Origin: Butyricimonas faecalis
Lineage (GTDB): Bacteria; Bacteroidota; Bacteroidia; Bacteroidales; Marinifilaceae
Length of the DNA stretch: 64,000 nucleotides
Assembly (NCBI RefSeq): GCF_003991565.1
Contig: NZ_CP032819.1
Location: 2,232,001-2,296,000 of the forward strand
Reading direction: 5' to 3'
Below the pieces are notes generated by a model, which saw only the letters and a list, made by a program, of their open reading frames with translations, had not been told where the DNA came from and did not search any database. Below, piece by piece: positions 1 to 64,000 of this stretch (its first letter is position 1; each line of letters starts with the position of its first letter). The translations under genes and the position numbers were made by a program.

Positions 1-1
1 G

Positions 2-121
2 CTCTATCTACCGAATCCCTATTTTGCTAAAGAACCCCTGTTAAATGGTATTCTTCACGATAAAGAATTCAACAGTTCTCATTTTACTCACTTGTTAAAT
101 CTTCATCGATGCGGATTATAA
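2..121 (+). CDS. C-terminal end of an unidentified protein (possibly DUF3822 family), cut by window start
   Basis: An open frame runs from the left edge through 39 codons to a TAA at 119-121 and overlaps the rsmD start by 13 bases. The overlap suggests translational coupling with rsmD. In many Bacteroidetes the gene directly before rsmD is a DUF3822 family protein of the actin/ASKHA fold, so that is the likely identity. This rests on gene order only, because the visible tail has no diagnostic motif. Confidence 0.4.
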   Translation, partial: LYLPNPYFAKEPLLNGILHDKEFNSSHFTHLLNLHRCGL

Positions 122-648
122 GCGGTACACACAAAGGTAAAATTATCACGCCTGACAAAAATTTCAAGGCTCGCCCGACAACGGACTTTGCCAAAGAGAA
201 TTTATTCAACGTTCTCAACAATTATATTGATATTGAGGACGCATCCGTACTAGACCTTTTTGCCGGTACGGGAAGCATCAGTTACGAATTCGCCTCCCGG
301 GGCGCAGGGAAAATAATTTCTATCGAACTGAACTATAACCATTACGCTTTTATAAAAAAGACTGCCAGCCAACTGGGATTTAAAAACATGACCATTTTTA
401 AAACAGACGTGTTTATCGCCTGTAAAAAACTGAATGGGACAACCTTTGACATCATTTTCGCGGATCCCCCTTATAACTTGGAAAAGATCAACGATATTCC
501 GGCAGCCATTTTCAATAACGATCTACTGGCCCCGGACGGAATCGCCGTTATCGAACATCCTAGTAGCGTAGACTTCTCCTCGGAGCCCAACTTTTTCGAA
601 CACCGCCAATACGGTAGTGTCAACTTCTCGATCTTCAAAAGACAATAA
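109..648 (+). CDS. rsmD: 16S rRNA (guanine966-N2)-methyltransferase RsmD
   Basis: This 179-aa protein is the usual length for RsmD, which uses S-adenosylmethionine to methylate N2 of G966 in 16S rRNA during 30S assembly in the cytoplasm. Visible motifs are RPTTDFAKENLFN at about residues 22-34, typical of the family N-terminus, the SAM-binding DLFAGTG at 49-55, and the catalytic N6/N2-methylase motif DPPYN at 119-123. The ATG lies inside the end of the preceding frame, consistent with coupled translation. The following 120 bases hold the Pho-box-like repeats of the next operon, so rsmD probably ends its own transcription unit. Confidence 0.93.
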   Translation: MRIISGTHKGKIITPDKNFKARPTTDFAKENLFNVLNNYIDIEDASVLDLFAGTGSISYEFASRGAGKIISIELNYNHYAFIKKTASQLGFKNMTIFKTDVFIACKKLNGTTFDIIFADPPYNLEKINDIPAAIFNNDLLAPDGIAVIEHPSSVDFSSEPNFFEHRQYGSVNFSIFKRQ

Positions 649-662
649 ACAAAGCTAATAAA

Positions 663-679
663 TGTAACCCAGATGTAAC
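663..679 (+). promoter_or_regulatory. Pho-box-like direct repeat upstream of the porin gene
   Basis: TGTAAC occurs at 663-668 and again at 674-679, exactly 11 bases apart. PhoB-type response regulators bind head-to-tail on direct repeats with 11-bp spacing. The same hexamer with the same spacing recurs before pstS, and a phoB-like regulator gene lies in this operon. A possible -7 box (TACTTTAG) is at 712-719. Function is inferred. Confidence 0.55.
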
Positions 680-770
680 GGAATCGTATTATTTAAGAAA
701 CCTTTTCAGTCTACTTTAGCAGCCGAAAACAAGAGGTATTTAATTCTAATATTAACTAAAAGTTTGACAA

Positions 771-1757
771 ATGAAAAGGATTTTAATTAGTGTGATTTTA
801 GCTGCTATTTGTTTAAGCAGTTTCGGACAGCAACAAGAAGAAAAGAAGAAATTCCAAATCAAGGGACAACCGATCGTTACCGTTTTCGCTAACTATCACG
901 CCGGACTTGGACGCGCAAACAAAGAATCCGGATTCGCATTAGATCGTGCTTACCTGGGATATCAATTCTCCCTGACAGAAAAATTAAGCGGGAAGGTAGT
1001 TTTCGACATGGGTTCCACCAAAGTTTCAGGTTCTGATCTTGAAAGAGTAGCGTATATCAAGAATGCCATGTTGAGCTGGAAGACAGGCAATTTCACGCTG
1101 GATTTCGGTTTGATCGGTTTGGTACAATTCAGCGTACAAGAAAAATTTTGGGGATATCGTTATATCATGAAACCTTTCCAAGACGAGTATAAATTCGGAT
1201 CCAGTGCAGATATGGGTATCTTGGGTAAATACAAATTTACGAAATGGCTCTCTGCCGATATCACGATCAGTAACGGGGAAGGTTACAAAAAATTGAATAG
1301 TGACAACAAAAACAGATATGCCGTAGGAACCACTATTCTTCCCGTCAAAAATTTAACTCTTCGTGCCTACTATGATCTCGCTAGCAAAAATATCGAGGGA
1401 GACGCGACAAAAGATCAACAAAACTTAGCCTTTTTCGCCGGATACAAACACGAGTTATTCTCCATCGGAGCCGAATACAACAAAATGTATAACACGAAAT
1501 TTAAAGAAGATCACGACCAATTCGGGTACTCCGTTTATTCTACTATCAAACTGGAAGATCAACTCAACTTTTTCGGAAGATATGACAACTTGGCTTCTAA
1601 AGATGATTGGAGTAGTGCCGACGGACAACGTATCCTAATAGGTATTCAATATGCCCCGATCAAACAATTAAAAATTGCTCCGAATTTCTCAACCTGGAAT
1701 CCAAGAGAAGGAAAATCAAGCTCTTTCGCCTACCTGAACATCGAATTCAAGCTGTAA
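771..1757 (+). CDS. Outer-membrane porin of the phosphate-selective porin O/P type
   Basis: The 328-aa product has a cleavable signal peptide (MKRILISVILAAICLSSFGQ) and then alternating, aromatic-rich segments typical of a beta-barrel, ending with a hydrophobic residue plus aromatic pattern (IEFKL). It stands first in the pst operon and ahead of pstS, so it is probably the outer-membrane entry route for phosphate or organic phosphate. Porins of the OprO/OprP-like family occupy this position in other Bacteroidetes. The ATG follows an A-rich leader with no clear Shine-Dalgarno, as usual in this phylum. Its stop codon lies inside the repeat array controlling pstS. Substrate selectivity is an inference from context. 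Confidence 0.75.
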   Translation: MKRILISVILAAICLSSFGQQQEEKKKFQIKGQPIVTVFANYHAGLGRANKESGFALDRAYLGYQFSLTEKLSGKVVFDMGSTKVSGSDLERVAYIKNAMLSWKTGNFTLDFGLIGLVQFSVQEKFWGYRYIMKPFQDEYKFGSSADMGILGKYKFTKWLSADITISNGEGYKKLNSDNKNRYAVGTTILPVKNLTLRAYYDLASKNIEGDATKDQQNLAFFAGYKHELFSIGAEYNKMYNTKFKEDHDQFGYSVYSTIKLEDQLNFFGRYDNLASKDDWSSADGQRILIGIQYAPIKQLKIAPNFSTWNPREGKSSSFAYLNIEFKL

Positions 1758-1791
1758 CATTAATGTAACAAATGTGCAACATTGGTGTAAC
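1753..1791 (+). promoter_or_regulatory. Pho-box-like array of four 11-bp-spaced hexamers before pstS
   Basis: TGTAAC at 1753-1758, TGTAAC at 1764-1769, TGCAAC at 1775-1780 and TGTAAC at 1786-1791 form a perfect 11-bp ladder. The first copy overlaps the porin stop codon. A -7-like element TAAACTTG at 1802-1809 begins 10 bases after the last copy, so a bound activator would sit in the -33 region. This implies a second phosphate-starvation promoter inside the operon for pstS onward. Confidence 0.6.
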
Positions 1792-1856
1792 AAGATTCAT
1801 CTAAACTTGCAGTGTAATAAATGAATCAGAAGATGTTGAAATTAATACTATCAGAA

Positions 1857-2915
1857 ATGAAAAATTTACTTATCCTTATTTTAGCTATTGCCATTGCATC
1901 TTGCGGCAACTCGAAAAAGAACAAAGAGTCTGAAAGCAAAAAAATGAACATTGCTGCCGCCGGGGCTACTTTCCCTTTACCATTCTATAACTTGGCCTTC
2001 AAGACCTACCAAGAAAAAACGGGCAACACCGTGACTTATGGCGGCATCGGTAGTGGCGGTGGTATCAGAAGTTTGAAAGACAAAATTGTAGATTTTGGAG
2101 GATCAGACGCTTACTTGTCTGACGCGGAAATGCAAGAGATGCCTTACGCGACGGTACACATCCCGACTTGCATGGGAGCCGTGGTGATGGCTTACAATTT
2201 ACCGGAAGTGAAAGAATTAAAACTTTCCGGAGAGGTTGTTGCCGACATCTATTTGGGCAAAATCACCAAATGGAATGATGCTAAAATTCAAGAATTAAAT
2301 CCCGGAGTAACTCTTCCGGACAAAGAATTAACCCCGGTATACCGTTCAGACGGTAGCGGAACCACCTTTGTTTTCAGCGATTACCTAACAAAAGTAAGCA
2401 ATGACTGGAAAGAAAACGTGGGTACAGGTAAATCATTGAAATGGCCGGTAGGCTTGGCAGCCAAAGGTAACCCCGGGGTAGCCGGAACGATCAGCCAAAC
2501 TCCCGGAGCAATCGGGTACGTGGGATCAGAGTACGCTTTCTCTCTAAACATCCCGATGGCACAAATGAAGAACTCTTCCGGCAATTTTATCACGCCGAAC
2601 ACGGAAAGTATTTCCGCTGCAGCAAAAGGCGAGATTCCGGCAGATACCCGTACCATGATCACGAACTCTTCTGCTCCGGACGCTTACCCGATCAGCTGTT
2701 TCACCTGGATTATTCTTTACAAGGAACAGGCTTACGCCAACAGATCCTTGGCACAAGCACAAGCAACCGTGAAATTACTCGATTGGATGTTAAGTCCGGA
2801 AGCACAAGCATTGACTACAAAAGTTCACTACTCACCCCTACCCCAGTCAGCCGTGGCTAACGCCAAAACACTATTAAACTCCATAAGTTTCGAGGGCAAA
2901 AAAGTCCTAAATTAA
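1857..2915 (+). CDS. pstS: Phosphate ABC transporter substrate-binding lipoprotein PstS
   Basis: PstS binds inorganic phosphate in the periplasm and hands it to PstC/PstA. The protein shows the family pattern: AAGATFPLPFY near the mature N-terminus, GIGSGGGIRSLKDK and the phosphate-loop YRSDGSGTTFVFSDYL. The ATG at 1857 is preferred because it gives a clean lipoprotein signal ending in IASC, while the in-frame ATG at 1821 would sit only a few bases after the expected transcription start of the -7 box at 1802-1809. From 1857 the protein is 352 aa, near the family norm. It is followed by pstC after a spacer holding an inverted repeat. Confidence 0.93.
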   Translation: MKNLLILILAIAIASCGNSKKNKESESKKMNIAAAGATFPLPFYNLAFKTYQEKTGNTVTYGGIGSGGGIRSLKDKIVDFGGSDAYLSDAEMQEMPYATVHIPTCMGAVVMAYNLPEVKELKLSGEVVADIYLGKITKWNDAKIQELNPGVTLPDKELTPVYRSDGSGTTFVFSDYLTKVSNDWKENVGTGKSLKWPVGLAAKGNPGVAGTISQTPGAIGYVGSEYAFSLNIPMAQMKNSSGNFITPNTESISAAAKGEIPADTRTMITNSSAPDAYPISCFTWIILYKEQAYANRSLAQAQATVKLLDWMLSPEAQALTTKVHYSPLPQSAVANAKTLLNSISFEGKKVLN

Positions 2916-2917
2916 TA

Positions 2918-2983
2918 AGTTACAAGTTTACAGGTTACAAGTTGAAGCTTGTAACCTGTAACTTGCAATTATAACTTGTAACC
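2918..2983. repeat. Inverted repeat in the pstS-pstC spacer
   Basis: GTTACAAGTTTACAGGTTAC on the left is mirrored by a right arm containing GTAACCTGTAACTTG with one base of slippage, and the motif TTGTAAC recurs at its end. It can form a long stem immediately before the pstC start. It may damp transcription after pstS so that the binding protein is made in excess, a common pattern for pst operons, but that is inference. Confidence 0.6.
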
Positions 2984-2987
2984 AATT

Positions 2988-3839
2988 ATGCGTGATCTTA
3001 TTTTTAAACGGCTACTCTCTATTTGTTGTATTCTGATTTTACTGATCAGTGCCGGCATGATCTACTCGCTTGTCAGCGGTTCAATTCCAGCCCTCAGTCA
3101 TTACGGATTTTTCCAGTTTATCGGGTCAACAGAATGGGATCCCCACCCGGAGAGAGAGACTTACGGGGCCCTTTCATTTATCGTGGGCACCCTCTTGACG
3201 TCCTTTCTCGCTCTCATCTTCTGTATCCCATTTTCTTTGCCCGTGGCACTTTTCACGGGTGAATTCTTTCGAGGTAAAAAGATTGCCACATTCATCAGTT
3301 CCATCATAGATTTACTAGCAGGAATTCCCTCGATCGTGTACGGCTTGTGGGGATTCTACACCTTCCGTCCGATCATCATTGAGATGGGCGTCAATTCACA
3401 GGGATTCGGAATATTAACCTCATCCATTATTCTAGCCATTATGATTATCCCCTACGCCTCCTCTCTCAGTGGAGAATTCATATCCATGGTTCCTAACGAA
3501 CTGAAAGAGGCCGCATATAGCCTGGGAGCCACCCGTTACGAGGTGATCCGAACAGTCACTTTCCCCTCTGCCGGTTCCGGCGTATTTGCCAGTTACATCC
3601 TTGCCTTGGGACGAGCTCTTGGAGAAACAATGGCAGTGACCATGCTTATCGGTAACACGAATAATCTACCGACCTCGCTGGCAGACACGGGCAACACGAT
3701 GGCCAGTATCATCGCCAACCAATTCGGAGAGGCCGACGGGTTGAAATTAAGCTCCCTAATAGCCATCGGGTTATTGTTATTCCTGATCACGGCAATCATT
3801 AATCTCGTGGCAAAACTCATCATCAAGAAACTTAATTGA
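2988..3839 (+). CDS. pstC: Phosphate ABC transporter permease PstC
   Basis: A 283-aa inner-membrane permease with about six hydrophobic segments, the first at residues 8-30. The cytoplasmic coupling (EAA) loop that contacts the ATPase is visible as ELKEAAYSLGATRYEVI at about 171-187. It forms the PstC/PstA channel with PstB2 on the inner face. The stop lies nine bases before the pstA ATG. Length is slightly short compared with enterobacterial PstC, as usual for Bacteroidetes. Confidence 0.92.
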   Translation: MRDLIFKRLLSICCILILLISAGMIYSLVSGSIPALSHYGFFQFIGSTEWDPHPERETYGALSFIVGTLLTSFLALIFCIPFSLPVALFTGEFFRGKKIATFISSIIDLLAGIPSIVYGLWGFYTFRPIIIEMGVNSQGFGILTSSIILAIMIIPYASSLSGEFISMVPNELKEAAYSLGATRYEVIRTVTFPSAGSGVFASYILALGRALGETMAVTMLIGNTNNLPTSLADTGNTMASIIANQFGEADGLKLSSLIAIGLLLFLITAIINLVAKLIIKKLN

Positions 3840-3847
3840 TTGCAACC

Positions 3848-4710
3848 ATGAGTAGTTTAAGATATAGAACGATAAAAAACAAGGTTTTCTTTTACACCAC
3901 CTGTTTCCTTGCCTCCCTAACGGTGATCCCGTTATTCGCCATCATCTGGGAACTAATCAAAAAAGGATACAAACAGATTAACTGGAGCTTTTTCACGGAG
4001 AGCGCACCAAGTACCTTGGACGCCATGCTGGCCAGAGGTACGGGAGACATTATCCCCGGGGTATTGCCAACGGAATCACCGGAACATTACTCATGGTCGT
4101 TTTAGCTGCAGTCATCGCCATCCCTATCGGAATCATGGTCGGTATTCACCTTTCGGAACACCCGAAGACTAAATTTTCAAGCATCACTCGTTTCTTGACA
4201 GACCTAATTCAAGGTAGCCCTTCCATCGTGATTGGTATTATCGCTTATGCTTGGGTAGTGAAACCCATCGGCAGCTACTCGGCCCTCGCGGGAAGTGTTG
4301 CCCTTAGCATCATGATGCTCCCGTTGATCGTGCGCTCCACGGAAGAAACCTTAAAAATGCTTCCGGGAAGTTTGAAAGAAGCCGGACTTGCCCTAGGTGC
4401 TTCTTACACCAGTGTCATTCTGAAAGTATTGTTACCAGCGGCATTCGGGGGATTGTTCACGGGAATCTTACTGGCCATTTCCCGGGTCATGGGAGAAACC
4501 GCCCCCCTCATGCTGACCGCCTTGGGTAGCACGGCCATCAACTGGGATGTAGTGAAACCAACGAGCGCAGTTCCCTTGTTGATCTGGGAATTTTACAACG
4601 ATCCGAACTTGATCGACATGATCTGGAGCTCCTCGCTCTTCCTGTTAATGCTAGTCCTAACCCTCAATATTATAGCAAAACAAATTGCAAAAAAATGGAG
4701 AGTTCAATAA
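3848..4710 (+). pseudogene. pstA: Phosphate ABC transporter permease PstA, split by a one-base frameshift
   Basis: Two overlapping frames together make one PstA. The first (ATG at 3848) gives an N-terminal transmembrane segment and ends in an unrelated tail at 4105. The second carries the remaining helices and the EAA loop GSLKEAGLALGASYTSVI. The break falls at the run CCCCGGGG near 4054-4061: one extra G would restore the expected sequence IIPGGIANGITGTLLMV. All other codons are intact, so this is either a recent single-base deletion, a homopolymer-like sequencing error, or much less likely a programmed shift. The needed shift is -1 and no good slippery heptamer is present. If real, high-affinity phosphate uptake would be lost. 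Confidence 0.85.
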
Positions 4711-4711
4711 T

Positions 4712-4781
4712 TTATGATTTTTGATTTAGAGATTCAAGAATCTTGAAATCGTAAATCACAAATCCAAAATCTAAAATCAAT
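4712..4781 (+). repeat. A-rich leader repeat before pstB
   Basis: The spacer contains a T-rich stretch, an inverted pair around ATTCAAGAATCTTGAA, then AAATCTAAAATCAAT running directly into the ATG. The same AAATCTAAAATC/ATAAATC motif lies just upstream of the starts of yidC, the riboflavin synthase gene and the glycosyltransferase gene. Confidence 0.55.
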
Positions 4782-5549
4782 ATGGTTATCACAAATCCTA
4801 TATTACAACTGAAAAAAGTTTCCATCTCATACACCCCGGGAAAGAATGCGGTAGAAGAAGTTAGTGCAGATATTGCAGAAAAGAAAATTACGGCAATCAT
4901 GGGACCCTCCGGATGTGGAAAGAGCACCTTGTTACGAGCGATCAACCGGATGCACGAATTATACCCGGATATTAAAACCATGGGAGAGATTCTCTTGAAC
5001 GGAAAAAATATATTAAAGACTAACCCCATGGAAGTACGACGTATGGCAGGAATGGTTTTCCAACGTCCGAACCCATTCCCCACGATGAGTATTTATGACA
5101 ACGTGATCGCCGGGTATAAATTAAATGGCATCTCTCTTCCTAAACAGGAAAAAGACCAGCTAGTAGAGGAAAGCCTTAAAAACGTGGGATTATGGAATGA
5201 AGTGAAAGATTCCCTATTCAAGAAAGGGACCTTTCTTTCCGGTGGTCAGCAGCAACGCTTATGCATAGCCCGGGCTCTTTCACTAAAACCGAAAGTTTTA
5301 CTAATGGATGAACCGACCTCGGCCTTGGACCCGATTGCAACCAACCGAATCGAAGAGTTATTGCTGGATCTGAAAAATGAATTCACCATCCTGATTGTCA
5401 CCCACAACATGTCACAGGCGGCCCGTATATCGGATTACTCGATGTTCATGTACCTTGGCCACCTAATCGAATACGACGAAACACAAAAGATGTTCACCAA
5501 CCCGAGTGACAAGCGCACGGAAGAGTACTTGACAGGACAATTCGGATAA
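4782..5549 (+). CDS. pstB: Phosphate ABC transporter ATP-binding protein PstB
   Basis: A 255-aa ATPase that energises the PstCA channel. Walker A GPSGCGKST is at residues 41-49, the Q-loop glutamine at 94 within VFQRPNPFP (the RPNPFP sequence is typical of PstB), the signature LSGGQ at 152-156 and Walker B VLLMDEP at 172-178, followed by the H-loop in VTHNM. All nucleotide-binding elements are intact although the partner pstA is frameshifted. It is transcribed with phoU 62 bases downstream. Confidence 0.96.
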   Translation: MVITNPILQLKKVSISYTPGKNAVEEVSADIAEKKITAIMGPSGCGKSTLLRAINRMHELYPDIKTMGEILLNGKNILKTNPMEVRRMAGMVFQRPNPFPTMSIYDNVIAGYKLNGISLPKQEKDQLVEESLKNVGLWNEVKDSLFKKGTFLSGGQQQRLCIARALSLKPKVLLMDEPTSALDPIATNRIEELLLDLKNEFTILIVTHNMSQAARISDYSMFMYLGHLIEYDETQKMFTNPSDKRTEEYLTGQFG

Positions 5550-5552
5550 AGC

Positions 5553-5610
5553 AATTTATGATTTACTCTAAACTTTTATCTTTTAGTTTTTAACTTTTAG
5601 CTTACACCGC
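5553..5610 (+). repeat. T-rich leader repeat before phoU
   Basis: The spacer carries CTTTTATCTTTTAGTTTTTA followed by ACTTTTAGCTT just before the phoU start. The same words occur in reverse complement (AACTAAAAGATAAAAACTAA type) before yidC and before ribBA. Role unknown. Confidence 0.5.
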
Positions 5611-6288
5611 ATGACTACCATAAGAGAAAAATATCTGGAAAAGATCAAAGAAGATTTTGAAGTCTTATCTACCATCGTGTTACAACAAATGGGGCTTGTT
5701 ATCAGCGCAACCCACGACAATAAAGACAGTGAATTATACACGAAAATCGAACAGAATGAAGTGATTATTGATGGCCTGGAAGTAAAAATCAGGGATGAAG
5801 TGATCAACTCCATCGTACTTTACAGTCCCAGAGCCAGTGACTGTCGAAAAATCATGTCCTACCATGATATGACGGCCTATTTGGAACGTATCGGCGACTT
5901 GTTGCTAAATATTGCCGACTTCCTCCGGGAAGTAGAGCTACAAGGTTCCCTTTACGCGTCTTTCCAACCGATCCTTTTATTACAACTGGAAACCGTTAAA
6001 AAAATGACACAAAATGCTATCTTTGCCTTCACGTGTGAAGACGAGAATTTGGCAAAAGAGATTATCCGGACGGATGACCTCGTGGACAACAACCACAAAG
6101 AAATCACCCATGGGATACCTCTTCACTTTGTCGGCAAAACGATCAAAGACCAAGATATGTTGGATGCCCTTTCCCTCAGTGGAATGTCATACAACATTGA
6201 ACGAATCGGGGACAACGCCACAAACATTGCCGAAGCAGCCATTTATTTGATGGAAGGAAAGAACGCGAAACATATTCATAACAACTAA
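5611..6288 (+). CDS. phoU: Phosphate signalling protein PhoU
   Basis: A 225-aa, almost entirely helical protein with two PhoU repeats. PhoU links the state of the Pst transporter to the sensor kinase and keeps the Pho regulon off in phosphate excess. Repeat one contains MTAYLERIGDLLLNIADF around residue 95 and repeat two contains MSYNIERIGDNATNIAEAA around residue 195, both with the ExxGD/N metal-binding pattern. It sits between pstB and the regulator gene, 11 bases before the latter. Confidence 0.93.
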   Translation: MTTIREKYLEKIKEDFEVLSTIVLQQMGLVISATHDNKDSELYTKIEQNEVIIDGLEVKIRDEVINSIVLYSPRASDCRKIMSYHDMTAYLERIGDLLLNIADFLREVELQGSLYASFQPILLLQLETVKKMTQNAIFAFTCEDENLAKEIIRTDDLVDNNHKEITHGIPLHFVGKTIKDQDMLDALSLSGMSYNIERIGDNATNIAEAAIYLMEGKNAKHIHNN

Positions 6289-6299
6289 ATTTTGGCGCA

Positions 6300-6983
6300 A
6301 TGGATAAACAACGAATTCTAGTGGTTGACGACGAGGAGGACTTGAGAGAAATTTTAAAATTCAACCTGGAAAGTGAAGGCTACTTGGTCGACACCGCCCC
6401 TTCTGCCGAAGAGGCACTGAAGATGCTGGCCGAGGAATACAATCTAATCCTGCTGGACGTGATGATGGGAGGAATGTCAGGATTCAAGATGGCGGAGAAA
6501 CTCCGGAAAGATCTTCACAACTCCACCCCGATCATCTTCCTGACTGCCAAAGACACGGAAAATGACATGCTCACCGGATTCAATATCGGAGGCGACGATT
6601 ATATATCCAAACCTTTCTCGATCAAGGAAGTTTCAGCAAGAGTGAAAGCCGTCTTGAAGAGAGCGGGAGCATTGAGCACTACCAATACCAAAGAGGTGGT
6701 CAATATAGGCGAAATACACATTGATCTAAACACCAAATGTGTCACCATTCACGACCAGCTCATTCCGATTACCAAAAAGGAATTTGAGATATTAAACATG
6801 CTGGCACAATCTCCGGGGAAGATATTCTCCCGCGAAGATATTCTCAACAAGGTATGGAACGATGACAGCTACGTACTCGAACGCACGGTCGATGTACATA
6901 TCACCCGACTGAGAAAAAAATTGGGCGAACAAGGAAAACATATCGTAAATCGCTCCGGGTATGGCTACTGCGTGGAACTTTAA
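6300..6983 (+). CDS. phoB: OmpR/PhoB-family response regulator, probably the Pho regulon activator
   Basis: A 227-aa regulator with a receiver domain (residues 4-118) followed by a winged-helix DNA-binding domain. The phospho-acceptor is D53 in LLDVMM, with acidic residues DDEED at 10-14, T82 in FLTAKD and K104 in SKPF. The C-terminal domain has the PhoB/OmpR pattern KKEFEILNMLAQSPGKIFSR and ERTVDVHITRLRKKLG. Its position after phoU and directly before a kinase, and the 11-bp repeats upstream of this operon, support a PhoB role. The symbol is assigned from context. Confidence 0.88.
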   Translation: MDKQRILVVDDEEDLREILKFNLESEGYLVDTAPSAEEALKMLAEEYNLILLDVMMGGMSGFKMAEKLRKDLHNSTPIIFLTAKDTENDMLTGFNIGGDDYISKPFSIKEVSARVKAVLKRAGALSTTNTKEVVNIGEIHIDLNTKCVTIHDQLIPITKKEFEILNMLAQSPGKIFSREDILNKVWNDDSYVLERTVDVHITRLRKKLGEQGKHIVNRSGYGYCVEL

Positions 6984-8768
6984 ATGTTAATACAAAAACC
7001 ATCTTCAATGAAATTATCCTATAAACAGAAGTTATTCATTTACTTCTTCATTGTATTTGCAGCCTTCACGGTTGTCATTATCTTTTTCCAGCAGAACCGG
7101 GAAAAAGCATACAAAACGGAAACTCTACGTACCACATTGGATGATTACTCCGACATCATTGCCCGTTACGTCCAACAACATCAACTGATAAACAACGGGC
7201 AAACAGACTCTTTAAAAAATGTACTCACGCTTATGCCATCCAACTTACGATTAACAATGGTGGATCACGATGGCAAAGTCCTCTATGACAATAGTCTTGA
7301 CAAGGAACACGAGATCGAAAACCACTTGCTACGTCCGGAGATACAAACGGCATTGATTCAAAAAACAGGAACCGCCATCCGGCTTTCCCAAAGCACGGGA
7401 GTCGAGTACTATTACTTTGCCAAAGACTATATGAATTATTTTATCCGGGTGGCTCTCCCCTACGACATCGAGATCCAGAACTTTTTAAAGACGGATAACA
7501 TATTCATGTATTTTATCACGCTATTATTCTTTATCACGCTGATCTCGCTGATTTATATCTCCGACCGTTTCGGTAAAGCAATTTCCGGACTGAAAGATTT
7601 TATTGTTTCGGCCGACAACCACAACATCAATTACAACAACATCCGCTTCCCGAACACGGAACTGGGAGAGATCGGGGAAAAAATCATTCACAACTACCAA
7701 CTTCTAGAAGAGAGCAACAAGCAAATCAACGTGGAACAGGAGAAACTTCTCCGTCATTTCCATTATTCTGACGAGGGAATTGCCATTTTCTCCGCTAACC
7801 GGGAAAAGATATATGCCAACACGCATTTCATCCAGTACCTGAATATTATTTTGGACGAACCGACATTCAAAGTTGAAAAACTTCTGGAACAACCGGATTT
7901 CAAAGGCCTGAACGAATTCTTGCAAAAGAACACCCCTGTAAACCCGAATACGGCCAACATCCCCGTGTACCAGAATAAGATCAGCAAAGGAGGCAAACAT
8001 TTTGCCGTGAAGCTATTGATTTTCACGGACAACAGCTTTGAAATCACCCTAAACAACATCTCTGATAACGAGAAAAACAGGCTCCTAAAACAGGAGATGA
8101 CCAATAACATCGCCCACGAGCTAAAAACTCCGGTAAGTAGCATTCGCGGTTATGTCGAGACACTTCTGGAACAACCGAATATTGCCCCCGACAAGCAACA
8201 TTTCTTTTTAGAACGCACTTATTCACAAATTGTACGCCTGTCTGACTTAATCCGGGATATTGCCCTCATCACCAAGACAGAAGAGGCATCCGAACTTTTC
8301 GACAAAGAACAAGTAAACGTCCACAACTCGTTGCAGGAAGCCATTGATGATTTGCATGACCCGATCATAGCACACGGGATCAACGTGAAAAACGAGATAA
8401 ATCCTCAAACTGTTATTGAAGGAAATAAGACGCTAGTCTACGCCATATTCCGGAATCTTATTGAAAATTCCATCAATTACGCCGGAGACAACATCACGAT
8501 CGGGGTAAACAACTACATGGAAGACAACGAATTTTACTACTTCTCCTACTACGACACGGGACAAGGAATAGAAGAAAATCATCTGAACCGAATTTTCGAA
8601 CGTTTTTACCGGGTATGCGAAGGACGTAGCAGACAAAATGGAGGCTCCGGCTTGGGCCTGTCCATCGTGAAAAATGCTGTTCTCTTCCACAAAGGAGACA
8701 TCTCGGCTAAAAATAGAAAAGACGGGGGATTGGAATTCCTATTCTCACTGAAAAAAACTCTCTTCTAA
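6984..8768 (+). CDS. phoR: Membrane sensor histidine kinase, probable PhoR
   Basis: A 594-aa kinase whose ATG follows the regulator stop directly; another ATG at 7008 is equally possible. A first membrane helix lies at about residues 15-33, an extracytoplasmic domain follows, and a second helix lies near 175-195. The dimerisation domain holds the phosphorylatable histidine near residue 377 (NNIAHELKTPVSSIRGY). The ATPase domain shows the N-box NLIENSIN near 490, and G-boxes DTGQGI and GSGLGLSIVKN near 553. It should phosphorylate the regulator encoded just upstream in phosphate starvation. Confidence 0.9.
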   Translation: MLIQKPSSMKLSYKQKLFIYFFIVFAAFTVVIIFFQQNREKAYKTETLRTTLDDYSDIIARYVQQHQLINNGQTDSLKNVLTLMPSNLRLTMVDHDGKVLYDNSLDKEHEIENHLLRPEIQTALIQKTGTAIRLSQSTGVEYYYFAKDYMNYFIRVALPYDIEIQNFLKTDNIFMYFITLLFFITLISLIYISDRFGKAISGLKDFIVSADNHNINYNNIRFPNTELGEIGEKIIHNYQLLEESNKQINVEQEKLLRHFHYSDEGIAIFSANREKIYANTHFIQYLNIILDEPTFKVEKLLEQPDFKGLNEFLQKNTPVNPNTANIPVYQNKISKGGKHFAVKLLIFTDNSFEITLNNISDNEKNRLLKQEMTNNIAHELKTPVSSIRGYVETLLEQPNIAPDKQHFFLERTYSQIVRLSDLIRDIALITKTEEASELFDKEQVNVHNSLQEAIDDLHDPIIAHGINVKNEINPQTVIEGNKTLVYAIFRNLIENSINYAGDNITIGVNNYMEDNEFYYFSYYDTGQGIEENHLNRIFERFYRVCEGRSRQNGGSGLGLSIVKNAVLFHKGDISAKNRKDGGLEFLFSLKKTLF

Positions 8769-8795
8769 ACTCATAAATCCCGGTAAAAACAATGG

Positions 8796-8836
8796 GAAAA
8801 GGCTACCACACAAACCCCGTGGCAGCCTTTTTCTAT
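8796..8836 (+). terminator. Rho-independent terminator after the pst-pho operon
   Basis: AAAAGGCTACCAC and GTGGCAGCCTTTTT form a stem with one mismatch and a short loop, followed by a T run. It lies about 30 bases after the kinase stop. Confidence 0.75.
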
Positions 8837-8927
8837 TGTTTTTAACATTATTAGACGCAACCATTTACGCTATAATCCATCTAAGTAATGAAAATAAAAA
8901 ACAACGAGTAATAAAAAGGGGTTTAAA

Positions 8928-9605
8928 ATGAAGCATCAAAAAGTAGTGGCACTAATTATTCTTTTGCTCTCGGCAGCATTCGCCTTTACATCTTGTAATA
9001 ATGACGGATATAGCCTGGACAAATTCTGGTTAGAAGTCGGTACGATTGAAAAAACAAGTGATCAAGATTACAAAATCATATTGGATAAAGGTCCTGTACT
9101 GTATCCATCCATTTCAAATGTACCGGCACGTTACTTAGAAAATAACATGCGTGTGTACGCGGATTTTACCATCCTGCAAGATGCAAATCCGGGAAGTAGT
9201 GTAGATCATTACGTGCGAGTAAACGACCTGCAAAAACTTCTTACCAAACCTATTGTACCTTACACCGAAGCGATTAGTGACAGCTTGGGTACAGATCAGA
9301 TTGAATTGCCGGAATATTGGATTGCCCACGACTTTATCACCTTCCGATTTTTCTATGCCGGAGGCGCTAAAGAACACATGGTCAACCTAACGAAGCATGA
9401 AGAATTAACAGCGGACGGGAAAACCCTGTTAGAATTCAGGCATAATGCCTACCAGGATCCGGAAAACAAAAGTCTATACGGCTATGTCAGTTTCCCGCTA
9501 AAAGAAGTATTTAACGAAGTGACAGATTCCGTACAGCTACACATCAAGTACAAAGGTTTCGATGAAGAAAAAACCATTGACATTACTTATCGTCCTCGTA
9601 AATAG
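8928..9605 (+). CDS. NigD-like lipoprotein
   Basis: A 225-aa protein with a lipoprotein signal ending in AFTSC and then NNDGYSLD, the usual beginning of NigD-like proteins of Bacteroidetes. The family has an N-terminal OB-like part (here VGTIEKTSDQDYKIILDKG) and a C-terminal beta-sandwich (ITFRFFYAGGAKEHMVNL, then a VxLxIKYKGF-like strand near the end). NigD was named for a possible bacteriocin-immunity role, but the function of most members is unknown. It is a single-gene unit between two strong terminators. Confidence 0.75.
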   Translation: MKHQKVVALIILLLSAAFAFTSCNNDGYSLDKFWLEVGTIEKTSDQDYKIILDKGPVLYPSISNVPARYLENNMRVYADFTILQDANPGSSVDHYVRVNDLQKLLTKPIVPYTEAISDSLGTDQIELPEYWIAHDFITFRFFYAGGAKEHMVNLTKHEELTADGKTLLEFRHNAYQDPENKSLYGYVSFPLKEVFNEVTDSVQLHIKYKGFDEEKTIDITYRPRK

Positions 9606-9630
9606 GTCTCATAGTGGCGATAAGATGTAA

Positions 9631-9668
9631 CGAGGAGTTTTCGTTGCCGAAAACTCCTCGTATCTTTT
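9631..9668 (+). terminator. Strong terminator after the NigD-like gene
   Basis: A perfect 13-bp stem (CGAGGAGTTTTCG with CGAAAACTCCTCG) closes on a TTGC loop and is followed by a T-rich tail. Confidence 0.85.
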
Positions 9669-9709
9669 ACACGTGAAATACATTTTTTTCAAGATTTTTC
9701 CACGTAATA

Positions 9710-9740
9710 TTTGGTAATTCCGCAAAACTACCTATCTTTG
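9710..9740 (+). promoter_or_regulatory. Bacteroidetes-type promoter of the tRNA-Tyr/tRNA-Gly unit
   Basis: TTTG at 9710-9713 and TATCTTTG at 9733-9740 are separated by 19 bases, matching the phylum consensus TTTG-N19-TAnnTTTG. The first tRNA base is 36 bases after the -7 box. Confidence 0.75.
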
Positions 9741-9776
9741 TACCCGCTTAAAACAAGCAACTGTTCTTTGAACAAA

Positions 9777-9858
9777 GGGGAGATACCAAAGTGGCCAACT
9801 GGGGCTGACTGTAACTCAGCTGACATCGTCTTCGTAGGTTCGAATCCTGCTCTCCCCA
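9777..9858 (+). tRNA. tRNA-Tyr (anticodon GTA)
   Basis: Acceptor arms GGGGAGA and TCTCCCC pair fully, with discriminator A. The anticodon loop is CTGTAAC, the long variable arm fits the 82-nt class-II tRNA, and the T arm has GTTCGAATC. CCA is not encoded. It is followed six bases later by tRNA-Gly. Confidence 0.95.
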
Positions 9859-9864
9859 CATACT

Positions 9865-9937
9865 GCGGAAATAGCTCAGTCGATAGAGCACTAGCCTTCC
9901 AAGCTGGGGGTCGCGGGTTTGAGTCCCGTTTTCCGCT
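9865..9937 (+). tRNA. tRNA-Gly (anticodon TCC)
   Basis: Acceptor arms GCGGAAA and TTTCCGC pair fully, the discriminator is T, the anticodon loop contains TTCCA, and the T loop has GTTTGAGTC. It is 73 nt without encoded CCA and co-transcribed with tRNA-Tyr. Confidence 0.95.
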
Positions 9938-9945
9938 CTCATTTT

Positions 9946-9974
9946 AAAGCACTTACAATTGTAGGTGCTTTTCT
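9946..9974 (+). terminator. Terminator after tRNA-Gly
   Basis: AAAGCACTTAC and GTAGGTGCTTTT form a stem with an AATT loop and a T tail. Confidence 0.75.
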
Positions 9975-10006
9975 TATTTCTGATAGTTTTAGTGGATTTT
10001 ACCCGC

Positions 10007-10029
10007 CTCATGTAAACCTAGATGTAAAC
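10007..10029 (+). repeat. Left copy of a 23-bp imperfect direct repeat around the IS
   Basis: The sequence beginning CTCATGTAAACCTAGATGTA matches 11399-11421 (CTCATGTAAGCAGAGATGTA) at 19 of 23 positions in the same orientation. The two copies bracket the IS and its flanks. They could be integrase arm sites or the ends of a lost element next to the tRNA genes. Confidence 0.5.
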
Positions 10030-10038
10030 CGGAATACA

Positions 10039-11317
10039 GATAGTGTACCAAAAAGTGTGTATAGCCCTTCTTTTTTCATATTTGCAAATCTATTAATTTT
10101 TAATAAAATAATCTTGATTCTAAAAAATTATAAATTGGGTACTTGTAAATATCTGCATTTTGCGCCACCGTTCCCATGAGCAGGATGACGGCTCGCGGGT
10201 TTGGCATTGCGCCCCTCATGTTAATAACCCTCTTGTAATCCCTGTTCAGCCTTTCGATCCAGTTTGTAGTGTAAATCATCCCCCTGATTTCTCTTTCATA
10301 CTTGAAGTACGTGAAATAGAACCTGTACCTGTCGTGGCAATATCTTTTCAAGACGGGGTAACTTTTCTGCCACCTGACAATAAACTCTTTAAATTTTAGA
10401 AAAGCCTTTTCCGGCGAGATCTCCCACTGGTCGGGAGCGCAAATTTGTTTAAGCTCTTCCAGCACTTGTTTCTTGTCCCTTGGCTTGACCTTTCCCGCGA
10501 TATTCCTCTTCAGGTGCACGGTACATAGCTGTAGATCCGCCCGCGGGAAAGTATCCGCCAGGACATTTTCAATGCCGGGGAGCCCGTCACACACCAGGAG
10601 GTTAACCTCCTGGACCCCTCTCGCTTTTAGATCCTCGAACACGTCTTTCCAGTTCGTGGCGCTTTCCACGGGGAAGTTCACGACGGTCAAAACTTCCCTT
10701 GTCCGGTCTTCTTTCACCCCTAAAACCGTGTAGTAGGCTTCGTTGCTCACGGACTCATCCCGCCGGGTGAGGACATAAGTGGCATCAATATAAAGAATGG
10801 GGTAACGCTTCTCAAGTTTACGCCCCAGCCAGGCGTTTACATCTTCACGTGCCGTGTTCAAGAGACGACTTACCTGACTTTTACTGTAATGCTTGCCGTA
10901 AAACTGTTCGTAAATTTTACCCACTTGTTCCGTGGTTAAACCACTACAATAAAGGCTACTCACTAGCTTTTGCGCTTCTTCTTCCTGGTCTTTCAACACG
11001 CCTAGTAACATCGGGTAAAAATTACTGTTACGACTACGCGGGACCCGAAGCTCGAAGACCTTACCTCCATGGCAGACTCTACGGCCTCGAAAACCGTTAC
11101 TCACGTCTGATAACATTTCGTTATGAAGACTTCGCTCGGTGAGCATTAAACTCTCTAACCCGCGTTTTACTAATCCATGAAAACCGGATTCGCCATTTGT
11201 TATTTCAGAAATTATTTCCGAGATTTGTTCATGTGTAAATTCCATAAATATTCATTTTTGAAAGTTGCATCACAAAAATAAAAAATTTGGGATTTACACA
11301 CTTTTTGAAACACTATC
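10039..11317 (-). mobile_element. IS256-family insertion sequence, about 1.28 kb
   Basis: The left end GATAGTGTACCAAAAAGTGT and the right end, read in reverse complement, GATAGTGTTTCAAAAAGTGT form terminal inverted repeats that match at about 25 of 29 positions. Flanking bases GGAATACA (10031-10038) and GAAATACA (11318-11325) look like an 8-bp target duplication with one later change; IS256 elements make 8-9 bp duplications. A single intact transposase gene fills the element. Confidence 0.88.
10100..11245 (-). CDS. IS256-family (mutator-type) DDE transposase
   Basis: The 381-aa protein has the IS256/MULE catalytic triad D154 (YIDATY), D220 (LLVCDGLPG) and E331 (TTNWIERLNRDYKR), the last being the family signature around the glutamate. 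A conserved C/H pair is seen in LQLCTVHLKRN. The N-terminal part should bind the terminal repeats. The gene is intact, ending 61 bases inside the left end, so the element may still be active. Confidence 0.95.
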   Translation of the reverse strand: MEFTHEQISEIISEITNGESGFHGLVKRGLESLMLTERSLHNEMLSDVSNGFRGRRVCHGGKVFELRVPRSRNSNFYPMLLGVLKDQEEEAQKLVSSLYCSGLTTEQVGKIYEQFYGKHYSKSQVSRLLNTAREDVNAWLGRKLEKRYPILYIDATYVLTRRDESVSNEAYYTVLGVKEDRTREVLTVVNFPVESATNWKDVFEDLKARGVQEVNLLVCDGLPGIENVLADTFPRADLQLCTVHLKRNIAGKVKPRDKKQVLEELKQICAPDQWEISPEKAFLKFKEFIVRWQKSYPVLKRYCHDRYRFYFTYFKYEREIRGMIYTTNWIERLNRDYKRVINMRGAMPNPRAVILLMGTVAQNADIYKYPIYNFLESRLFY

Positions 11318-11398
11318 GAAATACAAACTAAGTACCTACAAATGAAATAGTTAACATCATCTATTATAACCAGGAAACATGAAAAGACAACAAACACC

Positions 11399-11421
11399 TC
11401 ATGTAAGCAGAGATGTAAGCA
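11399..11421 (+). repeat. Right copy of the 23-bp imperfect direct repeat
   Basis: Partner of 10007-10029. It lies 22 bases before the small ORF at 11443 that resembles the start of a Bacteroides-type tyrosine recombinase. Confidence 0.5.
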
Positions 11422-11442
11422 AAAATCGCGATTTAAATCATT

Positions 11443-11628
11443 ATGAATGCAACAGTTAGTGTGATTCATTACAACTCAAGACCTCAAAAAAATGAAGAAC
11501 TCACCTCTACACCTAAAAAATATATAAGACTAATTAATAAACACCTATCCAAAAGCAATCATAAGTCAAAAGATTCATTTATATTTGAGCTACAGAATAA
11601 ATTTCATAAACACATCGAATATGAATAA
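11443..11628 (+). pseudogene. 61-codon ORF resembling the N-terminus of a tyrosine recombinase; probable relic
   Basis: The first residues MNATVSVIHYNSRPQKNE recall the N-terminal SAM-like start of Bacteroidetes integrases (MxATVSVxxYxSKxxxNGE type). Similarity ends after about 20 residues and the remaining peptide is low-complexity and lysine/asparagine-rich. Position close to tRNA genes fits an integrase scar. The resemblance is from memory of family starts, so this is tentative. Its end overlaps the start of the glycohydrolase gene by eight bases. Confidence 0.3.
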
Positions 11629-12583
11629 CTTAAATAAAAATATATTACTAGGAACAGCCATAGGTGATGCTTTAGGATTACCAGTTCAATTTTTAGATAG
11701 AGACGTGATAGCAAAGAATCCTGTTATTACAATGGTGGGACATGGTCAATTTGATGTACCAGCAGGGACATGGTCTGATGATAGTTCTTTATCCCTTTGT
11801 TTGGCAGAATCACTATGCAATGGGTACGATTTAAATGATATTGCCAACAACTTCATAAAATGGATGTTTGAAGGCTATTGGACACCATTTAACAAGGCAT
11901 TCGATATCGGTAATACAACTTATTCTGCCATAGTGAATTTAAGAAATGGAATATCACCACATTTAGCAGGCATGGATAGAGAAAAGGATAACGGTAACGG
12001 ATCGCTCATGAGGATTCTGCCATTAGTTCCTTATATTCTCAAGATGAAGGAAGAGGAAAAATTCAGAATAATAAAAGAAGTTTCATCATTAACCCATAGA
12101 CATCCAAGAAGCATTCTAGCCTGTATTGCATTATGTGAGTTTGCCATACGGTATATAAACCTCCAATCAATAGAGAATGCCTATCAAGCTATGCAGCAAA
12201 TAATTTTACAACTTTTGAAAAGGGAGATATTTATTGAGGAAGAGGTTCCTTTTAAAAGGTTGGTAGACTTATCTTATAAAGAATTTAAAACTATTGAATT
12301 AAAGGATATTCGTTCAAGTGGATACGTGATTGATACACTGGAAGCCAGTTTGTGGTGTATCTTCAATACCACTAACTATAAAGATGCGGTTTTAAAGGCT
12401 GTAAATTTAGGCCATGATACTGATACCGTGGGAGCAATTACAGGAGGATTAGCTGGGATTATATATGGATATGATACCATTCCTTCTGAATGGATAGATA
12501 TATTAGCCAGAAAAGATGATATTATTAAATTAGGAGAGAAATTAGATTCAATATATGGAGGTGTGGAAGAACAATCATTTTAG
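11621..12583 (+). CDS. ADP-ribosylglycohydrolase (DraG/ARH family)
   Basis: A 320-aa enzyme of the family that removes ADP-ribose from modified proteins or nucleic acids using two magnesium ions. Hallmarks are GTAIGDALGLPVQF at 11-24, the metal ligands in WSDDSS at 51-56 (D53, D54), NGNGSLMR at 124-131, THRHP at 158-162, and GHDTDTVGAITGGLAG at 264-279. The ATG at 11621 puts the conserved LLGTAIGDALG close to the N-terminus, so the upstream in-frame start at 11585 is rejected. The DNA is much more AT-rich than the chromosome, and the gene sits in a tRNA-bracketed islet beside an IS, pointing to horizontal transfer. No ADP-ribosyltransferase partner is visible here. Confidence 0.9.
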   Translation: MNNLNKNILLGTAIGDALGLPVQFLDRDVIAKNPVITMVGHGQFDVPAGTWSDDSSLSLCLAESLCNGYDLNDIANNFIKWMFEGYWTPFNKAFDIGNTTYSAIVNLRNGISPHLAGMDREKDNGNGSLMRILPLVPYILKMKEEEKFRIIKEVSSLTHRHPRSILACIALCEFAIRYINLQSIENAYQAMQQIILQLLKREIFIEEEVPFKRLVDLSYKEFKTIELKDIRSSGYVIDTLEASLWCIFNTTNYKDAVLKAVNLGHDTDTVGAITGGLAGIIYGYDTIPSEWIDILARKDDIIKLGEKLDSIYGGVEEQSF

Positions 12584-12782
12584 TTCAAATTCACCGACAC
12601 ACATCAAAAAGGTACTAGATGATTTATAAGCATATAAAATAGAAAAACTCCCTATATCACATATAGCTAATTACAAAATTTACTTTTAGCAACAACACAA
12701 TCGAAACATCCTATTAATTGTAAAACAAGACCAAAATTTTGTATATTTATCAATTAATCAACATTATCTATAAATTATCTGT

Positions 12783-13091
12783 ATGTCAACTCCAAATTTA
12801 ATAATAGGCATATTCTTTATTGTATTAAGTATTATAATCTTCACATTTCCTAATACAATAGCAGGGTACAATACGCTTTCAAATGAAGAAAAGAAAAAAA
12901 TTAAAGTAAAGCAACTTGCTAAATTCGTATTTAAAGTACTTTTTTCTGTGGGAATAATCATTATTATCGGGAATTACATTTTCACTTGGCTAAAAGTACC
13001 ATATTTAAACTATATCCTTCATCCGATTTTGTATATTTTGATGTTAATAATTCTGTTCAGCAACAAAAACAAGTATATTCAACAAGATTGA
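12783..13091 (+). CDS. DUF3784-like small membrane protein
   Basis: A 102-aa protein with three hydrophobic segments (about residues 5-24, 49-68 and 77-93). The sequence IAGYNTLSNEEKKK between the first two is the hallmark of DUF3784 proteins, short membrane proteins of unknown function in Firmicutes and Bacteroidetes. It shares the AT-rich composition of the preceding gene, 199 bases upstream, and is probably part of the same acquired segment. No function is proposed. Confidence 0.65.
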   Translation: MSTPNLIIGIFFIVLSIIIFTFPNTIAGYNTLSNEEKKKIKVKQLAKFVFKVLFSVGIIIIIGNYIFTWLKVPYLNYILHPILYILMLIILFSNKNKYIQQD

Positions 13092-13189
13092 AAAATATAG
13101 AATAATACAAGGTAGTTATATACGATTTTGTTGTGAGCTGTTAACTCCTGCATGCAAGAAGGTATATTTACCATTCGTGATCAAATGGA

Positions 13190-13307
13190 TAAGGGATTAA
13201 CTTCTAAGACAAGCGCCAATTAATTTCGCCTCGAAGACATATCGCGGACGTTCACGAACGTCTTTGTAACGTCTTTGATTCGTCTTTGATTCGTCTTTAA
13301 TCCCTAA
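13190..13307. repeat. Palindromic element A with 11-bp tandem units
   Basis: Arms TAAGGGATTAA (13190-13200) and TTAATCCCTAA (13297-13307) match at 10 of 11 positions. Inside, four 11-bp units run without gaps: GTCTTTGTAAC, GTCTTTGATTC, GTCTTTGATTC and GTCTTTAATCC (13260-13303). The 118-bp length is almost equal to element C at 44922-45040. Confidence 0.65.
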
Positions 13308-13411
13308 GAACATCGAATATGCCACGGAAGATAAACGTGTATTACCTGGGAAAAGTTTACTTTATATTTCGTTGTAAAGTGGTATATAAGAATCTTATAA
13401 GAGAAGTAATG

Positions 13412-13547
13412 GTAATCCTACCGAGAACTAGGTGAGAAGCTACCCCTTTTTCGAAGATCATTCGAAGCTTATTCAGAGCTTAACCAGTCCGGAGTGTATG
13501 AGCAACGAATAAGAGGTAGCTTCTCGATTACTTTACGGTAGGATTAC
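13412..13547. repeat. Palindromic element B with 33-bp arms and 11-bp units
   Basis: Arms of 33 bp (three times 11) at 13412-13444 and 13515-13547 match at 27 of 33 positions, with GTAATCCTACCG and GAGAAGCTACC perfectly conserved. Between them 11-bp units TTCGAAGATCA, TTCGAAGCTTA and TTCAGAGCTTA run from 13450 to 13482. Confidence 0.7.
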
Positions 13548-13553
13548 ACATGG

Positions 13554-13713
13554 TTCTCCTTAGATTTACTTCAGAGCTTTCGATATTACCACAAATTATA
13601 CCCTCTATATACCTGCTCACCCCAATCCCATCCATAAAACTCTGATCATGCGAGACGACAATCACGGTTCCCCGGTAATCCTTAATGGTCGAAGTTATTA
13701 TTCGACTCACGTG
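13554..13713 (-). pseudogene. Fragment of an ABC-F ATPase gene
   Basis: The minus-strand frame encodes DYRGTVIVVSHDQSFMDGIG followed by VSRYIE, the H-switch region found near the end of the second nucleotide-binding domain of ABC-F proteins (translation factors and ribosome-protection proteins). No Walker A, signature or first domain is present nearby, and stops precede the fragment. It is a short leftover, perhaps from the insertion or deletion that shaped this islet. Confidence 0.6.
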
Positions 13714-13800
13714 AAGAAGATAACACTTTATGACTGCTCCACCTACTTTTTCAGGTGAGCCTATTAAATTTATAAGGATAAAGGAAGTATTTTATTCGAA

Positions 13801-13828
13801 TAAAAAAAACAGTCACTTTCGTGGCTGT
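13801..13828 (-). terminator. Terminator after tRNA-Pro
   Basis: On the minus strand ACAGCCAC-GAAA-GTGACTGT is followed by eight T residues. The stem has one mismatch. Confidence 0.8.
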
Positions 13829-13835
13829 CTATCTG

Positions 13836-13909
13836 TCGGGGTGACAGGATTCGAACCTGCGACCCTCTGCTCCCAAAGCAGATGCGCTACCGGACTGCGC
13901 TACGCCCCG
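13836..13909 (-). tRNA. tRNA-Pro (anticodon TGG)
   Basis: On the minus strand the molecule starts CGGGGCGTAGCGCAG and has anticodon loop TTTGGGA, T loop GTTCGAATC and discriminator A. The acceptor stem has a C6-A67 mismatch in an otherwise complete pairing. CCA is not encoded. It lies 20 bases downstream of tRNA-Ser on the same strand. Confidence 0.93.
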
Positions 13910-13929
13910 AAAATGAGCTTCAAATTTAG

Positions 13930-14020
<91 letters not shown>

Positions 14021-14031
14021 ATTTGCGCTGA

Positions 14032-14039
14032 CAAAAGTA
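14032..14039 (-). promoter_or_regulatory. -7 box of the tRNA-Ser/tRNA-Pro unit
   Basis: TACTTTTG on the minus strand matches TAnnTTTG and lies 12 bases before the tRNA-Ser 5' end. A convincing -33 TTTG is not at the ideal spacing. Confidence 0.5.
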
Positions 14040-14123
14040 GTGCTTTTTATCGTTTTTGCAAGCTTTTGACGTGATTTTTTTCTTTTTTTTCACGTCCATC
14101 CATGAATCCTCTCACGTTATCAA

Positions 14124-14585
14124 CTATTTTCGCTCAGGGGCTGGAAATTTCCCCATCTTCTTCCATAGCTGATGATGGAATTTCTGCTCGGCCTCGATCA
14201 TCATCCACACTTTTCTGGCAGACAAAGCCTTGGTCAATTTCTCGAAATACTCTTTCTTAATATCCCGTACAGCCTGTTCGGCCGATAAAATGGTTGCCAA
14301 ATTTTTCAATGCCTGTTGTTCCGTCACTTCCGAGGCCTCTTTTTTATCTTTTCGACAAGCTAAATTTCGTATTTTATCATTCTCGACACGCATTTTCTGT
14401 TGCATTTCGTTGTATAAAGGCCAGAACTTGGTGGCCTCTTCCGGGGTTAGCTCCATCTCTTGGGTAAAAAAGGCTACTTTCTGGGCCTCGAACTCTTTCC
14501 GTTTGTCTTCACTCAATTTTCCACTTTGGGCAAATAAAGAAAAACCGACCCCCATCATCAATATAATCAAACTTATTCTTTTCAT
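14124..14585 (-). CDS. Periplasmic Spy/CpxP-like protein downstream of an ECF sigma factor
   Basis: A 153-aa protein with a signal peptide (cleavage after FSLFAQ) and a charged helical body. The segment ELTPEEATKFWPLYNEMQ resembles the LTxxQ helical motif of Spy/CpxP-type periplasmic chaperones and stress sensors. It is the third gene of a three-gene unit (sigma, membrane protein, this protein), a common Bacteroidetes arrangement in which such proteins are often named sensor of ECF-type sigma factor. A role in envelope-stress signalling is inferred from that context. Confidence 0.65.
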   Translation of the reverse strand: MKRISLIILMMGVGFSLFAQSGKLSEDKRKEFEAQKVAFFTQEMELTPEEATKFWPLYNEMQQKMRVENDKIRNLACRKDKKEASEVTEQQALKNLATILSAEQAVRDIKKEYFEKLTKALSARKVWMMIEAEQKFHHQLWKKMGKFPAPERK

Positions 14586-14608
14586 ATTTCTTGCTTGTAC
14601 ATTTAATT

Positions 14609-15001
14609 CTACCTACGTTCCGCGTATAAAAACTCGATCGGATCAGCCTCTTGTGACAGATACTCGATAATCTCTTCACGAGAAGGGTTAAAATCCGAGT
14701 CGAAAATATTCTCATTCTCCGTCTGTGCCGCCAGGTTCGCCTGCTCTCCGTTCTTCAATCGCGTCCGATTTTCATCCGCCAGATTAGGGATCAGCAACCG
14801 GACGACGATCATTACAAAAACGAATAATCCCGCTAAACCAAGATAAGGATTCAACGTCTGAAACAAGCTTGTTTTCCGAGTTTCCCCTTCCTCGTCTTTT
14901 ATTCGGTCCATCACCCGATCGCCCAACGTGTCGAAATAACGATCGGGCACCGTGAACGGGTTCTTTGATTTATATTTCTCATCCAAATTATCCATAACCA
15001 T
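14609..15001 (-). CDS. Single-pass membrane protein, possible anti-sigma factor
   Basis: About 130 aa with one hydrophobic helix (LAGLFVFVMIVVRLL) flanked by a cytoplasmic N-terminal part (NPFTVPDRYFDTLGDRVMDRI) and an acidic C-terminal part. The NPFxVPxxYFxxL start is common in short proteins encoded just after ECF sigma genes in Bacteroidetes. A TTG at 15019 could extend the frame, but the ATG at 15001 is preferred. Anti-sigma activity is inferred only from position and topology; no zinc-binding HxxxCxxC motif is present. Confidence 0.55.
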   Translation of the reverse strand: MVMDNLDEKYKSKNPFTVPDRYFDTLGDRVMDRIKDEEGETRKTSLFQTLNPYLGLAGLFVFVMIVVRLLIPNLADENRTRLKNGEQANLAAQTENENIFDSDFNPSREEIIEYLSQEADPIEFLYAERR

Positions 15002-15022
15002 CCATTTTCTATTGTCCAATAA

Positions 15023-15592
15023 CTACTCGAACGAGGGTAAAGTATCCGAAATCTTCAAACTTTCCTCTATCTTCTTTACGGCGTTGTGATAAGTTGCCTT
15101 CAGCGTTCCCACGGCGACATCCAGCACCTCGGCAATGTCCTCGTATTTCATGTCATCAAAATATTTCATATTAAATACCAGACGTTGACGCTCCGGCAAT
15201 TTTAACACGGCTTTCTGCAATTCTCGCTGGATTGAATCCCCACAGAAAAAGCTATCGCTTTCCAGCTGATTTTCCAAGCTGGGAGTAATTTCCTTCGAAT
15301 TCCCATAGGTCTTCCGGCGTTTTTCACTCAAAAAATTAATGGCCTCATTCGTCGCCACCCGGTACATCCAGGTAAATAATTTTGCCTCATAGCGAAATTC
15401 CTTCAAACCCTTCCAAATCTTGATAAAGGTATTCTGCAACACATCGTCGCTATCCTCATGTCCGATCACGATTTTACGAATATGCCAGTAAAGCCTCTCG
15501 CTATACTTTTCTACAAGCAACCGAAAAGCTTTTTCTCCTTCATTTCCGGAATGAAACATTCTTACAATATCTTCATCGCTTATCTCGTTCAT
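15023..15592 (-). CDS. RNA polymerase ECF sigma factor (RpoE type)
   Basis: A 189-aa sigma-70 family factor with region 2 (DSDDVLQNTFIKIWKGLKEF, core binding and -10 recognition, around residues 46-65) and region 4 (PERQRLVFNMKYFDDMKYED and GTLKATYHNAVKKIEE, -35 recognition). It is transcribed with the membrane protein and the Spy-like protein that follow. It is distinct from the two sigma genes of the SusCD loci, which pair with FecR. Confidence 0.9.
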   Translation of the reverse strand: MNEISDEDIVRMFHSGNEGEKAFRLLVEKYSERLYWHIRKIVIGHEDSDDVLQNTFIKIWKGLKEFRYEAKLFTWMYRVATNEAINFLSEKRRKTYGNSKEITPSLENQLESDSFFCGDSIQRELQKAVLKLPERQRLVFNMKYFDDMKYEDIAEVLDVAVGTLKATYHNAVKKIEESLKISDTLPSFE

Positions 15593-15660
15593 GCGTCCTA
15601 ATCATATCATTAAAGCCTACACTCTTATGACAATATTTCATGTCAAAGGTTTATTTCCCT

Positions 15661-16668
15661 TCATTTAAAATTTAAATCCGAGAACTTCTTTTTACCCCGT
15701 AAGAAATAATCCAGCACGATACTCCGGGGATATATTCCCGTGAGACACGCGGAACTTTCAGGAACCGGATAGGCTTTTCTCATCTCCCGGAAAGCTTTGT
15801 ATGCCTGAATTACCGAACGGGTGTTGGACCATTGACCTTTTAACAGGAAAAGACCTCCTGCCATCATGTCTAACAAAACACGCGCAAAAAATATCTTCTC
15901 GCGCTGTTTACCGCATAAATTTTTATGCAACATCAACAAATTATTCCGGTAATTCAAAAACAACTTTCTCGGGTGATTCATCGGTAACGAGCCTCCCCCC
16001 AAATGGTAGACCACGGAAGAAGGGACTACCTTTAAAGTATACCCTTCATTTTTCAATCGCCAGCAAAGATCAATCTCTTCCATGTGCGCAAAAAAGGCTT
16101 CGTCCAGTCCCCCGGCTGCCCGGTACACGTCCCGCCGAATGCATAGAGAGGCCCCCGTTGCCCAAAAAACATCTACCTCATTGTCATACTGTCCGCAATC
16201 CCGCTCGGTGGTATCCATCACACGCCCGCGACAGAATGGGAATCCCAAGTAATCAATGTATCCCCCGGAGGCACCGGCGTACTCGAATTTGCTTCTATCC
16301 CGATATGCCAATATTTTCGGTTGCACGGCTGCCACGTTCTCATCACGATCCAACACGGACACCAAGGGTTCCAACCAGCCGGGAGCAACCTCCACGTCGC
16401 TATTTAAAAGGACCACGTATTCTGCCTCGATCATCTCGATCGCCCGGTTATAGCCTCCGGCAAACCCGAAATTATCCTCGAACAGCACCCGTTCCACATT
16501 CGGAAACTCTTGTTCCAAGCATGCCCAAGAACCATCCGTAGAATGATTATCCACCACCACGACACGCCCCAATTCAGAATTCGTATTTTTCACGACTGAA
16601 GGTAAAAATTCCCGTAACAATTTCTCCCCGTTCCAATTCAATATAATAACAACTACCCGGTTCGCCAT
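15661..16668 (-). CDS. Family 2 glycosyltransferase (rhamnosyltransferase-like)
   Basis: A 335-aa GT-A fold enzyme. The nucleotide-sugar fold begins VVIILNWNGEKLL; the metal-binding DxD-like motif is NSDVEV at 90-95 and an acceptor-site segment AHMEEIDLCWRLKNEGY follows. This ED-LCWR pattern is typical of WbbL/RfbN-type GT2 enzymes that add rhamnose or another sugar to surface polysaccharide. It lies 34 bases after the LpxL-like gene, separated by an A-rich leader repeat, so both may act on envelope glycolipid. Confidence 0.85.
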   Translation of the reverse strand: MANRVVVIILNWNGEKLLREFLPSVVKNTNSELGRVVVVDNHSTDGSWACLEQEFPNVERVLFEDNFGFAGGYNRAIEMIEAEYVVLLNSDVEVAPGWLEPLVSVLDRDENVAAVQPKILAYRDRSKFEYAGASGGYIDYLGFPFCRGRVMDTTERDCGQYDNEVDVFWATGASLCIRRDVYRAAGGLDEAFFAHMEEIDLCWRLKNEGYTLKVVPSSVVYHLGGGSLPMNHPRKLFLNYRNNLLMLHKNLCGKQREKIFFARVLLDMMAGGLFLLKGQWSNTRSVIQAYKAFREMRKAYPVPESSACLTGIYPRSIVLDYFLRGKKKFSDLNFK

Positions 16669-16670
16669 TC

Positions 16671-16702
16671 TAATTTTTGATTTATGATTTTAGATTTTAA
16701 AT
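16671..16702 (-). repeat. A-rich leader repeat before the glycosyltransferase gene
   Basis: On the minus strand the spacer reads TTTAAAATCTAAAATCATAA then ATCAAAAAT just before the ATG, the same word order seen before yidC. Confidence 0.5.
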
Positions 16703-17578
16703 TCAAGACTTCTTCTTATGTTTCCATCTCTTATGCGACCACAGCCAAAACTCCGGCTCTTCTTGTATAAAAGATTCCAACAAACGAGTATGTCTTTCCG
16801 TCAATTCTCCTTGGGGTAACTCGGACGGGTTGGCACACACATCCACGAACTCGACCTCGTAATATCCACGTTTCACCTTACGCATACGAACCGAAACCAC
16901 CGGAATATTATACTTCCGGGCAATCCGCTCCGTACCTAGCAGAACGGGAGTATCTTGATTCAAGAAGCGCATCCAGAAATTCAAATTACGCCCGTTAGGA
17001 GTCTGGTCACCGATAAAACCAGCCAAAAACAAACGATTTTCCGAACGATAACGGGCGATAACCCGCAACGTGTCATCCTTTGCCACGAGTACAGCCCCGA
17101 ACCTGGAACGGATTTGTTTCATCACGCGATCCGTCACTTTATCACGGATCGGTTTATACAAGGCCAGAAAATCCGCCCCCGTTTCCCACAAACTGTAAGA
17201 AGACATCCATTCCCAATTACCGTAATGCCCCAATACCCCGATCACGCTTCTCCCCTCGTTAAAGTACGACTGGGGTAATTCCGTGTTTTTAAACACGCAA
17301 CGTTTCCGGATCGAAGTTTCGGACATGTGCCACAATTTATATAGCTCGATAGACAAATCAGCCAGATGTTTGTAATATTTCCGTTCAATCACCTTGATTT
17401 CCCGCAAACTTTTCTCCGGAAAAGAATTACACAAATTTTCCCTCACGACCTTGCGCCGATAATGGAGTACATAGTAAAGCAGCAAATAGTTCAAATCCGC
17501 CACCAGATAGAGAACCCGGAAGGGAAGAAAACTAATCAGCCATACAAAACCATACAGAATATACGAAAACATAAGCAT
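16703..17578 (-). CDS. LpxL/HtrB-like lysophospholipid (lipid A) acyltransferase
   Basis: About 291 aa, with an N-terminal membrane helix (residues 5-20) and the acyltransferase motif HYGNWE (H at about 118), the HX4E catalytic pair of the LpxL/LpxM superfamily. Later motifs GFIGDQTP and the C-terminal EPEFWLWSHKRWK are typical of this family. It likely transfers a secondary acyl chain in lipid A biosynthesis at the inner membrane. The ATG at 17578 is chosen over the in-frame TTG at 17581. Confidence 0.88.
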   Translation of the reverse strand: MLMFSYILYGFVWLISFLPFRVLYLVADLNYLLLYYVLHYRRKVVRENLCNSFPEKSLREIKVIERKYYKHLADLSIELYKLWHMSETSIRKRCVFKNTELPQSYFNEGRSVIGVLGHYGNWEWMSSYSLWETGADFLALYKPIRDKVTDRVMKQIRSRFGAVLVAKDDTLRVIARYRSENRLFLAGFIGDQTPNGRNLNFWMRFLNQDTPVLLGTERIARKYNIPVVSVRMRKVKRGYYEVEFVDVCANPSELPQGELTERHTRLLESFIQEEPEFWLWSHKRWKHKKKS

Positions 17579-17719
17579 CAATTATAAATGTCAAAGATAC
17601 GTGCTTTACATTTGAAATCCAAAAAGAACTTTCTCTCGCTTTTTTTACTCATTATAAATTGGCATTATCAGAATTAATCATTAATTTCGTGAGTTGAATG
17701 CATAAAAATACGAACTGTT

Positions 17720-19579
17720 ATGGAGCAAGAAAACTTACAACAAGCCGAAGAGTTGAATAACAACGAGACAATTTCTCCGGATACTTTAAATGATGAAACA
17801 CAAAACGAGGTTTCAGTTCAGGGTCAACCTACACCGATAGAGAAAGCCCCCGAAAAGGAAGTTCCGGCATGGGATTTCTCCAGTTTTAACACGGATGAGA
17901 TCATTTCTCACATGAAGTCTTTAATAGACGACTTCCCCGTGCAACGCTTGAAGGTGCTGGATTCCCTACCTCAAGTTTTCGAGGCTCAGTACCAAAGAGA
18001 GTACGATAAAGCATTAGCCGATTTCACCAAAGACGGGAGCCCGGCTGAAGCATTTGACTATCAAGACACTTCCAAGGAACGTTTTTATAGCGTGTACAGA
18101 ACCTACCGGGAGAAAAAAACGGAATATTACAAGAAACTGGAAGGTGAGAAAGAACAGAACCTGAAGGAAAAACTCCAGATTATCGAGGAGTTGAAGGATC
18201 TGATTCAACACGAAGAGTCGTTGAACAAAACGTACCAAGATTTCAGAAATCTGCAAGACAGATGGAGAAACACAGGTATGGTTCCGCAAGCTCAAGCTGG
18301 TGACTTGCTGGAAACGTATCACCACCACGTGGAGAATTTTTTCAATTATATCAAAATTAATAAGGAGTTACGGGATCTTGACCTGAAAAAGAACTTGGAT
18401 GCCAAAAACGCCTTGATCGAGCAAGCCAACGCTTTACTCGAAGACAACAATATCGGGAATGCCTTTCGACAATTGCAATCTCTCCATTCACAATGGAAAG
18501 AGATCGGACCGGTTGCCAAAGAAGTTCAAGAAGAAACTTGGAATCGATTCAAAGAGGTAACGGACAAGATTAACAGCGCTTACCATCGTTTCTTCGACAA
18601 CCTCCGGGAAGAGCAGGATAACAATTTAAAAATCAAAGAGGATATTTGTGCGAAATTGGAAAACTACGCCACTGTTTCTTTTGAGAAACTTTCTGACTGG
18701 AACGTGGCCACGGATAGCGTTCTTGCCCTACAAACCGAATGGAAACACGCCGGAACAATTCCGCTCAAGGAGCGTAATCGCCTGTATAAACGGTATCGGG
18801 CAGCTTGCGACACGTTCTTCGATAGAAAACGCCAGTACTTCCAAGACATACAGGCCTTGCAAAATAAAAACCTGACCAAGAAAATAGAACTTTGTGAGAA
18901 AGTTGAGGCCTTAAAGGATAGTACGGATTGGGGCACAACCACAAAGAAAATCATTGAATACCAGAAAGAGTGGAAAACAATCGGTCCCGTGTCCAAGAAA
19001 ATATCGAACAAGATATGGAACCGCTTCCGGTCTGCCTGTGATTATTTCTTTGATCGCAAATCAGCACAATTCAAACACGTCTCTTCCGACCAGGAAAAGA
19101 ATCTTGAACTGAAACGAGAACTGATCGAGGAGGTACGTAACTTCAAACTGACGGGGAATAACGATGATGACATAGAGGCATTGAAAGCCTTCCAAACCCG
19201 CTGGGCTGAAATCGGATTTGTGCCGATCAAAGAGAAGGAAGTTGTTCAAAACGAATTCCGTAAATTGATTAACGATCACTTCGACCAACTTGATATCGAC
19301 GAGTTCGAGAAAAACATTGAACGTTTCAAGTCTAAAATCAACACGTTCGACAACAGTGACGACAAGGATAGCAAGATTATCCAGGAAAGAGAAAAATTAG
19401 TCAACAAGATCAAACAACTGGAAACAGATCTACACGCTTGGGAAAATAATATTGGATTCTTCTCCAAATCAAGCAATTCCGATAGTTTGGTCAAGGAGTT
19501 TTCCAACAAAATCGAGAGTGCTCGTCACAAACTGGCACTAATGCAAGAAAAGTTGAGGCTCATCGACGGCATGATTTAA
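17720..19579 (+). CDS. DUF349 repeat protein
   Basis: A 619-aa, highly charged and helical protein. Several DUF349 repeats can be picked out by the recurring tryptophan/arginine pattern, for example FRNLQDRWRNTG, LHSQWKEIGPVAKE, LQTEWKHAGTIP, YQKEWKTIGPVSKK and FQTRWAEIGFVP, each followed by a WxRFxxxxDxFFxRK-like helix. The N-terminal 80 residues are acidic and low in complexity, and the last 70 residues form a coiled coil. DUF349 proteins are widespread in Bacteroidetes and have no settled function. It is a single-gene unit with its own terminator. Confidence 0.85.
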   Translation: MEQENLQQAEELNNNETISPDTLNDETQNEVSVQGQPTPIEKAPEKEVPAWDFSSFNTDEIISHMKSLIDDFPVQRLKVLDSLPQVFEAQYQREYDKALADFTKDGSPAEAFDYQDTSKERFYSVYRTYREKKTEYYKKLEGEKEQNLKEKLQIIEELKDLIQHEESLNKTYQDFRNLQDRWRNTGMVPQAQAGDLLETYHHHVENFFNYIKINKELRDLDLKKNLDAKNALIEQANALLEDNNIGNAFRQLQSLHSQWKEIGPVAKEVQEETWNRFKEVTDKINSAYHRFFDNLREEQDNNLKIKEDICAKLENYATVSFEKLSDWNVATDSVLALQTEWKHAGTIPLKERNRLYKRYRAACDTFFDRKRQYFQDIQALQNKNLTKKIELCEKVEALKDSTDWGTTTKKIIEYQKEWKTIGPVSKKISNKIWNRFRSACDYFFDRKSAQFKHVSSDQEKNLELKRELIEEVRNFKLTGNNDDDIEALKAFQTRWAEIGFVPIKEKEVVQNEFRKLINDHFDQLDIDEFEKNIERFKSKINTFDNSDDKDSKIIQEREKLVNKIKQLETDLHAWENNIGFFSKSSNSDSLVKEFSNKIESARHKLALMQEKLRLIDGMI

Positions 19580-19598
19580 ATCAAGACCATCAAACATA

Positions 19599-19630
19599 AA
19601 AAGAGGCGCTTCAAAAGTGCCTCTTTTTAT
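19599..19630 (+). terminator. Terminator after the DUF349 gene
   Basis: AAAGAGGCGCTT and AGTGCCTCTTTTT pair around a CAAA loop, followed by T residues. The A run on the other side could serve the minus strand too. Confidence 0.8.
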
Positions 19631-19762
19631 GTTTGTATGATATTTTTTCTTACTTTTGTCGTTAAGTTTCAACATACTTGTTCCATTTAATTGTTATTCA
19701 TTGAATAACAAAAAGTTCAAGTATTTTCAAACCGTTGGATGTATATATAGAAATAACTATAA

Positions 19763-21373
<1,611 letters not shown>

Positions 21374-21459
21374 AAAAAGATAAAAACTAAAAGATAACAG
21401 TTAGAACCGCTTCACGCGGTTCACTCCAAAATCATAAATTTAAAATCTAAAATAAAAAT
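21374..21459 (+). repeat. Leader repeat and small hairpin between pyrG and yidC
   Basis: The spacer holds AGATAAAAACTAAAAGATAA, a hairpin GAACCGC-TTCAC-GCGGTTC, then AAATCATAAATTTAAAATCT leading into the yidC ATG. Both word families of the A-rich leader repeats occur together here. Confidence 0.55.
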
Positions 21460-23307
21460 ATGGATAGAAATACAATAACCGGTTTAGTTGTCATCGCGCT
21501 CATACTAATCGGCTACTCCTATTTCATGAGTCCTTCCAAAGAGGAACTGAAAGCCATGCACGTGCGGGACTCTATTGCACGGGTTGAAGCCCAACGGGCC
21601 GCCGCGTTGGAGAAGGAACGCCAAGCAGATTTCGCAGCACAGCAACAAAATCCTGAAACACAACAAGCGATCGAAGCTATCTTCAAGCAAGACTCCCTAG
21701 TGGTGGAACAGTACACCTTGGAAAACAACAAAATCAAGTTACACATCAATACCCAAGGAGGATGCATTGATTACGTTGATTTGAAAGGGTATCGCACACA
21801 TGACTCGCTTCCGCTAATTTTATGGAAAGACCACAAAAGTTCCATGGGTTTGAACTTCTATGCTCGGAACAAGCAAATTAATACGGCCGACCTGATTTTC
21901 GTTCCCAACACGAATCAAAAAGAGCTGAATGCAGAGGGGACAAAACAAGTACTCGCAATGCGAGCTTACGTGGATGAAAATAAATACCTCGAATTCGAGT
22001 ACAAATTAGCCCCGGATTCTTACACGGTCGATTTCAACATCAACACGTACAATCTAAATGACGTTATCGCCTCGAACACGAACTTTCTCACGCTATACTG
22101 GGGAGTGGACATGCCTCAGCTGGAAAAAAGTAGAGATTTTGAGAGCCGCTATACCGGGGTATATTACAACTTCTCAAATAATGATGTAGAACATCTTTCC
22201 CTGACCGGGGATGAGAAAGTAGACCTGCCGACAAGTGTGAAATGGGTGGCTTACAAACAACAATTTTTCTCTTCCATACTCATCGCAAACGAGTCATTCC
22301 CCAACGTGTTGGTCTCCACGACAAACAACACGACCCCGGGCTTTTTGAAAACGGCAGATGCCGAAATCTCATTACCTTACTCCGGGAAAGCCATTGAAAA
22401 ATACGATATGCGTTTCTTTTTCGGTCCGAACTCCTATCCGGTCCTGAGAGAATACGGCAAAGATATTGAACTTCCCCAGTTAATTAACCTGGGATGGAAA
22501 TGGATCGCTTGGTTTAACCGTTACGTTGTAATCCCGATCTTCAACTTCTTGGAAGCCAATGTGACGTTGAATTATGGTCTTATTATCTTCTTGTTGACCT
22601 TGATTATTAAACTCGTTCTTTTCCCGCTGACCTACAAGTCATATATGTCGCAAGCCAAGATGCGGGTTCTGAAACCACAGATTGACGAGATCAACAAGAA
22701 AATCCCTGCCGACAAGGCTATGGAACGCCAGCAGGCTGTCATGAAATTATACAAGAAAGCAGGAGTGAACCCCATGGGGGGATGTTTACCGATGCTTTTG
22801 CAGATGCCGATTTTGATCGCCCTCTTCTACTTCTTCCCCGGAGCAATCGAACTGCGCCAAAAGAGTTTCTTATGGGCTACGGACTTGGCTTCTTATGATT
22901 CTATTGCCACGCTACCCTTTACGATTCCGTTCTACGGAAACCATGTCAGTTTATTCTGTTTGTTGATGACGATCACGAACATCCTATACATGTGGTATAA
23001 TAGCAAAAATCAACCACAAAATGACCAGATGAAAGGAATGCAGACGATGATGTATATCATGCCGATCATGTTCTTGTTTATCTTCAACAGTTATTCATCC
23101 GGTTTGAGTTACTATTATTTCATCGCCACGTTGATTACAATCGTTCAAACTTGGGCTATCCGGAAATTCGTAAATGACGAGAAATTATTGAAACAAATAG
23201 AACTCGCTAAAACGAAACCCGTGAAGAAATCCAAATTCCAACAGAAACTGGAAGAGATGCAACGGATGCAAGAACAACGGATGAAGCAGATGCCGAAAAA
23301 GAAATAA
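21460..23307 (+). CDS. yidC: Membrane protein insertase YidC
   Basis: A 615-aa insertase for inner-membrane proteins, working alone or with SecYEG. Residues 7-25 form the N-terminal anchor, followed by a large periplasmic beta domain (to about residue 350) and the conserved core of five helices starting near LEANVTLNYGLIIFLLTLII. The core contains MGGCLPMLLQMPILIALFYF and a basic cytoplasmic tail (residues 580-615) that contacts the ribosome. Length matches Bacteroidetes YidC. Confidence 0.96.
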   Translation: MDRNTITGLVVIALILIGYSYFMSPSKEELKAMHVRDSIARVEAQRAAALEKERQADFAAQQQNPETQQAIEAIFKQDSLVVEQYTLENNKIKLHINTQGGCIDYVDLKGYRTHDSLPLILWKDHKSSMGLNFYARNKQINTADLIFVPNTNQKELNAEGTKQVLAMRAYVDENKYLEFEYKLAPDSYTVDFNINTYNLNDVIASNTNFLTLYWGVDMPQLEKSRDFESRYTGVYYNFSNNDVEHLSLTGDEKVDLPTSVKWVAYKQQFFSSILIANESFPNVLVSTTNNTTPGFLKTADAEISLPYSGKAIEKYDMRFFFGPNSYPVLREYGKDIELPQLINLGWKWIAWFNRYVVIPIFNFLEANVTLNYGLIIFLLTLIIKLVLFPLTYKSYMSQAKMRVLKPQIDEINKKIPADKAMERQQAVMKLYKKAGVNPMGGCLPMLLQMPILIALFYFFPGAIELRQKSFLWATDLASYDSIATLPFTIPFYGNHVSLFCLLMTITNILYMWYNSKNQPQNDQMKGMQTMMYIMPIMFLFIFNSYSSGLSYYYFIATLITIVQTWAIRKFVNDEKLLKQIELAKTKPVKKSKFQQKLEEMQRMQEQRMKQMPKKK

Positions 23308-23325
23308 GGTACTACAAATAACATT

Positions 23326-23364
23326 AACGAGGGAGTGATTATATTTAATGACTCCCTCGTTTTG
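23326..23364 (+). terminator. Terminator after yidC
   Basis: AACGAGGGAGT and ACTCCCTCGTTTT pair across a 14-base loop, followed by T residues. On the opposite strand it can also serve the converging gene. Confidence 0.75.
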
Positions 23365-23370
23365 TAAGTA

Positions 23371-24414
23371 CTAATTTAAAAAACTCCCCAATTGTCGATA
23401 CAACGATATGAATTCCTCAAAAGACAAACTTACTGATTCCAATTCGTTCACGTTAATATCGTACCTGATCTCTACTCCCCGATCTTCCATTTTATCAATA
23501 CGCTTTCTAACATAAGGTGGTGTCATGAAACGTGTGCTCCGGGAATCTTCATTCACTCTAAAATAAATTTCCCGACCAGACACAACAGAAGAATAATCCG
23601 CAATATCCCAATAAACTTTGCGATCTCCATTCTCTCCATACGTTTTTAAGAATTCAGAAATAATATCCGCCACCCTTTTCAATTGATCAGCAGACATGCA
23701 ATTCAAACTGGATTCAAACGTGTCAAGACTATAGTCTACAAAAAACACTTCCTTGCGTACATCAAAATTTACACTCTTATCAATACTAATCGGATATCTG
23801 TTATACCCTTTAATATTGCAATCAAAAGGAGCTTTTTCCCGCTTGATGAATAAACCGACAGCCTTGTAAAGTTCTTCGAGTTGCTCATACGTCATACCGT
23901 AGATTTCACTTTCCCCCACGGTCATACAATAAGTCGCAGCTTCTATAGCAGGCTTATCATTACCGACAGCTTTCTGCTTCTGCACCTTAAACACCTGCCT
24001 CAGTTCTTTTTCCTGATGACAAAAGAATTGCTGCATCTGACAGATAAAATCATGCCATTCTGTTAAATAACATACCGAAGCGACAAAACCATTTACCATG
24101 TCAGTAAAGGCATCATTCTCCTGTTTTGATAATTTAGCATGAGCGACATAATAAGCACAGGCCTTTTGTATTTCCCCGGCTTCAACATGCCACGGATTGC
24201 GAAGAAGACGAAATAGATTGTCAAGATGACAAATATGATTATAAAGCGTCTCCAATGGATTGTCAGAAATCAAATCTACGTTAAAACTTTTAAGGTTTTC
24301 CGCCATTTGCCGATAGAAACTATTTTCTAACAGGGAATCGGGCTCGTACTCTCCCCTAGTAAATTCTTCCGAAATACGTGATGCCGGTATGAATTTCTTT
24401 TTCCTATTCCACAT
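23371..24414 (-). CDS. Uncharacterised protein, second gene of a two-gene operon
   Basis: About 347 aa, soluble, with no signal peptide or membrane segment. The ATG at 24414 is preferred because it overlaps the upstream gene's stop by 11 bases; the earlier in-frame start at 24459 would lie well inside that gene. The first residues MWNRKKKFIPASRISEE are basic, the body is helix-rich with two cysteine/histidine-containing stretches (LYNHICHLDNL and FFCHQEKEL), and the last 120 residues look alpha/beta. I do not recognise the family. AT-rich composition suggests an accessory gene. Confidence 0.6.
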   Translation of the reverse strand: MWNRKKKFIPASRISEEFTRGEYEPDSLLENSFYRQMAENLKSFNVDLISDNPLETLYNHICHLDNLFRLLRNPWHVEAGEIQKACAYYVAHAKLSKQENDAFTDMVNGFVASVCYLTEWHDFICQMQQFFCHQEKELRQVFKVQKQKAVGNDKPAIEAATYCMTVGESEIYGMTYEQLEELYKAVGLFIKREKAPFDCNIKGYNRYPISIDKSVNFDVRKEVFFVDYSLDTFESSLNCMSADQLKRVADIISEFLKTYGENGDRKVYWDIADYSSVVSGREIYFRVNEDSRSTRFMTPPYVRKRIDKMEDRGVEIRYDINVNELESVSLSFEEFISLYRQLGSFLN

Positions 24415-24913
24415 GATTGTAACCTTTAAAGGATTCATCCGCCTCTTGGTTATCAACACCTAAGAATACGCCATTGAGATTCAGCAGCTCCTCCAAATCA
24501 TGTATTTGACGCCGATGATATTGCAAATATCGAGCGAGCAATCCTTTAAAGCGGGAAACGTCTAACACAAAAGCAGTCCAATCTCCCCATACTTTTATTA
24601 TCTGCAATCGTTCCTTTTTAGAAATACCCTCGGTGGCCAAGTATTGCAGAACAGCTTTTTGTACAACCGTGATTTCATTTGCCCATGAACGATTGAATAA
24701 GGTCAACATCTCAATCAAACTCGTGTTCCTTCTTTGAAGAGTCACGAGTCCTGCTCTATTCGTCATTCCCGGAGAGGCAATCGGATATATCATTTCGAGT
24801 TGTTTCGAATAATATTCCATCAATTTTTGTTTCTCCTCAATTGATAACTGATTTGCTACCTGTCCGGGGGCTTCCATGTCTACCGCAGATACACGGTTTA
24901 CATCCTTTTCCAT
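24404..24913 (-). CDS. Uncharacterised helical protein, first gene of the operon
   Basis: A 169-aa, probably all-helical soluble protein. Its start follows a 200-base GC-rich leader with a good promoter at 25119-25148. The stop overlaps the next start, so the two products are likely made in fixed ratio and may interact. The stretch NRAGLVTLQRRNTSLIEML is the only notable pattern. Family not recognised. Confidence 0.6.
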   Translation of the reverse strand: MEKDVNRVSAVDMEAPGQVANQLSIEEKQKLMEYYSKQLEMIYPIASPGMTNRAGLVTLQRRNTSLIEMLTLFNRSWANEITVVQKAVLQYLATEGISKKERLQIIKVWGDWTAFVLDVSRFKGLLARYLQYHRRQIHDLEELLNLNGVFLGVDNQEADESFKGYNHVE

Positions 24914-25148
24914 AATAATTATGTATTAATTTTGACGGGTATTCCAAAAAGAACGGTCCCGCCTGACCCGTTGCATATCACTTCGAGGAAGCTGGGGGGC
25001 ACATTAATACTCCCCACGGGGGTGCGGAACCGAATATCGGCAACAGCAGCAGGCAAAAAAAATGCCTGCCACTGAAATTGAAGCAGGTTTACTGCTCCCT
25101 CGAATATGATATGCATTACAAAGATACAATATTTTTAAACAAAGCAAA
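24914..25148 (-). promoter_or_regulatory. Promoter and GC-rich structured leader of the unknown operon
   Basis: TTTG at 25145-25148 and TATCTTTG at 25119-25126 (minus strand, 18-base spacer) form a Bacteroidetes promoter. Transcription would start near 25112, leaving a leader of roughly 200 bases. It contains a hairpin GCAGGCA-T6-TGCCTGC and GC-rich blocks (CCCCGTGGGG) unlike the AT-rich genes on both sides. A 65-codon frame spans it (24919-25116), but its ATG sits at the transcription start, so it is either leaderless or not translated. Confidence 0.5.
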
Positions 25149-25259
25149 CAGCAGCATGAGAATATATCCCCTAATCTATGGGAATTCCGATGGCAACGCA
25201 ACCTCGAGAATTTATTGTTGCTCCCTTGTTGCCTCCGGTAGTCTAATTCTAATGGTATA

Positions 25260-25502
25260 TCACTGTGTCACAAATACTCTCCAGCTACCATCTTTCTCTC
25301 CACGCTCTACATGTTTCTTAGAAATCAGCTGATCTAGCAGCTTCCGAATGGCTGTCACACTGATGCCCGTTTCTTCTTTCATGTCCGCAAGCGTTAGAGT
25401 GAGCTGTGTTCGCATAGCGTTCAGTATCTTCATATAATTAGGTGTTCCGAATGCAATCCGTTCCCCATCATACCACCATACATTTTCATTCCTTTCGCTC
25501 AC
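25260..25502 (-). CDS. Small winged-helix DNA-binding protein
   Basis: From the GTG at 25502 the product is 80 aa, and most of it is one winged helix-turn-helix: MKILNAMRTQLTLTLADMKE, then ETGISVTAIRKLLDQLISKK and a wing ending SWRVF. This resembles the C-terminal domain of ATPases of the AlbA/RecG-like type, so it might be a fragment of a larger regulator. A TATCTTTG box lies at 25518-25525 just upstream. The TTG at 25520 overlaps this box and is rejected as the start. Confidence 0.5.
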   Translation of the reverse strand: MSERNENVWWYDGERIAFGTPNYMKILNAMRTQLTLTLADMKEETGISVTAIRKLLDQLISKKHVERGEKDGSWRVFVTQ

Positions 25503-25875
25503 AAACAATTGACGTAACAAAGATACTAGAAGTATCCAAAATGGTTATAACAATACAACCATTTCTAATTCATTTTGCATAACAGTTTCCTGTTCGCAGA
25601 AATAAAACTAAAACAATTTTGCAAAGAATTTGCTAATCGCTATTTATTCGATCTACAAAAAATTTTAAATCATTTATACCAAGAAAAAGGATTATCCTCA
25701 TTCATGGTTAAAAATTTACAAGCAACAAAGATTGCAGGCAAAGAAAATAAATATTAAATCCATTACAAAGTGTGGAATACGGCACAAACACTAGGTATCA
25801 TCTCACTTGGAATACTCGAAGTGGCAGGAAAATGGTTTTCCCCTCCCGGACAAGGAGGGGAAAGGAAATCCAATA
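25503..25875. other. Gene-poor spacer between the winged-helix gene and SusCD locus 1
   Basis: It holds the -7 box of the winged-helix gene, a doubtful plus-strand ORF (25575-25757, 60 codons, no recognisable domain), and a GC-rich hairpin near the end. Nothing else is seen. Confidence 0.5.
25840..25860. terminator. Hairpin at the end of SusCD locus 1
   Basis: CCCCTCC and GGAGGGG form a perfect 7-bp stem with a 7-base loop, 16 bases after the last stop codon of the locus. It lacks a T run on the minus strand, so it may stabilise or end the transcript in another way. Confidence 0.45.
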
Positions 25876-27351
25876 TTAGAACCATGGGTTCGCATCAAAC
25901 CCCTTAGCCACCACGCATTTTCCCATTACGTTACGATATACCTTAACTTCTTTTGTTGTAAGGTCCACAAGAGCAAATGACCCTTTATTCTCATGACTGC
26001 TACTAGCATCATAAGTAGCGATAATCAAATGCGTTTCTTTTGAAGATACAGCCACGGCTACCGGTACTCCCAAGCCATCCGGCAAAGTCGTCAAATCTGC
26101 AAGTTGTGGCATCAAAACCGGAGAAGTATACACTTTGTTACCTACCACAAAATACCAATCTTGTCCAACCAGAATTCCCCGTGTATTAGCATCCGCTCCT
26201 GCCAAAGAGAGAGACTCGGATGCATTCAATATTCCTTGTTCTTTAATTTCTGGGGCTTCATCCTCTGCAGCCCTAAAATTAATATACCGCAGCGAAATCA
26301 AATTAATTTTCCCCGATTCTGCCAAGGCCAACGACAAAATATGAGCATCGGCATCCGTCCCCACAGACTGTGTAATGAGAGTCTGTCCATCGTAACTCGG
26401 CTGTCCATCGATCTCAACAACTCGATCCAGCGCATAACTATCAGATAACAACCCTTGTTCCGGATCGTTAATCTGATTCTTCAGTACATAATACTTCTTG
26501 CTCAGTTCGTCAAAAACAAACACGTAGCTATAATAAGAAGCCGGATGACTCCATTTATACTCCTTATCATGTTGTGCCGGACGATATAACAACCCCGAAT
26601 TATAGGAATAAATCTTCTCGTTCGAGATAAAATAAGGAGTACCCGTGGCCATCATCACGCCATCCGTCGGGTTATAAGAATCTCCCTCAAACATAAAACT
26701 GGAATTCGTGATCAACCCGGTTGGCATGAAAGCCCCGTTATCCGTAATAATTGTTGGAGTCTCTCCCTTGGCCGAGATTACATAAAACGTATAATAATAA
26801 TTTCCCAGGGAAGAAATATGTCCAAATTTTTCGATGATTGCCTTTGGCTCACTTCCCAAAGAATATCCCCCAATATTATTCACGTGAATACAATCTGTCG
26901 TACCCTCTTTTGCAGAAAAATAGGACAATATTGATTCCTTGTTTGCCCCTTCGCATAAGAAATAATATCCCCAAGAGAAAGGCGATGTCACAGAAATATT
27001 AAAAGAGTAGAAATATTTCATGTCATTCTTTGAATCCGTAACAATATAACGACAATCATGTTTACCCACGTTCAAACTACCAGGAATCGTGTATTCCAAA
27101 TCTCGAGTCGTGGCAATTTCCTCCCCCTCAATTGTCCAACTGTACACAAGTCCCTCCTCCGATAGAAGTAAAGAACGCTCGAATTCCGGCACTAATTTCA
27201 ATACCTCATAACTCTGCACAGTAGTATCCGCAGGAATTCCTTTAATTTTTAAATTATTGGCAGGGTCATAATCATAATTTCCTTTATCTTCCGAACAAGC
27301 GAAAAATATCGTTACCAACAAAAGTAGATATATAGTTATATTCTTTTTCAT
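25876..27351 (-). CDS. PKD-like family surface lipoprotein, SusCD locus 1
   Basis: About 491 aa with a lipoprotein signal ending in IFFACSEDKGNYDY, the usual start of PKD-like proteins linked to SusCD loci (CxEDKGxYDY). The first 120 residues form an immunoglobulin-like PKD domain (LVYSWTIEGEEIATTRDLEY), and the rest is beta-rich with repeated Trp/Tyr/Gly strands, suggesting a propeller. It is expected on the cell surface as an accessory ligand-binding protein. ATG at 27351 is chosen over a TTG nine bases earlier. Its counterpart in locus 2 is at 54400-55947. Confidence 0.8.
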   Translation of the reverse strand: MKKNITIYLLLLVTIFFACSEDKGNYDYDPANNLKIKGIPADTTVQSYEVLKLVPEFERSLLLSEEGLVYSWTIEGEEIATTRDLEYTIPGSLNVGKHDCRYIVTDSKNDMKYFYSFNISVTSPFSWGYYFLCEGANKESILSYFSAKEGTTDCIHVNNIGGYSLGSEPKAIIEKFGHISSLGNYYYTFYVISAKGETPTIITDNGAFMPTGLITNSSFMFEGDSYNPTDGVMMATGTPYFISNEKIYSYNSGLLYRPAQHDKEYKWSHPASYYSYVFVFDELSKKYYVLKNQINDPEQGLLSDSYALDRVVEIDGQPSYDGQTLITQSVGTDADAHILSLALAESGKINLISLRYINFRAAEDEAPEIKEQGILNASESLSLAGADANTRGILVGQDWYFVVGNKVYTSPVLMPQLADLTTLPDGLGVPVAVAVSSKETHLIIATYDASSSHENKGSFALVDLTTKEVKVYRNVMGKCVVAKGFDANPWF

Positions 27352-27369
27352 AATAAACAAGTTTTAGGA

Positions 27370-28155
27370 TTAAGGAAGAGTTATTCGGGGTTTAGAAGTA
27401 TCCCCGTCCGGATATACCTCGTTATCGATAAAATACTGTTTCAACTTACGGATAAACATAAACGTTGAAGGAGTCCAGTCGGAATTCACATAATAAGGCA
27501 TCTGCCCCCAGTATAACTGCTTACCGGTATCCGGACCATATTTCTCCAAATTCGGATCAGCACCCAAATAATAAATTTCCTGCCACTTGGCGTACTTCTC
27601 ACGAGAAAATTCGCCAAAATATCTTTCCCACTTAGTCCACCAAGTTGGGGGTTGCAGAATATCAGTGAAAGATATTTTAGCTTTCAACAACTCTGTAGCT
27701 CCTAGTGCAAAATGTTCATTCTGTTCTAAACGAAAGGTGATTGTTCTCCACTCTTTTTTCAGGACATCGGTACGTTTCACAGTCACTCGCAAGGTATCAA
27801 TCAATTCTCCTGCTGAAATTTTTCCTTTGGATAAAACCGTTTCATCCCAATCATTTTTAGTAGCGGTTCCTGATTCAACAACCACTTTAAAACTCCGGTC
27901 TTGATCGGTCATCAAACCAACAGAATTTACCGGAACTTTAAACGTGTATTCCGTCACCGACGGGTCATCCATGGCAAAAGAGTACATCAAGCTATCCTCT
28001 CGAACAGTTGTCTTTCTCCCGTATTGATCCAAAATGAATGGCATATCGAAATAAATATAATTAGTTGAATTATCAAACTCATCTATTACCTTATCACAAG
28101 ACACGGCGATCATGCCCGCAATAGCCATGATCATATATAATATTATCTTTTTCAT
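27370..28155 (-). CDS. DUF4843 lipoprotein, SusCD locus 1
   Basis: A 261-aa lipoprotein (signal ending AVSCDKVID) with an early NYIYFD strand, the typical DUF4843 beginning, and a body of beta strands ending in a helix near WWTKWERYFGEFSREKY. DUF4843 proteins are nearly always encoded just after SusD in Bacteroidetes. Their role is not established; a beta-sandwich binding module at the surface is likely. The spacers to SusD (20 bases) and the PKD-like gene are very short, so it is one operon. Confidence 0.85.
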   Translation of the reverse strand: MKKIILYMIMAIAGMIAVSCDKVIDEFDNSTNYIYFDMPFILDQYGRKTTVREDSLMYSFAMDDPSVTEYTFKVPVNSVGLMTDQDRSFKVVVESGTATKNDWDETVLSKGKISAGELIDTLRVTVKRTDVLKKEWRTITFRLEQNEHFALGATELLKAKISFTDILQPPTWWTKWERYFGEFSREKYAKWQEIYYLGADPNLEKYGPDTGKQLYWGQMPYYVNSDWTPSTFMFIRKLKQYFIDNEVYPDGDTSKPRITLP

Positions 28156-28175
28156 AGTATAATTCGCTTATTAGA

Positions 28176-29678
28176 TTACTTGTCTCCTTTGGGGTTCGTG
28201 TTGGGAGAATATTCATATTCTTCATCCGGAATGGGGAACACATATTTGTCTTCCGTCGGGGCAATGATTACCCCTTGACGCACGTAGAAATCCTGATACA
28301 ATCTCTTGTAAATAGGCCACATCCGACCTTCCCCGATAAAATCTTTTCGCATCTCCCGCATCAAGTATTCCAACAATTCCTCATTTCCGTATGGACCTGC
28401 CAATTTAGCCAGATTTCGGGAATCCCGTACCTCATTCAGATACTCCAAGGCTTTTTCGTTATCCAAACCAATCGATGTTTCACAGGCAACATAGTACACT
28501 TCTGATAATTTCAAGATAGCCACTTCCGGATAATAAGGCAAATATATCGTACCGGGATGCGGAGTCTCGTAAAGCTTCTGAAAATTATAATAATCTGCAC
28601 CAGAAGAAGGTCTTTGGAACCAAACACGCAAACGATTATCCGTACCCGCCCCATCCGGTGCCCTCCCGTAAAGTTCATTCAAGTATATATTATACTGGTT
28701 GGGAGTGATACAGAAATTCGACTCTGCACTCCCTTTGTCCATCCCGAAAGTATCACGAGCCACTTCCCATAGGTCATTCTTGTAGAATCCCAACAACATC
28801 TCCTCGCCCATATTAATATCATATAGTTTATCCGTCTTATCTGTCAAAATAAATAACTCGGTGGATTTACACTCGTCGATCAGGTTCACAGCCCACTGCC
28901 GAGCCTCCGCTTTATTCATCAATGCCAATTCCACCCGCATCAACAATCCTTTCACAGCATATAGGTTCATTCGATCGCCTCTTCTTTCCAACACAGCGTG
29001 ATAATCAAGCATGGAACTATTCCCGTTCCCATAACGTTTGTTCTCAACGATCGGATCATTTTTCAACAATTCCGCTGCCTTTATCAAATCCTCCTTAGCC
29101 TTTGTCAACACAGAACGCATAGATTCAAACTCCTGTGCCTTCACATTATACTCCGTGCGATAAGCAATACATTTCTTATCCAAATCGGCCTCTGAGTGAA
29201 TCACCGGACCATACATGGACGCCAATTCCATATGGATAAAAGCTCTCAAAGCATATGTTTCTCCCTCTATCAATTCAGAATACTTGATCTTGTCTCTGTT
29301 CCCTTCCAAAGATTCCAAAATGTAGTTAGCCTGCGTGACTCCCTGATACATCATGGACCAAATCGCCTTGAAACGAGTTTTTGAAGTAGCATCCTCATAG
29401 TCAAACAGCGATTGTTTATAGTAGGGATTCTTCGTCTTCGTGGACAAATCCCAATATTGAGCCAACACGTCCATCATCCCGAATGACAATTCCATCCCGT
29501 AAAGCGTCTTCGAAGTCAACTTATAATAAATGCCATCTAAGGCTGAATTATATCCCTTTTCGTCCATAAGTAAATCTTCGCCCTGCACTTGTCCCTGCGG
29601 GACTACGTCTAGCCAATCGTTACATGACGAGCACGACAACAGTGCGATCAACACAATAATTACATATTTTAATTTCAT
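28176..29678 (-). CDS. SusD/RagB-family nutrient-binding lipoprotein, SusCD locus 1
   Basis: A 500-aa lipoprotein with signal ending LLSCSSCNDWLDVVPQGQ, the common SusD start. Helical TPR-like segments follow (ALRAFIHMELASMYGPV, then VKGLLMRVELALMNKAEA), and the C-terminal part has the family pattern EVRDSRNLAKL and RKDFIGEGRMWPIYKR. SusD forms the lid over the SusC barrel and captures ligand at the cell surface. Ligand is not predictable from sequence alone. Confidence 0.92.
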   Translation of the reverse strand: MKLKYVIIVLIALLSCSSCNDWLDVVPQGQVQGEDLLMDEKGYNSALDGIYYKLTSKTLYGMELSFGMMDVLAQYWDLSTKTKNPYYKQSLFDYEDATSKTRFKAIWSMMYQGVTQANYILESLEGNRDKIKYSELIEGETYALRAFIHMELASMYGPVIHSEADLDKKCIAYRTEYNVKAQEFESMRSVLTKAKEDLIKAAELLKNDPIVENKRYGNGNSSMLDYHAVLERRGDRMNLYAVKGLLMRVELALMNKAEARQWAVNLIDECKSTELFILTDKTDKLYDINMGEEMLLGFYKNDLWEVARDTFGMDKGSAESNFCITPNQYNIYLNELYGRAPDGAGTDNRLRVWFQRPSSGADYYNFQKLYETPHPGTIYLPYYPEVAILKLSEVYYVACETSIGLDNEKALEYLNEVRDSRNLAKLAGPYGNEELLEYLMREMRKDFIGEGRMWPIYKRLYQDFYVRQGVIIAPTEDKYVFPIPDEEYEYSPNTNPKGDK

Positions 29679-29695
29679 AACTTGATTCTTTTTAA

Positions 29696-32600
29696 TTAAA
29701 AACTGACATTTAATCCGAACACAAAACTACGTTGAAAAGGATAATCAATCCCCCGTTCATTTTTCACGGATGAAGCTCGGAACACATCATTCATATAAAA
29801 ACTTAATCTTAATGTATTCATTCCAAACCTACTAATCCACACCTTATTCACCTCATAGGACAGAGAGAGCGTTGACAATTGTACAGTGTTATCCTTTTGC
29901 ACAAAACGACTGGAAATATAAGTTGTCTTGTAATCCTTTATATTCTTATAAAGAGCATGTTGTCCCGATTCTTTCCACCGATCCTTCAACACCCGACGAT
30001 CAGCATTCTTCGCAGGATCGGCACCTTCAACCCGTTGAGCCAAGGTTGCATTATAATAATCCGCTCCCAAATTATATTTAAATACCAAGTTCAAATTCCA
30101 CCCTCTCCAATACAAATTAGTACCGAAGTTTCCGAAGACCTTGGGTTCTGTATCCCCACAAATCACCTTATCCTCCGCATCCCACGTATAAGTCAATTCT
30201 CCGTTTTTTTTCACGAATAGCTCCTTGCCGGTAGTCGGATCTATTCCCAGAGAACGTACAGCTTTAATTGCACTCATTGATTCCCCTTCTTCGTAAACCG
30301 CTCCCGGGACCTGGGCATTTCTATTATTCTCATCATTTACCGTTTTCAAGGCAGTAGAAATTTTTCCGATCTTATTCTTATTATTGGCAACCTGAAGCAT
30401 CACCGACCATTCAAATTCCTTTTCCATATCACGAATAATCACGGCATTCAAGTTTACCTCTAGCCCTTTATTCTGAATTTCCCCCAGGTTCGCCGTATAC
30501 TTATCTGATGGGAAGCCCAGAGAAGGAGCCACAGTAATCGTGGTTAACAATCCCTGTGTCTTTTTCAGATAATAGTTGAACTGCACACGAATACGGTCTT
30601 TCGCATAACCAAAATCCACTCCGAAATTCGATTGGTACTGGTTTTGCCATTCCAGATTCGGATTTCCATACCCCATTAGCTCTGCCGTAACGGAAGAATT
30701 ATACAACCGATCCGTGTTGAACTGAAACATGGTTTGGGCTTGATAAGCTGAAAACTCTTGGTTACCCGTTACACCATATGAATAACGCAATTTCAACATA
30801 CTCACCTTTGTTGTTTTAAAGAATTTCTCGTTATGCACGTTCCACCCGGCTCCTACGGACCAGAAAGGTGCAAAACGTTTATCCACGCCAAACTTGGAAG
30901 AGCCGTCAATACGCACAGATACATCCGCAAAATAACGATCGTCAAAAATATAGTTACCGTTAGCAAAGAAACCAATGGAACGGGACTTGCTTTCGTTGCT
31001 AGTAGCTCTTGAATTCTCCTTGAACTGGATAGCAAAAGCCGGATCCGAATAACGATCGTCAGGAAATCCGGTTACCGTGAAACCGTGTGAATTGCTATCA
31101 TCCTGTTTCACCTCACACCCGATACCTGCATAAAGAATATGCTTCTCTCCAAACAAAGTATTATAATTCAACGTAATATTTCCGTTATAACCTAAGCTAC
31201 TCCCGTCCGTCATGGACAAATATCCGCGTTTCGAAATCGGAAGATATTCCTGCATTCGAATTTCAGAATTATAAACGGTATTCAGAAACTCTGCAGAGAA
31301 TGGAGACTTGTAGTTCTCACCACTAGATTCACCTTTCACGATAGAGATTTGTCCTTTCAGACGCAATCCATCATGGATAAACCAGTCCACGCTTAATTGT
31401 TCCGTGAATTCCTGCATCTTCGAAAAACTGCGATTAGGCAAGAAGGCATCGTATAGAGGATTCGTCGTCCCGTCGCTCAACTTGGCAATCAACTCCCCGT
31501 TTTCATCATATATCCGTTCGTAGGGATTCAACGTAGCATACGTGGAAAAGCTGCCATAAGGAGAATCATAAGCATTCGTGTGAGCATAGGACATATAATT
31601 CCGGATCGTCACTTTATCCTTTATCCGGTAAATTAAAGTAAACCCCAACCCCAAACGGTCACGTCCAGACTCCTTCATCACCCCTTTATTCTGATTATAC
31701 GAGGCATCGATGCCATAACGCACGTTATCTGCCCCACCTTCCACAAATATGGAATGAGCATGAGAGAACGAGGACTCTACCGGTTGAGATAACCAGTAAG
31801 TGTTTACTCCTTCTACAATATTTTTATATTTCGTGTAATATTGCTCATCCAATTTCGCCTGTTCCCGACGATTATTCTCCTCGTAACCGACACTTCCCTC
31901 GTACTCGTACAACCCCGCTTCTTTCTCGTACTGCAATTTTTCCCTGGCATTCATCAAATCATAATCCGTCAGGTCTATCACCCCAATGGTCGGTTTGAAA
32001 TCGTAAGTCACGCGTAACTTCCCCGCTTGGGGAGCTGTTGTCTCTATTACGATCACCCCGTTTGATGCCCGGGAACCGTAAAGGATCGTGGCTGAGGCAT
32101 CCTTCAGCAAGGTAATACTTTCGATACGATTAACATCCATGTCGAAAACTTTTTGGGCAGATACTTCAAAACCGTCCAAAATAAAAATAGGGGCTGTCGA
32201 CCCGTTCTGAAAAGACCCTTTGCCACGAATAGTAAAGTCGGGTAACACGTTCGGGTTAGACCCATCCAAATTATTCTCGTTGATCTTAAATCCTGCATCA
32301 ATAGCCGAAATCGTAGTGAAAATATTACCCGTTGACACTTTAGCTAATTCTTGTTTTGTGATCATGGTTGTAGTCCCTGCAAAACCACTTTTCTTACGGG
32401 TTAGCAATCCGGTCACGACCACTTCGTCAACCTCCATCACCTCTTCTTTCATAACTACAGTCCAATCGCCCTTCGGCATATTACGGTAAAGAATAGTTTG
32501 CGGGATCATTCCTACGAACGAGAAAAGGAATTCCGCATTCGGTGATTCCGGTATTGTTAAAGAAAACCTTCCACCTTCGTCCGTTGTCACCCCGATCGTA

Positions 32601-33070
32601 GTTCCCTTCAATAGGACAGTAACACCCGGCAATGTTGTCCCCTTTATATCCTTGACAACCCCTTTTACCGTCACACTCTTTTGCACCGAATCTCTTGTCG
32701 TGACAACCATCGGGTAAATAACAATCACATCCTTCTCCAAGCGATAGGTCAAATTTGTTCCCCTCAACACCTCATTCATCACGTCCCGAATAGGTGTGTT
32801 AGCAAATTTGACGCTTTTGGTCCCCACGGATCTCAACTCCTCATGATTAAACAAGAATTTATACCCCGAAATATTCCTCACATGTTTAATTATCTCCTCT
32901 ACCCTCATATTTTCCGCAGAAAAACTAACACTCCCTTCTTGACTATACGCAGCCGAGAAGGCGGGTATCGAAAAGACAAAAATCAGTAAAATCATCAATT
33001 TCATGGGCAAACATCGATTTAAATGTATCCGCAGTCCAAGCAATGGATACAACACATTGTTTTTTTTCAT
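29696..33070 (-). CDS. SusC/RagA-family TonB-dependent transporter with STN domain, locus 1
   Basis: The 1124-aa product has a signal region (residues 20-43), an STN secretin/TonB N-terminal domain (FSAENMRVEEIIKHVRNISG), a CarboxypepD_reg-like domain (GVVKDIKGTTLPGVTVLLKG), the plug with FILDGFEV and LLKDASATILYGSRASNG, and a 22-strand barrel ending in FGLNVSF. The STN domain signals through the FecR/sigma pair encoded upstream when ligand binds. About 50 hydrophobic codons precede the mature part, unusually long for a signal peptide, so a later start is possible. Confidence 0.94.
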   Translation of the reverse strand: MKKNNVLYPLLGLRIHLNRCLPMKLMILLIFVFSIPAFSAAYSQEGSVSFSAENMRVEEIIKHVRNISGYKFLFNHEELRSVGTKSVKFANTPIRDVMNEVLRGTNLTYRLEKDVIVIYPMVVTTRDSVQKSVTVKGVVKDIKGTTLPGVTVLLKGTTIGVTTDEGGRFSLTIPESPNAEFLFSFVGMIPQTILYRNMPKGDWTVVMKEEVMEVDEVVVTGLLTRKKSGFAGTTTMITKQELAKVSTGNIFTTISAIDAGFKINENNLDGSNPNVLPDFTIRGKGSFQNGSTAPIFILDGFEVSAQKVFDMDVNRIESITLLKDASATILYGSRASNGVIVIETTAPQAGKLRVTYDFKPTIGVIDLTDYDLMNAREKLQYEKEAGLYEYEGSVGYEENNRREQAKLDEQYYTKYKNIVEGVNTYWLSQPVESSFSHAHSIFVEGGADNVRYGIDASYNQNKGVMKESGRDRLGLGFTLIYRIKDKVTIRNYMSYAHTNAYDSPYGSFSTYATLNPYERIYDENGELIAKLSDGTTNPLYDAFLPNRSFSKMQEFTEQLSVDWFIHDGLRLKGQISIVKGESSGENYKSPFSAEFLNTVYNSEIRMQEYLPISKRGYLSMTDGSSLGYNGNITLNYNTLFGEKHILYAGIGCEVKQDDSNSHGFTVTGFPDDRYSDPAFAIQFKENSRATSNESKSRSIGFFANGNYIFDDRYFADVSVRIDGSSKFGVDKRFAPFWSVGAGWNVHNEKFFKTTKVSMLKLRYSYGVTGNQEFSAYQAQTMFQFNTDRLYNSSVTAELMGYGNPNLEWQNQYQSNFGVDFGYAKDRIRVQFNYYLKKTQGLLTTITVAPSLGFPSDKYTANLGEIQNKGLEVNLNAVIIRDMEKEFEWSVMLQVANNKNKIGKISTALKTVNDENNRNAQVPGAVYEEGESMSAIKAVRSLGIDPTTGKELFVKKNGELTYTWDAEDKVICGDTEPKVFGNFGTNLYWRGWNLNLVFKYNLGADYYNATLAQRVEGADPAKNADRRVLKDRWKESGQHALYKNIKDYKTTYISSRFVQKDNTVQLSTLSLSYEVNKVWISRFGMNTLRLSFYMNDVFRASSVKNERGIDYPFQRSFVFGLNVSF

Positions 33071-33098
33071 AACTTTGTATTAATTAAATATGATTATT

Positions 33099-33139
33099 CT
33101 TGACCGGTAGAGAAATGGCTGTTTCTTCTCCGGTCTTTT
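33099..33139. other. Hairpin between fecR and susC of locus 1
   Basis: GACCGGTAGAGAAA and TTTCTTCTCCGGTC form an imperfect stem in the spacer, followed on the plus strand by a T run. Locus 2 has hairpins at the same position (61640-61720). It may be an mRNA-processing or stability element for the large susC transcript. Confidence 0.5.
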
Positions 33140-34306
33140 TTATTTGTGTTTCACGATAATATTCCTTTCATTTACTATAAATTCAACATTCGTCGTTAAC
33201 CCGATTAACTTCAACACCTCCATAAAATCTTCATACCGTCCTAGATCCCCTGTAAAATGTAGATCCTTGATGGATGCATTTTGGTAAAATATATCCACAT
33301 TATACCATCGGGACAATCGATTCAATATGGTTTCCAAGCGTTCTTCCTCAAAAATAAATGTTCCATTTCTCCAAGAGCAATATGCTTCTGCATTCACCTT
33401 GTGTTTAATCACTACTCCAGTTGCCACCATCACGTCTACCTGATCACCGGGAATCAATCGATACTCCTTCTCTCCGACCCAAAGTCCCACGCTTCCGGTT
33501 TCCAGCGTTGTTATCATATTGGCATCTTCCCGATAAGCACTCACGTTAAATGAAGTTCCATATACTCGAACGGCATTCTCTCCCACTCGGACAACAAAAG
33601 GTATAGTCGAATCACGAGCGACTTGAAAATATGCTTCCCCATCAAGCTCTATCACTCTCTCCGAACCCACGAAACAAGTCGGGTAAACCAAGCGTGTTTG
33701 AGAATTCAACCACACCCGGGTTCCATCACTCAATTCCAACACGTATTCGCCGCCCCTAGGTACTTCCATCGTGTTATACTCCACCTTACTTGGGGATTTC
33801 TCATTCCTTTTTACATAAACCACCCGCCCTTTATCCCTCCGGATAAAAGAATTTCCTGCATCAATCATGACTTCATCCTTTTGCATTTTATCAAGCAATA
33901 ACTCCCGCCCATCAGACAAAGTCAATTTTGCCCGGCTCTCTCCCGGCATCAACAGCGTATTAACAGCAACCTGTTCTTCCGATTTCGTCCCTCGATTCCA
34001 ATAAACAACAGTTCCCAGTATGATCAAAGGAATTACCATGGCTGCCACTTGTATCCAGCGACGACGGATCGAAATTCTCTTTCTCTTCTCCACGTGTCTG
34101 TCAAAGTCACGAATCATGGCCTCCACATCCACCCGAAACTCACACTCTTCCCCCAAATTCCATAATTTCCCCAATCGTTCGAAATATTTCCGATGTCGTA
34201 TGCTCGCATCCCACCAAGCCTGAAACTCCTGTTCCTCCTCGCTTGAAAGAGTTCCCCGAAGTTTTCCGATAAGTATACTCCATTCAATAAAATTATCTTC
34301 ATGCAT
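33140..34306 (-). CDS. FecR-type anti-sigma factor, SusCD locus 1
   Basis: A 388-aa inner-membrane protein. The N-terminal cytoplasmic part binds the sigma factor; a single membrane helix (VAAMVIPLIILGTVVYW) lies near residue 95; the periplasmic part has the FecR domain (MEVPRGGEYVLELSDGTRVW and GEAYFQVARD) and a C-terminal STN-like DUF4974 part (LNRLSRWYNVDIFYQN). It relays the SusC state to the sigma factor encoded just upstream. Confidence 0.93.
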   Translation of the reverse strand: MHEDNFIEWSILIGKLRGTLSSEEEQEFQAWWDASIRHRKYFERLGKLWNLGEECEFRVDVEAMIRDFDRHVEKRKRISIRRRWIQVAAMVIPLIILGTVVYWNRGTKSEEQVAVNTLLMPGESRAKLTLSDGRELLLDKMQKDEVMIDAGNSFIRRDKGRVVYVKRNEKSPSKVEYNTMEVPRGGEYVLELSDGTRVWLNSQTRLVYPTCFVGSERVIELDGEAYFQVARDSTIPFVVRVGENAVRVYGTSFNVSAYREDANMITTLETGSVGLWVGEKEYRLIPGDQVDVMVATGVVIKHKVNAEAYCSWRNGTFIFEEERLETILNRLSRWYNVDIFYQNASIKDLHFTGDLGRYEDFMEVLKLIGLTTNVEFIVNERNIIVKHK

Positions 34307-34420
34307 ACTCGATTCATTTTACCACAAGTACACACGGAGATTCAAAACGGGGACAATGTTTTAAAATATTTTCAAAGAAAAGTTCTACATCTCAAGAATT
34401 CGTCTTTAAGGAGAAGATCA

Positions 34421-34978
34421 TCACACAGAAAAAAGAATAAATGACAGATGCTCTCTCAAATACTTTAACGAACGTTTCAAATGAGTTTTTACCGTAGATT
34501 CCGCCACATCCATCTCCAAGGCTATGTCTTTCACCTTTTTCCCTTCTACAATATGCTCCAACAACACAAATCTACCTTTGTCCGGTAGTTCTTGTAATAC
34601 CAATTTCAATCGGGCTCGAATATCATCATCCACTCCTTCATCATCCACCCCTGAAAACAACATTGCCTCTACAATTTTGTCTCCATGACTATCCTTAATT
34701 TTAATCGATCGCAAATAATTCAGACAATTATTCTTCACGATTATCAATAGATAAAGAAAAATGTTCTTGTTCTCGTCATACTGGGAAAGATTCTCCCATA
34801 GCGAGAAAAAAGCATTCTGCACCAAATCCGCAGCCTCCTCGACATCGCAGGTATAACGCATAGCGTAACGAACATAACGCTCAAAGTAACAACGATAAAG
34901 TGTGTGAAAAGCTTCATGATCACCTTTCTTTACACGACATCCTATTTCCTTTAGCTCCTGTTCGTTTAATATTCCCAT
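34421..34978 (-). CDS. ECF sigma factor, SusCD locus 1
   Basis: About 185 aa from ATG 34978; the TTG at 34993 is less likely. Region 2 shows EEAADLVQNAFFSLWENL and region 4 shows LPDKGRFVLLEHIVEG with MDVAESTVKTHLKRSLKYL. It belongs to the FecI-like group that is held by FecR and released when the cognate SusC binds ligand, and should drive the 25.9-33.1 kb operon. Confidence 0.92.
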   Translation of the reverse strand: MGILNEQELKEIGCRVKKGDHEAFHTLYRCYFERYVRYAMRYTCDVEEAADLVQNAFFSLWENLSQYDENKNIFLYLLIIVKNNCLNYLRSIKIKDSHGDKIVEAMLFSGVDDEGVDDDIRARLKLVLQELPDKGRFVLLEHIVEGKKVKDIALEMDVAESTVKTHLKRSLKYLREHLSFILFSV

Positions 34979-35121
34979 ACAACCCACTTTCAACTATTAA
35001 CAATTATAAATGTACGAAAATACTTATTTATTGAAATAAAACAATAAACAACAGCAACTTTTATAATCATAACTTTTAGATACCACCACGGCGAAAAGTT
35101 GACACAATTCAATTAAAATAC

Positions 35122-35160
35122 AAATGGTAACTCGAATACTTAAAATCCGAGTTACCATTT
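35122..35160. terminator. Hairpin terminator after the rib operon
   Basis: AAATGGTAACTCG and CGAGTTACCATTT form a perfect 13-bp stem, 26 bases beyond the ribH stop and also upstream of locus 1. Flanking A/T runs make it usable in both directions. Confidence 0.75.
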
Positions 35161-35185
35161 ATACCATTTTACAGATAGCGTCAAA

Positions 35186-35647
35186 CTAAATCTGCTTCAA
35201 CAAATTTATCATCTCGATAGCCGTTGTTACCGCCTCAAAACCTTTGTTTCCGGCTTTTGTCCCGGCTCTTTCAACAGCTTGTTCGATCGTGTCGGTAGTC
35301 AAAACGCCGAAGATTATCGGGGTTCCCGTTTGCAACCCGACATTAGCAATTCCTTTGGTTGCCTCGTTAGCTACCATATCAAAGTGAGGTGTTGCCCCGC
35401 GAATCACGGCACCCAAGCAAACAATAGCATCGTACTTCTTCGTCTCTGCCATTTTCTTAGCCACTAACGGAATTTCAAAAGCGCCCGGCACCCAAGCTAA
35501 ATCAATATTTGCCTCATCACCACCATGACGTTTGAAAGCATCTAACGCTCCACCTAACAATTTACTCGTGATAAACTCATTAAAACGTCCTGCAACGATA
35601 CCAATTCGTTGACCTTCTGCCAGTAATTTCCCTTCCAGTAAATTCAT
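35186..35647 (-). CDS. ribH: 6,7-dimethyl-8-ribityllumazine synthase
   Basis: A 153-aa enzyme that condenses 5-amino-6-ribitylaminouracil with dihydroxybutanone phosphate, the step before riboflavin. Conserved segments are [13 protein letters not shown], the substrate-binding WVPGAFEIP, and [14 protein letters not shown]. It is the last gene of the rib operon, 11 bases after ribBA. Length equals the family norm for capsid-forming lumazine synthases. Confidence 0.96.
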
Positions 35648-35658
35648 AGTTTCTATAT

Positions 35659-36912
35659 TTATTTATTTTCTAATCCTTCTTTCAATTTCTCGATCTCTTC
35701 CCGTTGACGCACGTGAATCATGTGTCCCATCTTCTTGTACTTCGTGTACATATAGAACTCGTTCTTCTCGTTACAAGTCATTTCAATCGGCTCTCGTCCC
35801 ACGATTTCAATGCCGTATCCGGTCAAACCATTAATTTTTAACGGGTTATTGGTCATCAAAATCATTTTTTTCACACCCAGATCAGCCAGAATCTCTGCCC
35901 CGGTACCATACTCACGCAAGTCTGCCTTAAACCCAAGAGCAATATTCGCCTCCACGGTATCCATTCCCTCATCTTGCAAATGATAGGCCTTCAATTTATT
36001 AATCAAACCGATACCCCGACCTTCTTGACGCATGTACAATAATACGCCACGACCTCTTTCGCCAATTCTACGCATTGCCTCTGCCAACTGATCACCACAA
36101 TCACAACGCAAAGAACCGAACACGTCACCCGTCAAACACTCTGAATGCACCCGACACAATACCGGCTCTCCATCCGTCACGTCCCCCTTCACCAAAGCGA
36201 TATGATGTTCCCCATTGATTTTATTCACATACCCGTAAGCCTTAAAGTCACCATACTTCGTTGGCAGATCGGCCTCCGTCACCCGCTCTACCAAGATCTC
36301 GGTTTTTCTGCGATAAGTAATTAAATCCGAAACCGTTATCATTTTCATGTTATGCGCCTGGGCAAACTCTTTCAATTCCGGGGTACGCATCATTGTTCCG
36401 TCCTCCCGCATAATCTCACAACACAGACCACACTCTTTCAGTCCGGCAATCCGCATCAAGTCCACCGTGGCCTCCGTGTGTCCCATACGCTCCAGCACGC
36501 CACCTTTCTTTGCCTCCAATGGGAACATGTGTCCCGGACGACGAAAATCCTCCGGTTTCGCATCATCCTCTACCGCCTTCATTGCGGTTATGGAACGCTC
36601 CAATGCAGAAATACCCGTGGTCGTATCCACATGATCGATAGATACCGTGAATGCCGTACAATGGTTATCCGTGTTCTTGGCAACCATCTGTTCCAACCCT
36701 AACTTCGTGGTCAAGACCTTACTCATTGGCATGCAAATCAAACCTTTGGCATAAGAAGCCATAAAGTTCACGTTCTCCAATGTGGCAAACTCGGCGGCAC
36801 AAATCAAATCCCCCTCGTTTTCCCGATCCGGATCATCCACGGCGATAATCATCTTTCCTGCTCTCAAATCTGCAACAGCCTCTTCTATCGTACTAAATTT
36901 AAACTCTCCCAT
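35659..36912 (-). CDS. ribBA: Bifunctional DHBP synthase / GTP cyclohydrolase II
   Basis: A 417-aa fusion. The N-terminal DHBP synthase (residues 1-200) shows [15 protein letters not shown] and [15 protein letters not shown]. The C-terminal GTP cyclohydrolase II (residues 205-400) has the zinc ligands in [18 protein letters not shown] and the catalytic [10 protein letters not shown]. Together they start both branches of riboflavin synthesis from ribulose 5-phosphate and GTP. The spacer before it holds the TAAAAAC/CTAAAAG leader repeat. Confidence 0.96.
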
Positions 36913-36968
36913 ATCTTAATACTTTTAATTTTATCCCCTTAAACTTTTAGTTTTTATCTTTTAACTTT
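36913..36968 (-). repeat. A-rich leader repeat before ribBA
   Basis: On the minus strand AGTTAAAAGATAAAAACTAA and AAGTTTAAG precede the ribBA start. The same words lie before yidC and, in inverted orientation, before phoU. Confidence 0.5.
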
Positions 36969-37616
36969 CTAAAATCCATTCGCCAACAAAAAATCCAATG
37001 TCAACCCACCCTTTGACTCTGCCGGGGCTGCCGGACGCATTAATTTTTCCACGTATTTAGCAATCACATCATTTTCCAGGTTCACTACATCACCAATCTT
37101 TTTCTTCACTAATGTCGTTTCATCCTGCGTGTGAGGTATAATGGAAACCGTAAAACCCGTATCCGTCACGGCCACGACGGTTAGACTGATCCCATCGATC
37201 GTGATAGAACCTTTATCCACGATATAACGCAATAGCTCTGCCGGAGCTGAAATCATGATCCAAACGGCATTCTCGTCTTTCTCTCTCCCCACAATCTTTC
37301 CAACTCCATCAACATGCCCCGACACGATATGTCCACCCAAACGCCTGTTCAACGTCAACGCCCTCTCCAAATTCACCCGGTCCCCAACGTGCAGTTCTCC
37401 CAAATTGCTACGTGACATTGTCTCCGGCATCACATCCGCACAGAAACTCCCGTTAGCAAAAGAGGTCACCGTCAAGCAAACCCCGTTCGTGGCAATACTA
37501 TCCCCCACGTGCAGATCCTCCAATACCTTCTTCGCTTGTACTTCCAGCACCACACTCCGGTTTCCCCGCTTGATTCCCCGTATGGTTCCTATTTCTTCGA
37601 TTATACCTGTAAACAT
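36969..37616 (-). CDS. ribE: Riboflavin synthase alpha chain
   Basis: A 215-aa protein with two lumazine-binding repeats. It begins with the invariant MFTGIIEEIGTI and shows GDSIATNGVCLTVTSF in repeat one and KGSITIDGISLTVVAV in repeat two. It dismutates two ribityllumazines into riboflavin and a recycled pyrimidine. Standard length; second gene of the operon. Confidence 0.95.
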   Translation of the reverse strand: MFTGIIEEIGTIRGIKRGNRSVVLEVQAKKVLEDLHVGDSIATNGVCLTVTSFANGSFCADVMPETMSRSNLGELHVGDRVNLERALTLNRRLGGHIVSGHVDGVGKIVGREKDENAVWIMISAPAELLRYIVDKGSITIDGISLTVVAVTDTGFTVSIIPHTQDETTLVKKKIGDVVNLENDVIAKYVEKLMRPAAPAESKGGLTLDFLLANGF

Positions 37617-37694
37617 GCTAATTTCAGATTTACAATTTATGCTTTTAGATTTCCTCTCTCAATATTCCTTCTTTTAATCCAGAAATCCATTTAC
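37617..37694 (-). repeat. A-rich leader repeat before the riboflavin synthase gene
   Basis: The minus-strand spacer includes CTAAAAGTTAAAAACG near ribD and AAATCTAAAAGCATAAATTG close to the riboflavin synthase ATG. Confidence 0.5.
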
Positions 37695-38804
37695 CTATTC
37701 GTTTTTAACTTTTAGTTTCAAAAGAACATCGTCACCCATGTTCAGTACATTTTTCAATTCGAGGTTTATGGCATCAGCCATTTTCTCCACTCCGAGACCT
37801 TCCACCGGCGTCTTGGCACTCATGCCACCCACAATCTTCGGAGCGATAAAAGCATACAATTCATCCACAAGCCTCTCTGCCAAAAATGTATAATTCAAAC
37901 TACCCCCGCCTTCTAACAAAATAGAGTCAATTCCGGACTGTCCCAATAGCACCAACAAGTTCTTGACATCTACAAGTCCTTCCTTTTCTTCACAAAGCAA
38001 CATCTCCACCCCCGTTTCCTGCAAGGCTTTTACTCTCTCTTCCGGAGCAAAACGAGTATAGGCCACAATCGTACGATACTCACCGGCAGTTTTCACAAGC
38101 TGGCTCTCCAACGACAAACGGGCATTACTATCTACCACCACTCGTATCGGTTGCCTGACACCACGTCCCTCGATCCGACAATTCAGCAAAGGATCGTCCG
38201 CCACGGCCGTTCCGATTCCAACTAATACGGCCATAAAACGATGTCTCAACTCATGCACGTAAGCTCGTGCTTCCGCTCCCGTGATCCATTTCGAATCACC
38301 TGTCCGAGTCGCGATCTTTCCATCCAGCGTCATTGCCGCTTTTAGTGCCACCCAAGGCAATTTTGTCGATATATATTTCAAAAATACCCGATTCTGCTCC
38401 CGCAAAGCCTCTTCCTCAATCCCGCAAACCACCTCGATTCCGGCCTCTCTCAACAAGGCTATCCCTTTACCCGCCACCAAGGGATTAGGATCTTCCATCC
38501 CGATTACCACACGGGCAATTCGATGCTCAATGATAGCCTCTGTACAAGGTGGGGTCTTTCCATAATGGCAACAAGGTTCCAACGTCACGTACATCGTGGC
38601 TCCCTCCGCAGGAACCGCGCAATTCTTGAAAGCATTCCTCTCCGCATGCCATTCACCGTATCTCTCATGCCATCCTTCCCCGATCACCTTTCCATTCTTC
38701 ACAATCACGGCTCCCACCATCGGGTTCGGATTCGTGAATCCAACTCCTCGTTCGGCAAGTTCCATCGCCCGTCGCATGTATTCAATATCTTCCTGTCTCA
38801 CCAT
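37695..38804 (-). CDS. ribD: Bifunctional diaminohydroxyphosphoribosylaminopyrimidine deaminase / reductase
   Basis: About 369 aa. The N-terminal deaminase has the zinc site HAERNAF and PCCHYGKTPPC; the C-terminal reductase starts near LPWVALKAAMTLDGKIAT and has the NADPH-binding GGGSLN. It performs the second and third steps of riboflavin synthesis. ATG 38804 is chosen because an unusually good AAAGGAGG lies eight bases before it, while the TTG at 38810 would be too close. It is the first gene after the FMN riboswitch. Confidence 0.95.
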   Translation of the reverse strand: MVRQEDIEYMRRAMELAERGVGFTNPNPMVGAVIVKNGKVIGEGWHERYGEWHAERNAFKNCAVPAEGATMYVTLEPCCHYGKTPPCTEAIIEHRIARVVIGMEDPNPLVAGKGIALLREAGIEVVCGIEEEALREQNRVFLKYISTKLPWVALKAAMTLDGKIATRTGDSKWITGAEARAYVHELRHRFMAVLVGIGTAVADDPLLNCRIEGRGVRQPIRVVVDSNARLSLESQLVKTAGEYRTIVAYTRFAPEERVKALQETGVEMLLCEEKEGLVDVKNLLVLLGQSGIDSILLEGGGSLNYTFLAERLVDELYAFIAPKIVGGMSAKTPVEGLGVEKMADAINLELKNVLNMGDDVLLKLKVKNE

Positions 38805-38830
38805 ATTCAAAACCTCCTTTAAACAAAAAT

Positions 38831-38853
38831 CCCCGAATGCATAACATTCGGGG
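38831..38853 (-). terminator. Riboswitch-controlled terminator before ribD
   Basis: On the minus strand CCCCGAATG-TTATG-CATTCGGGG is followed by ATTTTTGTTT, directly before the ribD ribosome-binding site. It sits 46 bases downstream of the FMN aptamer, the expected place for an expression platform acting by transcription termination. Confidence 0.8.
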
Positions 38854-38899
38854 CATTAGATCTATATTGTATGAATATAATATCAATTACAACTAAATA

Positions 38900-39014
38900 T
38901 CTCCTCTATCATCCGGACTTTAACCGTCGGTTTCAGAATTTCACTGAATCAATCCCTCGCAAGGGAGTCGCGGACTATAACCGCCGGTAGGGAGTTGCAC
39001 CCTGCCCCGAAGAA
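38900..39014 (-). promoter_or_regulatory. FMN riboswitch (RFN element)
   Basis: Read on the minus strand it begins CTTCGGGGCAGGGTGCAACT and contains the conserved CCCTACCGGCGGTTATAGTC, GTGAAATTCTG and CCGACGGTTAAAGTCCGGAT, ending near AGAGGAG. These are the canonical RFN blocks. FMN binding should favour the downstream terminator and shut off ribD-ribE-ribBA-ribH. Confidence 0.95.
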
Positions 39015-39028
39015 ACATTTTACAAACA

Positions 39029-39059
39029 CAAAAGTAGAAATAATTCTAATGATAACAAA
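39029..39059 (-). promoter_or_regulatory. Promoter of the riboflavin operon
   Basis: On the minus strand TTTG (39059-39056) and TACTTTTG (39036-39029) are separated by 19 bases, exactly the phylum consensus, and transcription would start just before the riboswitch. Confidence 0.8.
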
Positions 39060-39161
39060 CAAGTAAAGAATAATTCATGTTTTTTTCTGCAAACAAATCC
39101 CGTTCCGTTCATCGGAAGTTCCCTCCCGAGAAATATAACCGGCCTCCCCGTTTCACGTCCA

Positions 39162-39902
39162 TCACATCCGTTTTTTCATCATCTTCCACGTGTTCGTGAT
39201 CAGGAAACTCTCCTCCATCTGGTCAATCATCTCCATGAATTTCGAAATCGGTATGGCAAAAGACAATAGATTACTGTCCGTACATAATCTTGCCGAGGGA
39301 TCGAACATCCCAAGTACCGCTCTTTTCGTTCCCTCTACTTGTTCCCGGTAAGGATAATAAACAATAGAGGTACATCCCGCCCCGAAAGGAGAGATCACCG
39401 CATCCGGTTTTGAACTATTAAAACCAGCTAACGTGAAAAGTCCCGAAATAACGTCTGCCGGAGCAAAAAAGAACACGGCCTCCGGTTCGTCCTGTTCCGT
39501 CAAGTGATCCCAACGCTTGAACACGAGACAATCACCTTTTCTCGGCAGTTCATGAATTGTCTTCAAAAAAGCATTTACCTGTTCCGATGTCCGTTTATAA
39601 CGCTCGCAGTGAGGTTCATTTTCCCCGTGAGAAAGAAAATACTCGAATCCCTCTCTCATACCTTTACTAAATCCAAGGTAAAACTTTCCCCCGCCACACC
39701 CCACGGACTCCGGTAAAAAGCAAAGCGATTCACCTCTACGAACCCGCCCAAGCTGGGCTATGATACAAGTATGCCCCACCGCCTTTTTCATGATCATGGC
39801 ATTATTATTTTCTTTTGAATAATAAAATGCAACAGGAAGCTCGGCATCATTGAAATATTTTTTCCAAAGAGAAATAAACTGATCTCGCTTAACTATATCC
39901 AT
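39162..39902 (-). CDS. DUF169 family protein
   Basis: A 246-aa soluble protein. It shows features of DUF169: an early LPVAFYYS, the cysteine-rich CGGGKFYLGF near residue 70, FFFAPADVISGLFTLAGF and a later FGAGCTSIVYYPY. The family is found in anaerobes and its function is unknown; conserved cysteines suggest metal or cofactor binding. It lies upstream of the rib promoter on the same strand and is a separate unit. Family assignment is from motif memory. Confidence 0.65.
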   Translation of the reverse strand: MDIVKRDQFISLWKKYFNDAELPVAFYYSKENNNAMIMKKAVGHTCIIAQLGRVRRGESLCFLPESVGCGGGKFYLGFSKGMREGFEYFLSHGENEPHCERYKRTSEQVNAFLKTIHELPRKGDCLVFKRWDHLTEQDEPEAVFFFAPADVISGLFTLAGFNSSKPDAVISPFGAGCTSIVYYPYREQVEGTKRAVLGMFDPSARLCTDSNLLSFAIPISKFMEMIDQMEESFLITNTWKMMKKRM

Positions 39903-40038
39903 ACCCTTCTAATTTTAGTATCAAGCAAATATAAATTATTTTTTGGTTAAAAACAAATGAATCATCCACACGGGTGACCAACGAACGAGATTCCAGCACT
40001 AGTATTCGCCAATATAGACGAGATCCCCCAATAAAAAC

Positions 40039-40074
40039 ATTCCCCGGATCAGCAACACGGCCAACCCGGGGAAT
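40039..40074 (-). terminator. Terminator after the M13 peptidase gene
   Basis: ATTCCCCGG and CCGGGGAAT pair perfectly across an 18-base loop, and on the minus strand GTTTTTATT follows. Confidence 0.75.
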
Positions 40075-40095
40075 CATACCACAAAAACTTACCTA

Positions 40096-42132
40096 TTACC
40101 AGATAGAAGCTCTTTCTTCAACCGGCAAAAACAAAGCATCGCCCTCTTTCACTCCAAAAGCATCGTACCACATGCTAATATGAGGAAGTGCGGCATTCAC
40201 ACGCCACCGTCCCAAAGAGTGAGGATCGGATTTCGTTTGCAAACGGATTTGCTCGTCACGAATATTACCCGCCCACACGTTACCGTATGAAAGGAAGAAA
40301 CGTTGTTCCGGCGTGAAACCATTCTCATCTTTCCCAAGCGGATTCTCGCTCATAGCTTTTTGTAAAGCCAAATATGCAACCTGCAAGCCACCATGATCGG
40401 CAATATTCTCCCCTAAGGTCAACTCTCCATTAGCCATCAAGCCGGGCAACACCTCTATTTTATTAAAGTAATCCACTAACACTTGAGCTCGTTCCTTGAA
40501 ATTCTTTGCATCTTCCGACGTCCACCAATCTTTCAAGTTTCCATCCTTATCATATTGACGACCTTGATCATCAAACCCGTGAGTCATTTCGTGACCGATA
40601 ACCACTCCGATGGCTCCATAATTACAAGCATCATCAGCATTCATATCAAAGAATGGGTATTGAAGAATAGCTGCCGGGAAACAAATTTCATTCGTCGTCG
40701 GGTTATAATAAGCATTTACCGTCTGAGGGGTCATCAACCACTCGTCTTTATCTACCGGCTTGCCAGCCTTAGCAATCATCTTATCGTAATCAAAATGATT
40801 GGAACGTACGATATTATCCCAGTAAGAATCATTTTTAATCTCCAGATTAGAATAATCCTTCCACTTGTCAGGGTAACCGATCTTCACATGGAAGGCAGCT
40901 AATTTCTCCAAGGCCTTCACTTTTGTCTCTTCACTCATCCATTCCAAACCTTGAATACGTTCGCCCAAAGCCTTCTGCAAGTTAGCCACCAACTTCGTCA
41001 TACGTTCTTTGGCCGCTGCCGGGAAATATTTCTCGGTATACATTTGACCCACAGCCTCTCCCAACACGCCATTCACCGTACTCACGGCACGTTTCCAACG
41101 CGGTTGCATTTCTTTTCTACCGGAAAGCGTTTTCCCGTAAAAATCAAAATTCTGAGCCACGAGAGCATCACTCAAATAAGAAGAAGCCGCATTGATCACG
41201 TTCCATTGCAAGTATGATTTCAACACGTTCAAATCCTCTTTTTTCAACAAATCGGCAACCGCTTTAATTTCACCCATCTGCCCCACGTTCACTTCTTGCA
41301 GATCCTTCAACCCAATCGTTGAGAAATAAACATCCCAGTTAATTTCCGGAACTTCTTTCTTCAACTGAGCTACAGAAATCTTGTTGTAGTTGGCATACGG
41401 ATCACGCAATTCTACAGCAGATTTAGAATTTTCGGCCAAACGAGTCTCCACTTTCATCACGTCAGCAGCAGCTTTTTGTGCCTCATCGGCAGTAAATCCT
41501 GCCAATTGGAACATTTTAGCCACATGCTCTTCAAATTTCGCACGAATCTCTTTCGTGTGCTCGTCATTATCCAAGTAATACTCACGTTCGCCCAAACTCA
41601 GACCTCCTTGATATATTTGCGCAATGTTCATGGAACTGTTCATATCATCGGCTCCCACGTATAACCCAAAGAAAGGTCCGAAACCATCCCGATGCATCGT
41701 GGCAACTTTCTGTGATAACACACTCCGATCCTTCATCGCGGCCAATTGATCCAAGTATCCCTTGATCGGGGCTACTCCATCCGCATTCAACTTAGCACTA
41801 TCCATGGCAATATTATACAAATCACCCACTTTCTGAGCGACACTCCCCGGTTGAGCCTGTTGTTTCGCCAGTTCCTCGATCAAGCTCTTGATCTGGGTAC
41901 GATTATTTTCTGCCAATTGATCAAACGAACCAAATCTGGAGTACTCATCCGTAAGCGGGTTCGCTTTCATCCATCCTCCACACGCGTACTGATAAAAATC
42001 ATTTCTCGGATTAGCAGTCTGATCCAGGTTTGCAAGACGAATCCCGCCTTTCTGGTCTGCTTCTTTTTTACTATTGCAACTTGTAGCCATCAATGCCAAA
42101 GCAATAAAAGGTAAATAAAATTTTGTTTTCAT
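40096..42132 (-). CDS. M13 family zinc metallopeptidase (neprilysin/PepO type), lipoprotein
   Basis: A 678-aa protein with signal ending LMATSCNSKK. The N-terminal half is the helical M13 lid; the catalytic half has HEMTH at 514-518, the third zinc ligand E575 in GENIADHGG, substrate-binding NAYYNPTTNEICFP, and the C-terminal tryptophan typical of the family (ASIW). It cleaves peptides on the amino side of hydrophobic residues in the periplasm or at the surface. It is probably the last gene of an operon with yggL and the fucosidase. Confidence 0.94.
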   Translation of the reverse strand: MKTKFYLPFIALALMATSCNSKKEADQKGGIRLANLDQTANPRNDFYQYACGGWMKANPLTDEYSRFGSFDQLAENNRTQIKSLIEELAKQQAQPGSVAQKVGDLYNIAMDSAKLNADGVAPIKGYLDQLAAMKDRSVLSQKVATMHRDGFGPFFGLYVGADDMNSSMNIAQIYQGGLSLGEREYYLDNDEHTKEIRAKFEEHVAKMFQLAGFTADEAQKAAADVMKVETRLAENSKSAVELRDPYANYNKISVAQLKKEVPEINWDVYFSTIGLKDLQEVNVGQMGEIKAVADLLKKEDLNVLKSYLQWNVINAASSYLSDALVAQNFDFYGKTLSGRKEMQPRWKRAVSTVNGVLGEAVGQMYTEKYFPAAAKERMTKLVANLQKALGERIQGLEWMSEETKVKALEKLAAFHVKIGYPDKWKDYSNLEIKNDSYWDNIVRSNHFDYDKMIAKAGKPVDKDEWLMTPQTVNAYYNPTTNEICFPAAILQYPFFDMNADDACNYGAIGVVIGHEMTHGFDDQGRQYDKDGNLKDWWTSEDAKNFKERAQVLVDYFNKIEVLPGLMANGELTLGENIADHGGLQVAYLALQKAMSENPLGKDENGFTPEQRFFLSYGNVWAGNIRDEQIRLQTKSDPHSLGRWRVNAALPHISMWYDAFGVKEGDALFLPVEERASIW

Positions 42133-42239
42133 ATCATCAATTTTCTAGTCTTCTTGTCCTAACGAAAAACATTCGTAAAATTCTTTCAACCAACAAATCA
42201 CATTCACGATTCATATCATTGAATACAAACACCCCTCGC

Positions 42240-42560
42240 TTACCACCCGTACCAGGCATCTCTCAACTCACCGACAGCGATGGTCTCCAAATTCTGCCCG
42301 TGTTCATCAAACCATTGCCGTACGATTTCCCTATCTTCCGGGGTCACGCTACCACGTTCACGCGTAATAAATCCTCCGCAAACATGGGAATTCCAACCGC
42401 CCCCCATCTCCAAAGAATGGTCGTTCAACAAACCGGCCAACTCCTGCAACCACTCTTCAACCACCGCCATTTCCGTATCAGCCTTAAATTTTGCATCAAA
42501 AGAAAATCCCAGTTCCCGGAACTCCCCTTTATGCAATTTCTTACGTAATCTCTTTTTCAT
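42240..42560 (-). CDS. yggL: YggL/DUF469 family 50S-associated protein
   Basis: A 106-aa basic protein starting MKKRLRKKLHKGEF with RELGFSFDAKF, then GGGWNSHVCGGFI and VRQWFDEHGQ. This is the pattern of YggL (DUF469), reported in enterobacteria as a 50S-binding protein. It lies between the fucosidase (20-base gap) and the M13 peptidase, an odd context for a ribosome factor. Confidence 0.8.
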   Translation of the reverse strand: MKKRLRKKLHKGEFRELGFSFDAKFKADTEMAVVEEWLQELAGLLNDHSLEMGGGWNSHVCGGFITRERGSVTPEDREIVRQWFDEHGQNLETIAVGELRDAWYGW

Positions 42561-42579
42561 ATTTTTCTATACTATTTTA

Positions 42580-44670
42580 TTATTCTAGTTCAACCCGTAT
42601 ATCTCGTAGCCCCATATCACTGTTATTGTTAGCAGGATGGGCCATTCCGAGACGACAATCATGAATTTCTCCTTGATAGAGTTTCATTGATTTCAAACGA
42701 AGTTTATACTCCTCTTGCTTCACATTTGGATTCATCAAATAAGTCACTTCGGTCCCATAACGATTGTGTAACTTCACCACCAACCGGTTAACCCCCTTTT
42801 TCAAATGCAGTTTGATGACTTCATTCGTCCGGGGAATTCCACCTACATACGTTCTCAGCAATACCGTCTCTCCATTTAAGGCAACCTGCACCCCATCAGC
42901 AACACCCAATTCTACCAACACATCCTGTTCTCGATCACTCGTCAACTCATGTAACACATGTATCGATTGTTTTTCCTGCATCGGAACACGTAAAGCTTTT
43001 CCCACTTTAAAATCATCCCACAAACGCCATCCCTTCACATTTTCGTTTATCTCTTCCTTGACTCCCAAAATATTTCCATTAAAACGATCTGCCCGAGGCG
43101 TGTGCATATACACCTTACCCCACGTAATCCCCTCCGGATAATTATTCAATTTCTGCACGTCTCCTCCCTCCAACGTCACCACCTGCTCCTTCCCGTCAAT
43201 AATCAAACGAAGTTCTTTTCCTCGATCTCCAGCCGTGTAAACAATTGCCGGAACAATCGTCTTCCCGGATTTTTTGAAATTCCAGCTAAAACCAACCGTA
43301 CTCCGGAAACTAGAATAATAATCCATGCTAGAATAAGCATACACGGGGATAGCATTTACCGATGATAACTCGCTTGTTTCAAGAATCTGATCAGGAATTA
43401 CCCGAAAGGCTCCAGCACATTCCAACTTCACCACGACCATCCCCCGGTCCGGCTTCACATCCCCGGGAATACTTATGGATACGGTCTGCCCATTCTGTTT
43501 CAACGTCAAGACCTTTCCGTCTGCTAACAAATTCGCTTTTTTCGCTTTCCCGATCAACCCGTTCAACATGATATTCCGATCAGCAGGAACCTGCTCAACA
43601 AATAAATAAAGATTATTCCCTTTACAAGTAATATCTCCCCATTCAACGGCATGATCAAAGGGATTCGCCTTTGTATTATAAATTGCCTCCCCGTAACGTT
43701 TCATCCATTTCCCCATGGCCAACAAGGCATCCCGTTCAAATTCCACCACGGAACCATCTCCCCTCGGACCAATGTTCAACAAGAAATTACCTCCCCGACT
43801 TACCACCTTCACCAAACTGCGCAACTTCTCATCAATCTTTTTATCCAAACTTCCCCGCTCCTGCCAAGAACGATAGCTCCATGTCTCGTCAAAAAACGAA
43901 GCCGGGGTTTGCCAGGGCACTCCAATCTTGTAATTCGGGTAAGCATTATCTGCCATTACGGCAAAATCTCCCCGGTCATTTCCCAAACGCCCGCTCACCA
44001 TACACTGCGGTTGCAAACGATTCACAAGATCATACAATTCCTTACTCTGTTGTCCACTCAAAGAACCCATATCAAACCAGATTTCAGAAACCGGACCGTA
44101 ATTTGTCATGATCTCTTCCACCTGATGCATACTGAACGCATGATGTTCCTTTGAAATCGCATCTGCATTATGAGGCGTAATACCATTGCCGGGGAAGTTC
44201 CAATCGATCAATGAATAATAAACCGCAAACTTCACCCCCTGCCGCCGGCAAGCCTCCGACAACTCTTTCATCACATCCCGCTTAAAAGGAGTAGCATCCA
44301 CGATATTATATTTAGTGTACTTGGAGTGATACATACAGAAACCGTCATGATGCTTCGACGTGAACACGATGGATTTCATCCCTGCCGCTTTTGCCAAAGC
44401 CACCACGGAATCAGCATTCCATTTCTCCGGATCGAATACTTTCGCCACCGCTTCGTACTCCGCTTTAGGAATCTTGGCAAAAGATTGTATCTGTTCGCTA
44501 TATCCGGCACGAACCGGCTGTTCCTTCCATACACCTCCCAGCTCAGAATACAATCCCCAATGGATAAACATGGAGAATTTTTGATTCACCCAATCTGGAT
44601 TGGGCTTTTGCTGTCCAAAAGCAAATTGCACGCCTAACAACAAAACAACTAAACATCCGCGTAATAACAT
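42580..44670 (-). CDS. GH29 alpha-L-fucosidase
   Basis: About 696 aa with a signal peptide (LLRGCLVVLLLGVQFAFGQQ). The GH29 barrel begins DWVNQKFSMFIHWGLYSE, followed by FTSKHHDGFCMYHSKYT and the nucleophile region EIWFDMGS, with GNFLLNIGPRGDG near residue 305. The C-terminal 250 residues form beta domains that may bind carbohydrate. It should release fucose from host or dietary glycans in the periplasm. ATG 44670 is chosen over the GTG nine bases upstream. Confidence 0.92.
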   Translation of the reverse strand: MLLRGCLVVLLLGVQFAFGQQKPNPDWVNQKFSMFIHWGLYSELGGVWKEQPVRAGYSEQIQSFAKIPKAEYEAVAKVFDPEKWNADSVVALAKAAGMKSIVFTSKHHDGFCMYHSKYTKYNIVDATPFKRDVMKELSEACRRQGVKFAVYYSLIDWNFPGNGITPHNADAISKEHHAFSMHQVEEIMTNYGPVSEIWFDMGSLSGQQSKELYDLVNRLQPQCMVSGRLGNDRGDFAVMADNAYPNYKIGVPWQTPASFFDETWSYRSWQERGSLDKKIDEKLRSLVKVVSRGGNFLLNIGPRGDGSVVEFERDALLAMGKWMKRYGEAIYNTKANPFDHAVEWGDITCKGNNLYLFVEQVPADRNIMLNGLIGKAKKANLLADGKVLTLKQNGQTVSISIPGDVKPDRGMVVVKLECAGAFRVIPDQILETSELSSVNAIPVYAYSSMDYYSSFRSTVGFSWNFKKSGKTIVPAIVYTAGDRGKELRLIIDGKEQVVTLEGGDVQKLNNYPEGITWGKVYMHTPRADRFNGNILGVKEEINENVKGWRLWDDFKVGKALRVPMQEKQSIHVLHELTSDREQDVLVELGVADGVQVALNGETVLLRTYVGGIPRTNEVIKLHLKKGVNRLVVKLHNRYGTEVTYLMNPNVKQEEYKLRLKSMKLYQGEIHDCRLGMAHPANNNSDMGLRDIRVELE

Positions 44671-44921
44671 AATAAACACTTTTACAATTTAAACACTTTA
44701 CACAAAATAGAGGCTGTAAATATAGTATTTATCAACGTTTTTAAAGCCCATTGGCCAACAAAATTATTCATAATCCAGCGTGAGTTCGATATAAGGATTA
44801 AATTATTTTTTTGAATATTACAAGCATAGTGATAAAAATATTCGGCATGTATTGTAGCATTTCAGGTTATGTAGACGCTTAATTGAAACAACAAAATTAC
44901 AACAAATCATCATCACTAGCA

Positions 44922-45040
44922 GATCACTACCGTGTATAAAATTTTTAGTAAGCTATTAGAATGCTATTAAAACGCTATTCCGTATAGCGTTTTAATAGGG
45001 TTTTAATAGCGTTCTAATAGCGCTTTACACGGTAGTGATC
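44922..45040. repeat. Palindromic element C: perfect 15-bp arms and seven 11-bp tandem units
   Basis: GATCACTACCGTGTA (44922-44936) and its exact complement (45026-45040) bracket seven contiguous 11-bp units from 44952 to 45028: GCTATTAGAAT, GCTATTAAAAC, GCTATTCCGTA, TAGCGTTTTAA, TAGGGTTTTAA, TAGCGTTCTAA, TAGCGCTTTAC. The unit orientation flips at the centre, so the whole 119-bp element is a near-palindrome. Confidence 0.85.
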
Positions 45041-45231
45041 CGGATGTAATCATGTTTCAATCCTGATTTCGTGTATTAGGTCGGACTATATACCGGATTA
45101 TTTTCCCACGACTATCTCTTCTAATTCTTTACAAGTCCTCGCACGAGCGCTCTTTTTGTTTTATGCTGATTTATTTCGAACTTACGTCAATCTAACATCA
45201 TTTATTACATACAATTAATTGTAATAAAATA

Positions 45232-45263
45232 AGGGATACCCCGGAAAGTTCCGGAATATCCCC
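45232..45263 (-). terminator. Terminator after the ABC transporter operon
   Basis: GGGATA...CCGGAA and TTCCGG...TATCCC pair around a short loop, and on the minus strand the stem is followed by TTATTTTATT. It ends the 45.3-48.6 kb unit and possibly all of locus 2. Confidence 0.75.
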
Positions 45264-45323
45264 ACACAACAAGAAAACTCTCATGAGATAACACGTTTAC
45301 CCCATACTTAATTTTCACTTCTA

Positions 45324-47618
45324 TTATCTCCCTCGTCTCCTAATCCATATAAAGATCGCCCAGCAGGCCAACAGACCGGGCCAAACACCCATGAGTACCA
45401 CTTTCCAGAAATACATCCAATCCATACTCACGTACATTTCATTATCAGGCGGAGTCGGACGGCGTACGTCAATCGGTACTTCTTCATTAGATAACCAGAA
45501 GAAAGAACCGGATATTAAAAAGTAGTTTACCGCGGAAATATCCTTACGATCGATACTAATTTCACCGTTACTCAGGCAATCTGCATCTCCCAATATGATA
45601 ATACGCTGTTCTTTCCCTCCCATCGGACGAGACATCGCCAAAGCCGTAACATACGAACGCTCAACTTCTCCAACCGATGGATTAAGAGAAACCGTATCAT
45701 CTAAAAAATCAACCGTTTCCAATTCATTCCAACTACCAATCGTGTCACTCACGAACAAAGGCGTGATCGAAAATCCTTTATCCTCGAAACACTCCAATCC
45801 TGTCGTCCCCGGCATAGTCACCACGTATTCCTTACGAATCATCTGGTCAAAAATATATGAAAACTCTCCGGCCTCTTTGGTCGGTGTGGCTACGATAAAA
45901 TCAGGCTGGAAATGCTCACTCTTCTTCACCAACCGTCCCGGCATAAACCGTACACCGAAAGGTTCCACCAATGGATTCATAAATTCCTGACGACGAGGTT
46001 CCCCGGCTATCAATAGATTTCCCCCGCGAGCTATATAAGCATCCAGATTTGCTCGTTCATTCTCGGTCATCGGACTTCTCATATCCGCAATCACGATAAT
46101 GTCCACCTGTTCAGGGATCGGTTTGTCCAACGTCACCTCCGTAAAGTCAAAACCTTGATTAATCAAGGAATAGCGGAACGGCTTATCTTGAGCAAAGCGG
46201 TTGTAGTCTCGATCGCCTTCCCGGATACAATCCCTTTCCCCATGTCCTTTCACAAAACCGACAAGGGGCAATTCCATCACCAGGCGCTTAAAGGCAGCAG
46301 AAATTTCCGTCTCGAAGGGGAAGCGTTTTATATCATCGAATACCCGCAAGAATGTCTTCTCCCCGTTATCCCGTTCCAACAAGCGCACGAAACGATTTCC
46401 TTCCGGCCGAAGATCCACCATCTTCCGCACTTCCTCCGGACGCATAAACATATTGGAATCCAAATTCCAGATTTCAGCCCGTTTCAACATTCTCTCCCGA
46501 TCGGATAAATTAGGATAAGCCTTGTCCAATTCCGGATTCTTCGCCTTATCGTAATAATACACGTATTTCATTTTAATCTCCGGTTTAAACCGGGTATACA
46601 TTTTGAGACGTTTCTGATCTTTATTCACGTTCCGAGGCAAACCGATCCAATAGTTCTCCTCCAATATATTCACGAAAGTTGTTATCGTCAAACCTCCATC
46701 CATCTGAGCCACGATATCCTGACTATTAGGTGTCAGCGTTCGTTGTTTCGTGGCTGTAGTATCATAGAAACACATCAGTTTCGGACGAGAAGTCAGGTAA
46801 CCCAATAACATGGCAATCACGATAACAGTTCCATATTTCCCTACAGTCGTCATCCACGTGGTCTTCTGCCGACGGGACTGCAATCGGATGATTGAAAGGA
46901 AAAGGAACAAAGCTACCACGATAACAAAGTAAAGCACATCTTCACTACAAATTAAACCGCTTACAAACTCCTGCGCCCTACCGTTAATCGCCAACCAATA
47001 GGTTATATCACGCACGAACTCAATATCCTGCCACAAACCCCCTACTAAATTCAACACCGCCAATACCGCCAAAGTTCCCATGGCTGCCACAACTTGATAG
47101 GAAGTAATACTCGACATGAACAACCCGATCGCCGCGTAAGCACACACGAGCAGGTAAAGGCCGAGCATCCCGGAAAGGATCAAAGGTATATCTGCCGATT
47201 TTATTGTAATAGCAGCAAATATAAGATAGACGGCAAAAATACACATCAGCACCAAGTTATAGATCATCATCGAAAGATATTTCCCCAGAATAATCTGTGT
47301 GTTGGTTACAGGAGAAGAGTACAGTAACTTAATCGATCCACTGCTCAGTTCCCGACTCATTAATCCCATCGTCAGCAACGGTATATAAAGATAAAGATAC
47401 TGTTGCATCGCTGTAAACATTCCCCGCCATCCGGCAAAGACGTTCATTGTTACGTTATAAAGGCCATACCCTAACTCCTGGTTCCTCACGCAACCTGCCA
47501 ATCCGTTCGAAAACACCAAACTCGCCTGAAAAGTGAATACCACCAGAATCAACCACGCAATCGGAGAGTAAAACAAAGTTTGCAACTCCGTGCGAGCCAT
47601 TTTATATATTGTCTTCAT
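45324..47618 (-). CDS. Fused ABC-2 permease and GldG-like protein (GldF-GldG type)
   Basis: A 764-aa inner-membrane protein. Residues 1-250 form an ABC-2 permease with six membrane helices (starting LQTLFYSPIAWLILVVFTFQ, with MGLMSRELSSGSIKLLYSSP between helices). A further helix near 268-285 leads into the periplasmic GldG-like domain (residues 290-730) with VDIIVIADMRSPMTENERAN and GGNLLIAGEPRRQEF, and a final helix near the C-terminus. In Flavobacterium, GldF and GldG are separate and work with GldA in gliding; related fused transporters occur in non-gliding Bacteroidales. It pairs with the ATPase gene 21 bases upstream. Confidence 0.85.
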   Translation of the reverse strand: MKTIYKMARTELQTLFYSPIAWLILVVFTFQASLVFSNGLAGCVRNQELGYGLYNVTMNVFAGWRGMFTAMQQYLYLYIPLLTMGLMSRELSSGSIKLLYSSPVTNTQIILGKYLSMMIYNLVLMCIFAVYLIFAAITIKSADIPLILSGMLGLYLLVCAYAAIGLFMSSITSYQVVAAMGTLAVLAVLNLVGGLWQDIEFVRDITYWLAINGRAQEFVSGLICSEDVLYFVIVVALFLFLSIIRLQSRRQKTTWMTTVGKYGTVIVIAMLLGYLTSRPKLMCFYDTTATKQRTLTPNSQDIVAQMDGGLTITTFVNILEENYWIGLPRNVNKDQKRLKMYTRFKPEIKMKYVYYYDKAKNPELDKAYPNLSDRERMLKRAEIWNLDSNMFMRPEEVRKMVDLRPEGNRFVRLLERDNGEKTFLRVFDDIKRFPFETEISAAFKRLVMELPLVGFVKGHGERDCIREGDRDYNRFAQDKPFRYSLINQGFDFTEVTLDKPIPEQVDIIVIADMRSPMTENERANLDAYIARGGNLLIAGEPRRQEFMNPLVEPFGVRFMPGRLVKKSEHFQPDFIVATPTKEAGEFSYIFDQMIRKEYVVTMPGTTGLECFEDKGFSITPLFVSDTIGSWNELETVDFLDDTVSLNPSVGEVERSYVTALAMSRPMGGKEQRIIILGDADCLSNGEISIDRKDISAVNYFLISGSFFWLSNEEVPIDVRRPTPPDNEMYVSMDWMYFWKVVLMGVWPGLLACWAIFIWIRRRGR

Positions 47619-47639
47619 CTCGTTATCTATTTTTAGTCA

Positions 47640-48560
47640 TTATTTCTTTGATAATTCTGCAAAAATCTCATCCAAGGAACTTTTCTCCTGACGGATTTCG
47701 ACCAATCGCCATCCTTTGGTCACGCTGGTCTCGACCAGACGTTCCGTTGCTTCCAGCGCATCCGAAAATTGAATCCGGAACTTCGATCCGCCCAATTCCT
47801 CCACGGCAACCACACCCGGAATCTCCCGAATCTCTTCTACTGGCGGAGTAGCTATTAACGACACAAATAACGTATTAGGAACAATATAATTATCGAACTC
47901 ATCCATGGTGCCGGAAAAGACTACTTGTCCTTCCTCGATCATCCGGATATAATCACAAGTTGCCTGTACTTCAGAAAGGATATGCGTGGATAAAATCACG
48001 GTTCGATCTACGGCAATCTCCCGGATCAGTTCCCGAATTTCCATAATCTGATTCGGATCAAGCCCATTTGTCGGTTCATCCAATACCACGAAGTCCGGAT
48101 TATGGATGATTGCCTGCGCTATACCCAGACGTTGCTGGTATCCACCGGACAAGTTACGGATCAATCGCCGACTGAAATGTGAAATTCCACAACGTCCCAT
48201 CACGTCTTTCACGGCTCCCTGTACCTCATGAGTAGGGATTAGGCGCATATTGGCACAATGCACCAGATATTCCTCCACCGTCAAATCCATGTGCAGGGGC
48301 GGTTTCTGCGGCAAAAAGCCCAAATGTTTTTTGGCCTCGACCGGATTCTCCCGCAAATTGATACCCTTAATGTACACTTCCCCTTCCGTCTGTTTCAACA
48401 CACCACACATGATATTCATCGTGGTTGACTTTCCTGCCCCGTTGGAGCCTAGCAACCCGTAAATGCCATTTCGCGTAATTTCAAAATTAATATCTCGAAT
48501 CGCCCACTGAATACTGTAACGATGAGATAAATGCTCCACTTTTATAATAGATTCTTCCAT
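47640..48560 (-). CDS. ABC transporter ATPase (GldA-like, ABC-2 type)
   Basis: A 306-aa ATPase with Walker A GSNGAGKST at 38-46, Q-loop in LGFLPQKPPLH, signature LSGGYQQRLGIAQ, Walker B FVVLDEPTNGLDP and H-loop STHILSEV. The C-terminal 80 residues form the extra domain typical of ABC-2 exporters (CcmA/GldA group). It energises the fused permease encoded next. Direction of transport is probably export or membrane-complex assembly, inferred from family. Confidence 0.93.
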   Translation of the reverse strand: MEESIIKVEHLSHRYSIQWAIRDINFEITRNGIYGLLGSNGAGKSTTMNIMCGVLKQTEGEVYIKGINLRENPVEAKKHLGFLPQKPPLHMDLTVEEYLVHCANMRLIPTHEVQGAVKDVMGRCGISHFSRRLIRNLSGGYQQRLGIAQAIIHNPDFVVLDEPTNGLDPNQIMEIRELIREIAVDRTVILSTHILSEVQATCDYIRMIEEGQVVFSGTMDEFDNYIVPNTLFVSLIATPPVEEIREIPGVVAVEELGGSKFRIQFSDALEATERLVETSVTKGWRLVEIRQEKSSLDEIFAELSKK

Positions 48561-48639
48561 ACACTCATTTTAAATTCATACAATACACACAAACCACTAG
48601 GTTATCCTGCAAGTTTTTCCCTCGAAATAAATTCCTTCG

Positions 48640-48875
48640 ACCACCTCCTCTATAAACGAGGGCACTGAAAAAGTTCTATTGGCGAAACATCACTACCCCC
48701 TCCGACTCCCCCGTACAGAAGGGGAAAAACTGATTACCAATCGGTTTCCTCTCCAGCGTGGGAAGGAGTCAGGGAAGGTAGTTCAAAGCAACAAGACTTT
48801 CTCAGTGCCCTCATAAACAAAGGGGGAGCTGACACACTTTTCTCAAACAGGAAGTAACTCAACTCTCCCTCTGTT
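48640..48875. repeat. Composite nested hairpin element
   Basis: The outer pair AGGGCACTGAAAAAGT (near 48660) and ACTTTCTCAGTGCCCT (near 48802) match at 15 of 16 positions. An inner pair joins ACTACCCCCTCCGACTCCC to GGGAAGGAGTCAGGGAAGGT plus AGT. A third pair, ATAAACAAAGGGGGAG with CTCTCCCTCTGTTTAT, follows on the right. A partial relative is at 54270-54360. It fills the gap between the metalloprotease relic and the ABC ATPase. Confidence 0.7.
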
Positions 48876-48883
48876 TATATCGT

Positions 48884-51481
48884 TTACTTGTCAGCTAACA
48901 TCTTATTAATCTTATACAGCAAATACTCGTAATGCGACTTCGTTTCCCCGGAACTCTTCGTTACGGCTCCTTTCAACAAATTCTGTATTTTGAACAACAT
49001 GTCGAAATAGTAATTCACCGGGACATAATCACTGGGCATCACCACTTGTTTCATCGGATAAAATCCGCTTTGCTCTTCCGGATTTATCCCTTTCTCCGGC
49101 AGAACAGCAAATTGTTCACGTATCAAATCCAACTGTTTCCGATCAATCACTTCCGAAGAAATTGCCTCCTCATGGCCTGTCGCTACAATCCCTTTTTGCG
49201 GTGTAAAGTTACCCGCCGTAGTGGCAATCGTAGAGGATGCAACCACACTACCCAAGAACTCCTTCTGCAATTCCATCTCGTATTTCTCCAACGGACGATT
49301 CTTCAACGTTCCATCCCATACGTTTTTATAGATATCATCGACATACTCGGCCAACGAATAATCTCCACCTTTCTCTGCTCCGAGAGCCACGTATTTCAAA
49401 CGGAAGGTCAAGGTTCCCAAGATAAAACTCCGAATTTGATCTACATTGGAATTTCGAATTCCCAACTCTTTCTCCACAGCCTTGTTATCCAACCAAGCAA
49501 GATCTTTCGCCATATCGATCATGCACTTCACGGCAGCCTTCTGTATCGCACCGGGAACAACCACATAACTCGGTTCCTTTTCCGTGGAAAAAGCTTCCAT
49601 TTGGTAAAAACCACCCAAATTCACAGACACGTCATTAATCCGCTTTTTCAACTGATTGCGTAACATGTTGTACAACTGGCTTCTAAAAGTCAAGTCTTCA
49701 TCTCCCTCGGCATACCAATCATAGAAATTCCGAACGGCAATCTTTAGATTGTTCACAGCATACTCCAAAGCCTTCAAATGATCATCTCCCAAATCTCCGG
49801 CAAAACAACGGGGATCGTAGTAATAATAAGGCATCTTCCCGAAAGTATAGTTCGGATTTGTTCGCCCCTCCCGAATCCAACGATCCAAGGTTGCAAATTC
49901 ATCTTTCGGTGTAGAGGCCATCGGAATCGGTTCATACAACCACTTGATCACGTAATAATCGTACTCGCCTAATTCCCCACCAGGAACCATTCTCACTCCC
50001 TTTTCCACATCCCCCGGCTGAGCGATATAATTACACGGCACGTAATCCATCACAGAAGGACTCAATCCATGCTTCCGCGTGAAGGATGGAGAACGTAACG
50101 AATCAACCGGATACACGGCAGATGCACCTACATTGTACACCAAGCCTAAGTTAATACCAGCTTCCCGCATAATCACTGAACGTATCATTTCCCCCATCAT
50201 TTCCTCGGAGAAATGATTTGTCCGAACACTCGGATCTGCCGCCATAGTGGTCAATATCCGGTTTGCTTTCAAACTAGACATTAACCCGTCATAGACATAC
50301 AGGGAGGCATTCAATATCTCTCCCGTACGAGGGTCCACGTGCATTGAATTCTGTATATCGAGCCACAACGGGGCATACCTGATCGTAGAATACTTGATAT
50401 TATTAGCATTAAAATCCGGATCATCTTTCGGGAAATCCATTACCCGGATCACATTTTTAAAACCAATTTTCTTGAAAGCCTCATTCCATGCCTCAATTCC
50501 TTCTTTAATGTAAGGTTTCCACGCCTTTGGCATCAACGTGTCCATATAGAACACGATTGGTTTCTTTACCTCAACGGTTTCTCCCCGACGATGAGCCGCT
50601 TCATCTACCGGTTCAACACGCCAACGTTTCGTGTAAAACGTGTGGTCCAACCCCTTCCGATCGCTCTCAACCTGTGAAACTTTCATGAAAGAGACGCCCA
50701 AGCGGGGATCGGCCAACCGGGGTTGCATCGGTTCTTCCGGCAGTAACATCAACATCTTATTCGTTGTCACGGAAACTTTCGTATCTCCGGGGATCACCTT
50801 AAAAGCCCCAAACAGATACTGGTTTTCGATAAATCCCAAATCACATGTCACCACGATATTATTATCGAAAGCGTCAACGTCTTTCAACAATGAACACTCC
50901 TTTTTGTATTCATGTGTTCTGGAAATCAGTCCATAGAATGAATTTCCACCGATAGACGCAAATGGTGTTGTGTACGGGGAATACTCCATGAACAATGGGG
51001 TCATATCCACCACAACTGCCGTACTATCCGGTGTATAAGCCTTTATTTTGAACGAGCCGTACACACCCCCGGCATTCGACCGTTCGATAGCTTGGTTCCA
51101 ATTCGTTTCCGAACTATTATTCAAAGGTTTATCTGTCAAGAATATTCGGGCCTGTAATGTCGAATCCAAACGAGTGAAACGAAATGGCAAAGCATATCCA
51201 GCGAACTGCCCAACCACACCTTCTCCATTGTCACTGATATCCTCGATAGAAGAGGTCAGCATCATATCTTTACCCAACAATTTTATCGGGAATTCGACCA
51301 ATACTTTGCCTCCTACCTTATGGATCGTCATCAACCCATGAGCCGTTTTCACCTGCTTACCCTTGAATAATTTCTAGTAAGCCGTCAATGTCTCTTTCTT
51401 ATCCTTTTCCTTCGCTTGTCCTTGTACCCCCCAACCGAACAGGAAAAAAGAAAGAAAACAGATATATAATATATTTCTCAT
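48884..51481 (-). pseudogene. Paralogous metalloprotease-family protein with lost zinc site and an in-frame TAG
   Basis: From the ATG at 51481 the frame gives a signal peptide (NILYICFLSFFLFGWGVQG), then TAG at 51376-51374 where the upstream paralogue has a glutamine codon (YQKLFKGK), and then 822 further uninterrupted codons from a GTG at 51352. It aligns along its length with the product of 51509-54172. At residue about 439 the paralogue's HEVGHCLALMHN is replaced by REAGINLGLVYN, so all three zinc histidines are gone, while the Met-turn region (SVMDYVPCNYIAQPGD) is kept. The rest is well preserved, so it was probably a non-catalytic partner or decoy before, or despite, the nonsense codon. 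As annotated from the GTG it would be cytoplasmic. Confidence 0.85.
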
Positions 51482-51508
51482 ATTCTTTCGTTTATTAGAA
51501 AATCAAAC

Positions 51509-54172
51509 CTATTTCAATGCTTGCTCTATCTTGTACAACAACAACCGATAATGCTGACGAGTATCTTCTGATCCGGTATTTACCTTACTCTTTAACAATG
51601 TCTGAATTCGCTTCAACATATCGAAATATACGTGATCCAACGGTTCGATTACCAGATTGGTATTCACGTTCACACCATAACCGAACCACTGTTTTTCAGC
51701 CATATTCAATGGTTGTTGCGCCACATCCGTCTCCGGAGCCTCGGCACAAGGTTGCATCGTCTCCGCGTTAGAGAAACCTCCTAACACTTCCTGCGATAGT
51801 ATTCCATACCGTTCCCGGCTCATCAACTTCACCTGCTCCGGCACCTCGACCATCTTACAATTGTCGGTTAGTGACAACGGTTTCCCGGACATACCCTTTT
51901 TCCCCAAGTCCGTAACGAGCAGTATTTGTTTTATCATCTCCATCTGCATCTTTTTATCCTGCGTGGTCAACGTCTTTCCCTGACGAGTAGCAGCAAAAGC
52001 GAAATCCTGCAGGTGCATCAAGAATTCTCTCGTGGTATAAGTATCCTTACTATCATCTTTTGCGGCACTCAAAGCCACCAACCAGCGTCGGGCTAATAAT
52101 GCCCCGAATATGCTTTCTTCCAACTGAGTCGAGATATTACTCATCAAAGGTAATTTCTGTTGCAAATCAGGAGCATTCAGCCATTCCAAGTCTCTTATTT
52201 GTCCCAACAAGAAATCGACAGCTCGTTTCTGCTTCTCTTTCGGCACCACCGAATAACTCGGTAATTCATCTCCATCATATCGCTCGTTCAAATATATTCC
52301 CCCAATATTGAACATCACGTGATTCACGTAACGCACGTACTGGTAAATAATTTCATTGTACATATTCTGCTGGAATCTGTAATCCGGATCATCCTGTTTC
52401 ACCCATTCACCCATATTCGCCAACACGTACTTCAAATTCTTCACTCCATAAGTTGCCGATTTTACAGCATCATCTCCCAAATCTTCTTCCACCGAACTAG
52501 GGTCTAGTTTTGTCGATAACTGTTGTTTCCCGTAACGATAAATCGGATTTCCCGATCTTTCCGAAATCCAACGACTTAATGTAGGAACTTCATCTTTCGA
52601 ACTCTTGGCATCCAGCAAAGGAGTATACAGCCATTGAATCGTAAAATAATCATACAAACCCAATCTAGGCGGGGTCAATCTCACACCACGTTCCTTGTCT
52701 CCCGGTTGAGCGATATAATTATTCCGGGCATAATCCATAATCGAATACGTTGTTCCGTATTTTTGAGTAAATGAAGGCGAACGTAACGAGTCCGTCGGGA
52801 TCGACGCGGAACCAGACATATTATGCATCAACGCCAGGCAATGTCCCACCTCATGTGACACCACGTAACGAATACAATCTCCCAACACGTCTTCATCAAA
52901 AATCACCTTACGTACATCCGGATCTGCCGGAGAAGTTTGCAAGAATCGCCAATCATGTACCAACTGAATCAAATTGTGATACAAATAGACAGAGGCATTC
53001 AGAATCTCCCCGGTTCTCGGGTCTGTCCATGAAGGTCCCATGGCATTCTCCACTTGCGAAGGGGAATAGCGAATACAAGAATACTTTATGTTATCCGGAT
53101 CAAACTCCGGATCATCCAGCGGAAAGTCTTTTGCCATGATCGCATTCTTAAAACCAATTCTCTCGAACGCATCCTTCCATTCTTCTACACCAGCCCTAAT
53201 GTACTTTTTCCAACTCTCCGGGAAAGCATTATCCACGTAAAAAACAATCGGTTTCTTCGGTTCTACAAGCTGTCCCATCCGGTAAGCCGTTTCATCCGAT
53301 GGCTCCAACCGCCAACGTTGAGCGTAATATATATGTTTCAATCCGGAATCGCCATTCCGAAAATCCGACACTCCTTGATAAAATATCCCGATACGAGGAT
53401 CTGCCATTCGAGGACGCATAGGCTCCTCCGGCAAAAGGATAAAACTACGTGTCATCAAAGAAGTAAACGGAAGTTTATAGATATAATAATACCTTTGATT
53501 CCGCAGATTCACCTCGTAACTCAAAGATGACTGTACACTCACGTTATCCTCAAACGCTTTTATCTTACCCAATTGGGAATTATCCTTTTTAAATTCTTTC
53601 ACAATCCATCTTCCTCCCCAAGTTGCCGGAGCATAAGCAGAGAAAGGAGTTAACTGCTCATCATCCCGTAGGAAGAAATCGGTCATATCGACAACAACCG
53701 CCGTGCTATCCGGATTATAAGCCAATATTCCGCTATTGTACATCACGGCAGGCTTCATGCTCTCCCGAATCCGTTGTGTTACGTTTGCCAATTCCGACGT
53801 GTAAGCATGACTTACTTGACGTAAACTGATAACCGTATCTGTCTGGGTAAACTGCACACACAAGGGCTCAGTCGGTTTCTCTCCCACATTTCCAAACAGA
53901 TTATTGGTCGTTTCAGAAATCGTTGATCCCAATAGCATATCCTTCCCCAACAAATTTCTAGGTATCTCAAAATATACCTTTCCATTCATCTTGTGAATGG
54001 TCAGTAATCCTTTTACCGTTTCACAGGCCTTACCTTTGAATAGCTTTTGATAAGGTGTCTCTTTTTTCACCTCTTTCACCTCTTTTTTCTTTTTCCGAGC
54101 GAACCCGTCCTGTACTCCACAGGTAAACAGGAACAGCACAACGAAGAAAAAACTCACTGATAATTTTTTCAT
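51509..54172 (-). CDS. Large zinc-dependent metalloprotease (DUF5117/DUF4953 type)
   Basis: An 887-aa exported protein (signal LSVSFFFVVLFLFTCGVQDG). The first half carries the DUF5118/DUF5117-type beta domains (KGLLTIHKMNGKVYFEIP), and the catalytic part has HEVGHCLALMH at 440-450, a metzincin-like HExxHxxxxxH, followed by SLRSPSFTQKYGTTYSIMDY with the Met-turn and NNYIAQPGD. The C-terminal 250 residues are helical. It follows the PKD-like gene of locus 2 after a 227-base gap with a repeat fragment. A role in cutting a captured protein or peptide outside the inner membrane is inferred. Confidence 0.9.
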   Translation of the reverse strand: MKKLSVSFFFVVLFLFTCGVQDGFARKKKKEVKEVKKETPYQKLFKGKACETVKGLLTIHKMNGKVYFEIPRNLLGKDMLLGSTISETTNNLFGNVGEKPTEPLCVQFTQTDTVISLRQVSHAYTSELANVTQRIRESMKPAVMYNSGILAYNPDSTAVVVDMTDFFLRDDEQLTPFSAYAPATWGGRWIVKEFKKDNSQLGKIKAFEDNVSVQSSLSYEVNLRNQRYYYIYKLPFTSLMTRSFILLPEEPMRPRMADPRIGIFYQGVSDFRNGDSGLKHIYYAQRWRLEPSDETAYRMGQLVEPKKPIVFYVDNAFPESWKKYIRAGVEEWKDAFERIGFKNAIMAKDFPLDDPEFDPDNIKYSCIRYSPSQVENAMGPSWTDPRTGEILNASVYLYHNLIQLVHDWRFLQTSPADPDVRKVIFDEDVLGDCIRYVVSHEVGHCLALMHNMSGSASIPTDSLRSPSFTQKYGTTYSIMDYARNNYIAQPGDKERGVRLTPPRLGLYDYFTIQWLYTPLLDAKSSKDEVPTLSRWISERSGNPIYRYGKQQLSTKLDPSSVEEDLGDDAVKSATYGVKNLKYVLANMGEWVKQDDPDYRFQQNMYNEIIYQYVRYVNHVMFNIGGIYLNERYDGDELPSYSVVPKEKQKRAVDFLLGQIRDLEWLNAPDLQQKLPLMSNISTQLEESIFGALLARRWLVALSAAKDDSKDTYTTREFLMHLQDFAFAATRQGKTLTTQDKKMQMEMIKQILLVTDLGKKGMSGKPLSLTDNCKMVEVPEQVKLMSRERYGILSQEVLGGFSNAETMQPCAEAPETDVAQQPLNMAEKQWFGYGVNVNTNLVIEPLDHVYFDMLKRIQTLLKSKVNTGSEDTRQHYRLLLYKIEQALK

Positions 54173-54269
54173 AATTTTTCCATTTTAATTTACATATAAT
54201 AGCTATATACCACGTCTGGCATATCCCCAAAAGGGTATCCCAAAAATTCTATTTATTGCTTAAAAATTC

Positions 54270-54360
54270 CTCCGGTTTCTGGCACCTCCTCATCAATAAA
54301 GGAGGTGCCGTGACTTTTCTCAAAGACAACGAGTAGCCTAACTTCCCTCTGTTTATAGAG
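54270..54360. repeat. Second copy of the composite hairpin element (partial)
   Basis: GGCACCTCCT and AGGAGGTGCC form a perfect stem with a 9-base loop. The following ACTTTTCTCAAA and TCCCTCTGTTTATA words match 48837-48872. It lies between the PKD-like gene and the metalloprotease gene of locus 2. Confidence 0.6.
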
Positions 54361-54399
54361 GGAAACCACCTAAACATTGTCCCAAGTCTAGGAAAATTT

Positions 54400-55947
54400 T
54401 TACTCGTAACGCTTAAATGCCCAGTTAAAAGAACCTCCCCATTTCCATTCTATATCCACAATCCGTCCCAAATCGGAAACATGGAATAATAACCCTTTCT
54501 CTCCAGGATTCTCATCTGCCAACACTTCCGTGCTCAACTCATAGATATAGAAATTTCCGTCATCCAGAGCCACACCAATCTCTCCGGCATCAGCATCTTG
54601 CAATATCTCCACGACATTTCCATTTGTATAATCCGCAAATAACTTCACGATCTTCGTATTTACATCATAAAAGTACAATTTACTCCCCTCTCCCATGAAA
54701 AGATAAGAACTGGGGCGAATCCGGAAATACACCGTATTGTCTGAAATAACATTACTACCGGCAAAAAGTTCCTGCGTACAATTAGAAATCTTGAAACTAC
54801 TATAATTGAATCCCATATTCTGATAGTAGTAGTTTCCCGTGCTTTCTTCTTTCAGTATAATATTAAGTCCACTACCCTTAGCATAATCGCCCAAGTACAT
54901 AATCTTATAACCGGTCAAATCAGTCAATTTAACCACGTTTGGATCATCCGGAGCATAAGTAAACTCAACCGGACGACTATCCGAATTGCTATTAAAGCGA
55001 GTTGCTCGACCCACCACGCGGTTATTTCCCTCGTCATACATCAACACCACGCCACAATCCCGCGTATCCAGATCAAAGAATTGAGTGATTTGCCCACCAT
55101 TGGTTGTCCCTGAAAAATAAAGCGGAATATCAATAAAAGCCGCCACGTGCTGTATCTCTGCACCGGGATTTCTTTTCCAGTAAACATCTCCATTCGCACT
55201 TAACACGAAATCCTGCCATCCACCATTACGTACCTCCACGGGCTCTAATCCGGCAGGATAAGTACTTCCAGGAAATTCTTCATGAAGTGCCAATACTTTG
55301 GCAAAATCCATTCCGCTCAAATAATAAGCACCTCCGGTACGTTGCACAACCATGACTTCATCCACCTCGCCTCCTGTTATCATGTTTTCCAATTTCAACG
55401 GCCCCGTTCCTAACGGACTATCGGGATACAACGTCGCATATACATCCGGGTAAGCCACCCACTCGTAATGTATCTTTTTATCTTCATCCTTCCAGCTATC
55501 CCGCCGAACATAACTCAAGCTTGTCCGATTGTCCTTTTCCGACAGAATAAGCCATCCGACCTTATATGGAGATTTCACCTCTATTGACGTGTGACTATCG
55601 TGAAACACGAGTCCGGTTTGCCGGTCTGTCATATAGAAATTCACGTCAAATTGCCCACAACTCGTCGGGATATACTCAAAATTCCGATCTGTCGAAACAA
55701 CATTTCCCAATCCCATCTCCCAACGATAATCATAAGCTAACGTGTCGCGATCGGGATACTTCCACGTCATTTTCGGTACAATGCGTACCGTATCCCCCAA
55801 AACAATTGATTTCTTCGTTAAAGAAGTTACAACATTCAGCGTAACATCATTATAATCAACAAGGTCGTATTTACCTTTATCCTCGTAACATGCGCTAAAG
55901 CAAAAGTTCACGAACAAAAAGAATAATATAAATCTTTTCATAAACAT
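54400..55947 (-). CDS. PKD-like family surface lipoprotein, SusCD locus 2
   Basis: A 515-aa lipoprotein (signal ending FCFSACYEDKGKYDLVDYND). The N-terminal 130 residues are a PKD-like beta-sandwich (LAYDYRWEMGLGNVVSTDRN), and the rest is beta-rich with repeated YF/YY strands. It corresponds in order and beginning to the protein at 25876-27351, though the mature parts have diverged. Likely a surface ligand-binding accessory to SusCD 2. ATG 55941 is an alternative start. Confidence 0.8.
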   Translation of the reverse strand: MFMKRFILFFLFVNFCFSACYEDKGKYDLVDYNDVTLNVVTSLTKKSIVLGDTVRIVPKMTWKYPDRDTLAYDYRWEMGLGNVVSTDRNFEYIPTSCGQFDVNFYMTDRQTGLVFHDSHTSIEVKSPYKVGWLILSEKDNRTSLSYVRRDSWKDEDKKIHYEWVAYPDVYATLYPDSPLGTGPLKLENMITGGEVDEVMVVQRTGGAYYLSGMDFAKVLALHEEFPGSTYPAGLEPVEVRNGGWQDFVLSANGDVYWKRNPGAEIQHVAAFIDIPLYFSGTTNGGQITQFFDLDTRDCGVVLMYDEGNNRVVGRATRFNSNSDSRPVEFTYAPDDPNVVKLTDLTGYKIMYLGDYAKGSGLNIILKEESTGNYYYQNMGFNYSSFKISNCTQELFAGSNVISDNTVYFRIRPSSYLFMGEGSKLYFYDVNTKIVKLFADYTNGNVVEILQDADAGEIGVALDDGNFYIYELSTEVLADENPGEKGLLFHVSDLGRIVDIEWKWGGSFNWAFKRYE

Positions 55948-55957
55948 TCTATTTTAA

Positions 55958-56650
55958 TTATCCGACTACCAATGCCACAGTCATTTCTGTTCCGTCATCT
56001 TCACGCACCATCTCGTTCGCATCTTTCTTCTTTTGCAGGTAATGTTTGAATATAATCGAGTAATAACGAAGTTCTTCTACGTTATCGCTATCTATATCCG
56101 CTTTACCCGTCTCTTGAATAAACAAGCGGTACTTCTTATCCGAATATTTTCCCAGATAATCCCGAGTCACCTTATCGGTCCACCAATTCGGCTTAGCCAC
56201 CACATTGGAAACGTAGATAATTGCCGAACGGCATTCAGTTTGCCCCAACATGAAATCAGCAGTCGGCTCCAGTTTTAAGTACAATCGTAATGCTACATTC
56301 GATATTTCCTCCGTTTTAATAAAGGCGATCCGACAAGTATCACGAACTTTACCGGGCTTCATCGTGAATTTCTCCGGCAACCTGTAATTCGCTGTCGTGG
56401 CAGTTGACTTTTCTTGATCCACGCTGATCTTATACTCTTGTTCCCTCTCAGAAGGCAATCCGATCACCTCCACTTCCACGGGAAATTCCAATTCATTATC
56501 ATTCGGGTAAGCCAAGAACGAACAAACCGATGAATCCGTTACCACCTTCACGAACTGAAGATAATTATCACCATCGTATGTTTTCATTGCATCCTTCGAA
56601 CAGGCTCCCAACACAAGCATAATTCCTAAAAACAAATATATCTTTCTCAT
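55958..56650 (-). CDS. DUF4843 lipoprotein, SusCD locus 2
   Basis: About 230 aa, lipoprotein signal ending LVLGACSKDAMKTYDGDNYLQF, beta-rich body, and WWTDKVTRDYLGKYSDKKYR near residue 158 as in the locus 1 homologue (WWTKWERYFGEFSREKY). ATG 56650 is preferred over the GTG at 56656. Function not known; it is always with SusD in such loci. Confidence 0.83.
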   Translation of the reverse strand: MRKIYLFLGIMLVLGACSKDAMKTYDGDNYLQFVKVVTDSSVCSFLAYPNDNELEFPVEVEVIGLPSEREQEYKISVDQEKSTATTANYRLPEKFTMKPGKVRDTCRIAFIKTEEISNVALRLYLKLEPTADFMLGQTECRSAIIYVSNVVAKPNWWTDKVTRDYLGKYSDKKYRLFIQETGKADIDSDNVEELRYYSIIFKHYLQKKKDANEMVREDDGTEMTVALVVG

Positions 56651-56667
56651 AATCACTCGATTTTATA

Positions 56668-58161
56668 TTATTGATATGCCGATTCACTATAAGGAATAGG
56701 AACCACCCACTTTTCCGGTGTCATCTTAATATCACTACTACCGTTAAAAATATCCCGGTTCAGACGCTTGAACATAAAGAATGTCTGCCCTTCGGTCAAA
56801 GTTTCCCGGATAATATCATATACCAACTTCTGCTGCAAATCGTCAATTGTCATGTCTGTTGTCAATTTTGCCTTCGCCCCGCGGCTTAGTCTCAAAGAGT
56901 TAAACAACTCAACGGCCTCCTCTTTGCGCCCTTTATTCAGTAAATATTCTATCTGTATATGATACATCTCCGAAGCCCGAATCACGGGTAACAAAGACAA
57001 TTGGTCCAACACGACCTTAAATGTCTCCCCGGAAAATCTCAACCACGTGGCATAACGTTTTGCCCCATACGCGAGAGTCGTCTTATTGTAGAAACCCGTA
57101 TAACGATAGTCATCCATATCTCCGGCAAAAAGGACGTCCATGTTTTTCATCTGTAGAGCATATCTATAATTTTCAAATATTTTCTCCACGTTATCGACAA
57201 CATCATTATTCGAGAAACACAGGAAAAGTTCATTATACCGTTTAGGATACAGGAAGTTTATATTGGAAACACTTCCTTGATTAGAATTTGCTGTCCATTT
57301 AAACCACCGTTTATGAAAGCCATAGGCAATACAAGCATTTTTATAGGCATTCTCCTCATCTCCATTATACATATACATCCGGGCGAGCAAAGCATTTGCT
57401 GCAAAATAATTCATCCGGGTTGCCCGATAAAGGAAAAAGTCATCTGGAGAATCAACCAATCCTTTCCCCTCACTCCGTACTCGGTGCTCTACACTCGTAT
57501 TCTGTCTCCGATTAAATACGGTATCCACAACCGCCAGCAAACTCTGGGCCCGTGTCATATCCATAATAACCGAATCCATAAAAGCCGGAGCATCCTGATA
57601 ACTCGGTTGCAGATCGGGATACTTCGTCACGTAAGGAATTGCACGTCCCGTATTTTGGGTTATCGGAGCAGGGCAGAACAAGCGGAACAAATCAAAATGC
57701 ACCAACGCGCGTACACCGTACATCTCTCCCAGAATCATATCTTTCTCCATCTTTCCTTCACCAAAAAAGCTCGTGTCTTTCGAGATCACCTGCTGGATAA
57801 TATCATTACAATTGGCAATTACGTTGTATCCTGTCGCCCAAATACTTCCTGTCAAACTTTGAGCAGAAGCATTTTCCCAATCGAAAGATGCCACTTCATA
57901 CAAACCATAAGGCAGGTATATCCGACTGGTGGATTGATAATTATGCCCGATGGCACTGGCAAATCCCCACGTCAGATTTTGTCCATACAAACTCGTTGAC
58001 GAGAGATTGCGATACACCCCGTTTACCGCCATTCTCACTCCTTTATAGTCAGCAAAAATCTCTTTTTGCAATAACTCATTATCTGCCGAAACATCCAGAA
58101 AATCATTACACGATGTTAGCCAAAAGATCGGCAACAATAATATTAAATATAACTTTCTCAT
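56668..58161 (-). CDS. SusD/RagB-family lipoprotein, SusCD locus 2
   Basis: A 497-aa lipoprotein with signal ending IFWLTSCNDFLDVSADNE. SusD features are YGVRALVHFDLFRLFCPAP in the TPR-like part and a C-terminal RETLTEGQTFFMFKRLNRD. It is 12 bases downstream of susC and forms the lid of the transporter. It is only distantly similar to the locus 1 SusD, so the ligand is probably different. Confidence 0.92.
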   Translation of the reverse strand: MRKLYLILLLPIFWLTSCNDFLDVSADNELLQKEIFADYKGVRMAVNGVYRNLSSTSLYGQNLTWGFASAIGHNYQSTSRIYLPYGLYEVASFDWENASAQSLTGSIWATGYNVIANCNDIIQQVISKDTSFFGEGKMEKDMILGEMYGVRALVHFDLFRLFCPAPITQNTGRAIPYVTKYPDLQPSYQDAPAFMDSVIMDMTRAQSLLAVVDTVFNRRQNTSVEHRVRSEGKGLVDSPDDFFLYRATRMNYFAANALLARMYMYNGDEENAYKNACIAYGFHKRWFKWTANSNQGSVSNINFLYPKRYNELFLCFSNNDVVDNVEKIFENYRYALQMKNMDVLFAGDMDDYRYTGFYNKTTLAYGAKRYATWLRFSGETFKVVLDQLSLLPVIRASEMYHIQIEYLLNKGRKEEAVELFNSLRLSRGAKAKLTTDMTIDDLQQKLVYDIIRETLTEGQTFFMFKRLNRDIFNGSSDIKMTPEKWVVPIPYSESAYQ

Positions 58162-58173
58162 AATCTTTCAGTA

Positions 58174-61100
58174 TTAGAAACTAGCATTTAAAGTAAACGT
58201 AAATGTCCTGGCGAACGGATAATTTAACCCCATCTCCCGTTTAATCGTTGACATTGTCGCAATATCTTTCATATTAAACTGTAACTTCAACGAACTCAAG
58301 TGTATTTTCCGCAACCATACAGGATTAACGTCATAGCCGACAGAAAGAGAATTAAAGACCACGTTATTATTCTTCTGCACAAAACGAGAAGTTGAACGAG
58401 TCACGTACAAACGATCTTTTATATCCTTTAAAGGAGTAACATCCCCGACCTTCTGCCAACGATCTGAACTCACCCTTTTATCCGCGTTATATTTAATTAA
58501 GTTCGCGTTCTCCACGTTATTCACCAAAGTCGAGTTGTACTCGTCACCACCATATTCATAAAGGAACGTCGTGTAAAGTGTAAAATTCCGATAACGCACA
58601 TTCAGCCCGAAAGCCCCTTGTATCTTCGGCTCGGTATCCCCGATTTTCTGTTGTTCATTCGACTCCCACGTGTATGTCAATGTACCATCCCGTTTCACGT
58701 AAACCTCCTGGCCATTAGCCGGATTAATACCCATGGACTTCATCCCGTAAATCGCCGTCAAGGAACTTCCCTCCTCGTACTTCATAAACGGTTTGGCATA
58801 CTTCGAATCCTCGGAAGGCGTTCCGGATGATGAATAATAATCCTGGAAATACTCATCAATCCGTTCGTTGTACTGTTTCAAAGACTCTGAAATCTTCAGT
58901 ATCTTATTCTTATTATGAGCCAAATTTCCGAACACGATAACATCCCAATCTTTATCACTATAAGCCCGCACGTTCAAATCAAGCTCAACTCCTTCATTCA
59001 AGATCTCACCCATATTATCCGTATACTTCGTGAAACCGGAAGACGTTGGAAGAGAAACTTCTGTCACCAAATCAATTGTTTTCTTGTAGTAGTAATCAAA
59101 CCCTAAAGTCACCCGGTTATTCCACGTGACGATATCCGTACCGATATTCCAAGACAATTGCTTCTCCCAAGTCAAGTCCTCATTTCCCATATAAACCAAG
59201 CTGGCCCCGATACCCGTCTGGTACCAATCGTCCAATAATACTTCGTAAGTATTCCGGGCCATGTAAGGTTGGAAATTCGATTTACCGGTCTGGCCCACAT
59301 TCCCCTTTATCCGGAACTGGTTTATCCACTTACTTCCTTTTAAGAAAGCATAATTATGTACATTTATTCCCGTCCCGACAGACCAGAAAGGAGCCCATTT
59401 ATTATCCGTTCCGAATTCGGACGACCCATCATAACGGAATGAAAAATCAGCCAGATAAATATCATTATAACTATAATTCATCATTAGGAACACTCCGAAC
59501 AAACGGGTCTTGTTGTCAGTAAACGTCGGTTTCTTCACGACCTCATAAGCATACGCCGGAGAGTGCCTGTAAGCATCCGGGAATCCCCGATAATGTGTGT
59601 AGGAGTAAGAAATATTGGAATATGTCGCGTTGAATCCTAAAGAGAAATTCAAATTATGTAACCCGAACAAACGATTATAAGCAGTAAACACATTCGTATT
59701 CCACCGGGTTGTTGTCGTCTCGGCTTCTGTCAACTCACCCCGTAGAAATGCCGTTGCACTATCCTTGTACTTGGCTGATTCCGGATCGGTAAACACCTCG
59801 CTCTTATCCAACTTATAGCTGATCGCGAACTGTCCTTTCACTAACCAATAATCATTCACGTACCAATTTAAAGCCAAATTATCCGTCCACTCCTTGTAAT
59901 TACTCTTGTTAAAATTACCCAATGTTGCCTCATACAAAGGATTGATAAAAGTTTCGCCATAATTACGCAGTGGTAATTTCTTGAGCAACTTTCCATCTTT
60001 ATCTTCCCAAGATTCATAAGGATGTTTGTTCGTGTAATCTCCAAAAGAGCCATAAGGCGATGCTTTCGAAGTCATGATATCATAAGAAATCTTGTTCTGC
60101 ATCTGGAAACCTTTGTAACGATATTCAAGTGTCAAGCCCGTACCAATTCGGTCACGCAAAGATTTCTTCATCACACCGTTCTGATTATCATAGCGCAATT
60201 CTATGCCAAACCGGATGACATCTGACCCACCCTCAACATAAACACTATGCTTATGGTTAAACATCGTCGTCAACGGCTGTGACATCCAGTAATAATCTCC
60301 TCCTGCCAAAATCACATCCTTTTTGTCCAAATAGATCCCGTACTTGTAGGCCTCATCTCGTTCATAATTTGCACTATTAGGGTTCCCCTCATAAACCCCG
60401 GCAGCCCATTCGGTTTCCAAATTCTGTTGGGCATTCATCATATTATAACTACTTAAATCAGGAGCCGTGATCTCGTAATTACCGCTATAACTCACCACGA
60501 AACGTCCGGGACGGGGAGCTATTGTTTCAATCACGACAACACCGTTAGAAGCCCTTGAACCATACATGGCCGTGGCCGCCGCATCCTTCAATATCGTGAT
60601 ATCCTTGATTCTGTTCACGTCAAAATCATATACTTTCTCCACAGACACCTCAAACCCATCCAAAATGAATATAGGAGTATTCGGGTTATTGGTTATCGCG
60701 AACTGTGACACGTCAGTAGCCTCCAAAGCATCCAGTTCTTTCACACCCGTAATTCCCGACCGTCCTCTCACGTAGAACTCCGGTAAAGTATTCGGGTCCG
60801 ATCCCATCAGATTATTCTTCATGATTCGCAGTGATGGATCAAACACCTGCAGGGCATCGATCACGTTCCGCCCCGCCACTTTCAACACATCCTCCCGACT
60901 CACTTGCGTGGCCGTTCCCGTGAAACTAGACTTCTTGATATTCGCGTATCCGGTCACCACCACATCCTCCAAAGCGATCTTATCCTCCTTCATCACGACA
61001 CGCAAATCTTTACGCACCTCGCCCGGTTTCAACGGTGATATTTTAACCACCTGAGTCTCCATCCCCACGAAGGTAAACACCAATGTAACGGTATCCGCGG

Positions 61101-61623
61101 GTAAAGCGACACTAAAAAGACCATCCGCACTCGTTACTACCCCCGTGTTCGTTCCCCTCACCACGACCGTCACACCCGGTAACGGTTTCTCCATCTCGTC
61201 CACAACCTTTCCTTTAATCAACCGGACCTTGTTTTTCGCCGTGGTATCTCGTACTGCCACGACTTGATTCTTTTTAATGATAATCAACCGATCCTCGACA
61301 GAATAGGTTAAATCGGTACCTTTCAGACACTCTTCAAGCACCTCGTCGATACTCACAGATTTGAACCGCTTGTTTAGTTTCGTCACCTGAGCCACTTCGC
61401 TATCCTTGTAGATAAAATAATAGTCGCTGTGTTGACGAATCTCCTTCATGAGATCCTCAAATGTGGCATTTTTCAAGTTAAAACTAAAAACGACATTTTG
61501 CGAATGTACTGATGCAGATAAATGCATGGCTGTACAAAAAAGAAAAAGAGCTAGAAAACGCATAGTCCATAAAATTTTTCGCATCCCCGACGAGCGGGAA
61601 TAGCATTCTCGATTTTTTTTCAT
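58174..61623 (-). CDS. SusC/RagA-family TonB-dependent transporter with STN domain, locus 2
   Basis: A 1149-aa transporter. Order of parts: signal helix (residues 18-42), STN domain (FNLKNATFEDLMKEIRQHSD), CarboxypepD_reg-like domain (GKVVDEMEKPLPGVTVVVRG), plug with FILDGFEVSVEKVYDFDVNR and ILKDAAATAMYGSRASNG, and barrel ending FTLNASF. The STN domain indicates signalling to the FecR and sigma factor encoded upstream. It probably imports the ligand handled by the downstream protease pair. Confidence 0.94.
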   Translation of the reverse strand: MKKNRECYSRSSGMRKILWTMRFLALFLFCTAMHLSASVHSQNVVFSFNLKNATFEDLMKEIRQHSDYYFIYKDSEVAQVTKLNKRFKSVSIDEVLEECLKGTDLTYSVEDRLIIIKKNQVVAVRDTTAKNKVRLIKGKVVDEMEKPLPGVTVVVRGTNTGVVTSADGLFSVALPADTVTLVFTFVGMETQVVKISPLKPGEVRKDLRVVMKEDKIALEDVVVTGYANIKKSSFTGTATQVSREDVLKVAGRNVIDALQVFDPSLRIMKNNLMGSDPNTLPEFYVRGRSGITGVKELDALEATDVSQFAITNNPNTPIFILDGFEVSVEKVYDFDVNRIKDITILKDAAATAMYGSRASNGVVVIETIAPRPGRFVVSYSGNYEITAPDLSSYNMMNAQQNLETEWAAGVYEGNPNSANYERDEAYKYGIYLDKKDVILAGGDYYWMSQPLTTMFNHKHSVYVEGGSDVIRFGIELRYDNQNGVMKKSLRDRIGTGLTLEYRYKGFQMQNKISYDIMTSKASPYGSFGDYTNKHPYESWEDKDGKLLKKLPLRNYGETFINPLYEATLGNFNKSNYKEWTDNLALNWYVNDYWLVKGQFAISYKLDKSEVFTDPESAKYKDSATAFLRGELTEAETTTTRWNTNVFTAYNRLFGLHNLNFSLGFNATYSNISYSYTHYRGFPDAYRHSPAYAYEVVKKPTFTDNKTRLFGVFLMMNYSYNDIYLADFSFRYDGSSEFGTDNKWAPFWSVGTGINVHNYAFLKGSKWINQFRIKGNVGQTGKSNFQPYMARNTYEVLLDDWYQTGIGASLVYMGNEDLTWEKQLSWNIGTDIVTWNNRVTLGFDYYYKKTIDLVTEVSLPTSSGFTKYTDNMGEILNEGVELDLNVRAYSDKDWDVIVFGNLAHNKNKILKISESLKQYNERIDEYFQDYYSSSGTPSEDSKYAKPFMKYEEGSSLTAIYGMKSMGINPANGQEVYVKRDGTLTYTWESNEQQKIGDTEPKIQGAFGLNVRYRNFTLYTTFLYEYGGDEYNSTLVNNVENANLIKYNADKRVSSDRWQKVGDVTPLKDIKDRLYVTRSTSRFVQKNNNVVFNSLSVGYDVNPVWLRKIHLSSLKLQFNMKDIATMSTIKREMGLNYPFARTFTFTLNASF

Positions 61624-61639
61624 ACATTTGTACTATTAT

Positions 61640-61720
61640 ATGATTAAACAATGCTCGCCCGGTTGCACCCGGTCGAGGTCGTACATGAATGGAAAGTAGT
61701 TGCACCTCCTTTCCATTTAT
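61640..61720. other. Tandem hairpins between fecR and susC of locus 2
   Basis: CTCGCCCGG-TTGCAC-CCGGTCGAG forms one stem near 61652-61676, and ATGGAAAG with CTTTCCAT forms another near 61687-61717. They lie at the same place as the locus 1 hairpin but have unrelated sequence. Confidence 0.5.
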
Positions 61721-61724
61721 TTTT

Positions 61725-62873
61725 TTACTCGTCTTCGACAACAACAGTCTTGCCTTGAACGGAGAATTTCACTCCTCCCAAGCGTTCGAGCACTTTTAAC
61801 AAAGCTTCCGCGTTCTCGTAACGTTTCAAGCGCCCTGAAAACATCATATCTTTTACAGCAGAATTCTGGTAAAACACGTCAACATCGTACCATTTCGATA
61901 TCAACGACATGATATCTTCCAACCGTTGAGAAACAAACACGTACACCCCGTCTTTCCAAGAGACATACAATTCGGTATCCACCTCGCGAACTTCATGATT
62001 TCCATCCCGAACATCATACACCAGTTGTTCAGAAGGATGCAACACCGCCACTTCCCCCCGCGAGTTATCCACCTGCACACATCCCTCCACAAGCGTTGTC
62101 TGAACACATTTCTCGTCCGGATAAGCCCTGACATTAAACCGTGTCCCCAAAACCTTAACATCCAACTTCTCCGTGTTAACAATAAAAGGACGTTCAGCAT
62201 CTTTCGCGACCTCTAGGAAAACCTCACCGGCAACCCAAATCCGACGTTCATCACCTTGGAATACAACCGGGAAACGAATGTAACTTTCCGAGTTTACCCA
62301 AATCCGCGTTCCGTCACTCAGCGTCACCTTGTATTCTCCGCCACGGGGAACCGTTATCTCGTTATAGGTCGTCTCGGCACATGTACTCGTGTCTTCAACT
62401 TGATAGTTCAACCCGCCCGGATCATTTACAATTCGTTTCGAACCATCCATCAAATCAAAATTCTCAGGACTCAACACTTTGGAACTCCCATCCGATAAAG
62501 TTAATGTTGCCAATGATTTACCCGGTTGCAAAGCAATCTTCCCCGAAGAAATCCCCTCTTGTTTCATTTGTAATAAAAACGTGACCAGCAAAGGCAGCAC
62601 AATAACGGCAGCTGCAGCAACATATTTCCACATACTTCGCTTCCTCGTCCGAATCGTACCCCACAAACGGTCAAAATCATAATAGGAATCAAAACGCCGA
62701 TACACGGCATCCTTATCCCGATAGGATTCCGAAGTTATTATTTGTTGAAACAATTTCCGATGATCCTCCGCGGCATTCATCCACTCCGTTAGTTCCTCCA
62801 GCTCGCTCTCGGTAATCGTTCCCTTGATGTAGGCAAAAATAATATCCGCTATCTTGAAATTCTCTTCTGACAT
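61725..62873 (-). CDS. FecR-type anti-sigma factor, SusCD locus 2
   Basis: A 382-aa inner-membrane protein. N-terminal sigma-binding part, one membrane helix (YVAAAAVIVLPLLVTFLL) near residue 84-101, FecR domain (ITVPRGGEYKVTLSDGTRIW and GEVFLEVAKDAERPFIVN), and a C-terminal DUF4974/STN-like part (SLISKWYDVDVFYQNSAV). The same architecture as the locus 1 protein; the pair controls locus 2. Confidence 0.93.
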   Translation of the reverse strand: MSEENFKIADIIFAYIKGTITESELEELTEWMNAAEDHRKLFQQIITSESYRDKDAVYRRFDSYYDFDRLWGTIRTRKRSMWKYVAAAAVIVLPLLVTFLLQMKQEGISSGKIALQPGKSLATLTLSDGSSKVLSPENFDLMDGSKRIVNDPGGLNYQVEDTSTCAETTYNEITVPRGGEYKVTLSDGTRIWVNSESYIRFPVVFQGDERRIWVAGEVFLEVAKDAERPFIVNTEKLDVKVLGTRFNVRAYPDEKCVQTTLVEGCVQVDNSRGEVAVLHPSEQLVYDVRDGNHEVREVDTELYVSWKDGVYVFVSQRLEDIMSLISKWYDVDVFYQNSAVKDMMFSGRLKRYENAEALLKVLERLGGVKFSVQGKTVVVEDE

Positions 62874-63046
62874 AATCTACTTCTTTTTGTCACTATAACA
62901 CGAAAACCATCAAAGCATACTAGTCATGATGCATTTTTTTTTGAAAAAAATGCATTTTATTATTTCCATAGCGATCACAAAGCCTTATGACAGTTCAAGG
63001 GAACAATTAATTGACCTGCCTTCAAATGTCGTTACAAGTATCGCGA

Positions 63047-63619
63047 CTAACAAATATCAGATAATAATAACAAAAAGAATATTTTGTCTTGCAGCCTAGC
63101 CCGTAGAATTTCCCTGGCCCGCGCCCGTTGATTACGCACCGTATTTTCCGAAATATCCAAGGTCTTTGCAATCTCAGGTATGGACATATCCAATAACGTC
63201 AAATTAAAAACTTTCCGCATCGCCTCCGGCAAACGCTCCACCTCATTACGAATCTGACGATGCACATCCTCCTCTATCATAAAATCATTCTCCCGCACTT
63301 CCGCAAATGTCTCCAACTCCGAGTCATTAAAAGAAATTTTTCTCACCCTTGCATAATCACGGTTATAATTCAAACAAGCATTACGAACTGAAAGATACAT
63401 GAATGAACGTAATGAATAAATAGATTGGAAATCGGTTCTTCGAGCCCATACTTTTATAAATACCTCCTGCACTATATCCACCACCGCTGCATCATTCTTC
63501 ACGAAACGGGTTCCAAATGCACATAGTGCATGAAAGAACAGACGGTAAATCTCCTTTAGCGCACACTCTTTACCTTTGTTCAAATTTTGAAGTATATCTA
63601 ATTCTATATCTTCCATCAC
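63047..63619 (-). CDS. ECF sigma factor, SusCD locus 2
   Basis: A 190-aa FecI-like sigma factor with region 2 (AAVVDIVQEVFIKVWARR) and region 4 (LPEAMRKVFNLTLLDMSIPE and ISENTVRNQRARAREIL). Regulated by the FecR encoded 173 bases downstream. A -7-like TACATTTG lies at 63645-63638 on the minus strand. Confidence 0.92.
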   Translation of the reverse strand: MMEDIELDILQNLNKGKECALKEIYRLFFHALCAFGTRFVKNDAAVVDIVQEVFIKVWARRTDFQSIYSLRSFMYLSVRNACLNYNRDYARVRKISFNDSELETFAEVRENDFMIEEDVHRQIRNEVERLPEAMRKVFNLTLLDMSIPEIAKTLDISENTVRNQRARAREILRARLQDKIFFLLLLSDIC

Positions 63620-63800
63620 TTCCGTTTCTATGTCTTACAAATGTATAAAAAACTCAACATTTTTTATATCTCTCAAAAACAAAAAAACAACACACACAAT
63701 CTCTTTTTTACATCACGAAACACAATTCCTTGATTCTCAAAATACCAGCCTATCGTTTCATTTTTTTAGCTCATCAACCCATTTTTTTCTTCCATTTTAT

Positions 63801-63831
63801 TTTGCGGAATTCAACAAAACCCCTATATTTG
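63801..63831 (+). promoter_or_regulatory. Promoter of tRNA-Asn
   Basis: TTTG at 63801-63804 and TATATTTG at 63824-63831 with a 19-base spacer match the Bacteroidetes consensus. Confidence 0.8.
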
Positions 63832-63849
63832 CATCGCTTTTGAGAAAAT

Positions 63850-63926
63850 TCCTTAGTAGCTCAGTTGGTTAGAGCGGCGGACTGTTAATCCGTAGGTCGT
63901 AGGTTCAAGTCCTACCTGAGGAGCCA
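63850..63926 (+). tRNA. tRNA-Asn (anticodon GTT), CCA encoded
   Basis: Acceptor TCCTTAG pairs with CTGAGGA (one G-T pair), the anticodon loop is CTGTTAA, and the T loop has GTTCAAGTC. Discriminator G and an encoded CCA follow. Confidence 0.95.
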
Positions 63927-63935
63927 AGAAGTTGA

Positions 63936-63966
63936 AAGTCAGTAGAAATACTGACTTTTTTTAATG
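63936..63966 (+). terminator. Terminator after tRNA-Asn
   Basis: AAGTCAGTA-GAAA-TACTGACTT is followed by a T run. Confidence 0.85.
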
Positions 63967-64000
63967 TCCAAATATTTGCCAAGCATGGGACTGTCTAACA

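Follow-up and report, generated by a model that had tools for sequence, protein, structure and literature searches.

A metzincin-like protein and a tandem paralogue without a zinc site beside a SusC/SusD importer of Butyricimonas faecalis: a candidate two-subunit peptidase

Where two adjacent genes encode paralogues of one metalloprotease, and one of the two has lost the residues that would hold the zinc, the question to be asked is whether the second protein is simply decaying or has some function of its own, and, if the latter, what that function might be. The pair considered here lies on the minus strand of a stretch of 64,000 nucleotides from the genome of Butyricimonas faecalis (contig NZ_CP032819.1, positions 2,232,001 to 2,296,000), referred to below as the window and numbered from its own first letter; the two proteins are called MP1 and MP2.

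Two paralogues and their locus

MP1 (51509-54172, minus strand; 887 aa, with a signal peptide) has the Pfam architecture DUF5118-DUF5117-DUF4953 of a metzincin-like protease. Its zinc motif HEVGHCLALMHN occupies residues 440-451 (52820-52855, minus), the HExxHxxxxxH pattern of a catalytic metzincin appearing there as HEVGHCLALMH, and its Met-turn, SIMDY, residues 477-481 (52730-52744, minus); judged by its motif, MP1 is the presumptive active member of the pair. In MP2 (frame 48884-51481, minus, interrupted by a TAG and listed as an ORF of 822 aa at 48884-51352) the corresponding place is taken by REAGINLGLVYN (residues 396-407 of the GTG-start ORF; 50132-50167, minus), with REAGINLGLVY instead of HExxHxxxxxH. 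The initial annotation had described paralogues that align over their full length, the second having all three zinc-binding histidines replaced but the Met-turn and most of the fold kept, and this description holds well: BLASTP aligns the two neighbours over 858 columns (38% identity, 546 bits), H440, H444 and H450 of MP1 correspond to R396, I400 and Y406 of MP2 (GTG numbering), the glutamate of HExxH and the Met-turn (SVMDY, residues 433-437; 50042-50056, minus) are retained, and the same three Pfam domains (PF16313 with PF17148 and PF17162) lie above gathering score in both proteins. As far as sequence comparison goes, the altered zinc site is due neither to chance nor to misalignment, because the alignment is gap-free in this region and the same dead motif is found in 119 of the 120 close MP2 relatives listed (the exception, P0072, having neither this motif nor HExxH). 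That MP2 retains a metzincin-like fold is a prediction, from a confident monomer model that has matches among solved metzincins; a Foldseek search with the full model gave no match at E ≤ 0.001, and matches to 14-3-3 and helical-repeat structures were taken as chance helical matches. Sequence searches against solved structures gave at most a marginal match to EcxA (E 0.45 and 0.019), no NCBIfam model matches MP1 or MP2, and Pfam finds in them no families besides the three already named.

The MP2 gene of this strain has a feature that is absent from the initial annotation, namely an in-frame TAG at codon 36 (51374-51376, minus), right behind the signal peptide. The natural start is likely to be not the GTG at 51352 but the ATG at 51481, which lies 27 nt past the MP1 stop and opens a frame with a typical signal peptide. 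Past the TAG the frame stays open for 829 codons, and a relative with an uninterrupted frame of 865 aa (P0001) is recorded at 100% identity across the aligned part, although its letters show one residue that differs. From its sequence, the copy in the window is probably broken, yielding a truncated or leaderless protein, and, since the stop codon lies in the partner gene, the pair probably does not work as such in this strain. Given the 829 codons left open and a gene that shows no relaxed selection, the stop is thus a recent event or a sequence error. A second dead partner gene with an in-frame TAG was seen in genome G403 (locus L181, about 4125-6600, minus); these are the only two TAG-interrupted cases among the 59 dead genes surveyed below, and no other recovered row shows an internal stop.

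Upstream of the pair, all on the minus strand, lie genes for a PKD_2 (PF16407) protein (54400-55947) and a DUF4843 protein (55958-56656), both assigned by Pfam, a SusD-like lid protein (PF14322; 56668-58161), a SusC/RagA TonB-linked importer (58174-61623), and, again by Pfam, a FecR-like anti-sigma factor (61725-62873) and an ECF sigma factor (63047-63619). The SusC reaches 632 bits with TIGR04056 against a cut-off of 368, which with the SusD-like protein marks a SusC/RagA importer operon. Downstream, likewise minus, are an ABC ATPase (GldA/DrrA-like; 47640-48560) and an ABC permease/auxiliary protein (GldF/GldG-like; 45324-47618), both below the family cut-offs and both conserved beside orthologous MP2 genes; in locus L152 this GldA/GldF/GldG-like group (45324-48560 in the window) looks doubled. 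Further downstream on the same strand are an M13 peptidase (40096-42132) and an alpha-L-fucosidase family protein (42580-44679). Scans with consensus promoters and terminators stayed at chance level.

The genes BT2261-2264, like RagAB, encode a SusCD system. To judge from similarity, peptide import is the likely task of the SusC/SusD of the window, because RagA is the best-scoring solved SusC (6sli, E 7.5e-51, as against 9.6e-43 for the non-RagA homologue 8aa4 and 4e-17 for the peptide importer BT_2264) and because RagAB and Bt2261-64 bind oligopeptides, according to PMC7782687. Unlike those oligopeptide importers, with which it shares the SusC/SusD system, the window has a metalloprotease pair added, and an oligopeptide ligand is predicted for it from sequence nearness.

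Place and conservation of the dead genes

A family member without at least one catalytic position is here called dead, and 59 such members were found in a survey of 14 genomes and 13 further loci. An active member lies directly upstream of 57 of them; one of the other two lies directly upstream of an active member, and one at a contig edge, where its position is undecidable. The genome of the window (4.98 Mb) has 22 DUF4953 genes, 18 with HExxHxxxxxH and four without, these four being MP2 and three others, each directly behind an active gene. In six Butyricimonas genomes Pfam gave 168 matches to the family, for which 166 ORFs were recovered (the two without an ORF are in G001, and one of the 166 is a contig-end fragment); of the members with the motif in view (n = 165), 131 are intact, and the other 34 are without one or more of the catalytic positions. 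Writing A for active and d for dead, the arrays of this set are 71 A, 29 Ad, 5 AAA, 3 AAd, 3 AA and 2 AdA. No dead gene in the six genomes is solo or first in its array, all 34 lying directly downstream of an active member, and the single-gene loci with motif in view are active without exception (71/71). Eight more genomes, with 57 of 64 matched places covered, gave 25 A, 9 Ad, 3 AA, 1 AdA, 1 AdAdA and 1 Ad with a TAG-split dead gene, and again every dead gene (13/13) is directly downstream of an active one. The 13 further loci were chosen after matches to dead queries and so give no frequency (the matched gene was dead in nine and active in four, G727, G935, G970 and G373); they comprise 10 Ad, 1 A, one dead gene at a contig edge and 1 dA, 10 of their 12 dead genes lying directly downstream of an active gene. 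A rule that the dead gene is always downstream is therefore not absolute. The exception, locus L210 of G727, comes from another class of the phylum; its dead gene (RQVGFRLGFKPN) precedes the active one, and this is the sole reversed order seen.

The family is unevenly distributed within the genus, G003 and G005 having 45 and 54 DUF4953 genes where G001 and G002 have 13 and 14, which is a large lineage-specific expansion, and in G407 five members follow one another in the order active-dead-active-dead-active (L158). The third genes of three-gene arrays show a graded loss (L078, L101, L116, L125, L023), ordered from the Met-turn tyrosine, with zinc motif intact, through the third histidine to the whole motif. 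HExxH is kept and the third histidine alone is missing in four of the 59 dead genes, where it is Asn (L116, L125) or Asp (L146, L171); in some metzincins zinc is bound by Asp, and to judge from that residue the last two may still bind zinc and hence not be dead. All three domains were found by Pfam in each of seven other dead genes scanned, the DUF4953 match of L185 being short and partial (30.3 bits, cut-off 24.2). Signal peptides, called by a crude hydrophobicity rule, were assigned to 56 of 57 dead members and to 187 of the 188 active ones; five dead and two active rows also have a lipobox-like stretch.

Orthologous MP1/MP2 pairs with the same type of dead motif occur in five genomes (G000, G003, G004, G005 and G407), the MP2 orthologues at about 70% identity reading RETGINLGL[VL]YN. 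In all five, PKD_2, DUF4843 and SusD precede the pair and the two ABC genes, ATPase and permease, follow it; a SusC gene upstream was found in the window and in G004, the stretch covered being shorter in the other three, and in the longer loci L152-L154 a SusC-like frame lies upstream of the pair. In another family, the pattern [RK]E..[FYL].LGL..N of a dead protein from G310 is found in all 41 nearest proteins listed, the query's own record included; 49 of the 118 proteins listed for that query are dead, one of them named Pedobacter insulae.

By the Nei-Gojobori method, dN/dS is 0.079 and 0.076 for MP2 and 0.095 and 0.050 for MP1; other dead groups give 0.105, 0.168, 0.081 and 0.058, their partners 0.054, 0.092, 0.055 and 0.025. 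Where dS is about 1 or less, all six comparisons of dead orthologues thus lie at 0.06-0.17 (the dead comparison G000/G407 has a dS of 2.8, and among seven active comparisons one has infinite dS and one a dS of 1.38). The dead genes are therefore constrained, though less so than their partners in five of the six comparisons. What would be looked for in a functional pseudoenzyme, catalytic residues lost with purifying selection kept, is thus seen in MP2, at a dN/dS of 0.08 and with a conserved motif. The initial annotation had named just such conservation across species as the test of a functional role, and an intact HExxH at the same position elsewhere as the sign of decay; the former was found, and the orthologues seen have no such intact motif. 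Its wider proposal, that an active and an inactive member form a conserved pair encoded with a SusCD system, is well supported by the five orthologous pairs, the low dN/dS and the mirrored partner trees described below, and this arrangement has moreover been reached more than once.

In clade II, the group of dead genes that contains MP2, the dead members vary at positions around the motif where their active partners are invariant, and seven positions, all outside the motif, are kept in the dead members but not in the active partners; no new His, Cys or Asp is found among positions conserved solely in this clade (29 of 30 rows compared, L208, with no partner in view, being left out). The pair is dispensable at the genus level, because G001 and G002 have no MP2 orthologue, their best match being 38%. 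A wide distribution of MP2 was not found either, one of 393 order-level genomes, its own, matching at E ≤ 1e-188. A dead protein from L178 matched two of 395 phylum-level genomes at E ≤ 1e-140, all three places being active genes, that in G727 with a dead gene beside it, and a dead query of the class of about 790 aa matched three of 393 order-level genomes at E ≤ 1e-90, the two other than its own having single active genes.

History of the losses

On a FastTree phylogeny of 247 rows at least six changes between the active and dead states are forced, the dead groups being clade II (30 rows, two families), an older class of about 790 aa (19+2), the genes in third place in AAd arrays (2+1), those in the middle of AdA arrays (3) and the dead gene of G727 (1); on a mixture-model tree of 38 rows at least five are forced. 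For these 38 chosen rows an AU test of a single dead clade (p=2e-58) rejects the idea that all dead genes go back to one ancient loss. We read the trees, from which L135_9441 and both pieces of L181 were left out, as implying at least four separate losses of catalysis, if catalysis was never regained; that figure is a reading of the trees, the AU test bearing on the single clade.

Distances among dead members correlate with those among their active partners (r=0.95 for 19 pairs and r=0.89 for 21 pairs of the older class), and do so within single genomes as well (r=0.98 and r=0.70, six pairs each), a third such test on five pairs of the older class not reaching significance (r=0.81, p=0.11). 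Nearest neighbours agree between the partner trees in 12 of 19 and 14 of 21 cases, and the dead members have evolved faster than their partners, by a factor of about 1.3-1.5. This mirroring could be due in part to duplication of whole operons and not to contact. The pair stays together in changing surroundings: behind SusC-SusD-DUF4843-PKD_2, before SusC (L121), and with or without the ABC genes.

What the second protein may do

Our leaning, a slight one, is towards MP1 and MP2 as the catalytic and pseudo subunits of a two-subunit periplasmic metallopeptidase behind the SusC/SusD importer. The RagAB-like importer would carry oligopeptides into the periplasm, where MP1 would cut them; MP2 would be bound to MP1 as its heterodimer partner, stabilising it and shaping or gating its substrate chamber. 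We infer physical contact, the periplasmic site and the peptide substrate from the lost zinc site with its retained domains and predicted fold, from the signal peptides of the family, from the near-constant place behind an active gene, and from purifying selection, the correlation of the partner trees and the independent loss of catalysis on more than one occasion. Against this stand the 71 active loci of a single gene, the faster evolution of dead genes, the dispensability of the pair within the genus, and the stop codon in the window. Among the roles suggested in the initial annotation (binding partner, inhibitor or substrate-presenting subunit), that of a structural partner is the one we favour, and presentation of substrate through the old active site is disfavoured because the residues surrounding the motif vary across dead clade II.

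Tandem coding, co-encoding in nearly every case and the same predicted compartment would also suit a dedicated inhibitor or zymogen-like regulator that keeps MP1 inactive until peptides are imported; but MP2 retains the whole three-domain architecture (822 aa past the stop, 865 aa in intact relatives) and not an inhibitory piece, and the AAd and AdA arrays pair one dead gene with two active ones, and we consider this unlikely. Operons of this kind have SusD-like proteins with a binding function, and MP2 might similarly be a peptide- or ligand-binding protein of the same pathway that makes no contact with MP1. The form of the pseudo-site, specific to each orthologue group in the two motif counts given above, is what one might expect of such a binder, although the residues around it, invariant in the active members, are variable in clade II, and a free binder need not directly follow an active paralogue, as 57 of 59 dead genes do; this we think rather improbable.

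Two further possibilities receive little credence. The in-frame TAG, its counterpart in L181 and the faster evolution of dead genes could all be signs of simple decay, which is nonetheless rejected for the MP2 gene, where it is scarcely credible in view of the low dN/dS in six of six comparisons, the motif kept in nearly all listed relatives and the long open frame past the stop; for the allele of the window strain, with its TAG, decay is retained. The nearest orthologues of MP2 still have the glutamate of HExxH, the Met-turn and fold are likewise kept, and catalysis might have changed to another metal or a non-metal mechanism, but other members of the same clade have lost the glutamate (QVAG, QITG, QQMG) and the clade-specific positions offer no His, Cys or Asp in its stead, which makes such a change highly improbable.

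By analogy, MP1/MP2 as a two-subunit peptidase would work like TldD/TldE, the mitochondrial processing peptidase (MPP) or prokaryotic M16B pairs, without belonging to either family. The TldD/PmbA-type domain expected of TldD/TldE is absent from MP1 and MP2, and Pfam finds no M16 domain in them. According to PMC5810440, TldD/TldE of E. coli is a heterodimeric metalloprotease of paralogous subunits with the metal motif in one, activity having been seen only when both were present. In having one subunit with a metal motif and one without metal ligands it resembles MP1/MP2; it differs in its HExxxH motif and in a fold without known relatives, unrelated to that considered here, and its heterodimer is established where that of MP1/MP2 is proposed. 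The pairing of MP1/MP2, unlike that of TldD/TldE, seems to have arisen more than once within one family. Among M16 peptidases, MPP alpha/beta and the prokaryotic M16B proteins likewise combine active and inactive homologous subunits, the latter from a two-gene operon, but they have an inverted HxxEH motif and form another family, and no SusCD link is mentioned in the part of PMC11266112 consulted. The ADAM pseudopeptidases (PMC11266112) are metzincins that have lost zinc ligands and taken on partner roles; unlike MP1/MP2 they are animal membrane proteins and not a tandem, co-encoded active/inactive pair. A literature search on DUF5118/DUF5117/DUF4953, pseudoproteases and pseudopeptidases, SusCD and Butyricimonas, which covered few subscription papers, did not find the family or the pairing.

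Among the matches listed, nearly all named rows of dead members bear the public name 'zinc-dependent metalloprotease', and such naming inflates counts of proteases and hides a probable subunit, in a family with up to 54 copies per genome. On a broader view, which we regard as evenly poised between right and wrong, dedicated pseudo-subunits would have arisen again and again in Bacteroidales (on at least four occasions), each from a tandem copy of a periplasmic DUF4953 metzincin. The outcome would be a large set of two-subunit peptidases that is still diversifying, many of them tied to a SusCD importer of their own and duplicated with it as one unit, and a further subunit type would be emerging in the three-gene arrays, where intermediates retain HExxH but no longer have the third histidine or the Met-turn tyrosine. 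If this is true, losses of catalysis that recur at one and the same gene position, with graded intermediates, would provide a natural experiment in how single-chain or homodimeric enzymes become heterodimers. The recurrence of active plus inactive pairing in related bacteria suggests two-subunit proteases, and from the active/pseudo pairs comes a hypothesis on peptide foraging in the gut that experiments can test.
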